Assembly (NCBI RefSeq): GCF_039233145.1
Contig: NZ_CP136419.1
Location: 2,330,001-2,394,000, forward strand
Length of the DNA: 64,000 nt
Reading direction: 5' to 3'
DNA from: Moorella humiferrea
GTDB taxonomy: Bacteria > Bacillota > DSM-521 > Neomoorellales > Neomoorellaceae
Positions 1 to 64,000 of this stretch are shown here, one piece after another. How positions within the stretch are numbered: position 1 is the first letter of the stretch; each line of letters starts with the position of its first letter. The translations under genes were made by a program, and so were the position numbers. The notes under the pieces were generated by a model. That model saw only the letters and a list, made by a program, of their open reading frames with translations. It searched no databases and was not told where the DNA came from.

Positions 1-394
1 CGACCACCAGATCGGCATAAAGGAGGGCGATATCTGCCCGCTGGAGATGGTTTTCGCCAAGGATGGGATAAAGCCTCCCGCCCATCTTTTGATAAATCTC
101 CAGGTTCGTCCGGGCGTCGCCCCGCATGTCTTCGGGACGGGCGAGGAGGAAGACTTTTACCTCGGCCCCCTGGTTCAACAGATGCCGGGCCACCACCAGT
201 CCATCGCCGCCGTTGTTGCCTTTACCGCAGAAGATCAAGATACGGCGGTTCTTCACCCGTTCTTGAAAGTGGCGTCGAATGGATTCTACTACCCTCAATC
301 CCGCATTTTCCATCAAGACAATGCTGGGGATTAGATATTCACTTGAGGCCAGGCGATCCAGCTGCCCCATTTCCGCGGCCGTTACCAGATACAT
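1..394 (-). CDS. nnr: NAD(P)H-hydrate epimerase (YjeF N-terminal domain), partial
   Basis: This is the N-terminal 131 codons of a protein that repairs damaged NAD(P)H hydrates; the rest lies beyond the left window edge. The ATG is at 394. The translation begins MYLVTAAEMGQLDR and contains the YjeF_N signatures LMENAG and FCGKGNNGGDG, a glycine-rich nucleotide-binding loop, at about residues 28 and 56. In Firmicutes the gene is usually a two-domain epimerase/dehydratase, but only the epimerase half is visible. It lies 67 bp downstream of acpS on the same strand, a very common pairing, so the two are probably co-transcribed. Family assignment is firm; whether the dehydratase domain follows cannot be seen. 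Confidence 0.85.
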   Translation of the reverse strand, partial: MYLVTAAEMGQLDRLASSEYLIPSIVLMENAGLRVVESIRRHFQERVKNRRILIFCGKGNNGGDGLVVARHLLNQGAEVKVFLLARPEDMRGDARTNLEIYQKMGGRLYPILGENHLQRADIALLYADLVV

Positions 395-461
395 GGCGCA
401 TCCCTCTTCCGAAAAAAGGTTCTGCCAAATATAGTTCTTTCGTCGAAGCCTGCAGCTTCTT

Positions 462-845
462 TTACAGATCTATTCCGTCAAACAAAGCAATGGCTACCGC
501 CGCGGCAAAAGAGCGGCAGTGGGACAGGCTAACGGTAATGGTGCCGCCCCCCGCTTTGCGAGCCAGTTTCTCGGCCCGACCATGGAGTACGACCCGAGGC
601 CGCCCCCCATCTTCCCTGCCAATCTCAATGTCCCGGAAGGAACAACCACCCAACCCCACCCCGAGGACTTTCATCACCGCCTCCTTGGCGGCAAACCGGG
701 CCGCCAGGGACGCCGCCGGCCGGCCTCGTCCCATACAGTATTCCAGCTCTGCAGGCGTAAACAGCCGCGACAATAACCGCGGGTGGCGCTTTAAAGCCCT
801 TTCCAGGCGGTCTATTTCAATGATGTCAATACCAATCTGGGCCAT
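462..845 (-). CDS. acpS: holo-[acyl-carrier-protein] synthase
   Basis: AcpS transfers 4'-phosphopantetheine from CoA to apo-acyl-carrier protein in fatty acid synthesis. The product is 127 aa, the normal length for the small trimeric AcpS family. It shows the metal-binding GIDIIEIDR motif at residues 5-13, FAAKEA at 51-56 (with the second metal ligand Glu55) and SLSH at 106-109. I place the start at the ATG at 845 because AAGGATGG lies just upstream; the frame runs open to 911, but the extra 22 residues are not conserved-looking. It is upstream of the NAD(P)HX repair gene on the same strand. Confident call. Confidence 0.93.
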   Translation of the reverse strand: MAQIGIDIIEIDRLERALKRHPRLLSRLFTPAELEYCMGRGRPAASLAARFAAKEAVMKVLGVGLGGCSFRDIEIGREDGGRPRVVLHGRAEKLARKAGGGTITVSLSHCRSFAAAVAIALFDGIDL

Positions 846-1081
846 ATTTCCATCCTTACCGGGTTGATTGTTTTTTAACCCTTTCTCTTTGCTTAATTCG
901 GCAATAAACATGAAAAACCTCCTCGGGAGTAAAAAGTCGATCGGCAGGCGTCAGTGGTAGTCAAGGCAGTTTGAGGCCTTTGACCAACCGTTAAAGCCCG
1001 TACTGCGACCTTTGGCGCCATAAGCCTTTATTTTTCTCCCTTTCCTGATTAAGATAAAACTACAGGAAGGGAGTGGGAACC

Positions 1082-3028
1082 GTGAATAAGGACGTCAGGA
1101 CTTTTGAAGCATTGCTAAAGGAAAACCGCACTTTTCCGCCTCCGCCGGCCTTTACCGCCGCAGCTAACGTCAAGGATACCGGCATCTACAAAGAAGGCGA
1201 AAATATAGAAGAGTTCTGGGCGCGGGAAGCTGCCAAACTCCACTGGTTCCGTCCATGGGACCGGGTGCTGGAATGGGAATATCCCCTGGCCTGGTGGTTC
1301 AACGGCGGCACCCTGAACGTTTCATACAACTGCCTGGACAGGCACCTGGAAACCTGGCGTCGCAACAAGGCGGCCATCATCTGGGAAGGCGAACCGGGGG
1401 ATTCTGTCGTCCTCACTTACCGCGACCTGTACCGGGAAGTCAACAAGTTCGCCGCAGTCCTCCGCTCCCTGGGAATAAAACGCAACGACCGGGTCACCAT
1501 CTATCTTCCCATGATCCCGGAGCTGCCCATCGCCATGCTGGCCTGTACCCGCATCGGCGCCGTTCATAACGTAGTCTTCGGCGGTTTCAGCGCCGCCGCC
1601 TTAAGGGAGCGGATCAACGACATCGGCGCCAAGGTATTGATCACCGCCGACGGCGGTTTCCGTAAAGGAAAAATAGTTGCCCTGAAGGAAAACGCCGATA
1701 CTGCCCTGGCCGGAACGCCGACTATTGAAAAGGTCATCGTCACCAAGCGCACGGGACAGGCGGTCAACATGCAGCGGGGACGCGACCTCTGGTGGCACGA
1801 GCTCATGGCCGCCGCCCCCCTCTACACCCCGCCGGAACACATGGAAGCGGAAGATCCCCTCTTTATCCTCCATACCAGCGGCACCACCGGCAAACCCAAG
1901 GGGATAGTCCACACCACGGGCGGTTATCTCGTCGGCGTCACCACCACTTCCCGTTACATCTTCGATCTCAAGGACGAAGATGTCTACTGGTGTACCGCCG
2001 ACATCGGTTGGATTACCGGCCACAGCTACGTAGTTTACGGCCCCCTGGCCAACGGGGCCACGGTCCTCATGTACGAGGGCAGCCCCGATTATCCTCAACC
2101 CGACCGTTACTGGCAAATCATCGAAAAATACGGGGTGACCATTTTTTACACCGCGCCTACAGCCATCCGTTCCTTTATGCGCTCCGGTCCGTCCTATCCG
2201 GCCCGGCACGACCTTTCTTCCTTGAGGCTCTTAGGAACGGTGGGGGAACCCATTAATCCCGAAGCATGGATGTGGTACTACACCTATATCGGCCACCGCC
2301 GCTGCCCCATCGTCGATACCTGGTGGCAGACGGAAACGGGGATGATCATCATATCTCCCCTGCCGGGGCTGACGCCTTTAAAACCCGGCTCGGCCTGTCG
2401 TCCCTTCCCCGGAGTGGAGGCCGCCGTTGTCGACGATCGAGGCGAACCGGTACCGCCGGGTAAAGGTGGCTACCTGGTGATTAAAAAACCCTGGCCGGCC
2501 ATGATGCGCACCATCTACAACGACCCCGACCGCTACGTCAACCAGTACTGGAACCGCATACCCGGCTATTACTTTACCGGCGACGGCGCCCGCGTGGATG
2601 AAGACGGCTACTTCTGGCTCCTCGGCCGCGTCGACGACGTCATCAACGTCTCCGGCCACCGCATCGGCACCATGGAAGTGGAAAGCGCCCTGGTGGACCA
2701 TCCCGCCGTCGCCGAAGCCGCCGTTATCAGCCGGGAACATGAGATCAAAGGGCAAACCATAGTAGCCTTTGTCACGGTCAAGGACGGAATTGAAACTTCC
2801 CCCGCCCTGGCCCAGGAACTGAAGGAGCACGTGGTGCAAAAAATCGGCGCCCTAGCCAGGCCGGAAGCAGTTTACTTCACCGCCGAGCTGCCCAAAACCA
2901 GAAGCGGTAAGATCATGCGCCGTCTCCTCAGGGACATCGCCGAAGGCCGGGCCTTGGGAGATACCTCCACCCTGGCCGACCCGGCGACGGTGGCCAGACT
3001 CAAGGCCGCTTATGCCGAAGAAGCCTAA
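1082..3028 (+). CDS. acsA: acetyl-CoA synthetase (AMP-forming)
   Basis: It activates acetate to acetyl-CoA through acetyl-AMP. The 648-aa length is normal for the family. Visible motifs are the phosphate-binding loop [10 protein letters not shown] (residues 265-274), the adenylation signature [14 protein letters not shown] followed by [15 protein letters not shown], and the C-terminal catalytic and acetylation-prone lysine in RSGKIMRR (Lys610). The frame is open from GTG 1073, but the AGGAAGGGAG ribosome site abuts that codon; GTG 1082 has proper spacing. A stem-loop with a T-run follows at 3035-3072, so it is probably monocistronic. In an acetogen this enzyme would scavenge acetate or act in reverse under low energy; that role is inferred. 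Confidence 0.95.
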
Positions 3029-3034
3029 TCTTAA

Positions 3035-3072
3035 GGAGAGAACCCGCCGAAAGGGGTTCTCCCTTTTATTTT
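3035..3072 (+). terminator. intrinsic terminator after acsA
   Basis: The stem GAGAACCC/GGGTTCTC has a short purine loop and is followed by CCCTTTTATTTT. It ends the acsA transcript before the LytS-type kinase gene. Confidence 0.8.
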
Positions 3073-3191
3073 GGGCATGAGGATATAGATGCCCCTGATT
3101 GACAAAAAGGCCGGTTCGTTGTAGCATGAAAGTAATAAAAGCCGGCATCTTCTTTCTTAATTTTTCGTCACCTGATCGGGGGAAATATACC

Positions 3192-4547
3192 ATGCCCTAT
3201 AGATACTACCTCCTTTTCTTAGCCCTGACCCTGGCGGAGACTTTGGTCAGCCGTCTCCTCTTTCATGTCCCTACCCTCCCCGCCCTTCTTGCCCTGGCAG
3301 GTATAAACGCCCTGGGAGGAGGGCTGCTGAAGGTTCTGCAGGGGCCGCCGTGTTCCCTGACCCAGTCGCCGGTAGAGCAGGAAGAGGAAAACGACGCTAC
3401 GGAAGGCATTTTTGCCTCCACCCTGCAGATAGCCCACGAAACCCTGCCGGTGTTACGTGCCGGATTGAATGAAGTTACGGCCGCCAAAACGGCGGAGATC
3501 ATCCAAAACATCACCGAAGTTCCGGCCATCGCCATAACCGATCGGGAAAACGTCCTGACGTTTCTGGGGGTGGGCTGCGATCAGCACCGGGCCGGTGACC
3601 GCATTTTAACGGAGGCCACCAAAGAAGTCATCGCCACGGGAAAATTGAAGGTTGTCCATACCCCCCAGGGGCTTTGTTGCCCACGTTATAACATGGGTTG
3701 TAACTGCCCGTTGAAGGCCGCTGTTATCGTACCCTTAAAATGCCGGGAAGAAATAGTCGGCGCGTTAAAACTCTACCAGACCCGGGAGGGCGTCTTCCCG
3801 CCCCAGATCATCCGCCTGGCCATCGGCCTGGCCGATCTTTTAAGTCTGCAGATCGAACTGGCCGAGCTGGATCGCCAGCGCCAGCTTTTGACCGAAGCCC
3901 GGCTGGAGGCATTGAACGCCCAGATCAATCCCCACTTCTTCTTTAACACCTTAAATACCATTATCAGCTTCAGCCGGACCGATCCGGAGCGGGCGCGCCG
4001 CCTGCTGATCCGCCTGGCCAGCCTCTTCCGCCGGACGTTGAACCGCCGCGGCAGCCTGACCACCCTGCGGGAAGAGCTGGAATGCGTTCGCACCTACCTG
4101 GTATTGGAAAAGGCCCGTTTCGGCAATAAATTTCGTTACTTCCAGGATGTCCCTATAAACCTGCTGGATTATCACATCCCCGTCCTCAGCCTGCAGCCCC
4201 TGGTGGAGAACGCCATCAACCACGGCCTGCTACCTAAAGAAGGCCCCGGCATGATTAAAATCTCCGGCCGCCTGAGTGAAAACGAGCTCCATTTAACCGT
4301 GCAGGATGACGGGATCGGTATCCCGGCGGAAAAAATACCCCTGGTCCTTCAGCCGGGGTACGGCTCGGGCAACGGTGTCGGTTTAAGCAACGTCAACCTG
4401 CGTTTCCAGAACCTTTACGGCCCGGAGTACGGGCTGCGCGTGGAAAGCGGCGTACAAGGTACGACCGTTTACCTCCGGGTACCGGTCCTCCGGCCGGCTA
4501 TCGTTAAAGACGCCACGGCAAAGGAGTTGCTGCTCAATGAAGCTTAA
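3192..4547 (+). CDS. LytS/YehU-type sensor histidine kinase with Cys-rich GAF region
   Basis: This is a 451-aa sensor kinase of the LytS (His_kinase PF06580) class. A hydrophobic N-terminus (about residues 1-45) is probably membrane inserted. A GAF-like domain (about 80-225) carries a dense cysteine cluster CCPRYNMGCNC (Cys162, 163, 170, 172), reminiscent of a metal or Fe-S site. The kinase motif QINPHFFFNTLN holds His248, and the ATPase region shows LVENAINHG and DDGIGIP. The frame is open from TTG 3099, but ATG 3192 follows GGGGGAAAT at good spacing. It overlaps the response regulator gene by 11 bp, so the two are translationally coupled. The signal is unknown; relatives sense carboxylates such as pyruvate. 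Confidence 0.88.
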   Translation: MPYRYYLLFLALTLAETLVSRLLFHVPTLPALLALAGINALGGGLLKVLQGPPCSLTQSPVEQEEENDATEGIFASTLQIAHETLPVLRAGLNEVTAAKTAEIIQNITEVPAIAITDRENVLTFLGVGCDQHRAGDRILTEATKEVIATGKLKVVHTPQGLCCPRYNMGCNCPLKAAVIVPLKCREEIVGALKLYQTREGVFPPQIIRLAIGLADLLSLQIELAELDRQRQLLTEARLEALNAQINPHFFFNTLNTIISFSRTDPERARRLLIRLASLFRRTLNRRGSLTTLREELECVRTYLVLEKARFGNKFRYFQDVPINLLDYHIPVLSLQPLVENAINHGLLPKEGPGMIKISGRLSENELHLTVQDDGIGIPAEKIPLVLQPGYGSGNGVGLSNVNLRFQNLYGPEYGLRVESGVQGTTVYLRVPVLRPAIVKDATAKELLLNEA

Positions 4548-5295
4548 AGCCTTAATAGTCGATGACGAATACCCGGCACGGCAGGAACTGCGCTTTATGC
4601 TCCAGGAGTTTAAAGATATAGAAGTGGTGGGCGAGGCCACCAACGCCAGGGAAGCTTTAAACCTCGTCAGCGCCCTTGATTACACCGTACTTTTCCTGGA
4701 CATCAACATGCCCGGGATGAACGGTCTGGAACTCTCCCGGGCCATTCAAAAACGCCCCAACCCGCCCTTCATTATCTTTGTCACGGCCTATGAAGAATAC
4801 GCCCTGCAGGCCTTTGAAGTAAACGCCGTAGATTACCTCTTAAAGCCCTTCGACGAAAAACGTCTGGGCCAGGCCATAGAAAAGATCCGCCGTCTGGTGG
4901 AGCAGCGTCAGCAGCAGCCCCATCAAGAAACCCTCGCTGCCGGGGACGGCAAGGGACGCCTCAACCGCCTGCCGGTGGAAAAGGACGGCAAGACCATCCT
5001 CCTGGACCAAAACGACCTTATTTATGCCTGCACCCAGGGGGATAATGTCTATTTAAAAACGGTAAACGAACAATACCTCACCCGTTTTACCCTTAAAGAG
5101 CTGGAAAACCGTCTGGACCCCCGCACTTTCTTCCGCTGCCACCGCTGCTATATAGTCAACCTGACCAGGGTGCGGGAAATCGTTCCCTTCTTTAACGGCA
5201 CCTATACCCTGATCATGGCCGACAAGCAGCAGAGCGAGGTGCCCGTTAGCCGCAATCAGGCCCGGAAACTAAAAAGCCTCCTGGGGATTAATTAA
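4537..5295 (+). CDS. LytTR-family response regulator
   Basis: This 252-aa regulator is the partner of the upstream LytS-type kinase. The receiver domain covers residues 1-120, with acidic pair Asp9/Asp10, phospho-acceptor Asp55 in FLDINMPG and the switch lysine in LLKPFD. A charged, Gln-rich linker (about 122-145) leads to a C-terminal LytTR DNA-binding domain (about 150-250) with the typical FFRCHRCYIVNL stretch. It starts inside the kinase gene (ATG 4537), the usual coupling for these pairs. Targets are often genes next door or transporters; acsA is an obvious but unproven candidate. Confidence 0.9.
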   Translation: MKLKALIVDDEYPARQELRFMLQEFKDIEVVGEATNAREALNLVSALDYTVLFLDINMPGMNGLELSRAIQKRPNPPFIIFVTAYEEYALQAFEVNAVDYLLKPFDEKRLGQAIEKIRRLVEQRQQQPHQETLAAGDGKGRLNRLPVEKDGKTILLDQNDLIYACTQGDNVYLKTVNEQYLTRFTLKELENRLDPRTFFRCHRCYIVNLTRVREIVPFFNGTYTLIMADKQQSEVPVSRNQARKLKSLLGIN

Positions 5296-5296
5296 A

Positions 5297-5338
5297 AAGG
5301 CCGGGGAAATCGGTAAGGCGATTTCCCCGGCCTTTTTT
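5297..5338. terminator. bidirectional terminator between convergent genes
   Basis: A nearly perfect 16-bp stem starting AAGGCCGGGG with a six-base loop is flanked by A- and T-runs. It can stop both the LytT-type gene (+) and the molybdoenzyme operon (-). Confidence 0.9.
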
Positions 5339-5345
5339 AAGCCTT

Positions 5346-8171
5346 TTAGGCCCTGGTTATTTTTACTATCATATCGGCATACGTTGGCATGCCCATAATC
5401 GGGGTAAGATTATCAGGATCTACCAATTCATTATGATTGGGGGTATATTCCCGCTGATGGTAGGTGGTCCCTAACCCGGAGGAAAAACGACCGCCGGTAC
5501 CAAAACCCATCTTGATAACCCCAGGCCGTATGCCTTCCGTCAGGAATACTTTACCCCGCACCTCTTTACCCAGAGGGTTGGCTACTACCACCATATCGCC
5601 CGTCTTTAAACCCAATTTTTTCCCATCCTCAATATTCATCATTATGGTTCCCACACACCAGGTACCGGGTTTAAAAGTATGGGGTACCGTCATATATTGA
5701 CCGTTTTTAGTATCAACGATATTATACTGAAAACTATTATTTAGGGGCATCCAGGTACCTTCCACGGGAGTTTCGCCGAGCCAGGGCACCATGTGGGTTC
5801 CGGACATGGCGTGATGGACCCGACCGCAGATAAGCTGGAAAGGATACTCCGCGGCATACTTCTGGTATTTAGGATTGGTATACGGATTCCATTTCGTCTC
5901 AAACCAGTAGAAGCTGGAAGGATAGCGGTCAAAACCTACTTGCTTTAAGCCCAGAGGGATGATACCACTTTCATCAATAAGTTTGTTATACTGCTCGTAA
6001 CGTTTAAATTTGAATTCAATAAGTTTGGAATCTGTGGGTGGCCAGATCCCATTGGGAACATAGCCTTTTTCTGGGTCAAATTTGCGGTAGCGGTACCAGC
6101 TCATGGGCCAGACGGCAACGCCCTGGTGTTCCCGCAGCCACTTTACGGTTAATAATTCACCGGTAACTTCTTTCTTTTCATGATCGATTTTTACCCGCCC
6201 TGCTTCTAATGAATCCGGTGTACCAATTAATTTATAGCCGTAAGGTAGATTGGGATAAGGTAAAGGCTCACCGATGTTGTAATAACCCGGCGCCGGGGCC
6301 AGCATCTCGTTGACGAAATCCTCCTGGGTGCGATACTTCTCCCAGAAGTCACTGCCCTTAATATCGGGGTCTCCCAGTTCGGCCAGGCGCCTGGCCAGCA
6401 TATTCATAATCTCCGTCGGCGTCTTGCACTCATGCAGGGGTTTAATGACTTCATCCCGGAGGTAGAGTACCGGGTGGGAAGGATAAATATCACTTAAGCT
6501 CATCCGCTCTACAAAACTGGCTTCAGGTAAAATTACGTCGGCATAAAGACCGGTCTCTAAAAACAGGGAATCAATGGCCACCACCAGGGATACTTTGTAT
6601 TCCCCGTTGCCGTCTTTAGCGGTCAGCGCCTCCTGCCATTTCCAGGTGGCTGAACCGGTTATAACCGGATTTCCCGTCCGGATGAAAAAGCCTTTGATTG
6701 GATACTTATAGCCTTTAAAGGGACCGTAATTTATTGTTACTCCCTCTAAAAATCGCCGCGGATAATCGCCCACCACATCATCCCAGGCCGCCGGCCAGTC
6801 GCCGTAGGCATCCATATGCAGCTTTTCGATTTCAGCTTCAATTTCCTGACCGTTAACCAGGCGTTTAACTTTACGCTTTTTGAAATCTTTGCCGGTAGCT
6901 TTACCGCCCTTGCTGGCTTTAGTTATTTCAGTATCGATGGCCCCGCCGGGCACGTCAAAATTGCCGGTAATGATGTTGAGGGCCGTTCCCAGGATCGAAG
7001 CCACGTAGCCGTTATAATGGTGTCCGGGGCTCTGCATGCCCCACACCAGGGCCGCCGGTTTGGTTATACCGAAAAGGTGGGCTACCTCGGCGATCTTTTC
7101 TTTGGGTAAGCCGGTCCGATTTGCCGCCCATTCCAGGCTGTAGTAAGGTAAATTATTAATGGGATCCAGCCTGCTCCACCAGGATTTGAAGGCCGCCTCA
7201 AATTCTTCCCAGCCAAGGCTATAATTCTTGAACTGCCAGTCGATATAACGCCGGTTGGGATCATGGGGATTGTCGTTCTCCAAAATATAGCGTAGCATAG
7301 CAGCAAAGAGGTCGGGATCGGTCCCGGGCCGGATAGGCAGCCACATATCGGCCTGGGCGGCCGTATTGGTATGGGCCGGGTCTACGACAATAACCTTGCA
7401 GCCGTTTTCTACCTTGGCCCCTACCGTACCTCTACTTTCGTAATTAATCCGGGTCGCAACAAAGGGATTCCACCCTACATAGATAATTAATTTGGTATAA
7501 TAACGATAATCTTTCTGCAGGCCGCCGTCAGGCTGGCGTACCAGCACCGGCCGCATGACGTCGGGTTCAATGCGCTTCCCGCCCAGCATCAGCTTTGGGC
7601 CATGGCGCCTGGGAGTATCGCAGATCGAGCCGTGTTCCACACAGTTGGGCGTACCGAAGGCGAAAAACAACCGCCAGTACTGGTCACGGTCGGTAACGTC
7701 GCCGGTATCCATGATAATGGCTTCGGCGCCGTATTCTTTTTTTATAGCCACCATCTTCCTGGCAATATAATCAATTGCCTCTTCCCAGGTGGCGCGACGG
7801 AACTTGCCCTCGCCCCGCTCACCTTCACGGATCATGGGGTATTTGACCCTCTCCGGCGAATAGACCAGCTGAGCGCTGGCTGCTCCTTTGGCACAGCAGG
7901 CGCCGTTATTATAGGGACAAGCTTCATTGCCATAAATCTTAATAAGTTTACCGTCCTTTACCCACATTTCCAGGCCGCACTCTGAAGGGCACATGGCACA
8001 GGCAGTATATTTAACCTGGACACCATCAGGAACCGGTTCGCCGATCGCCCGGGCGGGCCTCAAACCCCAGAGGTAATTGCTCCCCAGCCCCAGACTCGCC
8101 CCGGCGGCCAGGGTACTGGATAATTTTAGAAAGGTTCTCCGGGAAAGGGTAAATCCGGTTTTGTTTTCCAT
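5346..8171 (-). CDS. Tat-exported molybdopterin oxidoreductase, catalytic subunit (module 1)
   Basis: This 941-aa catalytic subunit belongs to the DMSO-reductase family. A twin-arginine signal SRRTFLKL lies near residues 10-17. The [4Fe-4S] motif is CX2CX3CX27C (CAMCPSEC to CAKG), and a cysteine in HGSICDTPRR (near residue 184) is the likely Mo/W ligand. ATG 8171 is preferred over GTG 8180, which touches the AGGAGGG site. It is the last gene of an operon with an Fe-S subunit and an NrfD anchor (order B-C-A), which fits periplasm-facing polysulfide, thiosulfate, tetrathionate or arsenate reductases. The Fe-S spacing is also seen in ArrA and PsrA, so the substrate cannot be fixed. A nearby Acr3/ArsC island makes arsenate or a sulfur oxyanion plausible. 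Confidence 0.85.
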   Translation of the reverse strand: MENKTGFTLSRRTFLKLSSTLAAGASLGLGSNYLWGLRPARAIGEPVPDGVQVKYTACAMCPSECGLEMWVKDGKLIKIYGNEACPYNNGACCAKGAASAQLVYSPERVKYPMIREGERGEGKFRRATWEEAIDYIARKMVAIKKEYGAEAIIMDTGDVTDRDQYWRLFFAFGTPNCVEHGSICDTPRRHGPKLMLGGKRIEPDVMRPVLVRQPDGGLQKDYRYYTKLIIYVGWNPFVATRINYESRGTVGAKVENGCKVIVVDPAHTNTAAQADMWLPIRPGTDPDLFAAMLRYILENDNPHDPNRRYIDWQFKNYSLGWEEFEAAFKSWWSRLDPINNLPYYSLEWAANRTGLPKEKIAEVAHLFGITKPAALVWGMQSPGHHYNGYVASILGTALNIITGNFDVPGGAIDTEITKASKGGKATGKDFKKRKVKRLVNGQEIEAEIEKLHMDAYGDWPAAWDDVVGDYPRRFLEGVTINYGPFKGYKYPIKGFFIRTGNPVITGSATWKWQEALTAKDGNGEYKVSLVVAIDSLFLETGLYADVILPEASFVERMSLSDIYPSHPVLYLRDEVIKPLHECKTPTEIMNMLARRLAELGDPDIKGSDFWEKYRTQEDFVNEMLAPAPGYYNIGEPLPYPNLPYGYKLIGTPDSLEAGRVKIDHEKKEVTGELLTVKWLREHQGVAVWPMSWYRYRKFDPEKGYVPNGIWPPTDSKLIEFKFKRYEQYNKLIDESGIIPLGLKQVGFDRYPSSFYWFETKWNPYTNPKYQKYAAEYPFQLICGRVHHAMSGTHMVPWLGETPVEGTWMPLNNSFQYNIVDTKNGQYMTVPHTFKPGTWCVGTIMMNIEDGKKLGLKTGDMVVVANPLGKEVRGKVFLTEGIRPGVIKMGFGTGGRFSSGLGTTYHQREYTPNHNELVDPDNLTPIMGMPTYADMIVKITRA

Positions 8172-8192
8172 AAAATCCACCCTCCTGACTAC

Positions 8193-9089
8193 CTATGGTA
8201 ATACCGCCAGGTTTCCGGCTGTAAGCAAGGCATAGCGCATACAGAAAACGCCGATTAAAACCAGTATGGCGGCAAACTTTAACCTGGCAATATCCGGTTT
8301 TTTAGCTGCAAGAAGCAAACCCATGGGCAGGATAAGGCCAAGAAGAATCTCGCCCAGGTAAAAGAAAGGATTACTCCACCAGGTGCGCAGGGCGAGTATC
8401 CCTGCCTCTCCTCCGGCTGCCAGGAGCAAGGTGCGGGAGATAATCCAGACCAGGCTGGCAATAATACCCCCCAGCATTAATCCCCTTGCCCTTACGTTTA
8501 TCCCCTCGCCCGGACCGATCAGCATCGTCACCGCCAGGCCGGCGAGAAAAGTAGTGGTTAAGAAATATGCCGGCAGAATTTCGCTCTGCCAGAGGGCTTT
8601 ACCTTGCAGCACACCAAGCTCGAAACCAGGATATACTGCCAGCAGCAAAGACAGGATAAACATGATAAACAAGGTCGATCGGTGTGTGGCTCCTTCCCCC
8701 GTGGCAGCCGTTTCTGCTCCGGCAGAACCGGATAGATGGAAGGTAAAAGGACGCAGGCTAAAGATTAAGGCCAGGCCGAAAAAGAGTAACAGCCAGGCCC
8801 CCCAGGCCATCGGCGAGTTGACATTAAAATTGGCGGGATTGAATAAATGCCAGAAGCGTAACGGGCGATGCAGGTCCAAAAGCAAGATAAAGGCCGCCAG
8901 GGCAAGAGTCACCAGGCTTAAATAACCGGCGCGGCGTTGCCACAATTGGTCAATCTGTCCGCCCAGCAACCGGCTCCCGCCAGTTATCATAATTGTGCCG
9001 GCACTAATGCTAAGAAGAAACAGGTATATGGGAACAAGTACATTCCAGGGAGCAGCATTCATTACCGTATAGGTCATATTAACTATCAT
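8193..9089 (-). CDS. NrfD/PsrC-type membrane quinol-interacting subunit (module 1)
   Basis: This 298-aa polytopic membrane protein has about eight or nine hydrophobic segments. It belongs to the NrfD/PsrC family, which passes electrons between the quinone pool and a periplasm-facing Fe-S subunit. The start codon at 9089 follows directly on the stop of the Fe-S gene, and AAGGAGGG lies eight bases upstream, inside that gene. The catalytic subunit gene follows after 21 bp. The tight spacing shows one operon. The protein is about 100 residues shorter than its counterpart at 43.2-44.5 kb, so the two modules are not recent duplicates. Confidence 0.88.
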   Translation of the reverse strand: MIVNMTYTVMNAAPWNVLVPIYLFLLSISAGTIMITGGSRLLGGQIDQLWQRRAGYLSLVTLALAAFILLLDLHRPLRFWHLFNPANFNVNSPMAWGAWLLLFFGLALIFSLRPFTFHLSGSAGAETAATGEGATHRSTLFIMFILSLLLAVYPGFELGVLQGKALWQSEILPAYFLTTTFLAGLAVTMLIGPGEGINVRARGLMLGGIIASLVWIISRTLLLAAGGEAGILALRTWWSNPFFYLGEILLGLILPMGLLLAAKKPDIARLKFAAILVLIGVFCMRYALLTAGNLAVLP

Positions 9090-9680
9090 TTATGCCCCCT
9101 CCTTAACCATAACCAGGAATTCGTCGAGACCTATATAATAAACATGGGGCATTGTACCCAATTCTACCTTCAGTTGCCGGGCCGGGTTAACCGCCAGCAG
9201 CCGGGCGATATCGCTTTGGGGATCATTCAAGTCACCAAAAATACGGGCTTTACCCATACAGTTGTGCACACATGCCGGGGGTAACCCTTTTTCCATTCTT
9301 TCCCGGCAAAAATCACACTTTTCGGCCACTTTCGTATTGGGGTTAATAAATCGGGCATGGTAAGGACATGCTTCCACGCAATATCCACACCCAATACAAC
9401 GGTCACGATCAATTAAAACCACACCGTCTTCGCGCCGGTAAGAAGCCTTCACCGGGCATACCCGGACACATGGCGCCTTTTCACAATGATTGCAGAGTCG
9501 CGGTTGGAAATAGCGCCGTACTTCGGGAAATTTGCCTTTTTCCGCCATATTTACCCAGGAGCGAAAAAAACCCAAAGGAATTCCATTTTCCATTTTACAG
9601 CTTATGGTGCAGGACATGCAGCCTACACAGCGACGCAGGTCGATAACCATCCCGTACTTTTTAGGTTTAGCATCGGGCAC
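9090..9680 (-). CDS. four-cluster Fe-S electron transfer subunit (module 1)
   Basis: This 196-aa protein is of the DmsB/PsrB/TtrB ferredoxin-like family. It has four cysteine groups: CVGCMSCTISC, CNHCEKAPCVRVCP, CIGCGYCVEACP and CDFC with CVHNC, as expected for four [4Fe-4S] clusters that wire the anchor to the molybdenum subunit. GTG 9680 follows AAAGGAGG at eight bases. No signal peptide is seen, unlike the equivalent protein in the second module (44475-45383), so export probably relies on hitch-hiking with the Tat-bearing catalytic subunit. It is the first gene of the operon. The IS left end lies only 111 bp upstream and separates it from its ancestral upstream DNA. Confidence 0.9.
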   Translation of the reverse strand: MPDAKPKKYGMVIDLRRCVGCMSCTISCKMENGIPLGFFRSWVNMAEKGKFPEVRRYFQPRLCNHCEKAPCVRVCPVKASYRREDGVVLIDRDRCIGCGYCVEACPYHARFINPNTKVAEKCDFCRERMEKGLPPACVHNCMGKARIFGDLNDPQSDIARLLAVNPARQLKVELGTMPHVYYIGLDEFLVMVKEGA

Positions 9681-9791
9681 AGGACTAACCTCCTTTTTCT
9701 AAAAAGTTACTTTTATGCTATCTTTTCAGTTTTTTAACCTTTGCATCACGTATCCTTTTTCACCTCCACAGTGAAAAATATATTTTGCACT
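9681..9791 (-). promoter_or_regulatory. truncated upstream region of the module 1 operon
   Basis: This 111-bp stretch precedes the Fe-S gene and ends at the IS boundary. It holds the ribosome site and an AT-rich stretch, but no convincing -35/-10 pair is seen. Its last nine bases TTTTGCACT are the target duplication whose partner lies, inverted, at 12785-12793. The original upstream sequence is therefore now about 3 kb away and reversed. Confidence 0.5.
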
Positions 9792-11367
9792 CACTAGCGT
9801 TGCATAAAAATTTTTAGCACAGTGCAAGGCAATATATGGAAGGCAGAATATGTTATATAATAACATTAATGGTGTATACAACCATGCATTTTCTTCCTTC
9901 ACTGGCCAAAGGACTTAGGTTATCAGGGGTAGTCCTTATCCACATATTGCCATATAAAGTTGCTTAAAGAACTAAGGGGTCATAAGTTACGTCGTTTAAA
10001 TAATCAGCTTCGCCAGCTAAAACTTGCTTTACTAAATCCTGATAGATGCCTTCATAGTCTATCTTGTGCCGCCCATAAGACCTTCGTTTGGGTTTACGGT
10101 GCAGGCTTTGGACGAAGAAGGTAAAGGGCTCATATAGACAGGTGCGGATTAAACGTTTAATAGTGAGCAATGGTCCTTGATAGCCGGCCTTTAATTGCAG
10201 CATAACCATCAGGCAGTAGGTTATTAGCGCTATGAAGAGCTGGTTTTCTACAGCCTGTTCGCTTTTACCATAAAAATGTTTCACCTGCAGGTGTTGTTTC
10301 ATCCATTTGAAGAAGAGTTCTATCTGCCAGCGCTTACGATAAATCTCGCTTAATTCTTCCGCCGGTAACTCGAAATCATTGGTGACTATAATTACCGGTT
10401 GCCCTTGGGTATCTTCGGTTGTTATCAGCCGTAAAGGGTGCTTCATTTTGGTAACTCCATCTTTGCCAAGGTAAACAAGCTGTTCCTTTTTAACCTTGCT
10501 GTCAGGGTTTACCGGCAACTCGGCGATTATTTCTACCAGAGCATTACCCTTTAAGCGGCTGGCAAAGCGGACGCCTTCTTCACAGTATCTGTCAAACTTC
10601 TTGTAATCGACATAGCCGCGGTCAAAGACGTTTAAGGCTTCTTCTTCCTCTACTACGAGGGTATCCATCTGGGTTTTATCTGCCTTCCGGGCCGGGGTGA
10701 CAATTGCTTTATCAGGTAGAACCTCTTCTTCACAGAACTTTAAGCGCAGGTGGAGTTTTATCCCGCTTTTAGTCCTACGAAACTCGGCCCAGAGGTACTG
10801 GGTAAAACAGAGACTAATGATAGTGGAATCGATGAGGTAAATACGTCCTGCGGTATTTCTTAAGTTTTCAAAGCCGATTTCCCGGCCTATCCGGGTGGTG
10901 AGATGGCTGAATAATAGCCGGATGAATTGCGGCGATAAATCCCTTAAACGGCGCGCTATCTGGGAGAAACTGATACTCTCTAAATTGATAGCCAGGCTAA
11001 ATTGCGGGTCATTGAAGCTATTGCTGATATCCCGCAAGCCATTAAGTTGTTCCAGCTGAGCGAAGGCTATTAGTTTAATGAGTTGAAGGGAATTTAGCTT
11101 CTTAGCGTACTTATCGACCCCCATACCGGCGGTTAACTGCCAAAAATAGTCGTTAGAAACTGGAGCAAACAGTTGATGAAATGTGGATAATGTGGTATCC
11201 TTACCTTGCATTTGGGCCTCCTTATGTTAGAGGTTGGGGCAAGGACTACCCTCAATCTCTAGTATAAGGAGTTTTTTCTTGCAAGGCTAGGTTATTTCAG
11301 GAATTTGGCTGTTTTTTGGGCGTTATTTCCCTTGACAAGTTTATTTTTTCTTTATGCAACGCTAGTG
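9792..11367 (-). mobile_element. IS4-family insertion sequence, copy 1
   Basis: A 1576-bp element is bounded by terminal inverted repeats starting CACTAGCGTTGCATAAA (17 bp perfect). It encodes one 415-aa DDE transposase on the minus strand. As far as can be read it is identical, in reverse orientation, to the element at 12794-14369. Flanks are TTTTGCACT on the left and CGTTTGCTT on the right, so this copy has no matching duplication of its own. Each flank matches, as reverse complement, a flank of the other copy. This is the signature of an inversion by recombination between the two copies. Confidence 0.95.
9964..11211 (-). CDS. IS4-family transposase, copy 1
   Basis: The transposase has 415 aa. 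The DDE triad is visible as Asp128 (LIDSTI), Asp197 (VFDRGY) and Glu298 within the IS4 signature Y-(2)-R-(3)-E-(6)-K (Tyr291, Arg294, Glu298, Lys305; RWQIELFFKWMK). The start ATG follows AGGAGGCCCAA. The reading frame is intact and identical to the second copy, so the element was active recently and may still be. Confidence 0.95.
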   Translation of the reverse strand: MQGKDTTLSTFHQLFAPVSNDYFWQLTAGMGVDKYAKKLNSLQLIKLIAFAQLEQLNGLRDISNSFNDPQFSLAINLESISFSQIARRLRDLSPQFIRLLFSHLTTRIGREIGFENLRNTAGRIYLIDSTIISLCFTQYLWAEFRRTKSGIKLHLRLKFCEEEVLPDKAIVTPARKADKTQMDTLVVEEEEALNVFDRGYVDYKKFDRYCEEGVRFASRLKGNALVEIIAELPVNPDSKVKKEQLVYLGKDGVTKMKHPLRLITTEDTQGQPVIIVTNDFELPAEELSEIYRKRWQIELFFKWMKQHLQVKHFYGKSEQAVENQLFIALITYCLMVMLQLKAGYQGPLLTIKRLIRTCLYEPFTFFVQSLHRKPKRRSYGRHKIDYEGIYQDLVKQVLAGEADYLNDVTYDPLVL

Positions 11368-12057
11368 CGTTTGCTTTTAAATAAAATTATAACCGCCCAG
11401 GAAAGCGAACGCCAGCGTATCGCCCGCGAACTACATGATGAAACAAGCCAGTCCCTATCGGCCCTCCTGGTCGGCCTTAAAACGGCTGCCACCATGGCCG
11501 GCCAAAAGGAGGAAGGAGTGGAGAATATTTTGGAGGAGTTAAAGGAAGGCGTTAACCAGGCCTTAAAGGAACTCCACCGTATTATTTATGACCTGCGCCC
11601 CAGTTTACTTGATGACCTGGGGCTCATTCCGGCCCTTCGCTGGTATTTGGAAACGAAACTAAAGCCTACCGGTATCTGCCTAAACTTTAATATTGGAGGA
11701 AATCCCGGGCGCCTACCGGCGGAAATAGAGATAGCTATTTTCCGGATTACCCAGGAGGCCGTTACCAATATTATTAAATACGCTTCTGCGCGGCAGGTTG
11801 CCGTAGAATTGCATTTCTTTCAAGATGAGATTAAGCTTCAGGTTAAAGATGACGGTTGCGGCTTTGATATGGAGGCGGTGATGAATCCACGGAATGCACG
11901 CAGACCTCTAGGGATCCTGGGCATGAAAGAAAGGGCAAGATTGCTGGGGGGAGACCTGGAAGTGCGGACCGCCGCCGGGCAGGGTACGGAAATCAACGTA
12001 ACCTTACCTGTTAGCAAGGAGGAAGGTTATAATGGCCATCAAGGTTTTGATTGTTGA
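11305..12057 (+). pseudogene. NarX-type histidine kinase, C-terminal half (inverted fragment)
   Basis: From 11368 on, this is the catalytic half of the module 1 sensor kinase: HisKA_3 dimerisation motif ARELHDETSQSL, then an HATPase region with NIIKYASA, DDGCGFD and a closing LGILGMKERARLLGG. The open frame begins upstream inside the IS, at TTG 11305, which adds a hydrophobic 21-residue stretch (MAVFWALFPLTSLFF and on) fused in frame. Joining the N-terminal half (15110 down to 14370) to base 11377 restores one frame of 473 codons, the same length as the paralogue at 46249-47670. It was separated by IS insertion and then flipped. It still overlaps the regulator gene by 26 bp. Confidence 0.9.
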
Positions 12058-12679
12058 TGATCATACCCTCTTTAGGGCCGGCCTGAAGGCATTGCTGTCT
12101 TTCCAGGAAGATATCCGGGTAATAGGGGAGGCAGGTAACGGCGAAGAAGCTTTAAAATTAATTCGTTGCTTAAATCCGGATGTCGTGTTGCTGGATATTG
12201 CCATGCCAGGCCTTGACGGCCTGGCCGTAACCCGCCAGATTAAAGATTACAATGAAGGGATAAAAGTATTAATCCTGACCCAGCATGAAAACAGGGAGTA
12301 TTTGCTTCCGGCACTAAAAATGGGCGCTTCCGGTTACGTGTTGAAGAGGGCGGCTGCCGACGAGCTGGTAGCTGCCATCCGCTCCCTCTATGCCGGCAAG
12401 GCCTTCCTGGACCCCGCCATAACGGAAACGGTCCTGGCCGACTACCGTTATGGCGGGATGATGGAAGAGACAGATGAACTTGATACCCTGACAGAACGGG
12501 AGCGGGAAATCTTGATTCTGCTGGCCCAGGGCCGTACTAACCGGGAAATTGCCGGATTGCTGCATATCAGCAGTAAGACTGTAGATTTTCACCGCACCAA
12601 TCTAATGCGTAAACTTAATTTGCATAACCGCATCGAGTTAACTAAATATGCCTGGCGCCGTGGCCTGGTAAAACCTTAA
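12032..12679 (+). CDS. NarL/FixJ-type response regulator (module 1)
   Basis: This 215-aa regulator has a receiver domain (Asp9/Asp10, phospho-acceptor Asp55 in LLDIAMPG) and a C-terminal LuxR-type helix-turn-helix with LTEREREILILLAQGRTNREIA. ATG 12032 follows GGAGGAAGG within the end of the kinase frame, so the pair was coupled. The gene is intact but lies in the inverted segment, pointing away from the molybdoenzyme operon it most likely controls. Since its kinase is broken, phosphorylation would need another kinase, such as the one of the second module. Ancestrally it preceded the Fe-S gene, as its paralogue at 45549-46229 does. Confidence 0.9.
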   Translation: MAIKVLIVDDHTLFRAGLKALLSFQEDIRVIGEAGNGEEALKLIRCLNPDVVLLDIAMPGLDGLAVTRQIKDYNEGIKVLILTQHENREYLLPALKMGASGYVLKRAAADELVAAIRSLYAGKAFLDPAITETVLADYRYGGMMEETDELDTLTEREREILILLAQGRTNREIAGLLHISSKTVDFHRTNLMRKLNLHNRIELTKYAWRRGLVKP

Positions 12680-12687
12680 AACCAAAC

Positions 12688-12733
12688 CAGGGTATTTACC
12701 TGATGTAAATTCAGGGTTTTTACCTAAGTAAAA
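12688..12733. repeat. two tandem imperfect 22-bp repeats after the regulator gene
   Basis: Two copies beginning CAGGGT and containing TTTACCT start at 12688 and 12712, 24 bp apart. The first includes the palindrome CCTGA-7-TCAGG. They lie between the regulator stop and its terminator. In the pre-inversion order this is just upstream of the molybdoenzyme operon, so they could be regulator sites. The function is a guess. Confidence 0.4.
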
Positions 12734-12776
12734 GCCGGTCTCTTGGGAAGTTAGAAGGAGACGCGGCTTTTTTTAT
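12731..12776 (+). terminator. terminator of the module 1 regulator
   Basis: An imperfect stem GCCGGTCTC/GGAGACGCGGC is followed by seven Ts. Confidence 0.65.
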
Positions 12777-12793
12777 AATTTATTAGTGCAAAA

Positions 12794-14369
12794 CACTAGC
12801 GTTGCATAAAGAAAAAATAAACTTGTCAAGGGAAATAACGCCCAAAAAACAGCCAAATTCCTGAAATAACCTAGCCTTGCAAGAAAAAACTCCTTATACT
12901 AGAGATTGAGGGTAGTCCTTGCCCCAACCTCTAACATAAGGAGGCCCAAATGCAAGGTAAGGATACCACATTATCCACATTTCATCAACTGTTTGCTCCA
13001 GTTTCTAACGACTATTTTTGGCAGTTAACCGCCGGTATGGGGGTCGATAAGTACGCTAAGAAGCTAAATTCCCTTCAACTCATTAAACTAATAGCCTTCG
13101 CTCAGCTGGAACAACTTAATGGCTTGCGGGATATCAGCAATAGCTTCAATGACCCGCAATTTAGCCTGGCTATCAATTTAGAGAGTATCAGTTTCTCCCA
13201 GATAGCGCGCCGTTTAAGGGATTTATCGCCGCAATTCATCCGGCTATTATTCAGCCATCTCACCACCCGGATAGGCCGGGAAATCGGCTTTGAAAACTTA
13301 AGAAATACCGCAGGACGTATTTACCTCATCGATTCCACTATCATTAGTCTCTGTTTTACCCAGTACCTCTGGGCCGAGTTTCGTAGGACTAAAAGCGGGA
13401 TAAAACTCCACCTGCGCTTAAAGTTCTGTGAAGAAGAGGTTCTACCTGATAAAGCAATTGTCACCCCGGCCCGGAAGGCAGATAAAACCCAGATGGATAC
13501 CCTCGTAGTAGAGGAAGAAGAAGCCTTAAACGTCTTTGACCGCGGCTATGTCGATTACAAGAAGTTTGACAGATACTGTGAAGAAGGCGTCCGCTTTGCC
13601 AGCCGCTTAAAGGGTAATGCTCTGGTAGAAATAATCGCCGAGTTGCCGGTAAACCCTGACAGCAAGGTTAAAAAGGAACAGCTTGTTTACCTTGGCAAAG
13701 ATGGAGTTACCAAAATGAAGCACCCTTTACGGCTGATAACAACCGAAGATACCCAAGGGCAACCGGTAATTATAGTCACCAATGATTTCGAGTTACCGGC
13801 GGAAGAATTAAGCGAGATTTATCGTAAGCGCTGGCAGATAGAACTCTTCTTCAAATGGATGAAACAACACCTGCAGGTGAAACATTTTTATGGTAAAAGC
13901 GAACAGGCTGTAGAAAACCAGCTCTTCATAGCGCTAATAACCTACTGCCTGATGGTTATGCTGCAATTAAAGGCCGGCTATCAAGGACCATTGCTCACTA
14001 TTAAACGTTTAATCCGCACCTGTCTATATGAGCCCTTTACCTTCTTCGTCCAAAGCCTGCACCGTAAACCCAAACGAAGGTCTTATGGGCGGCACAAGAT
14101 AGACTATGAAGGCATCTATCAGGATTTAGTAAAGCAAGTTTTAGCTGGCGAAGCTGATTATTTAAACGACGTAACTTATGACCCCTTAGTTCTTTAAGCA
14201 ACTTTATATGGCAATATGTGGATAAGGACTACCCCTGATAACCTAAGTCCTTTGGCCAGTGAAGGAAGAAAATGCATGGTTGTATACACCATTAATGTTA
14301 TTATATAACATATTCTGCCTTCCATATATTGCCTTGCACTGTGCTAAAAATTTTTATGCAACGCTAGTG
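12794..14369 (+). mobile_element. IS4-family insertion sequence, copy 2
   Basis: This is the second 1576-bp copy, opposite in orientation to copy 1, with the same 17-bp terminal repeats CACTAGCGTTGCATAAA. Left flank is AGTGCAAAA, right flank AAGCAAACG. Its right end lies inside the kinase gene: the terminal repeat supplies a His codon and the TAG that ends the N-terminal fragment. Confidence 0.95.
12950..14197 (+). CDS. IS4-family transposase, copy 2
   Basis: This is the same 415-aa transposase as at 9964-11211, with intact DDE residues (Asp128, Asp197, Glu298) and the YREK signature. ATG follows AGGAGGCCCAA. Confidence 0.95.
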   Translation: MQGKDTTLSTFHQLFAPVSNDYFWQLTAGMGVDKYAKKLNSLQLIKLIAFAQLEQLNGLRDISNSFNDPQFSLAINLESISFSQIARRLRDLSPQFIRLLFSHLTTRIGREIGFENLRNTAGRIYLIDSTIISLCFTQYLWAEFRRTKSGIKLHLRLKFCEEEVLPDKAIVTPARKADKTQMDTLVVEEEEALNVFDRGYVDYKKFDRYCEEGVRFASRLKGNALVEIIAELPVNPDSKVKKEQLVYLGKDGVTKMKHPLRLITTEDTQGQPVIIVTNDFELPAEELSEIYRKRWQIELFFKWMKQHLQVKHFYGKSEQAVENQLFIALITYCLMVMLQLKAGYQGPLLTIKRLIRTCLYEPFTFFVQSLHRKPKRRSYGRHKIDYEGIYQDLVKQVLAGEADYLNDVTYDPLVL

Positions 14370-15110
14370 AAGCAAACGGTAATTAGCCTCGGAAGTTCTC
14401 AGGCCGTCTATGCTTTCCTTTAACCGGCTGGACATCTCATTAAAACATACAGCCAGTTCCCCTAATTCATCATTACCCGCTACTTTAATCGTTTCTCCCA
14501 GGTAACCCTCCCCCAGGCGACGCAGGGAAAGGGTCAATTTCTCCAGGGGTTTAAGAATCCGCCGACTTAAAAATGAAGCCACCACCAGCGCTGTTAACAT
14601 GCCGATTATCGTTAATAAAATTACGGTCCTGGCCAATTTACCGGTGGCCTGCCGAACTTCCTGCTGGCTAAAACCTATATGCAGTTCGGCATCAAGGCCA
14701 TCAAGTATTTTGTACCCCACATCCCGAATAAGTCCCTGTTCGCTGTCCAAAATCCGCATGCTGGAACGTTCCCCGGGAGGTACCGGGTTAATATTAATAA
14801 GGCCGGCGGGAAAACCTTTAGGGAATGTATGAATGACCATCCCGGAGGGCAGACCGGTTACAAATGCATAAATGTTATTAGGGTTCATACGTACAACCGC
14901 TTCCAACATGCGTTGGACCACCAGAACGTCCCCATCCAACAATGGATTGGCAATATCTTCAGCTACTACCTGCACCAGAGAAAGTTCTTTATCTGCCACC
15001 TGATTATTTAGAGCCCTTTCAATCACCTGACGGGTACCTAAGACCATCAACAGTCCTAAAAAAACAACTATCCCAAAAACCGTCAGCAAAATTTTAGTTC
15101 GTAAACGCAA
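14364..15110 (-). pseudogene. NarX-type histidine kinase, N-terminal half (IS-truncated)
   Basis: This is the sensory half of the module 1 kinase. Transmembrane segment 1 (about residues 6-26), an extracytoplasmic sensor region (about 27-160), transmembrane segment 2 (about 161-183) and a HAMP linker (about 184-240) are visible. Translation runs into the IS: after ...EANYRLL the terminal repeat gives His and a TAG. The catalytic domains are missing here and are found at 11368-12057. Without dimerisation and ATPase domains the product cannot signal by phosphotransfer. The gene starts 25 bp after the PhnD-like lipoprotein gene, so the two were one operon. Confidence 0.92.
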
Positions 15111-15135
15111 TGTTTAAAACCCCCGACCGACTACT

Positions 15136-16062
15136 TTACTTTAATAAACCGAACTGTTCGGCCCATCGCCGCAACTCACTATACTCTTCATTACTTGTGG
15201 GCATAAAACCATTGGGCATTTCTGATTGATCCCAGTTGTACAGCATATCGCGTTCTTTACCCTGGGGGTCAAAAGCCAGAAGGGCATCCCGGATCTTTCT
15301 TATTACCTCCGGCTGGATATTAGCGTTAACGGCAATGCCACTGCTAGGGTAATATTTGGATTGGGCTACGATCCGGACGAGGCCCCGGCCGGCCAGGAAA
15401 CGACCCAAAGTGTCCTGGATGGCACCGGCATCAAACTCTCCACTCATGACGGCGTTGGCCACTTCAGCATGGGAGGTCAGGTAATCATAACGGGAAAATT
15501 GCTCCAGAGAAATTCCTGCTTCGGCAAGCATGATCCTGGCAATTAAATTACCCTGGGTGGAGTTGCGGGCGCCAAAGGCAAAACTATGGCCGGGCAGGTC
15601 GGCCAAATTGTAAATATCGCTCGATGGTCTGGTAATAATCAAAGATTGATAAAGGCCGTCATTGGCACAGCGCCCCCGAACAATTAACTCCACTCCATAC
15701 TTTTCATGGGCCTGGAGGTAACTCACCGTTCCCACCGCAGCTATCTGGACGACACCTGCTCCCAATTCTTCAACTATGCTTCTGTTTTTAGGGGTTACAT
15801 GCAACTTGAACTTATACCCTGTTTGACTTTCCAAATAACGGAGAAAGGGAACGTACATTTTTACGTCCTCTTTAATCTCCAGGCGGCGATCAAAGCCGAA
15901 ATATATCGTTTCCGGGTCCCGGGAAACCGGTTGCTCAACTATTTTTTCAGTATTGGCCTGGATAGACGTTAGGTTTATCCTGGCCACCTCTTCCTGTCCG
16001 CAGCCTGTAATCAGGAGAAAGGTTAACATAGTTAAAATCATACCTGCCATTAATTTTTTCAT
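15136..16062 (-). CDS. PhnD-like solute-binding lipoprotein (module 1)
   Basis: This 308-aa lipoprotein of the phosphate/phosphonate-binding PhnD family has a lipobox LLITGC after a short signal peptide. ATG 16062 is chosen because it puts MKKLMAGM directly before the hydrophobic core; the frame is open further upstream to 16158. The body shows typical family phrases such as YFGFDRRLEI, VGTVSYLQAHEKYGV and SGEFDAGAIQDT. Such proteins next to a kinase and regulator act as ligand-presenting co-sensors, as for AioX (arsenite) in arsenite oxidation, and TtrS carries a similar domain fused to a kinase. It would deliver the signal for the now-broken kinase. The ligand is unknown. Confidence 0.88.
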   Translation of the reverse strand: MKKLMAGMILTMLTFLLITGCGQEEVARINLTSIQANTEKIVEQPVSRDPETIYFGFDRRLEIKEDVKMYVPFLRYLESQTGYKFKLHVTPKNRSIVEELGAGVVQIAAVGTVSYLQAHEKYGVELIVRGRCANDGLYQSLIITRPSSDIYNLADLPGHSFAFGARNSTQGNLIARIMLAEAGISLEQFSRYDYLTSHAEVANAVMSGEFDAGAIQDTLGRFLAGRGLVRIVAQSKYYPSSGIAVNANIQPEVIRKIRDALLAFDPQGKERDMLYNWDQSEMPNGFMPTSNEEYSELRRWAEQFGLLK

Positions 16063-16176
16063 GGACACACCCCGCATTAAAAAATAATGGCATTGAAACG
16101 CTACAAAAAGCTTCAACGCCATTATTGAAGATTCCTGCCCTTTTCTTTTACATGCCATAAATTACATTTTAATATC

Positions 16177-16761
16177 TCAAAAACCATACTTTCCTGTTAA
16201 CAATACGGTTATTATTATGGCCAGGGCGCTGAGAATCACACCGGCTAAAGTATTCCTTTGACTCCTGCTGTACTCATGTAATTCTTGATGCAGTAAATTG
16301 AATTTTTCCTCCAACCTGTTATACGCTTCTTTCATTTCATCACGTAATAGGTTTAACTTGCCTTCCAAGCCGTTAAGATCTTCCTTCGTCTCCCGGTTCA
16401 GTTTGTCGAGCTCTTCTTTCATCTCGCGGCTCGACTTGTCAACCTCCGCCTTCGTCTCCTGCCGCACTCTTTCAAGTTCTTCTTTTAGCTCACGGTTCGA
16501 CCTGTCAATCTCTGCTTTCGTCTCCTGCCGCAGTTTGTTAAGATCTTCTTTCATCTCCTGGCGTAAATTATCTATTCTTTGGTCCAGGGTTGCTATTTTT
16601 CCCTCTAAACTATCTTTAAGGCCATCAATACGTTGGGATAAATTATCTATCCGCAAGGAGAGGTTATCCGTACGCTGGGCCAAATGATAATAACAAAATT
16701 CCGAAGCCGCAGCAATCTCTTTCCGAGCGCCTTCTATTATTTCTTTTTCCGACATGGCCAT
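16177..16761 (-). CDS. coiled-coil protein with C-terminal membrane anchor
   Basis: This 194-aa protein has no recognised enzymatic domain. After a short N-terminus, residues 30-68 follow a 7-residue pattern (NLSLRID, NLSQRID and on). From about residue 67 the pattern switches to six 11-residue repeats (RQEMKEDLNKL, RQETKAEIDRS, NRELKEELERV, RQETKAEVDKS, SREMKEELDKL, NRETKEDLNGL). A single transmembrane segment (about 171-192) ends the chain, so the rod should face the cytoplasm as a tail-anchored protein. The repeats are also visible at DNA level as 33/66-bp units. ATG 16761 follows AAAGGAGAGG; 16755 is also possible. Role unknown. Confidence 0.7.
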   Translation of the reverse strand: MAMSEKEIIEGARKEIAAASEFCYYHLAQRTDNLSLRIDNLSQRIDGLKDSLEGKIATLDQRIDNLRQEMKEDLNKLRQETKAEIDRSNRELKEELERVRQETKAEVDKSSREMKEELDKLNRETKEDLNGLEGKLNLLRDEMKEAYNRLEEKFNLLHQELHEYSRSQRNTLAGVILSALAIIITVLLTGKYGF

Positions 16762-16854
16762 CCCCTTCCCCTCTCCTTTCTGCCAATATTTTAACACTTC
16801 CCGGAGGGGCCAACAAGTAAAACTTACCTGTCTATTCCCCTACGATGTAATAGC

Positions 16855-16881
16855 AAAAGGGAGGCTTGCGGCCTCCCTTTT
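16855..16881 (-). terminator. terminator of the Acr3 gene
   Basis: An 11-bp perfect stem AAAAGGGAGGC/GCCTCCCTTTT with a five-base loop lies just after the acr3 stop codon. Confidence 0.85.
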
Positions 16882-16907
16882 CCCGTCCGATTTCCCGCCT
16901 TTCCTGC

Positions 16908-17981
16908 TTACTTCCTGCTCGGTACCGCTCCATAATACCGCCGCTGGAAGCTTAAGGCCACGTTCACCAGGCCGATCATTACCGGTACTTCAATAAGAGG
17001 ACCGATGACAGCCGCGAAGGCCTGTCCGGAATTGATGCCGAAGACGGCTACGGCCACGGCGATGGCCAGCTCAAAGTTGTTGCTGGCGGCGGTAAAGGAA
17101 AGGGTTGTTGTCTGTTCGTAATTTACACCCAGGCGCATGCTGAGGAAAAAGGAAATTAAGAACATGAGGACAAAGTAACAAATCAAGGGAATGGCGACCC
17201 TTACCACATCCATGGGTAGGGAAACGATATACTGGCCCTTAAGGGAAAACATAACCACAATAGTAAACAATAGAGCAATCAGGGCCAGGGGACTGATCTT
17301 AGGGACAAAGGTCTTCTCGTACCATTCTTTGCCCCGGGCAGGCATCAGGGTGAAGCGGGTGATTACGCCGGCCAGGAAGGGGATACCCAGGTAAATGGCC
17401 ACGCTGGTCGCCACCTCGCCGATGGAGACATGGACTTTCATCCCCTGAAAGCCCAGCCACGCCGGCAGCAAGGTAATGAAAATATAGGCATAAATTGAAT
17501 AAAAAATAACCTGAAAGATGGAGTTCAGGGCCACCAGGGCGGCGGCGTACTCGGCATCACCCCGGGCCAGGCTGTTCCAGACGATGACCATGGCGATGCA
17601 GCGCGCCAGGCCGATTAATATGAGGCCGGCCATGTATTCCGGGTAATTGTGCAAAAAGATGATGGCCAGGATAAACATCAGGATGGGACCGATAATCCAG
17701 TTCTGGATAAGGGATAAGGCCATTACTTTACCGTTGCGGAACACCTTACCCAGTTCCTCGTATTTCACTTTGGCCAGGGGCGGGTACATCATGACGATCA
17801 GGCCGATGGCGATGGGAATTGAGGTTGTACCGACCGACATCTTATTCAGGGCATCCGCCACCCCGGGCACAAGATAACCCAGGGATACACCGAAGGCCAT
17901 GGCCAGGAAGATCCACAGGGTCAAAAAGCGGTCCAGCAGGGATAACCTGGCCACAGGTTGACTGTTGTCTGCAGTTGCCAT
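16908..17981 (-). CDS. acr3: Acr3-family arsenite efflux permease
   Basis: This 357-aa membrane protein with about ten hydrophobic segments is of the ACR3 (bile acid/Na symporter-like) class and exports As(III). Typical phrases are [16 protein letters not shown], which holds the conserved functional cysteine, and [21 protein letters not shown] near the C-terminus. It lies 109 bp downstream of an arsR gene on the same strand and has its own terminator, so arsR-acr3 is the transcription unit. Induction by arsenite is expected through the CVC-type ArsR. ArsC is encoded 13 kb away (30808-31236), so reduction and export are separate units here. Confidence 0.93.
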
Positions 17982-18090
17982 TAACTATAAACCTCCTCGC
18001 CGGTCTTTCTCTGTTACATTACGCCAACATTCCTCTTTATTGCCTTTGTTGTGCCTTCCGGGCGGAAACGCTTCTTCGCACCAACAATTC

Positions 18091-18480
18091 CTAACCATCC
18101 CTCTCCTTACTACCCATCTTCCGGAGGGGACGACAGGCAACCTTGGGATTTTCCAATAGCTGTTGCAGCTTTTCATAGTCGGCAGCAAACTCCTCTTTGT
18201 CTCCCAGGGGTACCTCCAGATAGGCCAGCCATCCCTGGAGAACCGCGGCTAATTTTTCTTTATTGAGGTGGTAGAACACCCACTGGCTCACTTTTTCCTC
18301 CCAAACCAGGTTCGCTTCTTTCAGGACCCGCAGGTGCTGGGAGATGGCCGGCTGGGTGATGCCCAGGATCTCTTCCAGCTCGCAGACGCACAGCTCCTCT
18401 TCGGCCAATAAGGCGATAATCCTGAGACGCAGGTGCTGGCCCAAAGCTTTAAAGGCCTTTTCCCATTCCTTTAATGTCAC
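18091..18480 (-). CDS. arsR: ArsR-family metalloregulator
   Basis: This 129-aa winged-helix repressor has an As(III)-binding motif ELCVCEL (Cys31, Cys33) in helix 3 and the DNA-recognition region GITQPAISQHLRVLKEANLV. GTG 18480 is preferred; the upstream GTG 18489 lies within the AGGAGGTG site. It precedes acr3 on the same strand and diverges from an MFS exporter gene. A good promoter is seen at 18514-18542. It most likely represses its own operon until arsenite binds. Confidence 0.92.
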   Translation of the reverse strand: MTLKEWEKAFKALGQHLRLRIIALLAEEELCVCELEEILGITQPAISQHLRVLKEANLVWEEKVSQWVFYHLNKEKLAAVLQGWLAYLEVPLGDKEEFAADYEKLQQLLENPKVACRPLRKMGSKERDG

Positions 18481-18513
18481 CCCCTTCACCTCCTTATATA
18501 AGTCATTAATTAT

Positions 18514-18542
18514 ATAATATTGAAGTTCAGGGACTTTGTCAA
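18514..18542 (-). promoter_or_regulatory. promoter of arsR-acr3
   Basis: TTGACA (18542-18537) and TATTAT (18519-18514) are separated by 17 bp. The AT-rich stretch ATATAATATTGAA overlapping the -10 could hold the ArsR operator. Confidence 0.75.
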
Positions 18543-18628
18543 CAATATTTAAGAGTTCGCCTTAAGTTTTACAGGTTGGTCTATGCTTTATCTTCTTTTC
18601 GCTTAATTTATTTTTCGCGAAATTTTTC

Positions 18629-18657
18629 TTGACAAATGACATGGAGCTTGCTATGTT
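18629..18657 (+). promoter_or_regulatory. promoter of the MFS gene
   Basis: TTGACA (18629-18634) and TATGTT (18652-18657) have a 17-bp spacer, 41 bp before the ATG. Confidence 0.75.
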
Positions 18658-18697
18658 ATATATGCGTTTATTTCTATATTATTTTTTAGGAGGATAT

Positions 18698-19897
18698 ATG
18701 CAAATGCAACGTAACACCCTTATTCTCATCTTAGGTCTGGCCGGTTTTACCGTTATGGCCGACAACTGGGTGGTTTCACCCATCCTGCCGGCCATAGCCC
18801 GCTCTTTAAATGTTGAAACCGTCCGGGCCGGCCTGTTGATTACGGCCTACATGATCCCCTTCGGCCTGTTCCAACTAATTTTTGGCCCTTTGGCCGACCG
18901 TTACGGTAAGCGCCAGGTAATCAATTTCTCCATGGCCTTATTTACCTTGGGTACAGGCCTCAGCGCACTGGGCTTCAGCCTCACCGGCCTTGCCTTTTAT
19001 CGTGCCTTGACCGGCATCTTTGCCGCCTCGGTAATGCCCATCTCCCTGGCCCTTATCGGCGATGTATTCCCTATCCAGGAGCGCCAGTCCGCCATCGGTA
19101 CTTTTATGGGCATATCCTTCCTTGGCCAGGGCCTAAGTATGGCTATCGGCGGTACTATAGCCTATTTCCTGAGCTGGCGCGGGGTTTTTGCCGCCTACGC
19201 CGTCCTTGCTCTGGTGTCCACCCTGTTGCTTTACACCATCGGCCGCAGGATACCTTCGGTCCGCAATCCCCGAAGCCAGTTCTTCGCCCCCTACCTGCGC
19301 CTTTTGGGGAACACCAAGAGTGCGTCCGTCTACCTGGTAGTGCTCCTCGAAGGTATCCTTATCGTCGGTTCTTTCTCTTATCTCGGAGCCTATATCGCCC
19401 AAACCTATCATTATAATAACTTTGTCATCGGCCTGATTATGACCGCCTTTGGTATCGCCGCCGTTGTGGCCGGGCGTCTCAGCGGTCCGCTGGCGGCCCG
19501 GAACGGCCGGCGCCCGGTACTAATGGCGGGCCTGCTGGCGGCCGCCGCAGCAGACCTCCTCTTTTGGGTTTACGGTCACCAGCTTCCGACGTTAATAGCA
19601 GGAGTGGCCCTGCTGGGCTTGGGTTTCATGCTCGCCCACTCTACCCTCCTTACCATAGCTACGGAATTCGCCGCCCGGGCGCGGGGTACGGCCATGTCCC
19701 TGGTAGCCTTCGCCTTTATGGGTGGCGGCGGCGTTGGGACGGCCATCGGCGGCCGCCTTATCCATGCTTTTAATTTCAGCCGTTTCTTTGCCCTTTATGC
19801 CCTCTGCCTGTTCCTTTTAATCATCCTAGCGTCCCTGGTGGTGCGCGGCGATACTGCCGCCTCGACAGGTATGGAACCGGCCGGCGATACACGCTAA
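18698..19897 (+). CDS. MFS transporter (12 transmembrane segments)
   Basis: This 399-aa major facilitator protein has about twelve hydrophobic segments and the MFS loop motif GPLADRYGKRQV between segments 2 and 3. It is of the drug:H+ antiporter-1 type (AraJ/YdhP/Bcr-like). ATG 18698 has TTAGGAGG at seven bases; the longer frame from TTG 18629 would start inside the promoter. The gene is divergent from arsR-acr3 across a 217-bp region with a promoter on each side, so it may share ArsR control. The substrate is unknown; organic or thiolated arsenicals are possible. Confidence 0.85.
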   Translation: MQMQRNTLILILGLAGFTVMADNWVVSPILPAIARSLNVETVRAGLLITAYMIPFGLFQLIFGPLADRYGKRQVINFSMALFTLGTGLSALGFSLTGLAFYRALTGIFAASVMPISLALIGDVFPIQERQSAIGTFMGISFLGQGLSMAIGGTIAYFLSWRGVFAAYAVLALVSTLLLYTIGRRIPSVRNPRSQFFAPYLRLLGNTKSASVYLVVLLEGILIVGSFSYLGAYIAQTYHYNNFVIGLIMTAFGIAAVVAGRLSGPLAARNGRRPVLMAGLLAAAAADLLFWVYGHQLPTLIAGVALLGLGFMLAHSTLLTIATEFAARARGTAMSLVAFAFMGGGGVGTAIGGRLIHAFNFSRFFALYALCLFLLIILASLVVRGDTAASTGMEPAGDTR

Positions 19898-19912
19898 ATG
19901 GTGGAAGTCCCC

Positions 19913-19941
19913 TTGACTTGGATACCAATTAGTAGTATGAT
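19913..19941 (+). promoter_or_regulatory. promoter of the His/Cys-rich small protein gene
   Basis: TTGACT and TATGAT with a 17-bp spacer start 15 bp after the MFS stop codon. Confidence 0.7.
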
Positions 19942-19945
19942 GTTT

Positions 19946-19980
19946 GTAGCTTATATATGTTAAAAGCATATATAAGCTAC
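19946..19980. promoter_or_regulatory. 14-bp perfect palindrome, probable operator
   Basis: Arms GTAGCTTATATATG and CATATATAAGCTAC flank a 7-base spacer, just downstream of the -10 box where a repressor would block initiation. It lacks a T-run, so it is not a terminator. The PadR-type gene ending at 20217 is the obvious candidate binder; a related TACATATGTA lies before that gene at 20649-20658. Confidence 0.65.
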
Positions 19981-20007
19981 TCAAAAAAATAAAAGGGGAA
20001 AGAAACA

Positions 20008-20220
20008 TTGTGTAACTATGCCGGGCACGGTCCTATTGGTGGTCATGGCTGCGGACCGCGTTGGGGAAGTTGCTGCCGCGGTCATCACCACGGGAGCTTC
20101 CACCGTCGCTTTTTTACCACCGCGGAGAAAAAGTCCCGCCTGGAAGAGTATCTTAAAGAGCTACAGGCCGAAGTGAAGGCCGTGGAGGAAAAGCTGAAGG
20201 AACTGGGAGAAGGGGCTTAA
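20008..20220 (+). CDS. small His/Cys/Gly-rich protein with C-terminal helix
   Basis: This 70-aa protein resembles the DUF5320 group in shape. Residues 1-36 are rich in Cys, His and Gly (MCNYAGHG, GHGCG, SCCRGHHHG) and residues 37-68 form an amphipathic charged helix (EEYLKELQAEVKAVEEKLKEL). The start is TTG 20008 after AGGGGAAAG. It has its own promoter with an operator-like palindrome and overlaps the end of the convergent PadR gene by 4 bp. The PadR protein also has a His/Cys-rich N-terminus of similar flavour, which suggests that both handle the same metal. Function is not known. Confidence 0.65.
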   Translation: MCNYAGHGPIGGHGCGPRWGSCCRGHHHGSFHRRFFTTAEKKSRLEEYLKELQAEVKAVEEKLKELGEGA

Positions 20221-20624
20221 TTCCCCTTCTCCATGTCTTTGTCCTGACCAAAAATAGCTTCGTAACGGCGAAGGAAGGTGTCCAGGGCGGCTTTATTGCG
20301 CCGGATGGTCACCGCCCAGTCGTGAAGGTAATCTATCCCTTCCGGGGTTATCTCATACCTCCGCCGGGCCGGTCCAGGGCCAACTGTCGACCAGTGGGAC
20401 CGCACCAAACCTTCTTCCTCCAGGCGGCGTAAATGGCGGTAGACCGCCCCGGCATCGGGAACGCCTTCCCATAATCCCAGGCGGTTCATGCTTTCCATCA
20501 GTTCGTAACCATGGGTGGGTTTCTCATACAGTAATAATAACAAGCAGGGCTGCATAAAACCTTCCATGCGGGCGCCGCGACAATCGCAGCGGCCATGGTG
20601 GCCGCCGGGACCGTGACCGCACAT
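20217..20624 (-). CDS. PadR-family regulator with metal-binding-like N-terminus
   Basis: The protein has 135 aa. Residues 1-20 are MCGHGPGGHHGRCDCRG-like, unusually rich in His and Cys. They are followed by a PadR winged helix (about 22-95) with LLYEKPTHGYELME, AVYRHLRRLEEEGLV and a C-terminal dimerisation helix. ATG 20624 follows AGGAAGTGG. It converges with the small His/Cys-rich gene and its 3' end overlaps it by 4 bp. PadR proteins repress by binding AT-rich palindromes, and one lies at 19946-19980. A metal-responsive role is inferred from the N-terminus only. Confidence 0.8.
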   Translation of the reverse strand: MCGHGPGGHHGRCDCRGARMEGFMQPCLLLLLYEKPTHGYELMESMNRLGLWEGVPDAGAVYRHLRRLEEEGLVRSHWSTVGPGPARRRYEITPEGIDYLHDWAVTIRRNKAALDTFLRRYEAIFGQDKDMEKGN

Positions 20625-20787
20625 GGGACCACTTCCTATCTGTTATTTACATATGTATGTTGCTAACACAATTTAAAGATAAAACATTAATTCTCTGCTG
20701 TCAACATAAGGGACAGCAAGCTGTAAAAAATCTTAATCCCCAGTAAAAACTCAGTAAAAACTAAGGAAGGCAGAAAGGAGCAGAGCT

Positions 20788-21270
20788 GTGTTTACCCTCT
20801 TTCTCTATCTCTTGGCCTTGGGGGGGCTGGTGTTTTCCTTCATCAAAGACCGGCAAAAAACAAAAATGGCCGTGATGAAAGGATGGAAGGCCTTTACCAA
20901 CATCTTACCCGATTTTGCCGTCGTGCTGGCCCTGATAGGTATCATGCTCACTTACCTGTCACCTCACACCATTGCCACCCTGGTAGGCAAAAGCAGCGGT
21001 TTTTGGGGCATGCTGGCTAGCTCCATAGTCGGCTCCATCACCCTCATCCCCGGTTTCGTCGCCTTCCCCCTGGCCAAATCCCTCCTCGACCGGGGCGCCG
21101 GTATCATGCAGATGGCCGTCTTTGTCTCCACCTTGATGATGGTGGGCGTCGTCACCGCTCCCCTGGAAAGCAGGTATTTCGGTAAAAAAGAAACTATCCT
21201 CCGTAATTCTTTAAGCTATGTCTTTTCCTTTATCGTGGCTATTATCATCGGGATGGTGGTGGGATCGTGA
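20788..21270 (+). CDS. half-size COG0701 permease, first half
   Basis: This 160-aa membrane protein has about four hydrophobic segments. It resembles one half of the COG0701 (DUF318/ArsP-like) permeases encoded full length at 36766 and 38749. Features include NILPDFAVVLALIGIML and GFVAFPLAKSLLDRGAG. The start is GTG 20788 after AAAGGAGCAGAGC. The stop overlaps the start of the next gene (GTGA at 21267-21270), so both halves are made together and probably form a heterodimer. It lacks the PFCSCST-type cysteine motif of the full-length copies, so thiol-based arsenical recognition is less certain. Confidence 0.7.
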   Translation: MFTLFLYLLALGGLVFSFIKDRQKTKMAVMKGWKAFTNILPDFAVVLALIGIMLTYLSPHTIATLVGKSSGFWGMLASSIVGSITLIPGFVAFPLAKSLLDRGAGIMQMAVFVSTLMMVGVVTAPLESRYFGKKETILRNSLSYVFSFIVAIIIGMVVGS

Positions 21271-21809
21271 ACTTACTTAACTTAATTAAAACTTACCGCT
21301 ACTTTTTATTAATTATCCTCTTTGATTTGATAATAACAATCTTTCATCCAGACACCGGCTTAACAATTTTCAAATACACCGCCGGCAACTTTGCCGAGAT
21401 GCTCGCCATCATCCCGCCGATTTTTCTCCTCCTGGGCCTGCTGGATGTCTGGGTGCCGCGGGAAACTATTATCCGCTACCTGGGTGAAGGTTCCGGCTTA
21501 AAGGGTATTGTCTTAAGCATAGTGCTGGGGGCGGCCGCCGCCGGGCCCCTCTACGGCGCCTTCCCGGTGGCCGCCGTCATGGCAAAGAAGGGTACTAAAT
21601 ACAGGAACATTATTATTTTTCTCTGTTCCTGGGCGACTTTAAAAATCCCCATGTTTCTCTTTGAAATGTCAGCCTTGGGCATAAAGTTCGCCCTTACCCG
21701 CTGGCTGGTCAACGTCCCCGGGATACTGGCCATTGCTTATTTTATCGATCGCCTTATAGACGCGGAAGACAAAGCGGAATTCTACCGGCGCCAGATGGCA
21801 AATCCATAG
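21267..21809 (+). CDS. half-size COG0701 permease, second half
   Basis: This 180-aa membrane protein has about five hydrophobic segments. It complements the preceding half: LLGLLDVWVPRETIIRYLGEGSG matches the LVGLLQEYIPAATIQRVLSG region of the full-length permease at 36766, and GPLYGAFPVAAVMAKKG matches the second repeat core. It starts at GTG 21267, overlapping the previous stop. The pair is therefore a split form of the permease rather than a frameshifted gene, since each half has its own start and coupling. The substrate is unknown. Confidence 0.7.
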   Translation: MNLLNLIKTYRYFLLIILFDLIITIFHPDTGLTIFKYTAGNFAEMLAIIPPIFLLLGLLDVWVPRETIIRYLGEGSGLKGIVLSIVLGAAAAGPLYGAFPVAAVMAKKGTKYRNIIIFLCSWATLKIPMFLFEMSALGIKFALTRWLVNVPGILAIAYFIDRLIDAEDKAEFYRRQMANP

Positions 21810-21810
21810 T

Positions 21811-22326
21811 TTATTCCAGCAGCCCCTGCAGGGCGTTAAAGCGTTCACTATTGTCCGGCTCTGCCAGGGGCGGGCAATCCGCCAGGGCGTTCTCACCGCT
21901 CAGCAACCTGGCGGCAAAGGCCAGGCAGGTCAACTGGCCGCACCGGCGGCAATTGGTCCCGGGCAGCCATTTGTATATTTGCAGGGCTGTGGGCCTTTCC
22001 TTTTTGACGAAAGTGGGCGGGATTTCCTTTTGCCGCCGGTGGGTATCGTTGATTAAATCTTTGAGCCAGTCCAGCACCTGGAGGGCGTCCGTCATATTGA
22101 CGGCCTTGGCCATTGTAAGCTTGCGGGGGTAGAGGGTAATCAACCTGAACTCTTTCATAAAAGTCAGGTTTTTGCCGTAATGGTTATATACGGCATTCTT
22201 AATCACGGTATTAAGATAAGGTAATAACTCCTCAATGTCCCGGCTCAAAACCGCCTGCAGGCGGATCTTCTCTGCATCGGCCAGGCAAGTTTCCACTTTG
22301 GTGATGTCTATTTTTTCCAGAAACAC
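21811..22326 (-). CDS. Fe-S cluster (PF04060-type) protein
   Basis: This 171-aa protein has a C-terminal four-cysteine motif of the PF04060 Fe-S type: NCRRCGQLTCLAFAARLLSG...DCPPL. This domain occurs in the corrinoid Fe-S protein large subunit, in RACo-like and in RnfB proteins. The N-terminal 110 residues are not recognised (DITKVETCLADAEKIRLQAV and on). GTG 22326 is chosen because GGGGAGG precedes it; the frame extends to 22374. It converges with the split permease, with one base between stops, and lies downstream of the cysteine desulfurase on the same strand. An Fe-S redox or corrinoid-linked role is likely but not specified. Confidence 0.7.
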   Translation of the reverse strand: MFLEKIDITKVETCLADAEKIRLQAVLSRDIEELLPYLNTVIKNAVYNHYGKNLTFMKEFRLITLYPRKLTMAKAVNMTDALQVLDWLKDLINDTHRRQKEIPPTFVKKERPTALQIYKWLPGTNCRRCGQLTCLAFAARLLSGENALADCPPLAEPDNSERFNALQGLLE

Positions 22327-22417
22327 AGGCAGTACCTCCCCTCTGTCCGCTACTCTCATGAGTGTCAAACACAACCATCATGAAAATGGTCTAAAATAGC
22401 GAAGTTTCTCAAACGCT

Positions 22418-23569
22418 TCAGCTTGATATTTCAATAATCTCCTTTATCGCCGCTAAAAAGGCATCTATCTCTTCCGCGGTATTGAAATAACCCACGCTGG
22501 CCCGCACCGTTCCCCGCTCCAGGGTGCCGATGGTTTTATGGGCTAGGGGCGCGCAGTGCAGGCCCACCCGGACCATAATATCGTGGCCCTCGTCCAGGGC
22601 GTAGGCCACCTCTTCCGGGGCTAGCTCTTTTAGGTTGAAGGACACCACGCCCACCTTGCGCTCCGTTTCCCGGGGGCCATAGACGGTCACCCCAGGTAAG
22701 CCTGCCAGCCCCGCCAGCATCCTGGCCGTCAGCTCTTCCTCGTGGGCACGGATACGGTCGATCCCCTGGTTAAGTATATATTCCACCGCCGCTTTAAGGC
22801 CGGCGATACCTACCATATTCAATGTCCCGGCCTCAAAGCGGTCCGGCAAATTCTCCGGCATATACTCCAGGCGGGACACCGACCCGGTCCCCCCTTCCTT
22901 CAAGGAACGCAAATCCAAACCGGGACGTATATAGAGACCGCCGGTACCCGTAGGGCCGAGTAAGCCTTTATGACCGGTGAAGGCCAGGAAATCGATATCT
23001 AGTTCCCGGACATCGATGGGATATGCCCCGGCCGTCTGGGCGGCGTCCAGCAGAACCGGCACCCCGTACCGGTGGGCCGCGGCCGTAATTGCCTGTACCG
23101 GCATCACCGTTCCCGTAACATTGGAGGCGTGGGTGCAGACCAGCAGGCGCGTTTCCTCCCGGAAGGCCGCATCCAACTCTGGCATTAACAGTTCGCCGTC
23201 TTCCCGGCAGGGCACCACGGTAATGCTTATACCGCGTTCCTTCTCCAGGGTTTTCAAACAGCGCCAGACGGCATTATGTTCCATAGCCGTAGTAATGACA
23301 TGATCGCCGGGGTTCAACCAGCCCTTGAGGACCAGGTTGATTGCCTCGGTGGCGTTGGCCGTAAAGACGATGCGAGTGGCGTCATTAATGTTAAATAACT
23401 TCCCCAGTAGCCGCCGGCACTGGAAGACTATCTCTTCCGCCGCCAGGGCGCGGCGGTAACCGCCACGACCGGCGCTAGCCCCGATATTCTTCATAAAATG
23501 CTCCATGGCCTGCCAGACCGCCGGCGGCTTGGGAAAGGTGGTAGCGGCGTTATCCAGGTAAATGGCCAC
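22418..23569 (-). CDS. cysteine desulfurase family protein (class V aminotransferase)
   Basis: This 383-aa PLP enzyme releases sulfur from cysteine as a protein persulfide for Fe-S clusters or thiolation. It has the N-terminal YLDNAATTFPKP, the PLP lysine in FTGHKGLLGPTGTGGLY, and the C-terminal loop RVGLHCAPLAHKTIGT that carries the persulfide cysteine. This matches the subgroup often annotated TIGR01977. It starts at GTG 23569 after GGGGGTG. A hairpin with a T-run separates it from the upstream DGC/H-protein cluster, so it may be partly read-through. Its position suggests sulfur supply to that cluster. Confidence 0.9.
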   Translation of the reverse strand: MAIYLDNAATTFPKPPAVWQAMEHFMKNIGASAGRGGYRRALAAEEIVFQCRRLLGKLFNINDATRIVFTANATEAINLVLKGWLNPGDHVITTAMEHNAVWRCLKTLEKERGISITVVPCREDGELLMPELDAAFREETRLLVCTHASNVTGTVMPVQAITAAAHRYGVPVLLDAAQTAGAYPIDVRELDIDFLAFTGHKGLLGPTGTGGLYIRPGLDLRSLKEGGTGSVSRLEYMPENLPDRFEAGTLNMVGIAGLKAAVEYILNQGIDRIRAHEEELTARMLAGLAGLPGVTVYGPRETERKVGVVSFNLKELAPEEVAYALDEGHDIMVRVGLHCAPLAHKTIGTLERGTVRASVGYFNTAEEIDAFLAAIKEIIEISS

Positions 23570-23616
23570 TGTTTACACCCCCTGCCCGTCCTCTAAACAT
23601 CTCCAGCAACGGAAAA

Positions 23617-23641
23617 AGGGAGGATCTCGTTTATCCTCCCT
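23617..23641 (-). terminator. terminator or attenuator between the Trx-like gene and the cysteine desulfurase
   Basis: The stem AGGGAGGA/TCCTCCCT with a 9-base loop is followed, on the minus strand, by TTTTTCC. Confidence 0.75.
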
Positions 23642-23657
23642 GCCCGCTCCCGGCCAA

Positions 23658-23990
23658 TTAAGCCAGAAGCCCTTCAACCTCTTTTATAATTTCGTCAAAG
23701 GGGATATCTCCGGCATAACGCGGCGTGCCGTCGACCACTACCAGGGGCGCCGGGTAAGGGCCGTTAGTAAGGGCCCGCAGCTCTGACGGCACCTGATTCC
23801 GGGGTACTGCCCGGAGGTCGATGTAAACCGCCTCCGCCTGCCCGACGAACTTTTCCTCAAGCTGCTGCTGCAACTCGCCGACCTGCTTTTTAATCGCTGC
23901 CGTGGTCATGGCCGCACCGCCGCCACAACCGCAACCGCAGCCACCCCCGCTACTCGGGTAATCATAAATCTCCACTTTCACTTTAGCCAT
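23658..23990 (-). CDS. thioredoxin-like small protein with Gly/Cys-rich insert
   Basis: This 110-aa protein opens with a beta strand (VKVEIYDYP) followed by a striking Gly/Cys run (GGGCGCGCGGG, residues 15-25), then a helix and VYIDLRAVP. Its end PLVVVDGTPRYAGDIPFDEIIKEVEG looks like the C-terminal part of a thioredoxin or glutaredoxin fold. The Cys-Gly alternation could bind a soft metal(loid) or act as a redox site. ATG 23990 follows AGGAGGG. It is the last gene before the hairpin, 8 bp after a DGC gene. No exact family is recognised. Confidence 0.6.
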   Translation of the reverse strand: MAKVKVEIYDYPSSGGGCGCGCGGGAAMTTAAIKKQVGELQQQLEEKFVGQAEAVYIDLRAVPRNQVPSELRALTNGPYPAPLVVVDGTPRYAGDIPFDEIIKEVEGLLA

Positions 23991-23998
23991 TTTTAACT

Positions 23999-24418
23999 TT
24001 AACCCTCCTGCTTAATTTTTGTCACCTGCTCCAGGATAGCGGCCGCCACATGATCCACCATGGCCTTCTGCTCCCCTGTAAGCTCCCTAATGGATAAAGT
24101 GCCTTCGCCGATGTCTTCTTTGGCAATAAGATCGGTAACAACCACCTTGCCGCTCACCGGCCCGCTCAAGGCTTCGGTGGCCTTTAAAGCGCAACATTTT
24201 TCGCACCCGTCAATGGTTATCGTGGGATAATCGCGGGCGAAGTTGCGTTCTTCCTCGCCGCCGGCCATAAACAGCGGCAGGCATATAGTTACGAAATTAT
24301 AGCCCGGCCTGATGGAGCGCAGCACTTTCTGGGTGGCCAGGCGGGAAATGGTCCCCCCGGGGCAGGCCTCGCCGCTGCAGGAAATCAGGCCCACCGATAA
24401 TCTTCCTTCTTCGCTCAT
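23999..24418 (-). CDS. DGC-domain putative zinc-binding protein
   Basis: This 139-aa protein has the DGC core ITIDGCEKCCALKATE (about residues 70-85) and an N-terminal LISCSGEACPGGT cysteine loop. DGC proteins (COG4273) are small predicted metal-binding proteins named after the Asp-Gly-Cys motif; no activity is established. ATG 24418 follows GGAGGAG. It is one of three consecutive DGC genes in this operon, and the three differ strongly in sequence, so they are old paralogues with separate tasks. Confidence 0.8.
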   Translation of the reverse strand: MSEEGRLSVGLISCSGEACPGGTISRLATQKVLRSIRPGYNFVTICLPLFMAGGEEERNFARDYPTITIDGCEKCCALKATEALSGPVSGKVVVTDLIAKEDIGEGTLSIRELTGEQKAMVDHVAAAILEQVTKIKQEG

Positions 24419-24441
24419 GCTTTCTCCTCCCCCACAGGCGT

Positions 24442-24864
24442 TTATTTCTCCTCGCTGGCGTCATACCAGCGGTCGACTTTACCGGCCAGGTCGGCAGCCA
24501 GCTCGTCGGCAATCTGCCACCCTGCCGCCGTCAAGTGAGCGGCGGTACCGGCATCGACACCTCGGTGGTTGCGGAAGGCATCCACGGCGCGGACCCTTTC
24601 CACCACCACGCCGCCGGCCTGTTCGACGTTCTTGGCCGCGCAGAGCTTTGGGCAGCCGTCCACGGTAATGCACCTGGCCCCGTTGATCTCCTTCCTGGCC
24701 TCATCGTCGCCGTAAACCAGAAGGGCCAGGCACATGGTCGCCGCTTTATCGGGCCGCAGCTCTTTTACGGTCTTTAAAACTGCTTCCCGGCCCAGGAGGC
24801 CGTACATCTTGCCGATGCCGCTACAGGGGATGACGTAAACTTTGCGGAAGCTATTTCCCGGCAT
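24442..24864 (-). CDS. DGC-domain putative zinc-binding protein
   Basis: This 140-aa protein is the second DGC member: CITVDGCPKLCAAKNVEQAGG (about residues 65-85) with an N-terminal VIPCSGIGKMYGLLG loop containing a conserved cysteine. ATG 24864 overlaps the end of the upstream fusion gene by 14 bp, so translation is coupled. The C-terminal half is a helical DUF1847-like tail. Metal or metalloid binding is inferred from the motif only. Confidence 0.8.
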   Translation of the reverse strand: MPGNSFRKVYVIPCSGIGKMYGLLGREAVLKTVKELRPDKAATMCLALLVYGDDEARKEINGARCITVDGCPKLCAAKNVEQAGGVVVERVRAVDAFRNHRGVDAGTAAHLTAAGWQIADELAADLAGKVDRWYDASEEK

Positions 24865-25723
24865 TGAAATCAGCCACCTTTTCCTTCAATACTTCCAGAT
24901 AGCGCCGCCCGTCCAGTAAAAATTCGCGGTCAGCCTCAAAATTGGTCAGTTCCAGTTCGGCAATCCAGCCCTTTTCATAGGGGTTTTCATTGATGAGTTC
25001 CGGCGCCTCCAGGACGGCTTCATTAATGGCCACCACTCTACCGGTAACCGGGGAAACCAGCTCATACACCGCCTTGGCCGATTCGATGGTTCCCATCTCG
25101 CCGAATTGCTCCACTTCCGTACCTGGGTCGGGGGGCGTGACAAAGGTGATATCGGAAAGGTTCTGCTGCAGGTAGTCGCTGATGCCTACGCGGCCCCTGT
25201 TCCCCTCTACCTGCACCCAGCAGTCGTTCTCGTTGAAGTAAAAGCCTTCCAGGGGGACCCGGAAGATAAACTTATCGTGGCGATGGATAGCGTATTCCAC
25301 AGGGCCGGCAAAAAGACCGGTGTTTTCTTCCGATGCCCGGCCGGCTCCCTGTTCCATGAATACAGGCTGCCAGGAGCGCCAGACATCCTCTACAAAGGCC
25401 GCCGCCCCTGCCCCCAGCCGCCAGTCCGGGCCGGGATTATAGTCCCTCTTTTTAGCTTCTTCGGCCATGGTTATCTTGCGGGAAATCTTCAGGTTATTAT
25501 TGGCGGCAATGCGGCTGGCGCAGCGGGTGGCGCAGCCGTCGATAACTATGAGGTTTCCTTCCTGGAGGAGGGAGGCATAACGGGACGGCGCCGTCTGGTA
25601 AAGCACCGGGCAGATGATCTCGCCGTCCATAGCTGCCGCCATTTTGAGGGCCAGTTCCCGGGCCAGGCAGCCGGCTTCTTTATCCAGGCCGTTACAGGGT
25701 AAGATAACATACTTTGCCGCCAC
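24851..25723 (-). CDS. fusion of DGC domain and glycine-cleavage H-protein-like lipoyl domain
   Basis: The protein has 290 aa. Residues 1-90 are a DGC domain (Cys10, Cys19, IDGCATRC at 61-68). Residues about 140-288 are an H-protein fold: WVQVEGNRGRVGISDYLQ, then FGEMGTIESAKAVYELVSP with Lys217 at the position lipoylated in GcvH, then INENPYEKGW. No other glycine cleavage gene is in the window. Lipoate-binding H-like proteins (LbpA) occur beside sHdr genes in sulfur oxidation, and here an HdrA-like gene and a ferredoxin lie directly upstream. A dithiol lipoyl arm could carry sulfur or bind As(III). The DGC-H fusion itself is not one I recognise. It starts at GTG 25723. Confidence 0.85.
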   Translation of the reverse strand: MAAKYVILPCNGLDKEAGCLARELALKMAAAMDGEIICPVLYQTAPSRYASLLQEGNLIVIDGCATRCASRIAANNNLKISRKITMAEEAKKRDYNPGPDWRLGAGAAAFVEDVWRSWQPVFMEQGAGRASEENTGLFAGPVEYAIHRHDKFIFRVPLEGFYFNENDCWVQVEGNRGRVGISDYLQQNLSDITFVTPPDPGTEVEQFGEMGTIESAKAVYELVSPVTGRVVAINEAVLEAPELINENPYEKGWIAELELTNFEADREFLLDGRRYLEVLKEKVADFNAGK

Positions 25724-25725
25724 GG

Positions 25726-26013
25726 CTATTTACCCCCTTCTTGCTGGCGCAGGGCCTTGATTGTTTCCAGGACGCGGGATTTTTCGGGAAAGGAAATGGC
25801 GTCGGGTCCGCAGGTCTTGGCGCAGGCGCGACAGAAGACGACACAATTGTTGGGATTGGCCACGATAAGCCGGGGCTCTTCCTCACGGATTTCATATACC
25901 TGGTGGGGACAGAATTTAGCGCACTCCAGGCAGTAGTTGCACCTGGTATAATCAATCACCGGCGCCCAGGTGATCTTATCCCGCGGGACGCCCATAAAGG
26001 TAGTTTCAGCCAT
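25726..26013 (-). CDS. 2[4Fe-4S] ferredoxin-like protein
   Basis: This 95-aa protein has two cysteine groups: CNYCLECAKFCP and CVVFCRACAKTCGP. The second is spaced irregularly (CX3CX2CX3C), which resembles ferredoxins with one atypical cluster site. ATG 26013 after GGGAGGCGCG is preferred over the longer frame. It overlaps the HdrA-like gene by 8 bp and is followed after 2 bp by the DGC-H fusion. It probably carries electrons between the HdrA-like protein and the lipoyl or thiol partner. Confidence 0.82.
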   Translation of the reverse strand: MAETTFMGVPRDKITWAPVIDYTRCNYCLECAKFCPHQVYEIREEEPRLIVANPNNCVVFCRACAKTCGPDAISFPEKSRVLETIKALRQQEGGK

Positions 26014-26383
26014 TGGCTCGCGCCTCCCAATCTTTAAGGGCGTCGGCAACTTTCTGGAAGGCTTCTTCGGTGGTCAAATCGCGGATATCCAGGGGGTAAA
26101 AATCGGTCTTCATATCCATCCCGGCTGCCGTCAAGGCGTCCCGGAACATTTTATTCTGCATGTTGGGGGCACAGGCGGCAATCATGACCCTGCGGTGGGC
26201 CTTGAGGAAGTCGGCCAGGAAGCGGTCGCCGTCCTCCTCGCATAACTGGGGATGGATAAACCCATACTCCACCGGTAACTCAACCCGTACGCGGTTAATA
26301 AAGTCCCAGATGTCCATCTTGGCAAACCCCGGGCATTTGCCGGTGCAGACGCACATGATCAAACCCGGCCTTTCTTGAAGCAT
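26006..26383 (-). CDS. HdrA-like N-terminal domain protein
   Basis: This 125-aa protein matches the beginning of heterodisulfide reductase HdrA and related proteins. The segments are MCVCTGKCPGF (a cysteine loop like the Fe-S site before the flavin domain), then FIHPQLCEEDG, then RRVMIAACAPNMQNKMFRDALTAAG, which is equivalent to the VVAACSPRMHEPTF region, and FYPLDIRDLT. The FAD domain of full HdrA is absent. It is the first gene of the operon, with a consensus promoter 60 bp upstream. It suggests Fe-S-based electron transfer to or from a thiol, but the exact reaction is unknown. Confidence 0.75.
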   Translation of the reverse strand: MLQERPGLIMCVCTGKCPGFAKMDIWDFINRVRVELPVEYGFIHPQLCEEDGDRFLADFLKAHRRVMIAACAPNMQNKMFRDALTAAGMDMKTDFYPLDIRDLTTEEAFQKVADALKDWEARANG

Positions 26384-26408
26384 ATTGATTTCCCCTTTCC
26401 TGATACTC

Positions 26409-26423
26409 CGGAAATATATTCCG
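26409..26423. promoter_or_regulatory. palindromic operator candidate of the HdrA/DGC operon
   Basis: CGGAA-ATATA-TTCCG is a perfect 15-bp palindrome about 20 bases downstream of the -10 box of this operon. ArsR-type control by the neighbouring regulator (26530-26862) is likely but unproven. Confidence 0.55.
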
Positions 26424-26442
26424 TTCAGTTCTTGATAGGTTT

Positions 26443-26470
26443 ATTATATAACTTTCTACTTATTTGTCAA
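26443..26470 (-). promoter_or_regulatory. promoter of the HdrA/ferredoxin/DGC-H operon
   Basis: Consensus TTGACA (26470-26465) and TATAAT (26448-26443) have a 16-bp spacer. Confidence 0.8.
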
Positions 26471-26529
26471 GGTTATTATATTCCATTTTACTAATATAAT
26501 GTGCTATAATGTGCGTATCGATGTTTCTT

Positions 26530-26862
26530 TCATTTTGTTTTGCCTTTGTTGAATCCCTGCATGAGGGCCATAGTCTCGGCAATCTCCCTGGCGATAATCT
26601 CCCCGGCCAGATCCAGTAGAGTAACGATGCGGGGATCCTTGATGCGGTAAATCACCCGTAAACCGTCTTTGGTGGCCTCGACAATGTCCTGTTTGCGCAG
26701 GACGGCCAGGTGCTGGGAGATGTTGGGCTGTTCTAATTCCAGCTCTTCCATCAGCTCACAAACGCAGCGCTCACCATGGCGTAAAAGTTCTATAATCCGC
26801 ACCCTGGTGGGGTGAGCCAGGGCTTTGAAAAATTCCGCTTTTAAATTATGGATGCGTTCCAT
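26530..26862 (-). CDS. ArsR-family metalloregulator
   Basis: This 110-aa winged-helix repressor has the ERCVCELMEELELEQPNISQHLAVLRK block. Cys33 and Cys35 form the CVC metalloid/metal site in helix 3. It lies directly upstream of the HdrA/DGC operon on the same strand, separated by 146 bp that hold that operon's promoter. It diverges from the MFS-DGC-AhpD operon across 348 bp. It could control both. It is clearly different in sequence from the other two ArsR proteins of the window. Confidence 0.9.
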   Translation of the reverse strand: MERIHNLKAEFFKALAHPTRVRIIELLRHGERCVCELMEELELEQPNISQHLAVLRKQDIVEATKDGLRVIYRIKDPRIVTLLDLAGEIIAREIAETMALMQGFNKGKTK

Positions 26863-27210
26863 TGTTACTTACCTCTTATATATTAGAATATCACTATATC
26901 CAGCCTATAATTTATATTGCCCTTTGTCAAGTAAAACCCTTTATCAACTGTGCTGATGCATAAAATTAATCTGTTTACAATAAGTAAAGGCAAAATCCGG
27001 GATGAAAAAAGATCTTATATGAATAAATACTAATTTCTATTAAAGAATATAGCTAGAAGGTAAATAATAAATCTATGCTGAGAAAGAGGTAAAAAATTCC
27101 AAAAACCTACCGACATTTTCAATTAATGAGTTTAACCCAATTTGGCTATTGACTTTTTATTTTTTATTGCTAATATAATAATATAATAAAAAGTTAATGG
27201 GGTGAGACAA
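26863..27210. promoter_or_regulatory. 348-bp divergent regulatory region
   Basis: No gene is seen. On the minus side a TTGACA (26930-26925) lies upstream of the ArsR gene with a poor -10. On the plus side TTGACT (27149-27154) and the TATAAT-like run at 27172-27179 precede the MFS gene. The region is strongly AT-rich compared with its neighbours. Confidence 0.5.
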
Positions 27211-28608
27211 ATGGCAGTAGAGACTTTGGTAGGTGAAACAAGAACATATGCCAAAAACAAATGGATTCTTGCTACGGTAGCCATCGGCGCCTTTATTTCC
27301 ACTTTTGATGGCGGTGTAATTAATGTCGGCCTGCCAACCATCGCCAGCTATTTTAAAACTAATATCAATACTGTCCAGTGGGTCACTTCTGTCTATTTGT
27401 TGGCCATGTCCGCCCTTCTCTTGATCTTCGGCACCATGGCCGACGCTTACGGCCGCCGCCGTATCTATAACGCCGGTTACTTTGTTATCACCATTTTCAC
27501 CCTCTTTTGCGCTTTGGCCACCAGTATCGGGATGCTCATTTTTTTCCGGGTTTTACAGGCTGTAGGTGGATCCATGGTAATGGCCAACGGCATGGCGATA
27601 GCAACAGAAAATTACCCACCGGAAGAGCGCGGTAAAAACCTGGGGTTTTTAGGAACTGTAGTGGCCATCGGCAGCTTGGCCGGGCCGCCCCTGGGAGGTT
27701 TAGTAATCGGCTGGATGGGCTGGCGGGCCGTCTTCTTTTTAACCTTCCTGGTAGCCCTCGCCGGCTTCCTGGCCTCGGCGGTAACCATACCCCGGGACAG
27801 GCGTTTAAAAGAAAAATTGAACTTCGATTACACCGGGGCGCTGGCTGTTATTATCGCTATTGTTACCTTTATCTACGGTTTTTCCAATGCCAATGTTTAC
27901 GGCTGGACCAGCCCCATAATTCTTATTAGCATTCTCCTTTTTATAATCAGCAGCCTATTTTTGATTTTTTACGAACGTCGCCGCGCTAATGCTATCCTCG
28001 ATTTCCAGCTCTTTAAAAACTGGACCTTTACCTCGTCAATTATAGCCGCCCTGGTATCTTTTATTACCATGTATTCACCGACGGTTTTGATACCTTTTTT
28101 CTACCAGAAAGTGCTGGGCTTTACTCCCCAGAAAGCCGGTTTCCTGATGATGGCTTTCCCGGCGGCCATGGCCATTACCGCCTCTTTCAGCGGCTGGCTT
28201 TCCGATAAAATCGGCTATGTTCTCTTAACCACCACCGGCCTGGTATTGAACGGCCTAGCCCTGGTGGCCCTGGCCAACATCAGCCTGCAAACGCCTATAA
28301 CCTTGATAATTATTTATATCGCCGTAATGGGCGCCTCCCTGGGGATGTTCCAGTCCCCGAACAATAGCTGCGTTATGGGCAGCGTGCCCAAAAACAAGCT
28401 TGGTGCCGCCACCGGTATCAGTCAATTGATCAAAAATCTGGGTATGGTCATCGGTATCACATTTTCTGTAGCCATCTTCAGTTCGCGGATGGCCGCTATG
28501 CCCCTTGAGTACAATCAAGCGTTCGTCAGAAGTATGGGTTTCGTCTATTACCTGGCAGCCGTTTTAAGTTTTGCCGGGGCCGTTATCTCCTCCCGGCGTG
28601 GTAAATAA
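27211..28608 (+). CDS. MFS transporter, DHA2 family (14 transmembrane segments)
   Basis: This 465-aa exporter is of the EmrB/QacA type. It has about fourteen hydrophobic segments, the motif FGTMADAYGRRRIYNAGY between segments 2 and 3, and the antiporter motif GGSMVMANGMAIATE-like stretch in segment 5. ATG 27211 is preferred because GGGGTGA precedes it. It begins an operon with a DGC protein (25 bp later) and an AhpD-like protein. That company and the divergent ArsR suggest export of a thiol-metalloid conjugate or a toxic organic; the substrate cannot be told. Confidence 0.87.
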   Translation: MAVETLVGETRTYAKNKWILATVAIGAFISTFDGGVINVGLPTIASYFKTNINTVQWVTSVYLLAMSALLLIFGTMADAYGRRRIYNAGYFVITIFTLFCALATSIGMLIFFRVLQAVGGSMVMANGMAIATENYPPEERGKNLGFLGTVVAIGSLAGPPLGGLVIGWMGWRAVFFLTFLVALAGFLASAVTIPRDRRLKEKLNFDYTGALAVIIAIVTFIYGFSNANVYGWTSPIILISILLFIISSLFLIFYERRRANAILDFQLFKNWTFTSSIIAALVSFITMYSPTVLIPFFYQKVLGFTPQKAGFLMMAFPAAMAITASFSGWLSDKIGYVLLTTTGLVLNGLALVALANISLQTPITLIIIYIAVMGASLGMFQSPNNSCVMGSVPKNKLGAATGISQLIKNLGMVIGITFSVAIFSSRMAAMPLEYNQAFVRSMGFVYYLAAVLSFAGAVISSRRGK

Positions 28609-28633
28609 ATTAATTTAAAAGGTGGGATAGTTC

Positions 28634-29116
28634 ATGACACAACATGAAAATTGGTACCTTCCATATATGGATCAAAAGGTCAAGGGCATTAAAGTGGTAG
28701 AACGTCCGGCACCGGTAGCTATCTTTTACTGCGCCGGGGCCTCCAATGTAGGCCAGAGCACGGTACTGGGCAGCAACGCGGCTGCCCGGCGCCTAGGATA
28801 TGACCGGGCCGCCCTCCTTTGCCTGGCCAGCATCTCGGCCGGTTTGAAAAATGTCAGCCGCGCCGCTGCTGAAGCCAAAGGTATCGTGGCTGTAGACGGT
28901 TGCCCCATGCAGTGTGCCCGCCGCACCCTAGAAAAGGCCGGTTTCCACGTTAACGAGAGCCTGGTTGTTACCAGGGACTGCAATGTGCCCAAATCCTTTA
29001 TCCTGGAGGACGCCGCCGCTATTACCAACGTCGCCGAGGCCATTGTTGCTAGCGTAGAAAAAATCGAAAAGGGCCGGATGGAAGTTAGCGATGCGGGAGG
29101 TTATGATGCTAAGTAG
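28634..29116 (+). CDS. DGC-domain putative zinc-binding protein
   Basis: This 160-aa protein is the fourth DGC member. It has IVAVDGCPMQCARRTLEKAGF (about residues 80-100), an N-terminal loop FYCAGASNVGQSTVLGSNAA, and a 30-residue N-terminal extension not found in the others. It begins with ATG after GGTGGGATAG. It sits between the MFS exporter and the AhpD-like gene in one operon. A metal- or metalloid-handling role is inferred. Confidence 0.8.
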   Translation: MTQHENWYLPYMDQKVKGIKVVERPAPVAIFYCAGASNVGQSTVLGSNAAARRLGYDRAALLCLASISAGLKNVSRAAAEAKGIVAVDGCPMQCARRTLEKAGFHVNESLVVTRDCNVPKSFILEDAAAITNVAEAIVASVEKIEKGRMEVSDAGGYDAK

Positions 29117-29178
29117 GACCGGTAACCGGTAACAATTAAATATATAAAGAAATTAATTAAAAATGGGGGTTGAAAATC

Positions 29179-29553
29179 ATGAGTAAAGACATGGGGAATC
29201 TCAATGTCGAAGAATTGCTTGCGAAAATGGCCCAAGAAACCGGCAGTGAACCCAAACCGATGAAGTATTTGGCGCAACTGCGGCCGGAAATGGTTTTGGA
29301 ACATGCCCGCAGCAAGCAGTTTGCAGCCTCAGGACAGGCTATCCCGGAAAAGTATAAAGCCTTGATCAGTTTCGCTGTTGCTGCCGCCCTGGGTTCTGAG
29401 AGCTGTACCCTCACCCAGGCGAAAATCGCCCGTCGTAAAGGAGCTACCGCCGAAGAAATAATCGAGGCCCTAATTACCGCCCGTTTTACTACTTCCTCTA
29501 CTATCTTTTCCACTGCAGTAAACGCCCTGGAAATGCTCGCCGGGGAAAAATAG
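29179..29553 (+). CDS. AhpD/carboxymuconolactone decarboxylase-like protein
   Basis: This 124-aa helical protein has the CMD-domain layout: ALISFAVAAALGSESCTLTQAKIARRKGATAEEIIEALITARF. In AhpD the core is CXXC followed by a conserved His. Here the first Cys is Ser (SESC) and the His position is Gln, so classical disulfide peroxidase chemistry should not work; only one core Cys remains. ATG 29179 follows TGGGGG. It is last in the MFS-DGC operon, and the hairpin at 29584-29604 ends the transcript. Related CMD proteins are common in arsenic clusters. Confidence 0.75.
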   Translation: MSKDMGNLNVEELLAKMAQETGSEPKPMKYLAQLRPEMVLEHARSKQFAASGQAIPEKYKALISFAVAAALGSESCTLTQAKIARRKGATAEEIIEALITARFTTSSTIFSTAVNALEMLAGEK

Positions 29554-29583
29554 GCTGATATCCCTGCTATTTTGCCAAAGGGA

Positions 29584-29604
29584 AAAGGGGCTTAATGCCC
29601 CTTT
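29584..29604 (+). terminator. terminator hairpin, first copy of a 21-bp duplication
   Basis: AAAGGGGC-TTAAT-GCCCCTTT ends the MFS-DGC-AhpD operon. An identical copy at 29714-29734 flanks the other side of a 109-bp insert. Confidence 0.75.
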
Positions 29605-29713
29605 CAGGCTGTAGAAAAAGTCCCTTTTAAGGTAAAAGCCTTCTTAAAATCCGCGAAATTCTCTTGGTTTCAGGGGACTAGTTTTTAAAAAATAGGGGTT
29701 TGTCAACAGTCTG
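29605..29713. mobile_element. 109-bp MITE-like element inserted into a terminator hairpin
   Basis: It begins CAGGCTGTAGAAAAAGTCCC and ends, read on the other strand, CAGACTGTTGACAAACCCC; these are imperfect terminal inverted repeats of about 17 bp. It is flanked by exact 21-bp direct repeats, each being the whole hairpin AAAGGGGC-TTAAT-GCCCCTTT. It has no coding capacity. It looks like a non-autonomous derivative of an IS that targets palindromes, with the hairpin as target duplication. The ends resemble IS1182-like termini, but family assignment is uncertain. Confidence 0.7.
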
Positions 29714-29734
29714 AAAGGGGCTTAATGCCCCTTT
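29714..29734 (-). terminator. terminator hairpin, second copy (CDF gene end)
   Basis: This is the same 21-bp hairpin as at 29584-29604. It overlaps the stop codon of the CDF gene and can end its transcript. Confidence 0.65.
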
Positions 29735-30693
29735 TAAATTATGCAGGAAAGCAACCCCCTACCCGTGCAGCCTTCGTATTCCATTTGGAGCATAATGTGC
29801 TCGATGCCGAATTTATCCCGCAATAAGGCTTCCACTTGCCGACGTAGCTTTTCCGATTCACTGATAGATATATCCTGTTCCAGGTCGATGTGGCCTTCAA
29901 AATTAATCTGCCGCTCTCCCAACTGCCAGACATGCACATGATGCAGATCGCGGATACCCGGTAAGCTTTTGATCGAGGTATATATTTCCTCCAGTTTTAT
30001 CCCTTTGGGTGTGCCTTCCATGAGAATCTGGACTGTATCAGCAACAATTTCATAGCTTTCATTAATGACATACAGGCCAATTAAGATGGTTAAAAGGGGG
30101 TCGATCCAGGTTATCTGCCAAAAATAGATCGCGATACCGCCGGCAACTACCGCCACTGAGGACAAGGCGTCGGAGAATAAATGCAGGTATGAAGAACGCA
30201 CGTTCAGGCTCTTGCCGGCGTCGCGCCGCAGGAGTAAAGCCGCCAGGGTGTTGGCTAATAAACCGAGGGCTCCGACAACCATCATCATTGAGCTATTGAT
30301 AGCCTGGGGATGTAGTAAGCGGGTTGCCGATTCCTTAAAAAGCAAAAGGGAAATCGCTATTAACACAGCGGAATTGAACAGGGCGGCCAGAATCTCCAGA
30401 CGCTGAAAACCGAAGGTTTTCTCCAGGGTTGCCTCCCGCCGGGAAAAACGTAACGCCGCCAGGCTGATGGCCACGGCCGCCGCATCACTTAAGTTGTGTA
30501 GGGCATCGGAAACCAAGGAAAGGCTTCCCGCCAGTAAGCCTCCAGCTATTTCCGCAACGGTAATAAGCAGGTTTAACAGCATCGTTAGCACCAGGTTCAG
30601 GCCGTTTACCGTTCCTGTTTCCAGATGGCTGTGGTGATGATGGTGATCATGGTGATGCAGACGCCTATCATTGTTATGCTCATGATTCTCCAC
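29734..30693 (-). CDS. cation diffusion facilitator (CzcD/ZitB-like) metal exporter
   Basis: This 319-aa exporter has six hydrophobic segments. The His-rich N-terminus (residues 1-25, with HHHDHHHHHSH) is a metal trap. Metal-site motifs SDALHNLSDAA (segment 2) and HLFSDALSSVA (segment 5) show the HXXXD pattern of zinc-type CDF proteins, and the C-terminal cytoplasmic domain carries HHVHVWQLG. GTG 30693 follows GGGGTGGG. It exports Zn(II), Cd(II) or Co(II) in exchange for protons. It follows arsC at a distance on the same strand; linkage is not shown. Confidence 0.92.
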   Translation of the reverse strand: MENHEHNNDRRLHHHDHHHHHSHLETGTVNGLNLVLTMLLNLLITVAEIAGGLLAGSLSLVSDALHNLSDAAAVAISLAALRFSRREATLEKTFGFQRLEILAALFNSAVLIAISLLLFKESATRLLHPQAINSSMMMVVGALGLLANTLAALLLRRDAGKSLNVRSSYLHLFSDALSSVAVVAGGIAIYFWQITWIDPLLTILIGLYVINESYEIVADTVQILMEGTPKGIKLEEIYTSIKSLPGIRDLHHVHVWQLGERQINFEGHIDLEQDISISESEKLRRQVEALLRDKFGIEHIMLQMEYEGCTGRGLLSCII

Positions 30694-30807
30694 TTTTTAC
30701 CCACCCCGTCTTGTTTCGTAAGATTATATTACTTTATTCTTTATTACTTATATACTATCTTTAGTACGACTTCTTGTCAACCGAAAAAGTAAAAACAGTG
30801 CAATCAA

Positions 30808-31236
30808 TCAAGTATTAAAAATATCTTTCAGGAGCTGGGTCACCCTTTCCCGGATCTCGTCCCGAACGGTACGGAAAACCGCCATTATTTCCTCCTCATC
30901 TCCTTCGGCCTTGGCAGGGTCGCGGAGGGGCCAGTGTTCGCGACGAATGGTCGGTGGGGTCACGGGACACTTATCACGGGCATCGCCGCAGAGGGTGACA
31001 ATCAGGTCAGCCTTGCTTAAGATTTCCGGATCGATGGGGGCGGAGGTTTGCCGGGAAATATCGATTCCGGCTTCCGCCATAACCGCAACGGCGCGAGGGT
31101 TCAGACCGGCTGGCTCGATGCCTGCACTATAAACTTCCACTTTGTCCCCGCCCAGGGCCCGGGCGAAACCTTCAGCCATCTGACTGCGGCAAGAGTTGCC
31201 GGTACAGAGAAAAAGAATAACGGGCTTCTTTGGCAT
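30808..31236 (-). CDS. arsC: arsenate reductase, thioredoxin-coupled
   Basis: This 142-aa enzyme of the low-molecular-weight phosphatase fold reduces arsenate to arsenite. Catalytic Cys11 lies in the P-loop CTGNSCRS, and the relay cysteines Cys83 and Cys90 lie in [11 protein letters not shown], exactly the three-cysteine design of the thioredoxin-dependent class. ATG 31236 is chosen for AGAGGAGG upstream. Its product is exported by Acr3 (16908-17981). It is downstream of two radical SAM genes with a 138-bp gap, probably its own unit. Confidence 0.94.
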
Positions 31237-31374
31237 GAATATGCTGCCTCCTCTAACTACCCGGCAATGTCTAAAAGACACCGTCTACGCTCATGTTTTT
31301 GGGTAGCCATAGTATTTCTCTTTTAATACCAGTATTATTTACTCATGGTTAGACCAGTTTATCCTCCCGTAACC

Positions 31375-32772
31375 CTATGGCCAATAAGATGCTGCCCTGG
31401 CGAAACGGCGAAAAGACCGCCATATTTTTATAAGGTGACTGATGGAAATGTCTCGCCTTAAAATAGCCTTTATTGCCCCCCAGGCATTGTTTCTTACTAA
31501 ATCAAACCGGTGGTAGGCTGTAGCATAAAGAGAGGCAAATTGCTGGTAAAAGTGGGACGGCGGCAACAAGGTGGGTAGGACGGCGTGTAATAGATCGAAT
31601 TGTTCCCAGTTCGTAAAGCTCAACTTATTACTTACTTGGTCATACAGCTCGGTACCCGGTAGGGGAGTTAAAATGGAAAACGATGGCGTTTGAATACGTT
31701 TTTCTATAATGTATTGCTTTAATTGCTCAAAGTCTTCTGTGGAAAAGTCGGGATCAACGATAAATGAGGCAATAACATTAATCCCCCGGCTCTGGAGCAT
31801 GGTCAGGGCCTTTTCGTTATTACGTACTGAATTATGTTTTTCTACCTGCTGCAAGGCCGCTTCCGTTATCTTTTCAAAACCGATAAAGACGGACGTTAAA
31901 CCAATTTCCTGCCACAAGTCAATAACTTCGGGATGATTGACAATGGTATCACTCCGAGCCTGAAAGAAATAATTTTTCTTCACACCCCGTTCCTTTAATT
32001 TTATACCGATAGCCATGGCCCGCTTTACATCAGCCAAAAAATTATCATCTGTTATTAAAACCCTGCGGGCGGGTAGGCTCGCTATCTCTTCTACCGCCCG
32101 TTCCACACTTTTACGCCGGCTTTTGCCTTGATAAAAACGCCACACACTACAAAAATTGCAACGGAAAGGGCAACCGCGCGCCGTCTCCACGGCGCTAACC
32201 GGTTTAGCCAAACCTAAAAAATATTTATTAATATAAGGTTTTATTAAATGCCGCGCTGGAAGGGGTAAGGTATCTAAGTCGCTAATGAGGGGCCGGGCGC
32301 AAGTGGCAAACTGTCTATTATAATGATTGATAACCAGTCCGGCTACCCGGTTCAGATCGCCTTCCTCGGCCCAGCAATTAACTAATTCCACGGTGGTTAT
32401 TTCGCCCTCGCCGATTACTAAGCAATCTATGGCCGGGTCTTTGAAATCTGCCGGGTTTAACGAGGCATGATGCCCCCCGACAAAAATTTTAATTGCAGGA
32501 TTCGCATCTTTAATTGCCCGGGCAATGGCCAGGGTACGATAAACGTCGATGGTAAAAGAGCAGTTAATACCGCACAACTGCGGTTGATAAGTCTGGAGCG
32601 CTTTGGGCAAATCGGCAGGATTAAATAAATCTACAATGGCTACCTGATGGCCTTCTCCTTCCAGGGCTGCAGCCACCATCTCCAGACCCAGGGGTTCAAT
32701 AACCGCCAGGTCTTTAAATCCTAGTCCCTTGTCCGGGCGCGGTTGAATGAGCAAGATATTGTACTTTTTCAT
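31375..32772 (-). CDS. B12-binding-type radical SAM protein
   Basis: This 465-aa protein has an N-terminal Rossmann region (about 1-140) like the cobalamin-binding domain of the BchE/P-methylase class, with HQVAIVDLF and KIFVGGHHASL; the usual DXHXXG cobalamin ligand motif is not obvious. It also has a radical SAM core with CPFRCNFC (about residue 200), LITDDNFLADV and FFQARSD. Products of such enzymes include methylated or ring-closed metabolites. It follows the SPASM radical SAM gene by 42 bp, so they are co-transcribed. Its substrate is unknown; proximity to arsC raises an arsenical option. Confidence 0.85.
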   Translation of the reverse strand: MKKYNILLIQPRPDKGLGFKDLAVIEPLGLEMVAAALEGEGHQVAIVDLFNPADLPKALQTYQPQLCGINCSFTIDVYRTLAIARAIKDANPAIKIFVGGHHASLNPADFKDPAIDCLVIGEGEITTVELVNCWAEEGDLNRVAGLVINHYNRQFATCARPLISDLDTLPLPARHLIKPYINKYFLGLAKPVSAVETARGCPFRCNFCSVWRFYQGKSRRKSVERAVEEIASLPARRVLITDDNFLADVKRAMAIGIKLKERGVKKNYFFQARSDTIVNHPEVIDLWQEIGLTSVFIGFEKITEAALQQVEKHNSVRNNEKALTMLQSRGINVIASFIVDPDFSTEDFEQLKQYIIEKRIQTPSFSILTPLPGTELYDQVSNKLSFTNWEQFDLLHAVLPTLLPPSHFYQQFASLYATAYHRFDLVRNNAWGAIKAILRRDISISHLIKIWRSFRRFARAASYWP

Positions 32773-32814
32773 GGCTCCGATCCTGCCCCTCCGCGTTTTC
32801 AGGTTTAACTATTG

Positions 32815-34170
32815 TCACTTATCCGCTTGTTGTCCCATAAATTTCTCCCACAATTCATCAGCAATCTTTCCCCAGGCAGAGGCATAGTCCATAAGGGAAT
32901 CGGCCAGGGTTTTAGCGTTTACAGCATGGCTTTGGGTATTAATAGCCCCGGTTTCCGCGATGATGTCGGCCAGGGAGTGGGGATTATCAATCAACGGGCA
33001 AGGCCGCAGCAGATTGGCATTGAAAGGCTGGCGTTTTTGATAGGCCCGCATTAACGGTGAACGCAGCGCATCGCGCATGGATACGTCGCGAATATTAACC
33101 GTACTGTAGTGAATAAAGGCGCAAGGTTCAACCTCGCCGGCAGCATTGATATGGAAATAGCGCCGCCCGCCGGCTATGCAACCGTCAGTAAGGGCGCCGT
33201 CGTTCCAGAAATCAAAAACAGCTATCGGCTTTGTTTGCCGCCAGGTCTGGACCCTGGAGAACATTAAGGCCCTTTGCCACGGTGTAGCCATCAACTCCAG
33301 ATCGGCATCGCGTCCGACCGGCACATAAGTAAAAAGCCAGCCGAATAAGCATCCTTTTTCTATCATCAAATCAATGAAGGCATCGCTGGCAATAGCCTCG
33401 GTGTTTTCGCGGGTATACGTTGCCGAAAAGCCGAAGGGTATACCCCGTTCCCGCAAGATGTCCATAGCCCGCATTACTTTTTTGTATACTCCTTTTCCGC
33501 GGCGATTATCCGTCTGTTCTTCAAAACCCTCCAAACTGATGGCAAAAGTAATATTGCCCACGGCCGCTACGTTATCAGCTAATTGCTCACTTATCAAGGT
33601 TCCGTTGGTATAGACATGAAAGACCATTTCCGGGAAACAGGAGGCCAGATACAGGACATCCCTCGTCCTCACCAGCGGCTCGCCACCGGACAATACCAAA
33701 AAGTAGATCCCCAGCTCCTGGGCTTCTTTTAACAATCGTTCCACTAAAGGCAGCTCTAATTGATAACCCTGCTCATAATCCCCGGCCCAACAGCCGCGGC
33801 AACGGAGATTACACCGCGCAGTAAGATCCAGAAGAATCGCATAAGGAACATTAAAATCTTCTTTTTCCGATATAGCCCGTTGCCTGGGAATACCAATCAG
33901 CCAGGAATTTAATAAAAAGTTGGTGATCACTTTCTGGCGGGCCCGGGGATTTAACTCTTTAAATACCCGCATGACTAATTGATGCCAGTTGCTCTCAGGG
34001 TTGCTTAAGACATCTTTGGCCCTACGAATCTGATCTTTATGTACCGGATGCGGCGCCAGGTGCTCGGCCCAATTTAACAGCTTGGCAAGGTTTTTCTCCG
34101 GTTCCCGTTCAATGTAACTAAGCCCTTGCTTAACCAAAGCCTCGCCAAAAAAAGAAATAGCCGTTTTCAT
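32815..34170 (-). CDS. radical SAM/SPASM-type protein
   Basis: The protein has 451 aa. A 100-residue helical N-terminal domain precedes the radical SAM core with LTARCNLRCRGCWAGDYEQG (CX3CX2C cluster near residue 125), LSGGEPLVR and the SAM-binding ISLEGFE. The C-terminal region has cysteines in TDGCIAGGRRYFHINAAGEVEPCAFIHYS and LLRPCPL, a SPASM-like auxiliary cluster site. SPASM enzymes modify peptides or proteins. It is the first large gene of a unit with a 56-aa ORF upstream (34290-34460) and a B12-type radical SAM gene downstream. The substrate is unknown. Confidence 0.87.
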   Translation of the reverse strand: MKTAISFFGEALVKQGLSYIEREPEKNLAKLLNWAEHLAPHPVHKDQIRRAKDVLSNPESNWHQLVMRVFKELNPRARQKVITNFLLNSWLIGIPRQRAISEKEDFNVPYAILLDLTARCNLRCRGCWAGDYEQGYQLELPLVERLLKEAQELGIYFLVLSGGEPLVRTRDVLYLASCFPEMVFHVYTNGTLISEQLADNVAAVGNITFAISLEGFEEQTDNRRGKGVYKKVMRAMDILRERGIPFGFSATYTRENTEAIASDAFIDLMIEKGCLFGWLFTYVPVGRDADLELMATPWQRALMFSRVQTWRQTKPIAVFDFWNDGALTDGCIAGGRRYFHINAAGEVEPCAFIHYSTVNIRDVSMRDALRSPLMRAYQKRQPFNANLLRPCPLIDNPHSLADIIAETGAINTQSHAVNAKTLADSLMDYASAWGKIADELWEKFMGQQADK

Positions 34171-34289
34171 TGTCCTCCCTCCATAAGTTGATAACTAATT
34201 AATTTTTTTGTTATATTATATTATGGTGATTTTAAAAGTCAAGGGGATTTCGTTGCAATCTTCTTATTAATTAACTTCTAACTTGCCCC

Positions 34290-34460
34290 CTACCTTTCGG
34301 GTTGCATCAGCACTCCTGCCAGGCAGGGAATCTTTTTGGGTATCTTGGGAGCAATTTTCTGCAATACGAATTCCAAAGCCTCTTCGGCATCTTTATCCAG
34401 GCAGATGCGTTGCAGCATTAACTGTTCTTCCTCGTTGAGGGCAATTATCACCTTACCCAT
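34290..34460 (-). CDS. 56-aa small protein upstream of radical SAM genes
   Basis: ATG 34460 has GAAGGAGC at nine bases, a good site. The product begins MGKVIIALNEEEQ, has an acidic helix, and ends with a Lys/Pro stretch and KKIPCLAGVLMQPER. Its two cysteines are near residues 20 and 46. It could be a small regulatory or carrier protein, or a precursor peptide of the SPASM enzyme 119 bp downstream, but no family is recognised and the leader/core layout is not clear. Confidence 0.5.
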   Translation of the reverse strand: MGKVIIALNEEEQLMLQRICLDKDAEEALEFVLQKIAPKIPKKIPCLAGVLMQPER

Positions 34461-34552
34461 GGTACCAGCTCCTTCATGCAATAAAATGGCTTATTTTTAT
34501 TTTCCTATAAAGACGAGTTATAAACAACATCAATTCCATTTACACTTCTTGC

Positions 34553-34581
34553 TTGACAATTCCTCAGCTAAAGTTTATTAT
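34553..34581 (+). promoter_or_regulatory. promoter of the DGC-arsR-DUF169 operon
   Basis: TTGACA (34553-34558) and TATTAT (34576-34581) have a 17-bp spacer. Confidence 0.8.
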
Positions 34582-34585
34582 ACTA

Positions 34586-34605
34586 ATATACGGATATGCG
34601 TATAT
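34586..34605. promoter_or_regulatory. ArsR operator candidate
   Basis: ATATACG-6-CGTATAT is a perfect 7+7 palindrome directly downstream of the -10 box. The form is like known ArsR/SmtB sites. The arsR gene at 35016 is in the same operon. Confidence 0.65.
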
Positions 34606-34629
34606 ATATTTTTATAGGGGGAATTAAAA

Positions 34630-34998
34630 ATGGCTACGCGTAAATTAGGTATTCTACCATGTCAGGGCGCCTGTAATGTGGGAAATATGACGCATAAAGT
34701 AGCCCTCAAATTTGTAGACAACGAAAAAATCAACATGGTATGTTCCCTAGGACTCCCTCTGGCAATTCCTTCAATTATTGATATGGCCAAGGCCAATGAC
34801 CATTTTATTGCTTTAAACGGTTGTCCCATTAAATGTTCCTCTAAAGCCCTTGATAAAGTAGGCATTACCGATTATGAAGAAATTGTCCTGACCGGCGATT
34901 TCGGTATTGCTAAAAATAAAAATTTCGCCGATGAAACAGGTATGGACAAAGTGGAAGCAAAGGTAAAAGCAAGTATCGATAAATTTTTCGCAGACTAA
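34630..34998 (+). CDS. DGC-domain putative zinc-binding protein
   Basis: This 122-aa protein is the fifth DGC member and the most compact. It has GILPCQGACNVGNMTHKVALKF at the N-terminus and FIALNGCPIKCSSKALDKVGI in the core, where the DGC triplet is NGC. ATG 34630 follows TAGGGGG. It starts an operon with an ArsR regulator (17 bp later) and a DUF169 protein, behind a consensus promoter with a palindromic operator candidate. This is the clearest link between DGC proteins and metalloid sensing in the window. Confidence 0.82.
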   Translation: MATRKLGILPCQGACNVGNMTHKVALKFVDNEKINMVCSLGLPLAIPSIIDMAKANDHFIALNGCPIKCSSKALDKVGITDYEEIVLTGDFGIAKNKNFADETGMDKVEAKVKASIDKFFAD

Positions 34999-35015
34999 AG
35001 TTAAGGGAATGAGCT

Positions 35016-35366
35016 ATGGACCGTTTGCAGGATTTATTCAAAATCCTAGCCGATGAAACACGATTAAGGATCTTGCTGCTGCTATACCACAAAGAACTAT
35101 GCGTCTGTGAAATATCCAATATATTACAGATTTCTCAACCTAAAGTTTCCAGGCACCTCGCCAAATTGCGGGATGTAGGGTATGTCAGGGATGAACGCCA
35201 GGGCCAGTGGATTTTTTATCATCTAAATATCGACGACCCGTTACCAAAAGAAATTTTAAAAACTATTATTTCCCGTATTCATGAGTATCCCCTGGCTTCA
35301 AAAGATTTGGAAAGGCTTTCGGAAATGGAAAAAAACAATAGATTGTGCGAGAGGAAAAATTTATAA
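35016..35366 (+). CDS. ArsR-family metalloregulator
   Basis: This 116-aa winged-helix repressor has KELCVCEISNILQISQPKVSRHLAKLRD. Cys29 and Cys31 form the CVC site in helix 3, and an extra C-terminal Cys lies in the last residues (RLCERKNL). ATG 35016 follows AAGGGAATG. It lies between a DGC gene and a DUF169 gene, and its frame reaches to within 14 bp of the latter. It probably autoregulates the operon through the palindrome at 34586-34605. Confidence 0.9.
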   Translation: MDRLQDLFKILADETRLRILLLLYHKELCVCEISNILQISQPKVSRHLAKLRDVGYVRDERQGQWIFYHLNIDDPLPKEILKTIISRIHEYPLASKDLERLSEMEKNNRLCERKNL

Positions 35367-35380
35367 AGGGAGGGAACATG

Positions 35381-36118
35381 ATGGCCGGTCCTGCCGAATT
35401 GGCTTCGAAAATGAAAGAAATCTTAAACCTCAAAAGGGAACCAGTGGGCGTTAAATTTATCAAAGATACGGATAAGCAGGTACTTAAAGATCAATATGAC
35501 GGGGAAACCAAAACCAGATACTGTCAGGCTTTAATGCGAGCCGGAAATGGCGAAAAGATCCTGATAACAGCCGAAAACATCTCCTGCCCGGCATCGGCAG
35601 CCGCCTTTGGCTTAAAACCCCTGGCCGAAGCACTCGCAACAGGTCAAATGCTTTACAACATGGGGCTTTTTGCGACGCCAGAAGCGGGCAAGAATGCCAT
35701 GGGTAGCATGACCAGGCTGAAATTAGGAGAATATAGTGGCGTTATTTTAAGCCCGCTGGCAAATATTGAAATACAGCCGGATGTTGTGGTAGTGGAATCC
35801 TTCCCAGAGCATCTCATGTGGCTGGCACTGGCCTCTATTTATGAAACCGGCGAACGGCTAGAATTTAACTCGGCAATATTCCAGGCAACATGCGTTGATG
35901 CAACGGTAATCCCCTTTGTGACAGGAAAAATAAATTGCAGCCTAGGTTGTTTCGGTTGCCGGGAAGCGACCAACATTGAAGACAGCGAAAATTTGTTGGG
36001 AATACCCTATGACCAATTGGATTACGTTGTTAAAAATCTGGAAAAATTATCCCTCAAACCAATGGTTCGGGCCAGAGCCAAGCAAGCGTTTCATTCCTTC
36101 AGCGGCTGCGGGAATTAA
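35381..36118 (+). CDS. DUF169 family protein
   Basis: This 245-aa protein of the DUF169 (COG2043) family has no established function. Typical phrases are LKREPVGVKFIKD near the N-terminus, YCQALMRAGNGEKILITAENISCPASAAAFGL (conserved cysteines) and the C-terminal CSLGCFGCREATNIEDSENLLGIP. The six or so conserved cysteines suggest Fe-S or metal binding. Start ATG 35381 or 35378; GGGAGG precedes both. It follows arsR closely and is the last gene before a hairpin terminator. In methanogens and clostridia this family often lies near methyl-transfer or arsenic genes. Confidence 0.85.
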   Translation: MAGPAELASKMKEILNLKREPVGVKFIKDTDKQVLKDQYDGETKTRYCQALMRAGNGEKILITAENISCPASAAAFGLKPLAEALATGQMLYNMGLFATPEAGKNAMGSMTRLKLGEYSGVILSPLANIEIQPDVVVVESFPEHLMWLALASIYETGERLEFNSAIFQATCVDATVIPFVTGKINCSLGCFGCREATNIEDSENLLGIPYDQLDYVVKNLEKLSLKPMVRARAKQAFHSFSGCGN

Positions 36119-36154
36119 GTAAAAATCACTTATAAAAACAAGGGATATTTAAAA

Positions 36155-36196
36155 TACCGGGAGCAGGCTAATAGCGGTGCCCATCCCGGTTTTTTC
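36155..36196 (+). terminator. terminator after the DUF169 gene
   Basis: The stem ACCGGGA/TCCCGGT, with an inner partly paired loop, is followed by TTTTTT. Confidence 0.75.
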
Positions 36197-36207
36197 AACT
36201 TATACCC

Positions 36208-36236
36208 TTGACACTGCCAGACGCATACCATATAAT
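36208..36236 (+). promoter_or_regulatory. consensus promoter of the padR-permease-DUF2703 operon
   Basis: Perfect TTGACA and TATAAT have a 17-bp spacer. Confidence 0.88.
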
Positions 36237-36247
36237 ACAGCTCGTAA

Positions 36248-36272
36248 GCATTACCCCTCTAGGTATAGAGGC
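36248..36272. promoter_or_regulatory. PadR operator candidate, copy 1
   Basis: This 25-bp site contains CCTCTA-GGTA-TAGAGG just downstream of the promoter. A copy with four differences lies at 36694-36718, before the permease gene. Two copies around one regulator gene suggest autoregulation. Confidence 0.6.
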
Positions 36273-36287
36273 CAAAGGTGAGGTCAA

Positions 36288-36644
36288 GTGGACTATACCG
36301 CTCGCGAATACTGGAACGGCATCATCAAGATGTGCTTGTCGCGTTTTTTTATCCTGCGCGTCCTCTACACCCAGCCTATGCACGGCTACGAGATAGCCCG
36401 CACCGTAGCTGAAGTCACCAAGGGCTGCTGTACGCCCACCGAGGGTACGATTTACCCGGTTCTCCGAGAGTTCGAAGAGGGTGGCTACGTAACTTCTGCC
36501 GTTGAGATAGCCGGAGGCCGGGAACGCAAGGTTTATACCCTTACTCCAAAAGGACAGGAAGCCTTCCGCGTCGCCGTCGATGCCTGGCGGGAGGTTACCA
36601 ATTATATTTTACAGGCAATAAAGGTCCCAGAAGATCGCGAGTAA
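36288..36644 (+). CDS. PadR-family regulator with Cys pair
   Basis: This 118-aa winged-helix protein has LRVLYTQPMHGYEIARTV in helices 1-2 and EGTIYPVLREFEEGGYV in the recognition region. Two adjacent cysteines (TKGCCTPTEG, about residues 47-48) sit just before the recognition helix, where PadR-type arsenic or redox sensors could bind a soft ligand. GTG 36288 follows AAAGGTGAGG. It heads the operon with an ArsP-like permease and a Cys-rich DUF2703 protein. It is unrelated in its N-terminus to the PadR at 20217-20624. Confidence 0.85.
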   Translation: MDYTAREYWNGIIKMCLSRFFILRVLYTQPMHGYEIARTVAEVTKGCCTPTEGTIYPVLREFEEGGYVTSAVEIAGGRERKVYTLTPKGQEAFRVAVDAWREVTNYILQAIKVPEDRE

Positions 36645-36679
36645 TCAAGATAGGGCGCTTCGACGGAGGTGAAGTATAT

Positions 36680-36715
36680 ATGTATAGGCCAATGCATTGC
36701 CCATCTAGGTATTAA
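36680..36715 (+). CDS. possible 11-codon leader ORF
   Basis: ATG 36680, with GGAGGTG at eight bases, encodes MYRPMHCPSRY and ends at TAA 36713-36715, 50 bp before the permease gene. It overlaps the second operator copy, so it may be chance. A leader peptide with one Cys could couple translation to the permease. Confidence 0.3.
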   Translation: MYRPMHCPSRY

Positions 36716-36718
36716 GGC
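36694..36718. promoter_or_regulatory. PadR operator candidate, copy 2
   Basis: It matches the site at 36248-36272 at 21 of 25 positions, sharing CTAGGTAT at the centre. It lies 48 bp before the permease ATG and could give internal control of the operon. Confidence 0.55.
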
Positions 36719-36765
36719 TAGCTTTTATAGCGGGTAAACATAATTATCCCCATGGAGGTGCACAA

Positions 36766-37662
36766 ATGGGCATCAACTCCTTAAGCCAGGCATTTCATTT
36801 CTTTTTTACCATTACCGTAGAACTGGTTGTCCTCTTCATCAGTGTCAGCTTCCTGGTTGGTTTGCTGCAGGAATATATACCAGCGGCAACCATCCAGCGG
36901 GTCCTCAGCGGTCGCCGGGGCCAGGGCAACATCCTGGGTGCAGCCCTGGGGGCCATTACTCCCTTTTGCTCCTGTTCCACTATCCCGATTATGGTAGGAT
37001 TGATAAATGCCGGCGCTCCCTTCGGCGCCGCCAGTTCCTTCCTCCTGGCTTCTCCCCTGCTCAATCCCGTCATCCTGGGTTTATTTCTGGCCTTTCTAGG
37101 ATGGCAGGCGACTGTAACCTACGCGGCTATAACCTTTATTCTTAGCGTCATACTTGGAGCCGCGTGGGAAAAACTCGGTCTTGCCGACCAGGTAAAGAGG
37201 GTCCGCATCAGCGGCGGCCACACCGACAACCAGGAACCACATGATTTCTGCTCCCGGTTAGTTCGTGCCCTAAACGGAGCGTGGCACCAGTTTATCGGTG
37301 TATTGCCCTATCTCTTAATCGGTGTGGCGATAGGTGCTTTTATCTACGGCTTTATCCCGGCCGAGTTCGTTGCCCGCGTAGCCGGCCCCGGCAACCCCCT
37401 GGCCGTCCCCGTGGCGGCAATTATCGGCATCCCCCTTTATATCCGCGTCGAAACCATGATCCCCATCGGTATGGTCCTGCTCCAGAAAGGTATGAGCCTA
37501 GGAACCCTTATTGCTTTAATTATCGGCGGCGCCGGGGCCAGCATTCCCGAAGTTACCTTGCTGGCGAGCATCTTTAAGCCTCGCCTGGTAGCGGCCTTCG
37601 TTCTTACTATCTTTACCGTCGCCGTCCTGGCCGGATATACATTTAATATAATTTTTGCATGA
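36766..37662 (+). CDS. ArsP-like permease (COG0701/DUF318)
   Basis: This 298-aa membrane protein has about eight hydrophobic segments. It has the family signature GAITPFCSCSTIPIMVGL (two cysteines near residue 68) and a second repeat with GIPLYIRVETMIPIGMVLL. ArsP members export trivalent organoarsenicals, and the CSCS cysteines are the expected thiol site; other COG0701 members have unknown substrates. ATG 36766 follows ATGGAGG. It lies in an operon between the PadR regulator and a Cys-rich DUF2703 protein, with 4 bp overlap into the open frame of the latter. Confidence 0.85.
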   Translation: MGINSLSQAFHFFFTITVELVVLFISVSFLVGLLQEYIPAATIQRVLSGRRGQGNILGAALGAITPFCSCSTIPIMVGLINAGAPFGAASSFLLASPLLNPVILGLFLAFLGWQATVTYAAITFILSVILGAAWEKLGLADQVKRVRISGGHTDNQEPHDFCSRLVRALNGAWHQFIGVLPYLLIGVAIGAFIYGFIPAEFVARVAGPGNPLAVPVAAIIGIPLYIRVETMIPIGMVLLQKGMSLGTLIALIIGGAGASIPEVTLLASIFKPRLVAAFVLTIFTVAVLAGYTFNIIFA

Positions 37663-37676
37663 GGAGGCTATATATA

Positions 37677-38399
37677 ATGGTGGAAAAGAAAGGATTGCTG
37701 TCCATGGTCTTTGGCCGGCAGGGAGGTTCTTGCTGTTCTATTCAAATTGAAGAGATTCCTGAAGGGGAAAACCAAACTTCTAATAACGCTTGCTGCTGCG
37801 CTTCTTCGTCAGCCGACCCGGAAAAACCCGAGGAAAAAGAGTCTCACCAGCGCACCATTGACATCGAATTTCTCTACCTGGACCTGGATGCCTGCACCCG
37901 CTGCCAGGGTACGGGGCGTAACCTGGATGAGGCCCTCCACGAAGTGGCCGGGGTTTTAGAGGCTACCGGGGTTAAGGTCAACTTGAAAAAGATTCACGTG
38001 CAAACGGAAGAACAGGCCTTAGCTCTGGGGTTTGTCAGTTCGCCTACCATTCGCATTAACGGCCAAGATATCCAGCTGGACGTGAGGGAAAGCCTCTGCG
38101 AATCCTGCGGCGACCTCTGCGGTGAGGATGTCGACTGCCGCGTCTGGGTATACCAGGGCAAGGAATATACCGAAGCCCCCAAAGGGATGATTATTGAGGC
38201 CATCTTGAAACATGTTTACGGCGGTGGGATAGAGGCCCCGGCTGAAAGGGAACCACTCAAGGAGTTGCCTGAGAATTTAAAGCGCTTCTTTGCCGCCAAA
38301 CGCAAAAAAGAAGAAGAAACCGCTGCCAGAAATATTGGTAAACAGGTAGCAACAGAAAGTTGCTGCGGTGTTTCCCCCGCGTCAAGATGTTGCAACTAA
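37677..38399 (+). CDS. Cys-rich DUF2703 protein
   Basis: This 240-aa protein has three parts. The N-terminal 60 residues have Cys clusters (GGSCCSIQ, NACCCASS). A DUF2703 thioredoxin-like domain (about 65-190) has CTRCQG, SSPTIRINGQDI (the cis-Pro loop) and CESCGDLCGEDVDCR. A charged tail ends in ESCCGVSPASRCCN. ATG 37677 follows GAGGAGG. The terminal CC pairs look like soft-metal hooks, similar to those of metallochaperones such as ArsD. It probably hands a metal(loid) or its thiol conjugate to the permease encoded just upstream. Chaperone function is inferred. Confidence 0.78.
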   Translation: MVEKKGLLSMVFGRQGGSCCSIQIEEIPEGENQTSNNACCCASSSADPEKPEEKESHQRTIDIEFLYLDLDACTRCQGTGRNLDEALHEVAGVLEATGVKVNLKKIHVQTEEQALALGFVSSPTIRINGQDIQLDVRESLCESCGDLCGEDVDCRVWVYQGKEYTEAPKGMIIEAILKHVYGGGIEAPAEREPLKELPENLKRFFAAKRKKEEETAARNIGKQVATESCCGVSPASRCCN

Positions 38400-38428
38400 T
38401 ATACGGTACTACCCAATCTATTACAGAA

Positions 38429-38462
38429 CAGGGCCACAGGAAAAGATAACCCCGTGGCCCTG
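38429..38462. terminator. hairpin between convergent genes
   Basis: The stem CAGGGCCAC/GTGGCCCTG has a 16-base loop. The T-run is weak, so termination strength is uncertain. Confidence 0.45.
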
Positions 38463-38467
38463 CCGTC

Positions 38468-38713
38468 TTATTGGCCTATTTCCTCCTGAATCAATTTCTT
38501 GATCTCTTCTTTGTCGGGCACCCGGCCGAACACTTTAACCTTTTCGTTAACTACCAGTCCCGGTGTCATCATAACGCCGTAATCGGTTATCTTGTTGAGG
38601 TCCGTCACCTTTTCCACATCGGCGGCCACACCCATTTCCGCCAGGGCATTCATCACGTTTTGTTCCAGAGCTTTGCACCGGGCGCATCCCGTACCTAAGA
38701 CTTTAATTACCAT
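38468..38713 (-). CDS. small thioredoxin-like protein (redox-active disulfide protein 2)
   Basis: This 81-aa glutaredoxin/thioredoxin-fold protein has VLGTGCARCKALEQ (CXXC, Cys10 and Cys13) and the cis-Pro loop VMMTPGLVVNEKV. It is the TIGR00412 type. ATG 38713 follows AAGGAGATG. It is 35 bp downstream of the second full-length COG0701 permease on the same strand, a pairing seen widely in arsenic and organoarsenical loci. It probably keeps permease cysteines or substrates reduced. Confidence 0.88.
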   Translation of the reverse strand: MVIKVLGTGCARCKALEQNVMNALAEMGVAADVEKVTDLNKITDYGVMMTPGLVVNEKVKVFGRVPDKEEIKKLIQEEIGQ

Positions 38714-38748
38714 GGACCTTCATCTCCTTTTTTATTTTTACTTTAATT

Positions 38749-39918
38749 TTAGCCAACTAAAGCGCCAAAAACCATCCCCGTCAAGGTAGCCATGATGACT
38801 ACCAGGGAGACGTAGGCAAAGGTTTTCTTGAAGCCCAGCACGCTGTTGATTACGAGCATGCTGGGCAGGCTCAAGGCCGGGCCCGCCAGCAGGAGGGCCA
38901 AAGCCGGACCCTGGCCCATTCCGGACCCTATTAGTCCCTGGACTATCGGCACTTCCGTAAGGGTGGCAAAGTACATGAAAGCGCCGACAACAGAAGCGGT
39001 AAAGTTGGCCAGGAGGCTGTTACCCCCTACCACCATAGCAACATATCTAGCAGGGATAATGCCGGTATCGACACCGGGCCTGCCCATGAGGAACCCGGCC
39101 GCCAGCACGCCGCCGAAAAGGAGGGGCAGGATTTTAATGCTGAAATCCCATGTCGAGTCCACCCAGGCCGACAGTTCTTCCCCCTTGAACCATGCCTTTA
39201 AAATAACGGCCAGGGCTAAGAGAAGCGTTATAACCATGTACCATTTGACGCTGTAAACCGCGTACCAGAAGCCCGCTTGTTCCGCCGGTTTACCCCAGGC
39301 GGCAAAGATAAGGATCAGGACCAGGACCAGGAAATAAAGAACCGTCTGCCCGAGAGTCCGGGATGGTTTTTCTCCTTCCGGCATGAGCAGCCCTTTGGCT
39401 CGTTCCTTTTCTTCGCCCCTGAAGAGCAGGGCCATGATGAGGCCGATTATTACCGAAAACAGGACGGCTCCCAGGGCCCTGGCCACGCCGATCTGCCAGC
39501 CCAGCACTCGAGCAGTTAAGATGATGGCCAGGACGTTTATCGCCGGCCCAGAATAGAGGAAGGCTATGGCCGGTCCCAGCCCGGCGCCGCGCTTATATAT
39601 GCCCATGAACAAAGGTAAGACAGTACAGGAGCAGACGGCTAGGATTGCCCCCGATACGGCACCGACGCCGTAGGCCGTAATTTTTTTACTCTCAGGTCCC
39701 AGGTACTTCATGACCGCCTGGGAGGAAAGGAAATTGCTCATGGCCCCGGCGATGAAAAGGGCCGGTACCAGGCAGAACAACACGTGTTCCCGAGCATACT
39801 CCTGCAGCATGTAGAAGGCTTCCAGGATAGCGCTCTGCATCCGGGGATGTTGGAAGGGCAGGAAGTAAGCCGCCAAAAACACGGCGACAATTAATAGCAA
39901 TTTTGCCTGCTTGCTCAT
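38749..39918 (-). CDS. COG0701 (ArsP-like) permease
   Basis: This 389-aa membrane protein has about ten hydrophobic segments. The first core repeat is AISGAILAVCSCTVLPLFMGIYKRGAG-like (VCSCTVLP, two cysteines), and the second is VPIVQGLIGSGMGQGPALALLLAGPALS. It is longer than the permease at 36766 and belongs to the other main subgroup. ATG 39918 is preferred; the upstream ATG 39927 abuts GAGGAG. It forms an operon with the small thioredoxin-like gene. The substrate is a metalloid or thiol conjugate by analogy only. Confidence 0.85.
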   Translation of the reverse strand: MSKQAKLLLIVAVFLAAYFLPFQHPRMQSAILEAFYMLQEYAREHVLFCLVPALFIAGAMSNFLSSQAVMKYLGPESKKITAYGVGAVSGAILAVCSCTVLPLFMGIYKRGAGLGPAIAFLYSGPAINVLAIILTARVLGWQIGVARALGAVLFSVIIGLIMALLFRGEEKERAKGLLMPEGEKPSRTLGQTVLYFLVLVLILIFAAWGKPAEQAGFWYAVYSVKWYMVITLLLALAVILKAWFKGEELSAWVDSTWDFSIKILPLLFGGVLAAGFLMGRPGVDTGIIPARYVAMVVGGNSLLANFTASVVGAFMYFATLTEVPIVQGLIGSGMGQGPALALLLAGPALSLPSMLVINSVLGFKKTFAYVSLVVIMATLTGMVFGALVG

Positions 39919-40010
39919 AGAATACATCTCCTCTTATGTTATTCTATTAGTTTATTATAATTTAACTATATATTAGTTTAGAAGCAACTAATGGTTTTGT
40001 CAAGAAGGAA

Positions 40011-40050
40011 CAAAAAAAGCGGGGAAGGGCTCATCGCCCATCTCCGCTTC
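40011..40050 (-). terminator. terminator of the second respiratory operon
   Basis: An imperfect stem AAGCGG(G)GA-GGGC with loop TCATC is followed on the minus strand by TTTTTTTG. Confidence 0.8.
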
Positions 40051-40066
40051 TTAATGAGGAACTTTC

Positions 40067-43000
40067 TTATACTTTCTCCACTTTAACCCGCGTATCGTAG
40101 AAGGAGGCGCTGCCACCGATAGGATCGGTCAGGCAGGTAGTTTTCATCCGCGTGTCGAGGAGCAGCACTGGATTGGCGCACAGACCGCCCCTGCGTCGGG
40201 CGTCGCCCTTGACGACCTGCCCGTCGATAACTACGTCCCGGGCGCCGTAGGCCCAGTGGCCGTAATGCCAGGATACGGCAATTACACCCGGTCGAATGCC
40301 CTCGATCAGTTTAACCTTCCCCTGCACCGCCTCGACGCCGCCCGGGCCCAGGTCCAGCTTGCCGTCGGGGTTGGTCCGGGAGACGAGTTTTACCAGGTCG
40401 CCGTCGCGCAGGCCCAGGCTGGTACCGTCGGAGCGGTGCATCAAGATAAAGTTTTCCGGTAAAAGGGCCACCTGTCCCCAGTAGTTGCCAATAGTCCGGG
40501 ACTGCCCTCCGAAAATTTCTTTAAAGGTAATGAGCTGCAGGGGATAATCCGCATCCTTTACCGGCGTTCCGTCGCTGTTGCTAACCGGCTCCAACCGGGG
40601 CACGCCGCCGAATAGGCGGCCCGTAATGCTATCCCGCGTCGTTGCCACGGGCTCGACATAAAGGTTTATTAGTTTGCCGAAGGGATGCTCGACGTATTTG
40701 CCGGCAGAGCCAGTGCTCTCTTCAAAGCGGCCGCCGCGGTTGAGGACATAAACGGTTTTGCGCCAGCGGTCTTCGCCCACCGCCTGCCGCCAGGCGGCTT
40801 CATTAAATACGGCCGGCGGCAAATGGCGGCGTGCCGCTTTAAAAACTGCCAGTTCACGGTCGTCGGCGTCGGGGACTTCATCGCCGGGCTTGTCGCCGTA
40901 GGCCACGTTGGCCGCCGCCTTGAGATAATAATCTTCCGGTCTTTTAAAGTCCCAGCCAGGCGCAAAACCGTCTTTGCCGTAACCCGGCAACCCTAAAGCC
41001 TCCGCTATGGCCAGCATCACCGCTTCCACGGAGATCGGCATCTCCTCACCGAAAACCCTTACCGTTTCCGGTATGGGGGCGGCGATGGGCTGGCGCAGCT
41101 TGGTGGTTTTGGTAGTCGTGGAGGGCGGAGCCCCCAGAAAGGCCCAACGCTCAAGATAAGTGAGGTCGGGGAAGATATAATCGGCATACATGGAAGTCTC
41201 GCCGATAACAATATCGTCGGCGATAAATAACGGTATGCGCTCGGTATCGCATAAAATTTTAATCTGTTCCGCCCCGGCCGGCGCCGCCAGGACCGGTGTG
41301 CCCATATGCAGCCAGAGGATTTTTATGGGATAAGGATAACCCGCCCCGGCCGCCGGGATTATTTCCTGATACACGTCGGAAGTCAGGGGATACCATGGCC
41401 TTTCCGCCGGGAAACCGTTAAACAAAGTGCTGCGGTCGTAATAAGCGCCTTCACGGGTAAGCTTGATCCCCCAAGGGGTTATCTTCCCGCTGTGCATCTT
41501 ACCGAGGTCAAAGGGTTGACCCGGCTTGCCCCCGCCGGCGGCCCAGGAACCGCCGCCGGTAGTGAGGCCCCCGCGCCAGTCTACATTGCCGATAAGCAAA
41601 TTGAGGATTATGATGGCTTGGGCCGTGTAATAGCCATTGGTATGCTGGACGGCGCCGCGATAGAAATCAATGGCGGCCTGCTTGCCGTAACTGGTAAATT
41701 CCCGGGCCAGATCGATAATAGCCTGGACCGGAACCCCGGCCTCGGCAGCCAGTTCATCCAGGTTCTTGGAGGCAGCTTCTTCTTTTAGGATCGTCAGGGC
41801 CGATTTGACCTTTATACCGTTTATCTCGGCGCTAACAAAGAGATCTCCTTCCACAGGATTATCTTTATCCTCAGGATCAACGGCCACCAGTCGACCGTTG
41901 CGCGAGACGACAAAGAGGTTCTTGCCTTTATCGCCATCTGCCAGACCGACCTCGCCGGCCCGCAGGAAAGCACCCGGTTGGCCGTCCTGATTTATTTTTA
42001 CCAACCAGGTGGCGTTGGTCCACGACTTTTCCCCGTCCTGTTCAGCCGCGGCCCGGTTGGCATTGGCCAGGGCCCTGGCGTCGTAACGCTCGTTGGCCAG
42101 AATCCACTGGATCATCCCCAGGGCCAGGGCCAGATCGCCTCCAGGTTTAACAGGTATCCACCAGTTGGCGTGGGCGGCCGTTTTGGAAAAACGCGGGTCG
42201 ACTACGGCTATTTTTAGGCCTTTTTCTGTTAGGGCACGGGTAATTTGTTCGGCCATAGGCGTAGGACCGAAGTTGGCCTCAAAGGCACCAGTACCCCAGA
42301 AGATGACAAACCGCGACCAACGAAAATCAGGTTTCATGTGGTTCGGACCCGGCGACCATTTGCCATCGCTGTACTGGGCCGTAGCCCACTTGTATGCGAC
42401 GTGATGGCTCTGCTCGCAGATGGTGGTATGCTCGAACCAGTTAACCGAACCGAAGCTGTTGAGAACAAAACGCTTGGTCCAATCGCTGCGGCCAGGCTCA
42501 ATACGGCCGGCCATGAAAACAAATTGATTGTTTTTTGGCCCCAGGTCTGGGTGATTGGGGTCAAGAAGGAGGTCGAGATGGGCAGCGTGTTTGCTTTTAA
42601 AATCAGCCAGGGACATTTCCTTCCCGGCTACCTTCGCCGCATCTTCGGCCAGGGTTTTAAAGACGGCAGCGTCTTTAGCCACAAAGACGTCCTTAAAGCC
42701 GGGAACGACGCGATCTTCGCCGATATCGGCGAATAGTTTACCGCCGTTTACAATCTCTTTAACGGCCTGCTCAAAGGAAATCGTCTTCCATTTATTTGAA
42801 CCGCGGGGGCCGTTACGTTTAAGCACTTTGACCAGGCGGTAGGGATCGTAGAGGGTCTGGACGCCGGCCTGGCCCTTGGGACAAAGCCGGCCATCAATTT
42901 TGGCCGCTACATCGGGGGAGGTATTGTAAGGTATCTGGGGGTAATAATTGACCGGGCTGTAGGGGTTACCATCCAGCTTGACCAGGACGCCATTACTCAG

Positions 43001-43222
43001 TTTGCCCTTTAGCGTGCATTGGGTATTACACTGCAGGCAGACACCGTAAACCATGTTCTCGGCCTGGGCCAGGTCGTACTGGCTATCCCAGGTTCCCTTC
43101 GGGCCGGCCGCTGCACTCCCTTTCTGGCCGGCCATAGAAGGGGCCTCAGCCGCCAGCAAGGTTGCTCCGCCCAGCAAGGCTGAGGTTTTTAAAAATTCCC
43201 TGCGTCCGATTTTAAGGGTCAT
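40067..43222 (-). CDS. ttrA: Tat-exported molybdopterin oxidoreductase, tetrathionate reductase-like catalytic subunit
   Basis: This 1051-aa subunit of the DMSO-reductase family has a Tat motif GRREFLK (Arg7, Arg8). The Fe-S site is Cys62, Cys65, Cys69 and Cys114 (the last gap of 44 is long), and a likely metal-ligand Cys269 lies in HTTICEQSHH. Large size, long insertions and the B-C-A gene order fit tetrathionate reductase TtrA (about 1020 aa) better than ArrA, PsrA or PhsA (about 750-850 aa). The symbol is a best guess. ATG 43222 is chosen; GTG 43231 touches the GAGGAG site. It is the last gene of the operon and is controlled by the two-component genes upstream. Confidence 0.8.
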   Translation of the reverse strand: MTLKIGRREFLKTSALLGGATLLAAEAPSMAGQKGSAAAGPKGTWDSQYDLAQAENMVYGVCLQCNTQCTLKGKLSNGVLVKLDGNPYSPVNYYPQIPYNTSPDVAAKIDGRLCPKGQAGVQTLYDPYRLVKVLKRNGPRGSNKWKTISFEQAVKEIVNGGKLFADIGEDRVVPGFKDVFVAKDAAVFKTLAEDAAKVAGKEMSLADFKSKHAAHLDLLLDPNHPDLGPKNNQFVFMAGRIEPGRSDWTKRFVLNSFGSVNWFEHTTICEQSHHVAYKWATAQYSDGKWSPGPNHMKPDFRWSRFVIFWGTGAFEANFGPTPMAEQITRALTEKGLKIAVVDPRFSKTAAHANWWIPVKPGGDLALALGMIQWILANERYDARALANANRAAAEQDGEKSWTNATWLVKINQDGQPGAFLRAGEVGLADGDKGKNLFVVSRNGRLVAVDPEDKDNPVEGDLFVSAEINGIKVKSALTILKEEAASKNLDELAAEAGVPVQAIIDLAREFTSYGKQAAIDFYRGAVQHTNGYYTAQAIIILNLLIGNVDWRGGLTTGGGSWAAGGGKPGQPFDLGKMHSGKITPWGIKLTREGAYYDRSTLFNGFPAERPWYPLTSDVYQEIIPAAGAGYPYPIKILWLHMGTPVLAAPAGAEQIKILCDTERIPLFIADDIVIGETSMYADYIFPDLTYLERWAFLGAPPSTTTKTTKLRQPIAAPIPETVRVFGEEMPISVEAVMLAIAEALGLPGYGKDGFAPGWDFKRPEDYYLKAAANVAYGDKPGDEVPDADDRELAVFKAARRHLPPAVFNEAAWRQAVGEDRWRKTVYVLNRGGRFEESTGSAGKYVEHPFGKLINLYVEPVATTRDSITGRLFGGVPRLEPVSNSDGTPVKDADYPLQLITFKEIFGGQSRTIGNYWGQVALLPENFILMHRSDGTSLGLRDGDLVKLVSRTNPDGKLDLGPGGVEAVQGKVKLIEGIRPGVIAVSWHYGHWAYGARDVVIDGQVVKGDARRRGGLCANPVLLLDTRMKTTCLTDPIGGSASFYDTRVKVEKV

Positions 43223-43236
43223 GGATTGCACCTCCT

Positions 43237-44460
43237 CTACGAGTATCGACGAGACAGATCAGCGCCTGTTTCCACGTGATGGGCCGGCGGGGTTACCGCG
43301 TTGTCCGGGCGACGGCTGAACGGCAGGTACTCTATTCCCAGCTTAAAGATAAATACACCCAGGGCCAGGACAAAAAGTACTACCAGCCATTCGTTCAAAG
43401 TGGGTACATAGGTATAAGCCAGCCCGGGCTCGCTATAGGCGGACGGCAGGGCTGTGAAAGGCGGCGCCAGCAGACCTGGTACAACGATGTTGTAGCGTAC
43501 TCCCAGGAAACCCAGGGTGATCAAAAAGCCGGCCCAACCTGCGGTTTTAGCTGTGATATTGCCTCGTACCAGTAAGAGCACCGGAATTAAGGCTCCCACC
43601 ACCAGATGTACGACCCAGAAGATCCACCAGTTCGGACCGGTCAAGATGAGCTGGTATGGTAGGGCATGGGATGGGGAGAGGTAGTAGCTGCCCAACAGCA
43701 TTTCCGCCAGTTCAAAGAGGAGGTAAAAAACCAGGAGCCCGACAACAATCCGGGCTAGGAGGTTGATGGCCCGGCCGGTTTCCTCATCCTGCTGGTCGGG
43801 ATTTACCACAGCCACTACAAAGATAAGCAAGGCGGAACCGGAAGCCAGGGCGGCAACTAAAAACATAACCGGCAAAAGAGGATTGCTCCAGTAGGGCCTG
43901 GCCTGGACCACACCTAGCAAAGCGCCCAGGCCGCCGCTGAAGGCCAGCGCTACCAGCACGCCGGTGATAGCCAGGTAACGCCCCGGCCGCTTATCTCCAG
44001 GTATCTCTGTCGTCCCTGCGTCTGGTGCTGGTGCTGAATCGCCGCGACTGTCGAAATAAAGCTGGAGTATGAGGAGGAGAAAATAAATAGTATACAACCA
44101 GACCATCCAGGCCATGGGTGAGTGGGGATTGGGGCTAATAAAGATCCGCCAGGCCCGTCCCAGGTGTCCCAGGTCCAGGCCAATGGCGACTAGGGCAGCA
44201 AGTAAAGCCGACAGGGCCGCCACGAGACCCACCTGCCTGAACGGCTCCAGCTCTTTTACGCCGCAAATGTAAACCAGGCTGGTGAGGAGATAGATCCCGG
44301 CGGATAAACCACTGGCAAGCATATAGGTGGCCACTCCCAGTCCCCAGGGGACGGCGCTGGAATAACCTGCCGCTTGTTCGCCAAAAACCAGATACTGGTA
44401 GACCCCGATGGCGCCGACCAGTAAAGCTGCTATGGTAATTATCCAACTTATTTTTTTCAT
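43237..44460 (-). CDS. ttrC: NrfD/TtrC-type membrane subunit
   Basis: This 407-aa membrane protein has about nine or ten hydrophobic segments. It connects the quinone pool to the Fe-S subunit. Phrases such as GLGVATYMLASGLSAGIYLL, NPHSPMAWMVWLYTIYFLLL and QARPYWSNPLLPVMFLVAALASG are typical of NrfD/PsrC. The true start is ATG 44460 with GGGAGGTG upstream; the open frame extends to 44667 inside the Fe-S gene. It is 14 bp after the Fe-S gene and 14 bp before the catalytic gene. The symbol is used by analogy. Confidence 0.85.
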   Translation of the reverse strand: MKKISWIITIAALLVGAIGVYQYLVFGEQAAGYSSAVPWGLGVATYMLASGLSAGIYLLTSLVYICGVKELEPFRQVGLVAALSALLAALVAIGLDLGHLGRAWRIFISPNPHSPMAWMVWLYTIYFLLLILQLYFDSRGDSAPAPDAGTTEIPGDKRPGRYLAITGVLVALAFSGGLGALLGVVQARPYWSNPLLPVMFLVAALASGSALLIFVVAVVNPDQQDEETGRAINLLARIVVGLLVFYLLFELAEMLLGSYYLSPSHALPYQLILTGPNWWIFWVVHLVVGALIPVLLLVRGNITAKTAGWAGFLITLGFLGVRYNIVVPGLLAPPFTALPSAYSEPGLAYTYVPTLNEWLVVLFVLALGVFIFKLGIEYLPFSRRPDNAVTPPAHHVETGADLSRRYS

Positions 44461-44474
44461 AACTTCACCTCCCG

Positions 44475-45383
44475 TCAGGTCAGGTAATAAACCTGGGGTT
44501 CCGTACCAAGTTCCTCTTTCAAACGCATTAAGCCTTCCCTGGCCAGCCATTCCCGCACCATGCTCCGGGGGTCGTTGAGGTCGCCAAAGCAGGTCGCGCC
44601 GCCCAGGCAAGTAGTGACACAGGCCGGTAGCTGGCCGGCTTGTAACCGGTGCAGACAAAAGGTGCACTTACGGGCGTTACCTATGGGTGAACGACCCTTC
44701 TGGCGCGGCCACTGCTTGCCATATTCCAGCGCCGGTTCGCTTTCGTAAGGTTCTAACAACGGCGTATCCTGGGTATAGAACCGGCCGGAGTCAAAGGAAC
44801 GGGCGCCATAGGGGCAGGCCGCCAGGCAGTAACGGCAACCTATGCAACGGTTATAATCGATAGCTACAATACCGTCGGGCCTTTTATAGGTTGCTTTCAC
44901 TGGACAGACGGCGACACAGGGCGGTTTTTCACAATGCATGCAGGGCCGGGGCAGAAACCGGCGCTGTACTTCAGGGTAGGTACCCCTTTCTTCCTCCATA
45001 ACTGGCCGGTAGACGACCCCCGGTGGCAAGTGGTTTTCGGCCTTACAGGCTACCGTACAGGCCCTGCAGCCGACACAGCGGCGCAAATCAATTACCATAC
45101 CCCATTTCCGCTGCTCCACGGGCTTGCCCAGGGCCCTTTCCAGGTCCTGCTCCAGGCGGCGGATCCTGTTTTCCCAGTCGCCGTTAACCGGCCACTCTTT
45201 GACAGCCGTAGCCCGGGAATCGGAACCGGCCGCAGGTACGGCTGCTGTATCGCCAGCATAAGCGGGAGTCCTGGAAAGGGCCCCCAGGGTGACAGCTCCC
45301 AAAACCATACTCGTAGCCGTTTTAACGAGAAATTCCCTACGGCTTACCGGCTCCCGGATCTCCCTTCCTTCCTTGTCCACCAT
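44475..45383 (-). CDS. ttrB: Tat-exported four-cluster Fe-S subunit, TtrB-like
   Basis: This 302-aa protein has an N-terminal Tat signal (SRREFLVK, then a hydrophobic stretch to about residue 43). It has the four cysteine groups [37 protein letters not shown] and CTFC with CVTTC. Unlike the module 1 Fe-S protein it carries its own export signal, as TtrB does, and a 30-residue insertion between groups 3 and 4. ATG 45383 follows GGAGGCAC. It is the first gene of the operon, with the regulator gene ending 165 bp upstream after a terminator. Confidence 0.87.
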
Positions 45384-45483
45384 TGTGCCTCCTTTCCTCT
45401 TTTTTTAGTTGGCAAAGACGTTACTGCGCCCTCTATCACAATTATTTCTTCTTTTCACCCACCGGCCAATCAGGGTTATCCCT

Positions 45484-45517
45484 GGAATTAAAAACGCCTA
45501 AGGTTTTTCCCTTAGGC
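45484..45517 (-). terminator. terminator of the second-module regulator
   Basis: GCCTAAGG/CCTTAGGC with a six-base loop is followed on the minus strand by GTTTTTAA. Confidence 0.8.
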
Positions 45518-45548
45518 ATTCTTCCGTATAACGTATAACCCTTTACCC

Positions 45549-46229
45549 TTAATCCCGGGGTATCAATCCCTGCTGGAGGGCATAGCGGACCAGCTCCGCC
45601 CGGCTGGTTAAATTCAACTTCCGGCTAATATTCCCCTTGTGGCTTTCCACTGTTTTGACACTGAGGCCCAGGGCTTCGGCGATCTCTTGATTGGTATAAC
45701 CCAGTGCCACCAGGCGCAATACCTCCGTCTCCCGCGAAGTTAAATGGGTATTCCTTTTTTCACTATTCTTATCCGGATGCCCCTTACCCTTAGCCCCCTT
45801 CTGCAGGGCATCAACTAAAAACCTGGCTACCAGAGGATGGATAAACACACCCCCCTGGGAAACCACCCTGATGGCGGTGATCAGGTCATTATCAGCAGCC
45901 CTCTTAATTATATAACCCGCCGCTCCCGCGGCCAGGGCCTTCTCAACATACTCGCAATCTTCGTGCATGGAGAGGACCAAAACCTTTACCAGTGGCATCT
46001 CGGCCGCAATCCGTTCTACCACCGTAAACCCGTTGCAGAAGGGCATACTAATATCCAGGAGCAGGATATCGGGCCGCAATTCCCGGGTTAATTTGAGGGC
46101 CTCATCCCCATCACCGGCCTCACCTACCACCTGCATATCGGATTCAGCATTGATTAAATAACGCAGCCCGGCCCTAACGACGCTGTGATCATCGGCGATG
46201 ACAATCCTGATTTTCCCGTTATACTCCAT
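45549..46229 (-). CDS. NarL/FixJ-type response regulator (module 2)
   Basis: This 226-aa regulator has a receiver domain (Asp13/Asp14, phospho-acceptor Asp59 in LLLDISMP) and a LuxR-type helix-turn-helix with LTSRETEVLRLVALGYTNQEIAEALGLSVKTVESHK. ATG 46229 follows GGGGAGGTG. It lies between its kinase and the TtrBCA-like operon on the same strand and should activate that operon. Its layout is the same as that predicted for module 1 before inversion, and the receiver domains are similar, so cross-talk with the orphaned module 1 regulator is possible. Confidence 0.9.
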   Translation of the reverse strand: MEYNGKIRIVIADDHSVVRAGLRYLINAESDMQVVGEAGDGDEALKLTRELRPDILLLDISMPFCNGFTVVERIAAEMPLVKVLVLSMHEDCEYVEKALAAGAAGYIIKRAADNDLITAIRVVSQGGVFIHPLVARFLVDALQKGAKGKGHPDKNSEKRNTHLTSRETEVLRLVALGYTNQEIAEALGLSVKTVESHKGNISRKLNLTSRAELVRYALQQGLIPRD

Positions 46230-46248
46230 GCTTACACCTCCCCACCCT

Positions 46249-47670
46249 TCAGGCGGTTATAGGGATATCGACATAAATAGTTGTTCCCCGGGCAGGCGTG
46301 GATTCGATAATCACCTTTCCTCCCAGGAGGGCGGCCCGCTCGCGCATGCTAAAAAGCCCCAGCCCCTTTCTATAGGCGCTTGCTTCAGGATCAAAACCCC
46401 GGCCGTTATCCTCGACAATCAAACGCAAGGCCTCGCCGCGCGGTTCCAGGAGGATACTGACTTCCGAGGCTTCAGCGTGTTTAATAACGTTATTCAGGGC
46501 TTCCTGGACAATACGGTAAATGGCCAGCTCTGCTTTGGGCGGCAGGCGTTTCTCCACCCCCCTGGCAGCCAGATGAATTTTAAGGTTAAATTTATCGCTG
46601 TAATCGCGCGCTATTTGTTGCAGGGCGCCAGTAAGACCGAGCTCGTCAAAAACAACAGGCCGGAGTTCCAAGGCTAGGCACCGCAATCCGGCCATGGCCT
46701 CCCCTAAAGCGGCCCTGATTTCGGCCAGGGACCGGGCTACTTCCTTCTCCCCTTGCACTTTATCCTCCAGGGCTTTTAAACGTAAGAGAATAGCCGTCAA
46801 GGCCCCTCCAGTATCATCGTGTAATTCCCGGGCGATACGCCGCCGCTCGGCTTCCTGGGCGGTAACTACCCTGTCAAGGAGTTCGGAGCGTAAATTGCTC
46901 AGCTCTTCAATCTCGGCTCGCGATCGGCGCAAGCTGTCGAGCATGCGGTTAAAGGAGGCGGCTAGAAAGCTGAATTCATCATGCCCGCTAACAGTTACAG
47001 TGGTGTCCAGGTTTCCCTTGGCCACCGCCCTGGTGGCCCCCACCAGTTCCCGGATCGGCCTGGTTAAAATTGTCGTTAACATATAGGCCATTACTATAAA
47101 AAGAATGGAAAAAATGGTGATCATTATCACAAAACGTGTTGTAGCGGCAAACACAGCCTGGCGCAAGCCCACTTCGGAAAGGCCAACATGGACCACCCCT
47201 AACTGGCCGCCGAAGACCGGTACAGCAGCGTCGTGAATTACCCCCTCATCCGTCAACAATAACTGCTGGCTTTCTTTTTTGCCCGGCGGTAGCTGGTTAT
47301 AAGCCAGCAGACCTACGGGGAAACCGCCGTTAAAGGTATGGGAGAGGACACGGCCCCAGGAGTCCTGGATATAAATATAACGAATATCCCTCCCGCTAGC
47401 CTGCATATCAAGGAGCATCTGGTGCAGTCCATAAAGGTTACCGGTGAGCACCAGCTCGCTACCCTGGGCGGCCACGGCCCTTGCTGTTGCCAGGGAACGC
47501 TGGTCCAATTGCTGTCCCAGGGAAGTTACCAGGACGGCCCTGGTCTGAAGGGCCATGGCCAGGCCCATAAAAATAATTATCGCCAAGACTAAAGCCAAAA
47601 TTTTATGGCGAAAACTAAGGTTAGCTCCTATAATGCGAAGCTTTTCTCTTAAATCATGGCCGGAGTTCAC
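46249..47670 (-). CDS. NarX-type sensor histidine kinase (module 2)
   Basis: This 473-aa kinase has transmembrane segment 1 (about residues 25-47), an extracytoplasmic domain, segment 2 (about 180-205), a HAMP linker, a HisKA_3 domain with RRIARELHDDTGGAL (phospho-His in ELHDD), and an HATPase domain with NNVIKHAEA, EDNGRGFD and GLGLFSMRERA. GTG 47670 overlaps the stop of the PhnD-like gene by 4 bp. It has the same domain plan and the same length as the reconstructed module 1 kinase. It probably reads the PhnD-like lipoprotein. Confidence 0.92.
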   Translation of the reverse strand: MNSGHDLREKLRIIGANLSFRHKILALVLAIIIFMGLAMALQTRAVLVTSLGQQLDQRSLATARAVAAQGSELVLTGNLYGLHQMLLDMQASGRDIRYIYIQDSWGRVLSHTFNGGFPVGLLAYNQLPPGKKESQQLLLTDEGVIHDAAVPVFGGQLGVVHVGLSEVGLRQAVFAATTRFVIMITIFSILFIVMAYMLTTILTRPIRELVGATRAVAKGNLDTTVTVSGHDEFSFLAASFNRMLDSLRRSRAEIEELSNLRSELLDRVVTAQEAERRRIARELHDDTGGALTAILLRLKALEDKVQGEKEVARSLAEIRAALGEAMAGLRCLALELRPVVFDELGLTGALQQIARDYSDKFNLKIHLAARGVEKRLPPKAELAIYRIVQEALNNVIKHAEASEVSILLEPRGEALRLIVEDNGRGFDPEASAYRKGLGLFSMRERAALLGGKVIIESTPARGTTIYVDIPITA

Positions 47671-48617
47671 GGATACCCCACCTTACGGGCTATTTCCCTT
47701 ACCGGGTTATAGGCCTCGTCGTTGATAGGTATAAAGCGCTCTATTCCCAGTTCGTTTAAAATTTTACGCCCGGTTTCTTTCTTATCCATTTGCAAAAAAG
47801 CTTCCCGGACCTTCGCCTTCAGGGCCGGTTCCAGGCCCGGGCGCACCACCACGGGCGGGGAAGCAAAATCGTCGGAGCTCTGAATGATTTTCACTTTGGC
47901 CGCTATTTCCGGGTGCTTTTTGGCAAAGGCCTCATATACCAGGCTGTCAACGGCAGCTCCATCTACAATGCCGTCGGCCACCGCCCTGATGGACTTGTCA
48001 TGGCTGTAGGTAAAAATATAACTCTGAAAGAAGGTTTCCGGTCTCTCACCCATCTGCTGGATATAATAAAGGGGCACCAGGCGACCGCTCATGGACATGG
48101 GATCGGAAAAAGCGAAACGCCGACCCTTCAGGCCCGCGAAATCCTGCACCGGGCTGGATTTAGGGACTATAATATAAGAGGCATACTTGGCCTGCCCGCC
48201 CACTTCAGAAGCAGCCACCAGTTCCATGCTGAAATCCCGCTGGCCTTTGACATAGGCATAGGTGCAAACAAAGGCTATATCGATGTCACCGGAATTCATG
48301 AGGAGATTTACTTCAGCATAGGTCTGGCGGGTGATAAACTCCACCGGGGATTCCAGATACTCCTCTAAATATCTGGCGAGTTCGGTATATGCTTGATAGC
48401 CCTCTTCCGGAGAAATCACCGGTGCGGCGGCCAAGCGCAGGGGGCGTTTTAATTCTCCCGTCGGAGGTGAGCCGTTATAACTGGCCCCCGGGTAATCGCT
48501 ACGCAGATCGTTGAGTTTTATTATGCCCTCACGGTCTGTTTTGCTGCATCCTGACAATAGTAAAACAATGAGCAACAGTACCAGAAGTAAAGTTACCTTC
48601 GAGCGGCTGTTACCCAT
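47667..48617 (-). CDS. PhnD-like solute-binding lipoprotein (module 2)
   Basis: This 316-aa lipoprotein has a signal peptide with lipobox LLLSGC and a PhnD-type periplasmic binding fold: FITRQTYAEVNLLMNSGDIDIAFVCTYAY, FAFSDPMSMSGRLVPLYYI and AVADGIVDGAAVDSLVYEAF. ATG 48617 follows AAGGGGG. It overlaps the kinase gene by 4 bp and is thus the co-sensor of the module, comparable to the AioX-AioS pair or the N-terminal domain of TtrS. The ligand may be tetrathionate, an arsenic oxyanion or another small anion. Confidence 0.88.
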   Translation of the reverse strand: MGNSRSKVTLLLVLLLIVLLLSGCSKTDREGIIKLNDLRSDYPGASYNGSPPTGELKRPLRLAAAPVISPEEGYQAYTELARYLEEYLESPVEFITRQTYAEVNLLMNSGDIDIAFVCTYAYVKGQRDFSMELVAASEVGGQAKYASYIIVPKSSPVQDFAGLKGRRFAFSDPMSMSGRLVPLYYIQQMGERPETFFQSYIFTYSHDKSIRAVADGIVDGAAVDSLVYEAFAKKHPEIAAKVKIIQSSDDFASPPVVVRPGLEPALKAKVREAFLQMDKKETGRKILNELGIERFIPINDEAYNPVREIARKVGYP

Positions 48618-48632
48618 GAAGGATAGGCCCCC

Positions 48633-48890
48633 TTAATCGCCGGCCGTCTGACAGCCGCAGCGGTTGGATATAGTCATGACTAGGACTGCTTCACCCCGCT
48701 CAGCCGCCGCCTGGAAAAGCCGCCGCGCGGCCTGCCAGACGGCTTCTTCGTCGCCGCGGATAATAGTGCTCATGGCGTTGACCTCCACCTCCACCCCGCT
48801 TCCTTCCAGGGTCGCCACCGCCTCCTTTATTACAGGAGTATAGGCGGCCGTCCCCAGGGGGTATAGAGACAACTGGCAGGCAAGGAACAT
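48633..48890 (-). CDS. YkoF/DUF77-type thiamine-binding-like protein
   Basis: This 85-aa protein of the MTH1187/YkoF-related family has ACQLSLYPLGTAAYTPVIKEAV at the start and VEVNAMSTIIRGDEEAVWQAARRLF in the middle. Related proteins bind thiamine or its pyrimidine. The C-terminal tail has SNRCGCQTAGD, with two cysteines. It lies 15 bp upstream of the PhnD-like gene on the same strand, so it may be co-transcribed with the sensory module; the link is unexplained. Confidence 0.75.
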   Translation of the reverse strand: MFLACQLSLYPLGTAAYTPVIKEAVATLEGSGVEVEVNAMSTIIRGDEEAVWQAARRLFQAAAERGEAVLVMTISNRCGCQTAGD

Positions 48891-48971
48891 AAGCTTCCTC
48901 CCTCTTTTAGTTAATTGCGTATCATCAATATAATTACACCCAGGAATTTAATCAAGGGGATATGATTCCCT

Positions 48972-49006
48972 CAAAAAGTAAAAAGATGGGAACGAAGTCC
49001 CATCTT
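48972..49006 (-). terminator. terminator of the Cys-rich small protein gene
   Basis: AAGATGGGA/TCCCATCTT with a six-base loop is followed on the minus strand by TTTACTTTTT. Confidence 0.8.
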
Positions 49007-49022
49007 CCTATCCTAATATTAT

Positions 49023-49223
49023 TTAGGTTTGACTGTTACAAGCTACGAAACGGGCGATGCTGCGATCATAGGTACGTTCTACCTCCGGCGGAAAAAGGCA
49101 GCCTGGTAGTTCGTTATATTTGCGATGGTAAGTAATACAATCGCAGCATTTACCCTTGCGGCTGCACGGTTCATAGGTGCAGGTGCACCTGTTTTTGTTG
49201 GCCTCTAAATTACACTGGGCCAT
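49023..49223 (-). CDS. Cys-rich small protein (DUF6485-like)
   Basis: This 66-aa protein has eight cysteines in the first 45 residues ([26 protein letters not shown]) and one near the end (VACNSQT). It resembles the DUF6485 group of anaerobes; metal or Fe-S binding is likely. ATG 49223 follows GGGGGAGAGG. It lies 30 bp after the flavin reductase gene on the same strand and is followed by a strong terminator, so the two probably form a unit. Confidence 0.75.
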
Positions 49224-49253
49224 TTCCTCTCCCCCTTTTCCTTCTGCCGGGCT

Positions 49254-49742
49254 TTACCCGGGCCAACGAGTGATTTTATGTTCATAATAGACAAGGGGTT
49301 TTTTACCTTCATTAACCGCGGCCGCCACCACCCGTCCGGTAACGATAACATGATCGCCGCTCGTAAAGCGGTCGGCCACCTTGCATTCCAGGTTGGCCAG
49401 GGCGTCTTTTATCCGGGGAGTGGCCGTTACCGCCGCCGGTTCGGTGGCAATACCCAGTTCTTTAACTTTATCTACGTTGCGCCCCGAACGGCTGCCGCAA
49501 AAGGCGGCAATATTCTCCTGGTCGTCGGCTAGAACTGTTAAAACAAATTCCCCCGCGGCGTCCAGCAATTCCAACACATAGCGATCGGGATGGAGAGCCA
49601 CCATAACCTGGGGAGGATTGGAGGATTCCTGGGTAAACCAGGCTACCGTGGTCACATCATGTTTTTCCCCATATTTCACTCCTACCAGGCCGCAAGGACA
49701 GGCGATTTTACCCAGGGCGCGGGTTATCTCACCATTCACCAC
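49254..49742 (-). CDS. flavin reductase family protein (FMN-binding split barrel)
   Basis: This 162-aa FMN-binding protein has the typical beginning GLVGVKYGEKHDVTTVAWFTQESSNPP, the NADH/flavin region FVLTVLADDQENIAAFCG and the C-terminal HVIVTGRVVAA. Such proteins reduce flavin or act as small FMN electron carriers. ATG 49742 follows AAAGGAGC. It is upstream of the Cys-rich protein gene and downstream of an rsuA-type gene on the same strand. Confidence 0.85.
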   Translation of the reverse strand: MVNGEITRALGKIACPCGLVGVKYGEKHDVTTVAWFTQESSNPPQVMVALHPDRYVLELLDAAGEFVLTVLADDQENIAAFCGSRSGRNVDKVKELGIATEPAAVTATPRIKDALANLECKVADRFTSGDHVIVTGRVVAAAVNEGKKPLVYYEHKITRWPG

Positions 49743-49801
49743 GGATCAGCTCCTTTCTTTAGGCAAAATATTCCTCGCATTATTGATATTTTAATCTCCC
49801 A

Positions 49802-50539
49802 TCACCGGCCGGTCAATTCTCTCAAGGCAGTAACCTCTCTATCCGTCAGCTCTCTATATTCTCCTGGCTTTAACGTTTCATCAAGTACCAGAGGTCCCAT
49901 GGCAATACGCTTAAGATAAATCACCTCTTTGCTGACGGCGGCGAACATGCGTTTAATTTGGTGATATTTCCCTTCATAAATGGTAACTTCTGCTTCTGAA
50001 CGAAGGCCGGCCCGCAGGATTTGCAAGTCGGCGGGCAGGGTGCAGTAGCCATCTTCAAGGAGCACCCCCCGGCGAAAGGCTTCCACATCTTCCCTGGTGA
50101 CCGTCCCCTGCACCACCGCGTAGTACTTTTTAGGCACGTGCTTTTTAGGAGATAAAAGGTTATGGGCCAGGCGTCCGTCGTTGGTTAAAAGCAGTAACCC
50201 CTCAGTATCCTTGTCCAGACGCCCTACAGGAAAGGGCCGGCGAGCCCGATAACAGGGCGGCAGCAGATTAAGAACAACTTCTGCCGTCCTATCCTCCGTG
50301 GCGGACACCACGCCCCGGGGTTTGTTGAGCATTATATAAATATAAGGCCGGTATTCCACATATTCGCCATCAACAAACAGCTGATCTTCACCCGGTATAA
50401 TATTGAGCCCCGGGTCCTTTACCGGCAGACCGTTAACCTGTACCCTTTCTTCTTTAATCAGCCTTTTAATTTCTTTGCGGGTTCCATATCCCATGTGGGC
50501 CAATATTTTATCCACCCGCTGCCGTTTTACCGGCGCCAT
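49802..50539 (-). CDS. rRNA pseudouridine synthase, RsuA/RluB family
   Basis: The 245-aa enzyme has an N-terminal S4 domain (KILAHMGYGTRKEIKRLIKE, residues 10-60) and a catalytic domain with GRLDKDTEGLLLLTNDGRLAH (catalytic Asp) and IYEGKYHQIKRMF. It converts uridine to pseudouridine in 16S or 23S rRNA; RluB or RsuA cannot be told apart by eye. ATG 50539 is 18 bp downstream of the glucosaminidase gene, so the genes may be co-transcribed. Confidence 0.9.
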   Translation of the reverse strand: MAPVKRQRVDKILAHMGYGTRKEIKRLIKEERVQVNGLPVKDPGLNIIPGEDQLFVDGEYVEYRPYIYIMLNKPRGVVSATEDRTAEVVLNLLPPCYRARRPFPVGRLDKDTEGLLLLTNDGRLAHNLLSPKKHVPKKYYAVVQGTVTREDVEAFRRGVLLEDGYCTLPADLQILRAGLRSEAEVTIYEGKYHQIKRMFAAVSKEVIYLKRIAMGPLVLDETLKPGEYRELTDREVTALRELTGR

Positions 50540-50557
50540 GACTAAATCCCGCCTTTT

Positions 50558-51826
50558 TTACTGCAGAGCCTTCTGCCAGTAGTCCTGGATGATGCTCTGG
50601 CCGTAGGTAGTACCCGGTACGGCCCAGCGGGCATTCAGCCCCACCCACGTGGGCGCCGTGCCACGGGGCACTAAATTAAAGCGCGGGTCGTAGAGCCTTT
50701 TACCGGCAGGGAGGGGGGCATTGGTGGCGTAGGCGTAAAGATGCTGGATATGAGCCTCGACGCCTATGGCTGGAGTAGCGAAACTCGCCCCATAGAAACC
50801 AGGCTGCAGTTTAACTGCCTGGGGATCGGCACCGTTAAGAGGTTCCTGCCCGGTTAAGGGCTGGCTGGTGGCCCACAGGCCGCAGTAATTGTTCTGCTCT
50901 GGTTTGACGCCTCCGGTAAACTGAAAATACCCCGTTTCTTTAACGGCCTGGGCGAAGGCCAAATCACCCCGGATGCCGTATTCGGCCCCTATTTTTAGAT
51001 AAAGATCGACTAATTCAATGGGGATGGGCAGCATCTCCCGGCCGTACTCCCGCCGCATTTTTTCCGCAATACGCGGCGTCTCCCGGGCCATCCAGGCTTT
51101 GAGCTGATCGGCGGTCAAAACGGCCTTGCCCATAATAGTCAGCTCAGCGGTTTTTATTACAGTACCGTCGGGTAATTTGATCTCCGGCTTATACGGTGCC
51201 AGGAGTTCCTTGGCCTTCTGGAATTCCTGCAACTGGATGGCATCGAAGGCCTTTACGCCCATGGCCGGGAGGTCGGCGGAGTTTACCACCCTCCCGTCTA
51301 AGAGCCGCAGGTTGGAACGATAGGAGGCCAGTTCCTCCAGGAGCTTGTACGGCGCCGATTCTATCATTACCGACCGCGTGGCCTCCACCCAATTGACATC
51401 GCATCCTAGGGCCTCACCTACCGCCCGCAGAGGCACCACCGTACGCCCAGCCGGGGTGATCCGGGCTTTCCCATAAGATGGGGGTATGCTCAATACCGTT
51501 CCGTTGATTACTATTTCCACATCATACGTATTTTTATTTAGCCGCGCCGGCGGCGGGGGCGGATTGTCCTGGGAAGTAATGATCACCTGGTTCGTCTCCG
51601 CCCGCCAGTCCACCTTTACGCCCAGGTTTTCGGCGACTACCCTTATAGGTACATAAGTTCTGCCATTCTCTATAAAAGGTCCCTGGTCCCCCGCTGGAAT
51701 TTTAAGCAAGGTATTATCAATATAAATGTTTACACCTGTCCCTGGCCCCGCCGAGGCAGGTATAACGACCATGGCCGTTATAAGCAGGGATAAAATAAAG
51801 ACGGCTGTGCGTATATAAAACTTCAT
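50558..51826 (-). CDS. exported copper-amine-oxidase-N domain / glucosaminidase protein
   Basis: The 422-aa secreted protein has a signal peptide (residues 1-26 from ATG 51826). Two stalk domains of the Cu_amine_oxidN1 type follow (YIDNTLLKIPAGDQGPF and RTYVPIRVVAENLG, then VVPLRAVGEALGCDVNW). A linker (about 160-240) leads to a C-terminal glucosaminidase/lysozyme-like domain with AQAVKETGYFQFTGGVKPEQNNYCGLWA, which holds the catalytic Glu, and HIQHLYAYA. It cleaves peptidoglycan glycan strands. ATG 51826 follows GGGGTTGGAG. This architecture is common in Moorella-type wall enzymes. Confidence 0.85.
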   Translation of the reverse strand: MKFYIRTAVFILSLLITAMVVIPASAGPGTGVNIYIDNTLLKIPAGDQGPFIENGRTYVPIRVVAENLGVKVDWRAETNQVIITSQDNPPPPPARLNKNTYDVEIVINGTVLSIPPSYGKARITPAGRTVVPLRAVGEALGCDVNWVEATRSVMIESAPYKLLEELASYRSNLRLLDGRVVNSADLPAMGVKAFDAIQLQEFQKAKELLAPYKPEIKLPDGTVIKTAELTIMGKAVLTADQLKAWMARETPRIAEKMRREYGREMLPIPIELVDLYLKIGAEYGIRGDLAFAQAVKETGYFQFTGGVKPEQNNYCGLWATSQPLTGQEPLNGADPQAVKLQPGFYGASFATPAIGVEAHIQHLYAYATNAPLPAGKRLYDPRFNLVPRGTAPTWVGLNARWAVPGTTYGQSIIQDYWQKALQ

Positions 51827-51900
51827 GTCTCCAACCCCTTCCCGGGGTTGTATATTCGACAGCCGCACAGTGATTTCCTGCGATCATATCTTTTACAAAT

Positions 51901-53061
51901 TCAGGGCATAGTCAACCGCTTTATAAGCATGGTCCCGTAGCTTCCCCGGGGAAGTCTAAAAAAGAGGCGTACTTTTTCTTTACCGGGATAAAGCTCATCA
52001 GGCTCTGGTAACTGCAACTGCAAATTGGCAGGAAAGACCACCGCCTCCCGAAGCGTCGATTTAAAAAAGGCCTGACGAACGCGGCGCAGGTTAAAACTGC
52101 CGTAATGAATACCCCTTTCGGCCAGTATCGTAGTGAAAAGCCCCCGGATTCGTTCGTCGGGAAAATCCATATGGGTAGCGGCCAGGGGCAATACAAGGGA
52201 ACGCAGGTAGGCCAGTTCTTTCCTTTCCAGGCGGCGGTAAAAAAGATAGGGGCCGGCTGCTCCCGGTACGGCCGTAAGCTCAAGTTTCATATCCTGTAAA
52301 ACCCGACGCACCAGTTCGTTAAAGAGGTGGCTCTGGTAGGCGGAAAAATAAAGGGAGAGCTCTTCCCTGGGGATCATCTGCAGTGCTTCGATGTAGGCCT
52401 TAGGCCTGGCGGCGAGAAGGGAAAAGATTTTATTTTCCATAACCGTTTTCGCCCGGGTGAGGCACGTCTCCCAATCGCCCCAGTGCTCGCGGAAAAAAAG
52501 CTTGCGTTCCCTGGCCTCCCTTTTTTCTTCCGGGTAAATGCCGGTAAGATATATTTGCAGACTACCGTTATAGTGCCTTTTCAAAAGCCTCTCGGCCATA
52601 AACCCCATCTGGCGGTCCATGCTGCCGAAACGCTGGTCGTCGTAATAATTAGGGTAACCGAAGCCCCGCACTTCATCAATTCGGCGTTTGATCCGGGAAG
52701 TCTCCACGGCGCTTAAAGAGCGCAGAGTAATGGCAAACTCGTTCCCCTCCAGGAGGTCAGGTCCCATGGGCCGTTCTAAATAGCCCACGGGCTTAAAAGT
52801 ATAATTCTCATCTTCTGTAGTTAAATCGGCGTCGTGCTCTACCGTAACGTACTGGAAAGTATGGGCATGTCTGTCCTTTAAGCCTCCATAGGCGAAAAGA
52901 CGGTAGGGAAGATTATGCACTCTGGCGATGCGCATTAAAAGATCGATGGTGTTCCAACCTTTTTTCTCCAAAAGATAAAGCCGGTAGGGACCATGTTTTC
53001 GCAACGGTAAACGAGCCATTTCCCGGACCACGAAATCCTCAGGTTTGACTTTTAGTTTCAT
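51901..53061 (-). CDS. truD: tRNA pseudouridine(13) synthase TruD
   Basis: The 386-aa enzyme carries the motif GLKDRHAHTFQY with the catalytic Asp, and the second family stretch GFPNYFGEQRFG as GYPNYYDDQRFGS. The C-terminal part includes the TRUD insertion domain. It modifies U13 of tRNA-Glu. ATG 53061 follows AAGGAGAACGG. It lies 75 bp upstream of the wall hydrolase on the same strand. Confidence 0.9.
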   Translation of the reverse strand: MKLKVKPEDFVVREMARLPLRKHGPYRLYLLEKKGWNTIDLLMRIARVHNLPYRLFAYGGLKDRHAHTFQYVTVEHDADLTTEDENYTFKPVGYLERPMGPDLLEGNEFAITLRSLSAVETSRIKRRIDEVRGFGYPNYYDDQRFGSMDRQMGFMAERLLKRHYNGSLQIYLTGIYPEEKREARERKLFFREHWGDWETCLTRAKTVMENKIFSLLAARPKAYIEALQMIPREELSLYFSAYQSHLFNELVRRVLQDMKLELTAVPGAAGPYLFYRRLERKELAYLRSLVLPLAATHMDFPDERIRGLFTTILAERGIHYGSFNLRRVRQAFFKSTLREAVVFPANLQLQLPEPDELYPGKEKVRLFFRLPRGSYGTMLIKRLTMP

Positions 53062-53208
53062 AACCGTTCTCCTTAGCCAGCGAATTATTTCCTTAATTAT
53101 GTATCATATTTTTACCTTCCACGCAAATAGGATACTTGCAAAACCCTTGTCCTCATTAAAAATTAGAAGTACAATAAAGAAAAAACTGTCAAGGGAGGCA
53201 ACGTCTTC

Positions 53209-53562
53209 ATGATTAGAAGGGCCCACGAATTAAAAGAAGAAAAGATAACGGGTTTTAAAGGCGGCCAGGGCGAGGTGACTATCCTCCATATCCTGGAGGA
53301 AGATAAAAACGAATTTAACGGTAAAGGCCGTCTTTACGCCCGTTTCACCCTCAAACCGGGTACTTCCATAGGACTGCACCAGCACAGCGGCGATTTCGAG
53401 GCTTATTACATCATAAAAGGGCAGGGATTGGTTAACGACAACGGAACGGAAACGATAGTCAAGGCCGGCGATATGGTCCTTACCAAGAACGGCGAATCGC
53501 ATTCCATAACCAATAACGGCGATGAAGACCTAGAATACATGGCGTTAATTCTTTACGTATAG
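53209..53562 (+). CDS. small cupin-domain protein
   Basis: This 117-aa single-domain cupin has the metal motif IGLHQHSGDFEAYYIIKGQG (the two-His-Glu of motif 1) and motif 2 GDMVLTKNGESHSITNNG with the closing His. It is a mononuclear metal binding barrel of unspecified function. ATG 53209 follows AAGGGAGG. It is flanked by a strong terminator, so it stands alone. Confidence 0.88.
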   Translation: MIRRAHELKEEKITGFKGGQGEVTILHILEEDKNEFNGKGRLYARFTLKPGTSIGLHQHSGDFEAYYIIKGQGLVNDNGTETIVKAGDMVLTKNGESHSITNNGDEDLEYMALILYV

Positions 53563-53573
53563 CCTATTTTACT

Positions 53574-53612
53574 AAAACCCCTACACCGCCAGGGACGGTG
53601 TAGGGGTTTTTT
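53574..53612 (+). terminator. terminator after the cupin gene
   Basis: A 15-bp stem beginning AAAACCCCTACACCG with a six-base loop is followed by TTTTTT. Confidence 0.9.
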
Positions 53613-53684
53613 AAGTCCTTCGGTAACCCTTTGCTAGTTCTGTGAAATACTATACTTAAGAAGGCACAGGTAGGCGGGAGATAA

Positions 53685-53701
53685 TTAACACAAACTTAAC
53701 A
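53685..53701 (+). promoter_or_regulatory. PHO-box-like direct repeat
   Basis: TTAACA-5-TTAACA, 83 bp before the DUF47 gene, matches the PhoP direct-repeat pattern TT(A/T/C)ACA with five-base spacing known in Bacillus. It suggests phosphate-starvation control of the transporter operon. Confidence 0.55.
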
Positions 53702-53783
53702 TAAAAATAAAGGAAAAAGACCAAAAGCAGGCGAATTATTATTGCAGGATATAAGTAAAACTACGCCGTTTGGAGGAACCTGA

Positions 53784-54410
53784 ATGCTGGGATTAAAATC
53801 GTCTGACGAGCAGTTTTTCAAGCTCTTCGAGGAAGCGGCGGAGATTATTTACCAGGGTGCCTCGCTGTTGCAGAGCATGATGGACAAATACGAAACCATC
53901 GAAAAACGGCTGGACGAACTGGTAGCCCTAGAGCAGAAGGGCGACAAGGTTACCGACAAGATCATCGATAAACTAAACAAGACCTTTATTACGCCTTTTG
54001 ATCGCGAGGATATTTACAGCATCGCCCGGGAACTCAATGAAATTATGGATTCCGTCTGCAGCACGGTGGAAAAAATGGTCATCTACGAGGCCGGCAGGCC
54101 CAGCGCCCGTTTTAAAGAAATGGTGAATATTTTTGTACGAGCGACGGATAATGTCAAGGCTATGGTATACAGTATACGCAAAATCAAGGATAACACCACG
54201 GCCATAATCGACCTCTTTCACGAAATAACCAAAGACGAATCCCTGGGAGACAAGGTTTATCGCCTGGGAGTAGCCGATCTATTTAAGCACGGCAAGGACG
54301 CCATTGAAGTAATTAAGTGGAAGGAAGTTTTCGAGCAACTGGAAACCTCGCTGGACAGGTGCGAAAAGGTGGCCAAACTGATCCGGGGAGTAGTTGTCAA
54401 ATATGCTTGA
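53784..54410 (+). CDS. DUF47/PhoU-like accessory protein of the phosphate transporter
   Basis: This 208-aa helical protein of the DUF47 (PhoU-related, YkaA) family has ASLLQSMMDKYETIEKRLDELVALEQKGDKVTDKII and FDREDIYSIARELNEIMDSV, with the acidic metal-binding motifs (E/D)XXXD of PhoU proteins. It usually regulates the adjacent PiT transporter. ATG 53784 follows TTGGAGG. It overlaps the pit gene by 8 bp. Confidence 0.9.
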   Translation: MLGLKSSDEQFFKLFEEAAEIIYQGASLLQSMMDKYETIEKRLDELVALEQKGDKVTDKIIDKLNKTFITPFDREDIYSIARELNEIMDSVCSTVEKMVIYEAGRPSARFKEMVNIFVRATDNVKAMVYSIRKIKDNTTAIIDLFHEITKDESLGDKVYRLGVADLFKHGKDAIEVIKWKEVFEQLETSLDRCEKVAKLIRGVVVKYA

Positions 54411-55389
54411 GCTGCTGATCATCGTGGTAATTATCCTGGCCCTCCTTTTCGACTTTATCAACGGGTTTCATGATACGGCCAACGCCATCGCCACCTCGGT
54501 TTCCACCCGGGTACTGTCGCCCAATCAGGCCATTATCATGGCCGCTGTTCTCAATTTTTTCGGTGCCCTGACTAATACCGAAGTCGCCCATACCATCGGC
54601 CAGGGCATTGTCGATCCCCGATTTATCAATAACGAAATTATCATTGCCGGGTTACTGGGAGCCATCATCTGGAATCTCCTGACCTGGTATATTGGTCTGC
54701 CTAGCAGCTCTTCCCACGCCTTAATCGGCGGCATCGTCGGCGGGGTCATTGCCGGCAACGGGTTTGCCGTCTTAAACGCCAAGGGCCTTATTGAAAAAAT
54801 ATTTTTACCCCTTATCACTTCGCCGATTATCGGCTTCATCGTCGCTTACATAGTCATGGAGTTTATTTTAATCCTCGTCGGCAAAATGGCCCCTCGCCGG
54901 GTCAACAGGTATTTTTCTTTCCTCCAGATTCTTTCGGCGGCTTTTATGGCCTTCAGCCACGGCTCCAACGACGCCCAAAAATCCATGGGTATCATCACCG
55001 CCGCCCTGGTGGCGTCGGGGATATTACCCTATTTCCATGTACCCTTTTCCGTAGTCATCGCCTGCGCCCTGGCCATGGCCCTGGGGACCTCCATGGGCGG
55101 ATGGCGGATTATCAAAACCGTAGGTACGCGCATCATCAAGCTGGAACCCATCCACGGTTTTGCCACAGAAACTTCGGCAGCCATGGTTATTATTGGGGCT
55201 TCCCTCTTAGGTAAACCCGTAAGCACCACCCACGTCCTGTCTGCAGCTATCATGGGCGTGGGAGCGACCAAACGCCTCTCAGCCGTAAGGTGGACGGTGG
55301 CGATAAATATCGTAAAAGCCTGGTTATTGACGGCCCCTGCCTCCGCCCTCGTTGCTGCCCTGGTGTACTTTTTGATTGACAAGCTGTAG
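54403..55389 (+). CDS. pit: inorganic phosphate transporter, PiT family
   Basis: This 328-aa membrane protein has about ten hydrophobic segments and both PiT signatures: GFHDTANAIATSV in the first repeat and SHGSNDAQKSMGI in the second. It takes up phosphate (with metal ions) by a cation symport. The stop of the DUF47 gene lies just inside its start (ATG 54403). PiT is less able than Pst to exclude arsenate; with arsenic genes nearby, its Pho-type control would matter for arsenate entry (inference). Confidence 0.92.
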   Translation: MLELLIIVVIILALLFDFINGFHDTANAIATSVSTRVLSPNQAIIMAAVLNFFGALTNTEVAHTIGQGIVDPRFINNEIIIAGLLGAIIWNLLTWYIGLPSSSSHALIGGIVGGVIAGNGFAVLNAKGLIEKIFLPLITSPIIGFIVAYIVMEFILILVGKMAPRRVNRYFSFLQILSAAFMAFSHGSNDAQKSMGIITAALVASGILPYFHVPFSVVIACALAMALGTSMGGWRIIKTVGTRIIKLEPIHGFATETSAAMVIIGASLLGKPVSTTHVLSAAIMGVGATKRLSAVRWTVAINIVKAWLLTAPASALVAALVYFLIDKL

Positions 55390-55499
55390 ATTAATGTATC
55401 TGCCGCTGTTTGTTTTCAACTTCGCGTCGCAGGCGGGAAATTCACTCGCGAGGTAGTTTACACGTCTCTTGAATGTAGCCCGGGACAGGGGCGAAAGGT

Positions 55500-56006
55500 A
55501 TGTGGAATACGAAGCTGCCGGTGTCAACTCACTTAAAGCAAAATGGGTGTGATATTGTGGTCAGATTGAGCCGCAAATTAGAAAAAATAACCCTTTCTCC
55601 CAAGCAATTAAAAAGCATGGCGGATTTCGCGGGCCGACAGGGGGATGTCCTGGCCTTGTTTTTATATGGTTCCTACGGTACGGAGTGGCAAACAGCTCTA
55701 TCGGATGTTGATCTGGCGATACTGCCGATGCCGGAAACCTCGTGGGACTATAAGCGCGAATTGGAGCTGGTGGCCGAATTTTGCCATATTGGACGGAGCG
55801 ATGATATCAACGTGGTCAACCTGCATCGCGTTCCGGTGACCCTGCAAATGCGGGTATTAGAAACAGGACGCCTCCTGTATGTTAAAGATGAAATATTGCT
55901 GGCCGATTTCAAGGAAATGGTCATTCGCCGTTATTGTGATTTTGAACCCGACTTGAAGAGCCTGTACCGGGACTTTGATGCCGGCCTGCGGGAGGAATTC
56001 CTGTGA
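55500..56006 (+). CDS. mntA: MntA-type nucleotidyltransferase antitoxin
   Basis: The minimal nucleotidyltransferase has 168 aa, with the catalytic motif YGSYGTEWQTALSDVDLAIL (GS and two Asp in SDVDLA). It is the antitoxin of the HEPN/MNT pair, which inactivates the toxin by adding AMP. The start is uncertain: ATG 55500 (GAAAGG upstream) or GTG 55557. It overlaps the toxin gene by 4 bp (ATGA-like coupling with GTGA). Confidence 0.85.
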   Translation: MWNTKLPVSTHLKQNGCDIVVRLSRKLEKITLSPKQLKSMADFAGRQGDVLALFLYGSYGTEWQTALSDVDLAILPMPETSWDYKRELELVAEFCHIGRSDDINVVNLHRVPVTLQMRVLETGRLLYVKDEILLADFKEMVIRRYCDFEPDLKSLYRDFDAGLREEFL

Positions 56007-56425
56007 CGGTTGATAGGGAAAAAATCCGCCAGAAGTTGCAGTTTATGCGGCAACAACTAAGGGAGCTTAAAAAGTTCCAAGGTATGGATTTAAGCCAGTT
56101 CCAATCAAATAGCCTGTACGAAGCCGCGGCCACAAGAATGCTGCAGGTAGCCATCGAAGCTATGCTGGACCTTTGTGCTCATATTATCTCCAGAGAAGGG
56201 TGGGGTTTACCAAAGTCCTACGTCGAAACGGTTGAGCTGGCGGCCCGCAACGGCTTGATACCGCAGCAGCTGGAAGATACCTATAAATCCATGGCCCGCT
56301 TCCGCAACTGGATAGTCCATCTTTATGACGAAATTGATGCTGTTGAAATCTGGAATATCATTCAGAACCATCTCGAAGATTTCAGGCCATTTATGGAAGT
56401 AGTTATACGTAGATATCTGAGTTAA
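56003..56425 (+). CDS. hepT: HepT-type HEPN-domain toxin
   Basis: This 140-aa HEPN protein has four helices with the RNase motif R-X4-H in RNWIVHLYDE (about residue 105-112), followed by the conserved Tyr that MntA AMPylates. It starts at GTG 56003 inside the antitoxin gene. Together they form a type VII toxin-antitoxin unit. A hairpin terminator follows at 56458. Confidence 0.87.
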   Translation: MTVDREKIRQKLQFMRQQLRELKKFQGMDLSQFQSNSLYEAAATRMLQVAIEAMLDLCAHIISREGWGLPKSYVETVELAARNGLIPQQLEDTYKSMARFRNWIVHLYDEIDAVEIWNIIQNHLEDFRPFMEVVIRRYLS

Positions 56426-56457
56426 ACAGTTAATTCTCCCGAAACACTAGTAATTAA

Positions 56458-56496
56458 GCGGGCGGTTCCTCTTCCGGGACCCGCCCGCAAATTTTT
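56458..56496. terminator. bidirectional terminator between hepT and glmS
   Basis: GCGGGCGG/CCGCCCGC with a 15-base loop and T-rich flank. Confidence 0.8.
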
Positions 56497-58317
56497 CTAC
56501 TCCACCGTCACGCTCTTGGCCAGATTGCGCGGCTTGTCGACGTCGCAGCCGCGGGCCACGGCGGCGTAGTAGGCCAGAAGCTGCAGGGGCACTACCGTCA
56601 CCATTGGAGCCAGCAACGATGGTACAACTGGCAGGTAAAGAACCTGGTCAACTTCTTTTTCGATGGCCGTGTTGCCTTCCTGGGTCAGGGCCAGCACCCA
56701 CGCGCCCCGGGCCTTGACCTCCTTAATGTTGCTGATTATTTTCTCTAATAGCTCTACCTGGGTGGCCAGGGCGATGACCGGCGTTCCCTTTTCTATTAGC
56801 GCAATGGTACCGTGCTTAAGCTCCCCTGCCGCGTAAGCCTCGGCATGGATATAAGATATTTCCTTTAGCTTTAGGGCGCCTTCCAAAGAGACGGCGTAGT
56901 CCATGCCCCGGCCGATGAAAAACACGTGTTCATGTTTGGCCACCCGGGAAGCCAGTTCCCTTATCTGTCCTTCGGCCTTTAGGACTTCGGCAACGTTATC
57001 GGGCACCAAACGGAGCTGCCGGCCCAGATCGGCGGCCCAGGGAGCGCCGCCGCGTATTTCGGCCAGGTAAAGGGTGAACAGGTACTCGGCAAGGACCTGG
57101 GTAAGGTAAGCCTTGGTGGAGGCCACGGCGATCTCCGGTCCCGCCCAGGTATATATGACGTGGTCGGCTTCCCGGGCCACCGAGCTGCCGACGACGTTGG
57201 TAATGGCCAGGATCTGGGCCCCCGCCTTTTTGGCCGCTCGCAGTCCCGCCAGGGTGTCAGCCGTTTCCCCCGACTGGCTGATGACCAATCCCAAAGTTTT
57301 CTCGTTAATTATAGGGTCACGGTAACGAAACTCCGAGGCTATATCGTCTTCCACCGGCAGGCGCAGCAGCTTCTCCATGAGGTACTTGCCGACCATACCA
57401 GCGTAGTGGGCGGTGCCGCATGCGATGACGGCTATCTTTTCAATGTAAGCGGCCGTCTCCGGCGTCATATTCACGCCTTCCAGCTTTACCCTGCCGTCGG
57501 GCTGTAATCTGCCGCCCAGGGTGTCGCGCAGCGCCCGCGGCTGCTCGTGAATTTCTTTGAGCATGAAGTGGGCATAGCCGCCCTTCTCGGCAGCCTGGAA
57601 GTCCCAATCTACATGATATACCTTTTTATCTCTGGGAATCCCCCGGGAGTCATAGACCCTGGCCCCTTCAGTCGTTATATGCACGACTTCTCCGTTTTCC
57701 AGGATATAGGTATTTCTAGTATGAGCCAGCAGAGCCGGAATGTCTGAGGCCAGAAAAGTCTCCTCAGAAGAAAGACCTACGATTAACGGGCTGTCCTGGC
57801 GCACGCCGACAATCTCCTCGGGGTGGTAGGCGCTAGCCACGGCCAGGGCGTAGGAGCCGCGTAAGTGGGGAAGCATCCTAAGAACCGCGCTAAAGAGGTC
57901 GCCCTCATAAAACTGCTCCACCAGATGGGCTAGAACTTCCGTGTCCGTTTCAGAAACAAAGCGGTGACCGGCGGTCGTAAGCTCTTCCCGCAGTTCCAGG
58001 TAATTCTCGATGATGCCGTTGTGGACCACGGCAAACTTGCCCGTACAGTCCAGGTGGGGATGGGCGTTAACGTCAGAAGGCCGACCATGGGTGGCCCAAC
58101 GCGTATGGCCGATGCCCAGCCGCGCCCCGTTTAAATTACCATTAAGCCGGCCCTTCAAAACCTGGAGTTTTCCCGCGCTTTTTTCTACCTGCAGTTCCCC
58201 ACCATTCACTACCGCTATACCAGCGGAATCATAACCCCGATATTCTAATTTTTCTAGTCCCTCAACCAATATGGGAACTGCCGGGCGTGGGCCCAGATAA
58301 CCTACGATACCACACAT
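56497..58317 (-). CDS. glmS: glutamine--fructose-6-phosphate aminotransferase
   Basis: The 606-aa enzyme makes glucosamine-6-phosphate, the first step of UDP-GlcNAc synthesis. After Met removal, the catalytic Cys starts CGIVGYLG. The GATase domain has HTRWATHG and NGIIENY; two SIS domains follow with CGTAHYAG, SQSGETADT and AYAAGELKHG, and the C-terminal PRNLAKSVTVE is canonical. ATG 58317 is chosen over the TTG just before. Expression is controlled by the glmS ribozyme directly upstream. Confidence 0.97.
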   Translation of the reverse strand: MCGIVGYLGPRPAVPILVEGLEKLEYRGYDSAGIAVVNGGELQVEKSAGKLQVLKGRLNGNLNGARLGIGHTRWATHGRPSDVNAHPHLDCTGKFAVVHNGIIENYLELREELTTAGHRFVSETDTEVLAHLVEQFYEGDLFSAVLRMLPHLRGSYALAVASAYHPEEIVGVRQDSPLIVGLSSEETFLASDIPALLAHTRNTYILENGEVVHITTEGARVYDSRGIPRDKKVYHVDWDFQAAEKGGYAHFMLKEIHEQPRALRDTLGGRLQPDGRVKLEGVNMTPETAAYIEKIAVIACGTAHYAGMVGKYLMEKLLRLPVEDDIASEFRYRDPIINEKTLGLVISQSGETADTLAGLRAAKKAGAQILAITNVVGSSVAREADHVIYTWAGPEIAVASTKAYLTQVLAEYLFTLYLAEIRGGAPWAADLGRQLRLVPDNVAEVLKAEGQIRELASRVAKHEHVFFIGRGMDYAVSLEGALKLKEISYIHAEAYAAGELKHGTIALIEKGTPVIALATQVELLEKIISNIKEVKARGAWVLALTQEGNTAIEKEVDQVLYLPVVPSLLAPMVTVVPLQLLAYYAAVARGCDVDKPRNLAKSVTVE

Positions 58318-58374
58318 CAATATTCACTCTCCCTTTTTATTAAGGCAGGGAGAGATAAAGGGTTACCCGGCGCC

Positions 58375-58530
58375 CTTTGTCCCCGGGATTGCTCCCGGGT
58401 TTTGTAGCGCCTTTGACGGTCGTAACCGAACCGGGGGGCACCCGCCGATGCCTCGATAAACCCCCTCCTCGTCAACCGACCGTCTTTGCCTGGTGGTGTA
58501 ACGCCAAAACGGCCGGTCCCGGCGCTTGCC
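58375..58530 (-). ncRNA. glmS ribozyme: glmS ribozyme/riboswitch
   Basis: On the minus strand the conserved core is clear: AAGCGCCGG with predicted cleavage between 58526 and 58525, then GTTGACGAGGAGGGGGTTTA, TCGGCGG, TGCCCCCCGG and the closing GGCGC, plus the C-rich hairpin CCCGGG near the 3' end. It self-cleaves when glucosamine-6-phosphate binds, lowering glmS mRNA. It lies about 55 bp before glmS. The borders are approximate. Confidence 0.92.
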
Positions 58531-58638
58531 TGAATCTCCGTCCTTTATCTCTCCCTTTAAATCTGCCGTCTAACCCGGACCCCCTGTCGCGGGTAAATCA
58601 CCCCCCTTCACTTCGGTGATTGCCCCATACAAATAACT

Positions 58639-59973
58639 TTATAGCCCGCTGACGGCCTGCCGCAGCTCTTCCATTATGATCTCCAGCTCCTCCCTGTCCG
58701 GCCCTTCCACCATCAAACGAATAATGGGTTCAGTACCCGAAGGCCTGACCAGGACCCGTCCCCGGCCCGCCAGTTGCTCCCGGGCTGAGGCCACGGCTGC
58801 GAGAAGAACGGGACTGGCCATGGCCGCCTCTTTGTCTGTAACCCTGACGTTGACCAGCAGTTGGGGAAGATGGGGCATGGACGCCGCCAGTTCCGACAGT
58901 GGCCGCCCTGTCGCGGCCATAACCTGGAGCAGCTGTACTCCCGTTAACAGACCGTCTCCCGTTGTATTGTATTCAAGAAGGATAATATGGCCCGACTGCT
59001 CGCCCCCCAACACGGCCCCGGTCCGCAACATCTCTTCCAAAACGTAACGGTCGCCGACGGCCGTCTGCAGCACCCTGAGACCCGCCGCCGTCAGGGCCTG
59101 ATGCAGGCCGAAGTTACTCATAACCGTCACCACCACCTGGCCGCCGGGAAGCCCTCCCTGTTCCTGGCGGGCGAGGGCGAGAATGGTCATGATGGCATCG
59201 CCGTCGACTACCTGTCCCTTTTCATCTACGGCGATAACCCGGTCGGCATCACCGTCAAAGGCCAGGCCGACATCGGCTCCCCTGGCGACGACTTCGGCCT
59301 GAAGAACTTCCGGATGGGTCGAACCGCACCCGACGTTTATCTTAGTACCATCGGGGTCATTATGCAAGGGGTAAATTTCTGCTCCCAGACGCCGAAAAAC
59401 AGTAGGGGCGACCCGGTAGGCGGCGCCGTAGGCGCAATCCAAAACCACCCGCATACCGGCCAAACCCCGGGTGGCGGTACTGCATAGAAAGGCTACATAA
59501 CGCTCAACAGCCTCCTCCATTACCTTTACCCGACCCAGCTCTAAACCTACCGGCCGTGGCAGGGTGTCTTCGCCCTCCAGAACTAACCGTTCGATCTCTT
59601 CTTCAATCGGGTCGGGCAGTTTGTAGCCGCTGGCGCTGAAGAATTTAATGCCATTATCGGCGACGGGATTATGGGAGGCGGAAATAACTACGCCGGCATC
59701 GGCCTCCAGATTCCGGGTCAACCAGGCTACCGCCGGAGTGGGTACAATGCCCACCTTTAAAACATCCCCGCCTACGGAGCAGATGCCGGCTACCAGGGCC
59801 CCTTCCAGCATATCGCCGGATATACGGGTGTCCCGACCCACCACCACCCTGGCACGACCCTGCTGTCCGGTAAGGACAGCGGCACCGGCCCGTCCCAGGC
59901 GGAAGGCCAGTTCAGGCGTAAGGCCGCCGTTGGCCACCCCGCGGACCCCGTCAGTCCCAAATAACTTTCCCAT
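58639..59973 (-). CDS. glmM: phosphoglucosamine mutase
   Basis: The 444-aa enzyme converts glucosamine-6-phosphate to glucosamine-1-phosphate. The phosphoserine loop is [18 protein letters not shown] (Ser100), the metal loop is DGDADRVI, the sugar loop is GGEQSGHII and the phosphate-binding loop is [10 protein letters not shown]. It is downstream of cdaR and upstream of the glmS ribozyme, the common cdaA-cdaR-glmM-glmS order. Confidence 0.96.
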
Positions 59974-60033
59974 TCACTATCACCCTCATGCTGGATAATG
60001 CATCATATGTTATGGTCTTTAGTTTGTTGCCTG

Positions 60034-61020
60034 TCATGACGCCCGGCCGGGATTGACAGTACCTTCGGCTTGAACGTCGGTTTTCTTTATTTCAACTACC
60101 ACCCGCACCCGAGGGAAACTGCCGACTTGTACCCCCGAAGGAATTTCCAGATTAGTTTCCACCGTTACGTTTTTCGTGGCCCCGGCAATGTTTATGGGGG
60201 CAGTATTGATATAGTCCAAGGATGCCAGAAGTTTGTATGGCGCAAAGACTTCCACCACTTCCGGTTGGAGGATTACCCTATCGATGGTATAGCCTCCGGC
60301 CACTTCCCCGGATAACTGGGGCCGTACCGCCACAATTTTACTGGGCATGTCCTGAACAACGGGAATAAAGGTTTCAACCACCTGGGGATTGAGGCTTAGC
60401 CATTCCTCCAGGGGGTGGCCGTCCCTGTCAGCAACCTTGACCGGCAACTGGGCTAGGAAATTGCCCCTCGCCTGGTCGATTTGGGCCTCTACATATACCC
60501 GGCCTATGCTTTTCAGGATGGCAGCCGAGCCGGAAACAATTACCTGGGACGGCTTAATGACCGGTTCCAGGGCGCGATACCCCCCCGCCGGCGTGCCGAC
60601 AAGGCTCACCTGTACGGGAAGCTGTATTTGTTCGATTTTATCAATCTTTACGGCAACCTGAGAGGGATTGATATGGATGATATTTATCCCTTCCGGTGCC
60701 TCGACGCGAACAGGCAATAGATTATCGCCTACTTTAGCCTCGCGTAAGTCCACATAGGCGTGCACGTCCCGGGGCAGCAGGTTGTTGATTACTGCCTTGC
60801 GACCTTCCACCCGGACCTGAACGTCTTCCGGACGATCGGCAACTACCAGACCCTCCTTTAAATTGACCGTCTCCAGGGGCACCCGCACCACTTTAGCCCC
60901 TGTGGGATTCTGCTCACCCGTAACATAAATCCAGAGGATAATGGCCAGCCCCACTGCCAGCAGACGATATATCCAGTCCTGACGCCAGTGCTCCCACATT
61001 TTTACGACCTCCAGGGCCAC
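60034..61020 (-). CDS. cdaR: YbbR-repeat protein CdaR
   Basis: This 328-aa protein has an N-terminal membrane helix (LLAVGLAIILWIYV, about residues 20-34) and about four extracytoplasmic YbbR repeats, recognisable by the recurring pattern VRVEGRKAVINNLL/VIVSGSAAILKSI/VEVFAPYKLL. It regulates the diadenylate cyclase CdaA. ATG 61020 overlaps the end of cdaA by 19 bp, so they are coupled. Confidence 0.9.
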   Translation of the reverse strand: MALEVVKMWEHWRQDWIYRLLAVGLAIILWIYVTGEQNPTGAKVVRVPLETVNLKEGLVVADRPEDVQVRVEGRKAVINNLLPRDVHAYVDLREAKVGDNLLPVRVEAPEGINIIHINPSQVAVKIDKIEQIQLPVQVSLVGTPAGGYRALEPVIKPSQVIVSGSAAILKSIGRVYVEAQIDQARGNFLAQLPVKVADRDGHPLEEWLSLNPQVVETFIPVVQDMPSKIVAVRPQLSGEVAGGYTIDRVILQPEVVEVFAPYKLLASLDYINTAPINIAGATKNVTVETNLEIPSGVQVGSFPRVRVVVEIKKTDVQAEGTVNPGRAS

Positions 61021-61835
61021 AGGGATATATTATGGTTGACCTGGGGCAACAATAAGCTCTGCAGTAGTTCCCTTAAGCTTTTTTCTTCCAGGAAGCGGGT
61101 AAGTTTTCCTCCTTCGGCCACGGATATAACACCCGTTTCTTCGGAAACCACCAAGACAACAGCATCGGATATTTCACTTATTCCTAAAGCCGCCCGGTGC
61201 CTTGTCCCTAATTGCTTGCTTAAATAGGGGCTTTCCGAAAGGGGTAGAAAACAACCTGCGGCAACCACCCGGTCCCCTCGGATGATGGCTGCCCCATCAT
61301 GGAAGGGCGTCAGGGGAACAAAAATATTGATCAGCAGCTCGGCGGAAACGACGCCATCGACACGGATACCCGTCTCGATATAGTCATTGAGACCTGTTTC
61401 CCGCTCGATAACTATCAGGGCGCCGGTCCGATTTTTGGCAAGGACCTGGACAGCCCTGACTAATTCGCTTATGAGTTTTTCCATATCTTCGGCGCCCAGG
61501 GTGGTTAAAGGCCGGGCAAAAAATTTGCCCCGTCCGAGTTGTTCCAAAGCACGCCGCAGTTCCGGCTGAAAGACAACCGGCAGGGCCACCACAATGACCA
61601 GGCGCAACTGGCTCAACAGCCAATTAATGGTGGTGAGGTTCAACCGCTCGGCAATAACGGAGGCGACCACCAGTACCACCAGTCCTTTAATCAGCTGCAC
61701 CGCCCTGGTACCCCTGATAAGCATGATGAATTTATAAATCACAAAGGCGACGATGCTGATATCGAGGGTTATCCGTAAAAAATCAATTATATTCAGCGAT
61801 AAAATGTAGCGCCACAGGGCCGCCAAACCATTCAC
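61002..61835 (-). CDS. cdaA: diadenylate cyclase CdaA
   Basis: This 277-aa protein has three N-terminal transmembrane segments (about residues 1-85) and a DisA_N catalytic domain with the motifs DGAAIIRGDRV and GTRHRAALG, needed for making c-di-AMP from two ATP. It begins the cdaA-cdaR-glmM-glmS cluster. ATG 61835 has no strong ribosome site visible. It diverges from DUF881 genes over 155 bp. Confidence 0.95.
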   Translation of the reverse strand: MNGLAALWRYILSLNIIDFLRITLDISIVAFVIYKFIMLIRGTRAVQLIKGLVVLVVASVIAERLNLTTINWLLSQLRLVIVVALPVVFQPELRRALEQLGRGKFFARPLTTLGAEDMEKLISELVRAVQVLAKNRTGALIVIERETGLNDYIETGIRVDGVVSAELLINIFVPLTPFHDGAAIIRGDRVVAAGCFLPLSESPYLSKQLGTRHRAALGISEISDAVVLVVSEETGVISVAEGGKLTRFLEEKSLRELLQSLLLPQVNHNISLWPWRS

Positions 61836-61990
61836 CCCAAATTTTCCCGCCGGCTCTAGTTAGTATATGGAGGTCCCGTCACTTCATTCGACAAAGGAAA
61901 GGTAAATCCCTTCTTTTTTTAATTCCACCCGTTTTTTCTAGTTGTCACCGACCGATGCTTCATATACAATAGCCTAAAGGGGGGTTCCAG

Positions 61991-62728
61991 GTGCGCAAAG
62001 TTTATTTTTCACTGCTCCTCATCAGCCTTTTTTCCGGGCTCCTGGTAGCCTGGCAGTGGCGTTCCCATCAGGCGACCGCCGCCTTAGAAAAGCAGGATCC
62101 GGCCCTCATCGATATTATCCATTCCCTGGAACAAGAAGACGCCTCCCTGGAAAATACCATCGCCAATCTGCGCGGCCAAATCGATGCCCTGCAGAAAGCA
62201 CGTTCTAAGGGCGAAGATCGCCTGACCGCCATCCAGCAGGAAATCGACGCCTTAAAACTTGCCGCTGGCCTGATTTCTGTAACCGGACCGGGCATCGTCG
62301 TCACCCTGGATGATAACAGTGCCGGCGCCCAGGCGGCCAAGAACAGCTCTCCGGCTACCTACAAACCGGAAGACTATATCATCCACGATAAAAATATCCT
62401 TTACCTTGTCAATGAATTAAGGTCTGCCGGCGCTGAGGCCATTGCTGTCAACGGCCAGCGCATAGTTACCAACTCGGACATCCGTTGCGTCGGCACCGTG
62501 ATCCTAGTAAATTCTACGCGTCTGGCGCCGCCATATGAAATTCAGGCCGTCGGCAATCCCGACGCCCTGGAAGCGGCAGTACTAAAGTCGGTGGACTTTA
62601 ACTTCTTGAAGAGCCGCGATTTTCCGGTCAAGGTAACCAGATCCCCCGCCCTAAGCCTGCCGGCGTATAACGGCAGTTTTTCGCAAGAACACGTCCGCTT
62701 GGTTAATAAGGAAGGTGAGCAGCCATGA
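61991..62728 (+). CDS. DUF881 family protein
   Basis: The 245-aa protein has an N-terminal membrane anchor (about residues 5-22), a coiled-coil segment (about 40-92) and the DUF881 domain (GPGIVVTLDDN, NELRSAGAEAIAVNGQRI). Family members (YlxX/YlxW type) lie near division and wall genes; function is unknown. GTG 61991 follows AAAGGGGGG. It overlaps the next DUF881 gene by 4 bp (ATGA). Confidence 0.85.
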   Translation: MRKVYFSLLLISLFSGLLVAWQWRSHQATAALEKQDPALIDIIHSLEQEDASLENTIANLRGQIDALQKARSKGEDRLTAIQQEIDALKLAAGLISVTGPGIVVTLDDNSAGAQAAKNSSPATYKPEDYIIHDKNILYLVNELRSAGAEAIAVNGQRIVTNSDIRCVGTVILVNSTRLAPPYEIQAVGNPDALEAAVLKSVDFNFLKSRDFPVKVTRSPALSLPAYNGSFSQEHVRLVNKEGEQP

Positions 62729-63453
62729 CGGTCACCAAAGGCTGGTCTATCTCCCTGATAGTAGTTTTCTTAATCCTGGGCCTGCTTTTATCCCTTCAGT
62801 TCCGCACCCAGCGGCTTCTGACCAGTTCCCTGGAAGCTCAGAAAACCGAAGACCTGGTGGCCATGTGGAAAAAGTTAAACGAAAAGCGGACGAAACTCCA
62901 GGATGAAATAGCCCAACTACAGCAGCAACTCTTCACCCTCCAGACCGGTTCTGATCAGGACAGTGAAGCCAAAATTTCTTTAGAGAAGGATCTGGCCAGG
63001 CTGCAGGTGATTACCGGCACAACTCCCGTCAAAGGACCCGGGGTGACGGTTACCATTACCGGCGACGCGCCCCTCCTTTATGAAGATCTGGTGGACATCG
63101 TCAACGAGCTGTGGGCCTCGGGGGCAGAGGCCATCGCCATCAACGACCACCGCGTCAACGCCTTCACGGCCATCGCCGATAAAGAAGAGGGCTCCAGAAT
63201 TTACATCACCGTCAACGGCGAAAAGCTCCTTTACCCCATTGTAATAAAGGCCATCGGCGACCCCCACACCCTGGAAAAGGGGCTCACCTTTACCGGCGGC
63301 CTTATCGAAAACCTCAATACCATGTTCAATATATACCCTGATATTAAAAAAGAGCAAAACCTGAGCCTGCCGGCGGCGTCCCTGCCACGCTGGCAGCATG
63401 CCAAACCCCTGCCCGCCTCCAGCACGGCAGCACAGCAAAGCCAGGCAAAATAA
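62725..63453 (+). CDS. DUF881 family protein, second copy
   Basis: The 242-aa protein has the same plan as its neighbour: membrane anchor (about residues 7-24), coiled coil (about 40-95) and DUF881 core (GPGVTVTITGD, NELWASGAEAIAINDHRV), with a low-complexity tail rich in Ala/Gln/Ser. The two sequences are clearly divergent, so the duplication is old. A hairpin with a T-run follows at its stop codon. Confidence 0.85.
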   Translation: MTVTKGWSISLIVVFLILGLLLSLQFRTQRLLTSSLEAQKTEDLVAMWKKLNEKRTKLQDEIAQLQQQLFTLQTGSDQDSEAKISLEKDLARLQVITGTTPVKGPGVTVTITGDAPLLYEDLVDIVNELWASGAEAIAINDHRVNAFTAIADKEEGSRIYITVNGEKLLYPIVIKAIGDPHTLEKGLTFTGGLIENLNTMFNIYPDIKKEQNLSLPAASLPRWQHAKPLPASSTAAQQSQAK

Positions 63454-63466
63454 GGGCCTGGCTTTT
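63439..63466 (+). terminator. terminator overlapping the DUF881 stop codon
   Basis: AGCCAGGC/GCCTGGCT with a loop that includes the TAA stop is followed by TTTAATTT. Confidence 0.7.
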
Positions 63467-64000
63467 AATTTGGTTTTAAATTACGGGACTGTTTCAATAA
63501 GGCGTATTCCATGCTGTCCAGGAGGGCTTCCCAGCTGGCCTCGATGATGTTGGTAGAAACGCCGACGGTGTTCCATGAACCGCTGCCGTCCCGGGACTCT
63601 ATCAACACCCTCACCCTGGCGCTGGTGGCGTCCTTTTCATCGAGTACCCGCACCTTGTAGTCGGTGAGGCGCATGCGGCCGATGACGGGAAAGACTTCTT
63701 CCAGGGCCTTACGCAGGGCATTGTCCATGGCGTTGACGGGGCCGTTGCCTTCCGCCGCGGTATGGACTACCTGTTCGCCTACTTTAAGCTTCACGATGGC
63801 TTCCGACGTGGCCTCCCGGCCGGGCCGTTTTTCCACCAGGGTCTTGACGTATTCTACCTCAAAGGGCCGGCGGTACTCGCCCAGCGTCTTTCGTAGGAAA
63901 AGCTCCAGGGAAGCGTCGGCCCCTTCAAACTGGTAGCCCCTTCGTTCCATCTCCTTGATACCGTTGATCAGGGCCTGTTCCTTTTCTTTGGAAAGCTCCA
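63465..64000 (-). CDS. cimA: (R)-citramalate synthase-like protein, C-terminal part (cut by window edge)
   Basis: The frame continues past the right edge, so only the last 178 codons are seen. The sequence reads ELSKEKEQALINGIKEMERRG, ADASLELFLRKTLGEY, then a LeuA-type allosteric dimer domain with AAEGNGPVNAMDNALRKALEEVFP and WNTVGVSTNIIEASWEAL. This is characteristic of the CimA/isopropylmalate synthase family, citramalate-synthase subgroup (TIGR00977), which makes 2-oxobutanoate for isoleucine in anaerobes. The catalytic barrel is outside the window. Confidence 0.85.
   Translation of the reverse strand, partial: ELSKEKEQALINGIKEMERRGYQFEGADASLELFLRKTLGEYRRPFEVEYVKTLVEKRPGREATSEAIVKLKVGEQVVHTAAEGNGPVNAMDNALRKALEEVFPVIGRMRLTDYKVRVLDEKDATSARVRVLIESRDGSGSWNTVGVSTNIIEASWEALLDSMEYALLKQSRNLKPN

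Follow-up and report, generated by a model that had tools for sequence, protein, structure and literature searches.

We identified a protein in which a DGC domain is fused to a glycine cleavage H-protein domain, encoded in a fixed five-gene block that often lies beside arsenic resistance genes and was seen in some 80 sampled anaerobes, both bacterial and archaeal, suggesting that lipoic acid is used for arsenic handling. The gene was found in a 64,000-nucleotide stretch of the Moorella humiferrea genome (the window; NZ_CP136419.1, positions 2,330,001 to 2,394,000). Our main reading, to which we give a rough probability of 0.45, is that the fusion supplies the lipoyl carrier of a conserved module of five genes, which is probably induced by arsenic (a carrier/reductant model). 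The link of the block to arsenic is well supported, and its participation in the metalloid response in general is likely. On a broader and more tentative reading, the fusion, its partners, and the DGC family would jointly represent a system without a described counterpart, in which metalloids are handled with the help of lipoate and which is widespread among Asgard archaea and anaerobic bacteria. Lipoic acid would then be the arsenic-binding or arsenic-reducing arm of an Fe-S-driven complex, and DGC an arsenic-binding family. Searches of the full-text searchable literature returned no description of the DGC-H fusion or of the five-gene block.

The first-pass annotation had described the open reading frame as a DGC and H-protein fusion, and both the exact frame and the two Pfam domains, each above its cut-off, bore this out. 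By profile and conserved residues, with the D-G-C motif among the conserved cysteine positions, the product is a member of the DGC family (PF08859) and of the H-protein superfamily (PF01597). The gene has the following features:

24851..25723, minus strand: DGC-H fusion gene (Pfam DGC and GCV_H; 84-sequence alignment; AlphaFold2 mean pLDDT, 87.7)
25442..25708, minus strand: DGC domain, amino acids 6 to 94, with invariant Cys10, Cys38, Cys64, and Cys68 (Pfam; alignment)
24881..25240, minus strand: H-protein (lipoyl) domain, amino acids 162 to 281 (Pfam; structure match)
25073..25075, minus strand: codon of Lys217, the predicted lipoylation site, invariant in 84/84 copies (alignment)

Read from the window, the open reading frame starts with GTG at position 25723 and yields a product of 290 amino acids. 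The DGC model matched with an E value of 1.5e-17 (64 bits; cut-off, 27) and GCV_H with an E value of 5.6e-34 (117 bits; cut-off, 22.2), and both domains were scored in all 84 aligned fusion copies. The DGC part was initially placed at residues 1 to 90. The H part, thought to start near residue 140, begins at about residue 155 to 160, given that GCV_H covers residues 162 to 281. The claim that the lipoyl lysine is kept was correct: Lys217 lies within E-S-A-K-A, and K217, E214, and S215 are identical throughout the 84 copies. The same is true of Cys38, Cys64, and Cys68, and Cys10 is identical in all 82 copies covering the position. The only frequent cysteine of the fused H domain is C168 (60 of 84 copies).

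The AlphaFold2 model, built from the 84-sequence alignment, has two well-folded domains separated by a disordered linker (residues 126 to 135). Its C-terminal half superposes on H-protein structures with a TM score by target of ∼0.9 and a root mean square deviation of mostly 0.9 to 1.6 Å. A stand-alone model of the DGC domain gave only generic Rossmann-like matches (best Foldseek E value, 0.009; VIA Z scores of ≤8.6, little above those of unrelated rows), and we therefore claim no structural relative for it. The invariant DGC cysteines are placed at strand ends in the predicted model.

The strength of the H-domain match (E value, 5.6e-34) favors an ordinary spare GcvH for glycine cleavage or the reductive glycine pathway, yet this reading, already disfavored, is very improbable. 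Against the TIGR00527 gcvH equivalog, the fusion scored 105.5 bits, under the cut-off of 115.85; it just passed the looser subfamily model NF002270 (118.1 versus 117). When 83 different fused H domains were placed in a tree with 40 stand-alone GcvH sequences, among them the GcvH of the host's glycine cleavage system (GCS) and the host's second stand-alone H protein, a branch supported at 100/100 separated all fused domains from the rest. The observation that the window holds no glycine cleavage genes was also accurate: neither gcvT nor gcvP is linked to the fusion, and the host owns a gcvT-gcvH-gcvP set ∼270 kb away. We rejected the fusion as a glycine cleavage GcvH because it failed both the equivalog cut-off and the tree. 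The grouping of the fused H domains fits a single origin followed by spread.

Scanning a genome collection of 84,980 species turned up 93 fusion-encoding loci, 80 of which were retained. The 85 fusion copies counted below represent 84 distinct loci and take in related genomes, so that, given congeners and horizontal transfer, they cannot be counted as independent. Three more species of the genus carry the fusion at 92 to 93% identity, and within the phylum the query matched 9 of 398 genomes (8 at full length), among them members of four other families at 46 to 51% identity. Bacterial hosts include Clostridium, Caloramator, Desulfosporosinus, Acetobacterium, Eubacterium, Sedimentibacter, Bacteroidales, Armatimonadetes, Planctomycetes, Dehalococcoidales, and actinobacterial metagenome-assembled genomes, and archaeal hosts include Lokiarchaeota, Heimdallarchaeota, Jordarchaeia, and Sigynarchaeota. 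Plasmids yielded only ordinary GcvH-type matches, none spanning 80% of the fusion. The idea that the fusion makes lipoate a functional clue for the whole DGC family did not survive, because most DGC proteins stand alone (DGC occurs in 38 of 249 genomes of the phylum samples and the fusion in 9 of 398). The feature common to the family is an arsenic context, with ACR3, ArsA, ArsD, ArsM, or ArsC linked in 14 of 20 stand-alone DGC loci.

The genes surrounding the fusion in the window, together with the predicted promoter, are as follows:

26530..26862, minus strand: ArsR/SmtB regulator immediately preceding the block and carrying a CVC motif, GERCVCELME (NF033788, 104.8 bits; cut-off, 55)
26443..26470, minus strand: perfect sigma-70 consensus promoter (TTGACA-16-TATAAT) in the gap between arsR and the block (12/12; consensus match only)
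26006..26383, minus strand: HdrN, a stand-alone homologue of the HdrA N-terminal Fe-S domain, with five invariant cysteines (profile; alignment)
25726..26013, minus strand: 2[4Fe-4S] ferredoxin (Pfam Fer4_7 and Fer4; ATG at 26013, frame open from 26049)
24442..24864, minus strand: second DGC protein, DGC2 (Pfam DGC, 47.9 bits; alignment), overlapping the fusion gene by 14 bp
23999..24418, minus strand: third DGC protein, DGC3 (Pfam DGC, 63 bits; alignment; AlphaFold2 pLDDT, 89)
23658..23990, minus strand: small CGCGCGGG protein, present in 5 loci, all in this genus (cluster table)
22418..23569, minus strand: cysteine desulfurase of the EF2568 family, an optional neighbor (TIGR01977, 491.7 bits; cut-off, 377)
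21811..22374, minus strand: Fe-S domain protein, an optional neighbor (PF04060)

The block runs HdrN-ferredoxin-fusion-DGC2-DGC3; the first-pass annotation had missed it, along with its minus-strand orientation and the arsenic context. Within 8 kb of the 85 fusion copies, tblastn recovered HdrN in 81, ferredoxin in 78, and DGC2 and DGC3 in 84 each, and exceptions to the order are mostly contig ends or overlapping gene calls. The block genes in the window overlap or almost touch, and the gap downstream of arsR that holds the sigma-70 consensus measures 146 bp. Thioredoxin/CcdA-type proteins are further optional members of fusion loci.

A profile of HdrN found HdrA N termini as its best three PDB matches (7bkb, 9sfi, and 5odc; E values, 0.0011 to 0.016), with 4 of the 5 invariant cysteines aligned, and the NCBIfam HdrA model matched a relative (E value, 4.9e-6). 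Nothing credible was found for HdrN in Pfam. At 125 amino acids it covers only about residues 3 to 93 of HdrA, which rules out a full-length HdrA with the FAD domain. The DGC3 profile gave chance matches only against PDB, and the small CGCGCGGG protein matched neither Pfam nor NCBIfam.

Further stand-alone DGC genes lie in the window at 28634-29116 and 34630-34998, one preceded by an MFS transporter and followed by a CMD-family protein, the other followed by ArsR and DUF169; the genome has no more than five DGC genes, every one of them inside the window. In most of the Asgard copies L107, L110, L113, L115, L117, and L119, three extra genes adjoin the block, encoding a protein with a DGC-like cysteine pattern (c731), a small cysteine-containing protein (c732), and a conserved 240-amino-acid protein (c733).

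The HdrA-related partner and the cysteine desulfurase, which is linked in 20 of 85 fusion loci, recall the sulfur relay of LbpA, an H-protein relative known from sulfur oxidation (PMC6067878). In an sHdr-LbpA-like relay, the lipoyl arm would carry sulfane sulfur from the linked desulfurase, possibly for making thioarsenic species or for loading DGC. This is improbable: the desulfurase is linked only in a minority of loci, the two extra cysteines marking most LbpA proteins are absent from the fusion, no full Hdr complex or other sulfur oxidation gene was recognized in the block, and the regulators belong to the metalloid (Cys-x-Cys) type.

Evidence for the arsenic link comes from the neighborhood of the fusion, which in the same region of the window includes two further arsenic resistance genes:

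16908..17981, minus strand: ACR3 arsenite efflux transporter (TIGR00832, 465.6 bits; cut-off, 282.8)
30808..31281, minus strand: ArsC, thioredoxin-type arsenate reductase (TIGR02691, 202.9 bits; cut-off, 174.3)

Of 85 fusion loci, 46 had ACR3, ArsA, ArsD, ArsM, or ArsC no more than 8 kb away, versus 0 of 20 stand-alone gcvH loci (Fisher P = 2e-6), the latter being a small control drawn from a single phylum, that of the window. The tested ACR3, ArsA, ArsD, and ArsM examples passed curated cut-offs, as did the window's ArsC; an ArsC example from another locus (L098) fell below, with 82 of 215 bits. None of the five arsenic genes occurred within 8 kb in 39 of the 84 distinct fusion loci, in some cases because contigs end, and 26 of these 39 still carry ArsR or an ArsP-type permease. 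Based on linkage to arsenic-specific genes beyond chance, the fusion can be classed as a probable ars operon component.

Among the ArsR proteins that lie nearest in an upstream or divergent position, all 35 of the clostridial/Asgard type carry the Cys-x-Cys motif, and those of Bacteroidales loci mostly have adjacent cysteines in its place. The motif is also found in Cd/Pb/Zn sensors such as CadC, and Cys-x-Cys ArsR proteins also sense cadmium and lead. The module might thus serve another thiophilic metal or metalloid (antimony, mercury, cadmium, or zinc), sitting in mixed resistance islands with DGC as a zinc-binding protein, a reading helped by CDF and ArsP-type transporters nearby and by four invariant cysteines that could hold zinc. 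We consider it likewise improbable, as the neighbors over curated cut-offs (ACR3, ArsA, ArsD, and ArsM) are specific to arsenic.

Distant HdrN homologues lie by ArsR in 12 fusion-free loci, 11 of which have ferredoxin next to HdrN, and most of which carry ACR3, ArsC, ArsA, or ArsD. Together with the stand-alone DGC loci, these indicate that DGC and the ferredoxin-HdrN pair are each linked to arsenic independently of the fusion. Eleven of the loci (L224 to L232, L234, and L235) have ArsR-ferredoxin-HdrN without DGC-H, mostly beside ACR3, ArsC, ArsA, or ArsD, and look like a sister system of smaller size; the remaining locus, L233, instead combines ArsR with a truncated HdrN and a dihydrolipoamide dehydrogenase (Lpd). 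That the ferredoxin and HdrA-like protein are invariant partners of the fusion, and also occur as a pair alone in arsenic loci, could mean that the module is a reductase and nothing more. Its dithiol, reduced by this pair or by Lpd, would then reduce either a pentavalent arsenical (arsenate, methylarsonate, or thioarsenate) or the oxidized thiols of DGC proteins, and arsenic would be a passing substrate, not cargo. We think this unlikely: a dedicated ArsC is already present in 20 of 85 loci, including the window, and three DGC proteins, each with four invariant cysteines, would be left unexplained.

The tie between the fusion and lipoate made in the first-pass annotation was strengthened by the neighbors, with Lpd linked in 38 of 85 fusion loci and lipoate-protein ligase (LplA), for which a search had been suggested, in 17 of 85. 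Two Lpd neighbors tested matched the TIGR01350 equivalog (494 and 491 bits; cut-off, 409), and two LplA neighbors matched the TIGR00545 equivalog (422 and 435 bits; cut-off, 280). The host genome encodes LipA (394 bits) and LplA-like genes, as well as a LipS1/LipS2-type, LplAB, and H-protein cluster ∼36 kb from the fusion. This region of the genome (L039; 2312982-2319284, ∼11 to 17 kb before the window) encodes a stand-alone H protein, two radical SAM proteins, one of which matches LipS2 slightly below cut-off, an LplAB-like ligase, and an HdrB/HdrC-like pair, and looks like a LipS1/S2 lipoate assembly route.

All intact-fusion genomes searched contain a lipoate ligase-type match, weak in one. 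In a congener genome rated 100% complete (G014), searches found neither an H protein nor a lipoate ligase match, nothing exceeded the LipA cut-off, and HdrN is missing too. The fusion of that genome has lost its lipoyl half through a deletion, with DGC1 joined to DGC2 (L038 8797-9210). This single case is anecdotal, but it is what would be expected of an H half that depends on lipoylation to function. The LipA and ligase-type genes of the host give it the genomic capacity for lipoylation, of which Lys217 is the predicted site.

Arsenite poisons dihydrolipoyl enzymes, and from this textbook effect one could also propose that the fused lipoyl domain is a decoy, a sacrificial sponge protecting or repairing arsenite-poisoned lipoyl enzymes. 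Such a role is highly improbable, since a sponge requires neither an HdrA-like nor a ferredoxin partner and since most fusion hosts, which we take to be fermenters or acetogens, presumably have few lipoyl enzymes to protect.

In the carrier/reductant model that we prefer, Lys217 would carry lipoate, whose disulfide would be reduced to the dithiol by electrons from the universal ferredoxin/HdrA-like pair or, optionally, by NADH through Lpd. The dithiol arm would bind trivalent arsenic, possibly after reduction of a pentavalent form, and would exchange it both with the two free DGC proteins and with the four-cysteine site of the DGC domain to which it is fused. From DGC, arsenic would go on to efflux (ACR3/ArsA) or methylation (ArsM). 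The vicinal dithiol behind the arsenite sensitivity of lipoate enzymes would here be an arsenic handle. The sequence-based part of the model comprises the fusion, its invariant lipoyl lysine, the four DGC cysteines, gene order, linked Lpd and lipoate ligase, metalloid-type ArsR, and arsenic resistance neighbors; from these we infer the probable chemistry of the module and its probable binding of arsenic. Several points count against the model: fewer than half of the loci have a linked Lpd or LplA, 39 of 84 have none of the five arsenic genes nearby, Cys-x-Cys motifs occur in Cd/Pb/Zn sensors as well, the loci are related to one another and the control is small, and a pure chaperone would need no ferredoxin/HdrA-like pair.

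Molybdopterin oxidoreductase, NrfD-like, and Fe-S operons flank the arsenic region at 5346-9680 and 40067-45383, each near a PhnD-like protein/kinase/regulator set; their catalytic subunits score only below cut-off, one as PhsA/ArrA-like and one as TtrA-like (510 bits). Identical transposase genes lie inverted at 9964-11211 (minus strand) and 12950-14197 (plus strand). With these transposases go 11305-12679 and 14364-15110: the C-terminal half of a histidine kinase and a response regulator lie between them on the plus strand, and the matching N-terminal kinase half lies outside the pair on the minus strand. An insertion sequence-mediated inversion may have split the sensor kinase of a binding-protein/kinase/regulator set. 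At 37659-38399, a cysteine-rich DUF2703 protein (DF family, a selenoprotein family here in its cysteine form; the score is below cut-off) follows an ArsP-type permease (36766-37662) that is distantly SaoE-like. We dropped the SAO selenoprotein system as an explanation because this permease scored far under the cut-off (99 versus 325).

If the lipoate-dependent reading is true, lipoate has a role beyond 2-oxoacid and glycine metabolism and sulfur oxidation, and the best-known target of arsenite has been turned into a defense device. The uncharacterized DGC family (PF08859) would gain a testable arsenic-handling function, and the fixed gene block would mark those anaerobes and Asgard archaea that respond to arsenic in a distinct way.

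Several known systems resemble parts of this module. The GcvH of glycine cleavage has the H-protein fold and lipoyl lysine in common with the fusion, which differs in its separate clade, its N-terminal DGC domain, and its lack of a GcvT/GcvP link, the host's GcvTHP being separate. GcvH-L (5a35; Foldseek rank 22), which we take to belong to SirTM/macrodomain operons, is likewise a noncanonical H-like lipoyl protein but has no DGC domain. LbpA, the lipoate-binding protein of the sulfur-oxidizing heterodisulfide reductase-like (sHdr) system, is similar in being a GcvH-like lipoyl carrier outside carbon metabolism with an Hdr-related partner, a lipoate ligase gene nearby, to which archaeal clusters add one for Lpd, and ArsR-family regulation (PMC6067878, PMC10332631). 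Most LbpA proteins have two extra cysteines near the N and C termini, and some archaeal LbpAs have been noted to be without them. The fusion differs from LbpA in its attached DGC, in its partner, merely an HdrA N-terminal domain plus ferredoxin, and in its surroundings of arsenic rather than sulfur oxidation genes; we did not file it under LbpA because both the two extra cysteines and an shdr gene cluster are missing.

Other DGC proteins (PF08859, "putative zinc-binding protein") share with the fusion the four invariant cysteines and a context of ACR3 and ArsR; here, in contrast, a lipoyl carrier is attached and a DGC trio occurs in one operon. The ArsD/ArsA/ACR3 and ArsM systems are similar to the block in having ArsR-linked small cysteine-containing proteins by efflux or methylation genes. 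The block differs from them in that DGC is a family distinct from ArsD and in that its makeup includes Fe-S electron carriers as well as a lipoyl arm.

Follow-up and report, generated by a model that had tools for sequence, protein, structure and literature searches.

The 109-bp element at positions 29605-29713 of the window (the whole 64-kb stretch of DNA that was analysed) is, with a probability that we put at about 90%, a non-autonomous derivative of an insertion sequence (IS) of the IS1182 family, from a group that chooses terminator stem-loops as its targets and duplicates the whole hairpin. What is directly observed is the sequence of the element's ends, the transposase family of its relatives, the hairpin-length direct repeats centred on the hairpin axis, and the single-hairpin empty sites. 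Within this hairpin-duplicating IS1182 group, the window element is an orphan. As a single relic it is the ordinary part of the story; the rule that it exposes is the interesting part.

The element and its flanking hairpins

Each end of the element abuts a complete hairpin, AAAGGGGC-TTAAT-GCCCCTTT, with a perfect 8-bp stem and a 5-nt loop. The left copy (29584-29604) and the right copy (29714-29734) are identical, constituting an exact 21-bp target duplication with a start-to-start spacing of 130 bp; as a target repeat, it has an axis offset of 0 and pairing at 8 of 9 positions. The terminal inverted repeats, CAGGCTGTAGAAAAA on the left (29605-29619, + strand) and CAGACTGTTGACAAA on the right (29699-29713, - strand, read as the reverse complement and followed inward by CCCCTA), are identical at 12 of 15 positions. 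The right end is shared with many IS1182 elements; the left end may be compared with CAGGCTGTTGACAAAGT, the other end of the element at locus L083. The original prediction of an element with imperfect inverted ends between exact hairpin repeats thus holds, in its coordinates as in its sequences.

The two hairpins are the only pair of 21-mers repeated at a distance of less than 500 bp in the window, and they account for 2 of its 16 perfect hairpins (stem at least 8, loop 3-8). The hairpin-flanked layout far exceeds chance. The core differs from the window in base composition (38.5% vs 51.8% GC). It is too short to code for an IS1182 transposase and none is listed there; since its ends are common to relatives that do bear a transposase, it is a derivative rather than a complete member of the family. 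An Rfam search yielded nothing above threshold, and a terminator scan, whose rule demands five T among the eight bases beyond the stem, called neither of the two hairpins a terminator.

The element lies between convergent genes. The upstream one (29170-29553, + strand) is AhpD-domain-like, with a match below the curated cut-off; the downstream one (29734-30693, - strand) encodes a CDF (cation diffusion facilitator) transporter (TIGR01297, 267 bits), and its stop codon overlaps the last base of the right hairpin copy. The insertion leaves a stem-loop directly behind each gene. The duplication does not extend to the T-tract beyond the stem: the gene-near hairpin copy, with three T retained within its stem, runs into the CAG end of the element, and the native T/A tract remains beside the far copy. 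Because the T-tract was not duplicated, the gene-proximal copy is a hairpin and not a full terminator. The suggestion that each convergent gene keeps a terminator after the insertion is therefore right for the stem-loop but not for the tract that should follow it. Judged from the sequence, a landing that is nearly harmless to the two genes is plausible.

The same site was sought in a genus sample of 11 genomes, the element's own included. Its flanks were matched at two loci of one genome (G001) and at one of another (G010), and all three loci carry one hairpin, AAGGGGCGTAATRCCCCTT or AAGGGGCGCAATTGCCCCTT, at the orthologous place and no insert. The left context matches that of the window in one of the G001 loci, and over the ~150 bp to the right of the hairpin none of the three resembles it; given that difference in the right flank, these are orthologous single hairpins rather than base-exact empty sites. 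Single-hairpin sites without an insert do exist in relatives, as was anticipated, but an exact empty counterpart of the window's own site was not seen among them.

The search for a partner in the same genome

The genome, a single contig of 2,671,946 bases, holds no second copy of the 109-bp core. Nor does it hold an IS with the same ends: the pattern SAGNYTGTNGANAAA matches only the element and one coding-like site. The original prediction had looked to a second copy or a full IS with these ends and had counted their absence as one of two possible findings against itself; neither was found in these 2.67 Mb. With a single copy and no IS partner in the genome, the 109-bp form may never have moved as such, and the element could have arisen in situ from an IS by loss of its middle part. 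A MITE is recognised by several copies of the short form and by a partner in the same genome that has matching ends; here, there is one copy in the genome, there are none elsewhere among the 18 genomes of the family, and the partner is missing. A search of these 18 genomes and of 72,556 plasmids for any relative of the core returned only a 24-bp chance match, in the plasmids.

Several candidate partners were considered and rejected. The sequence CAGGCTGTAGAAAA has many matches in the genome, but it is internal to the gene of an IS4-like transposase present in many copies, and its resemblance to an IS end is a coincidence. Two 467-aa PF13751 proteins of the same genome belong to elements with unrelated ends. 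Within the genus, the nearest IS1182-type element found is a 1943-bp one in genome G004, with the end GAGACTGTTGACCAAAC; it duplicates CTAG rather than a hairpin, one copy being flanked by exact repeats and a second by CTAG and CTAA.

Elsewhere in the window, two identical genes for a 415-aa IS4-like transposase (the name is a reading of the protein), which has many copies in the genome, lie in inverted orientation at 9964-11211 (- strand) and 12950-14197 (+ strand). They flank a sensor kinase/response regulator pair (11305-12679; gene names read from the translations) in a layout like that of a composite transposon.

IS1182-family relatives with the same ends

Terminal repeats of the CAGRYTGTNGANAAA type are found on both sides of the window element. 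Its ends agree with those of the L083 element at 35 of 40 positions, where the best of 20,000 random pairs reaches 29. The right-end pattern SAGACTGTTGACNAACCCC occurs in 81 stretches of the genome collection, many of them some tens of bases from the end of a contig, as is expected of a repeated IS, and in 18 stretches of viral contigs; it yields IS1182-family insertion sequences in several phyla. The transposases of three of the pattern elements are assigned to IS1182 by NF033551 (339, 477 and 294 bits, with a cut-off of 270); they have the Pfam domains DUF772 and DDE_Tnp_1_6, except for a partial one with DDE_Tnp_1_6 alone. A perfect stem of at least 5 ends at the junction in 50 of 81 testable ends, as against 2.3% of 53,389 control positions. 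The other 31 ends lack such a stem, although some of them are imperfect hairpins, and 11 of the 31 belong to a set of 12 GAG-starting ends, most of which come from one Planctomycetota record set.

Two side observations concern these ends. Another short element, bounded by GAGACTGTTGACAAACCCC, recurs in L144 and in L068, L075, L078, L102, L109, L118, L123, L131 and L132, all of these but L144 from Planctomycetota Yes70-35; it measures 141 bp in L075 and 130 bp in L118 and is apparently a multi-copy MITE that lies off hairpins. In L083 and similar elements, a terminator-like palindrome, AAACCCCTAGA...TCTAGGGGTTT, is located ~14 bp inside the left junction; going by its form, it could block transcription entering the element.

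Whole-hairpin repeats around the relatives

When the phylum was searched with the L083 transposase, 22 of 398 genomes matched, with 30 loci. A script identified exact stem-loop repeats of 20-34 bp at 13 of these; with L176 (25 bp) and L177 (one mismatch), reading by eye brings the whole-hairpin repeats to 15, one of them with a mismatch. The remaining loci comprise L167 and L170, which lie between two different hairpins, L180 and L191, which have 4-bp repeats in palindromes, six with only one usable end and five without recognisable ends. In a survey of plasmids, a second transposase matched 330 records; hairpin repeats flank 10 of the 11 copies examined, and nine of the 11 lie between convergent annotated genes (one of these with a small overlapping hypothetical gene). 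Seven further copies, from genomes matched in the phylum search, all have hairpin repeats. Over-representation of IS1182 between convergent genes is noted in a large survey (PMC9208149).

For 28 repeats (that of the window and those of 27 relatives) the length ranges from 18 to 34 bp, with a different hairpin at each site. The axis offset is zero in 25 of them; 23 start with A and 26 end with T. The flanks contain, on average, 4.1 A in six bases on the left and 4.1 T in six on the right: a stem-loop set between an A-tract and a T-tract has the look of an intrinsic terminator. At the insertion in the Bacillus pumilus plasmid pBP-T2, the stem extends 16 bp past the repeat, so that cutting does not always coincide with the base of the longest stem that could form; the loop, or the border of the A/T-tract, may instead define its position.

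Four filled sites have empty counterparts that carry one hairpin, all in finished plasmids. In B. pumilus, the plasmid pBP-T2 carries a pair of 28-bp hairpins flanking 1548 bp, and pBP-33-3 has just one at that place; the difference between the plasmid lengths, 8008 and 6432, is 1576, which is exactly 1548 + 28. The Aminobacter plasmids pAA01 and pMDW1 have one hairpin at the site matching that of Aminobacter SR38; pRA_T24_3 of R. anhuiense matches the site in p4 of Rhizobium NLR16a, with a hairpin that differs by one base. Salinivibrio TGB11 aligns at 91% across the joined flanks of TGB19 (TGB4 matches in the left flank only). At the two base-exact sites, those of B. pumilus and Aminobacter, zero bases were lost and the gain is the element plus one extra hairpin. 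That a transposase targets stem-loops and duplicates them was the core of the original prediction, and it is borne out by IS1182 relatives with the same ends, by 34 further hairpin-repeat insertions (the 27 relatives and the additional seven) and by these single-hairpin empty sites.

A different arrangement is seen in L167, L170, L204 and the 407-bp element of L106, where the complete hairpin on the left differs from that on the right, as is expected if an element transposed intramolecularly into a second hairpin with deletion of the intervening DNA, or if recombination took place between two copies.

Mechanism and alternatives

DDE transposases join the 3' ends of their elements to opposite strands of the target. 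In the mechanism that we favor, the two joins would be made at the two 5' feet of a stem-loop, extruded or otherwise recognised, so that the stagger between them would be the stem-loop itself, and gap repair would copy it to leave a complete hairpin on each side. Placing strand transfer at the 5' feet, like the proposal that the structure of the DNA is read rather than its sequence, is our inference. The window insertion would have been made by a transposase acting in trans and now absent from the genome, or else would descend from a past full-length copy.

Our main reading leaves room for two last steps. In one, what landed between the convergent genes was a full-length IS1182-family element, which was then shortened on the spot by loss of its middle, so that the 109-bp form has never moved itself. 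This is a sub-case of the main reading, with the same family and the same landing, and we give it a little under an even chance: the short form occurs once in the genome and was not found elsewhere in the family, and full-length copies that have decayed between intact hairpin repeats are seen at other loci (L176, for example), but both ends of the window element are intact, 109 bp is a typical size for a MITE, and short elements with closely related ends occur elsewhere (130 bp in L118, 141 bp in L075, 407 bp in L106). Far more remote is the thought that no insertion took place, the two identical hairpins having pre-existed or arisen by local tandem duplication, with the core as unrelated intergenic DNA between them. 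Bacteria can and do carry repeated terminators. It would, however, be hard to see why the core should start and stop exactly at the repeats, with IS1182 ends, why the same layout should recur at 34 other sites with other hairpins, and why relatives should have a single hairpin; we regard this account as very nearly untenable.

How the target is recognised is a separate matter. It could be read in duplex DNA as a symmetric inverted repeat, with one transposase subunit on each arm, or through an RNA polymerase paused at the terminator, rather than as an extruded hairpin. Most repeats do run from A to T and lie between an A-tract and a T-tract, which provides some shared base context, but the stem sequences share nothing else that is evident, and the repeat length of 18-34 bp tracks the size of the hairpin, which would not be predicted from a fixed protein ruler acting on duplex DNA. 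We consider recognition of this kind unlikely and prefer the reading of a folded hairpin.

If IS1182-type transposases do read secondary structure in the way suggested, with rather less than even confidence, at the end of the comparison below, the length of the target repeat would be set by the fold of the target and not by the enzyme. Most transposases have a fixed target stagger; here, the stagger follows hairpin size, from 18 to 34 bp, in several phyla. Duplicating a terminator hairpin would make the landing nearly harmless, and insertion between convergent genes would be explained, each gene keeping its 3' hairpin. These insertions would also offer a natural readout of hairpin exposure in living cells.

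Comparison with known IS1182 systems

Full-text literature, in a search that did not cover the main reviews, yielded no description of whole-stem-loop duplication by an IS. For IS1182, long variable repeats may be entered in the family tables of ISfinder and TnPedia, and parts of what is described here may already be known to curators.

IS1272 and TnSha1, also of the IS1182 family, choose hairpins as targets and remove them without making a target duplication (Furi 2016, PMC4923244; Wan 2017, PMC5678879). Siguier et al. are cited in both papers for palindrome-targeting IS1182 members, with the comment in Wan et al. (PMC5678879) that detailed data were not given. Wan et al. 2017 also outline three pathways: a, deletion, from their own IS1272 data; b, duplication of the whole stem-loop, drawn as hypothetical; and c, duplication of the loop only (PMC5678879). 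The hairpin repeats that we find in many genomes fit pathway b, and provide real cases for what was only drawn as a possibility for IS1272. IS1272 and TnSha1 share with the window's group the transposase family and a hairpin target, often a terminator, without sequence consensus; they differ in that part or all of the hairpin is removed rather than the whole duplicated. Their mode is absent from the window, where both hairpins are complete and identical.

A 4-bp target repeat is also absent from the window element, the repeat of which is 21 bp. Repeats of 4 bp are recorded for ISPse1 and ISCaa15 (PMC3281130, PMC3196728), which belong to the same family as the window's group but differ from it in duplicating 4 bp and not a whole stem-loop. 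The G393 copies resemble the window element in family and in having palindrome targets, and differ in their 4-bp repeat at the palindrome centre: three of four copies have such a repeat (CCAG, ACGT, CTGG) in the middle of an imperfect palindrome, and the flanks of the fourth do not match. These repeats would fit pathway c. The element of this kind at L180, L191 and L212 (G393) has the ends GGGTCTGTTGACAAA, and its imperfect palindromes share CAAATT...AATTTG-like arms. The G004 copies are likewise of the family and are set apart by a CTAG repeat without a palindrome. In a tree of 33 transposases, the 26 hairpin-flanked rows lie on one side of a single branch, for which support is weak (45/92); the outsiders are on long branches and IS1272 is not among the sequences placed.

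We suggest tentatively, and with rather less than even confidence, that IS1182 transposases read DNA secondary structure and that the family is split by the point of attack: at the 5' feet, with the hairpin duplicated (the window's group); in the loop, with a 4-bp repeat (the G393 group); or at the 3' feet, with the hairpin lost (IS1272). Among the nearest counterparts of the window element are the L083 element, the ISBspe1-annotated copy in pBpOF4-01 and the copy in B. pumilus pBP-T2. All three have ends of the same type and a whole stem-loop as direct repeat in an A/T-tract context; unlike the window element, with its 109 bp and no transposase, they are about 1.5-1.7 kb long and carry one.
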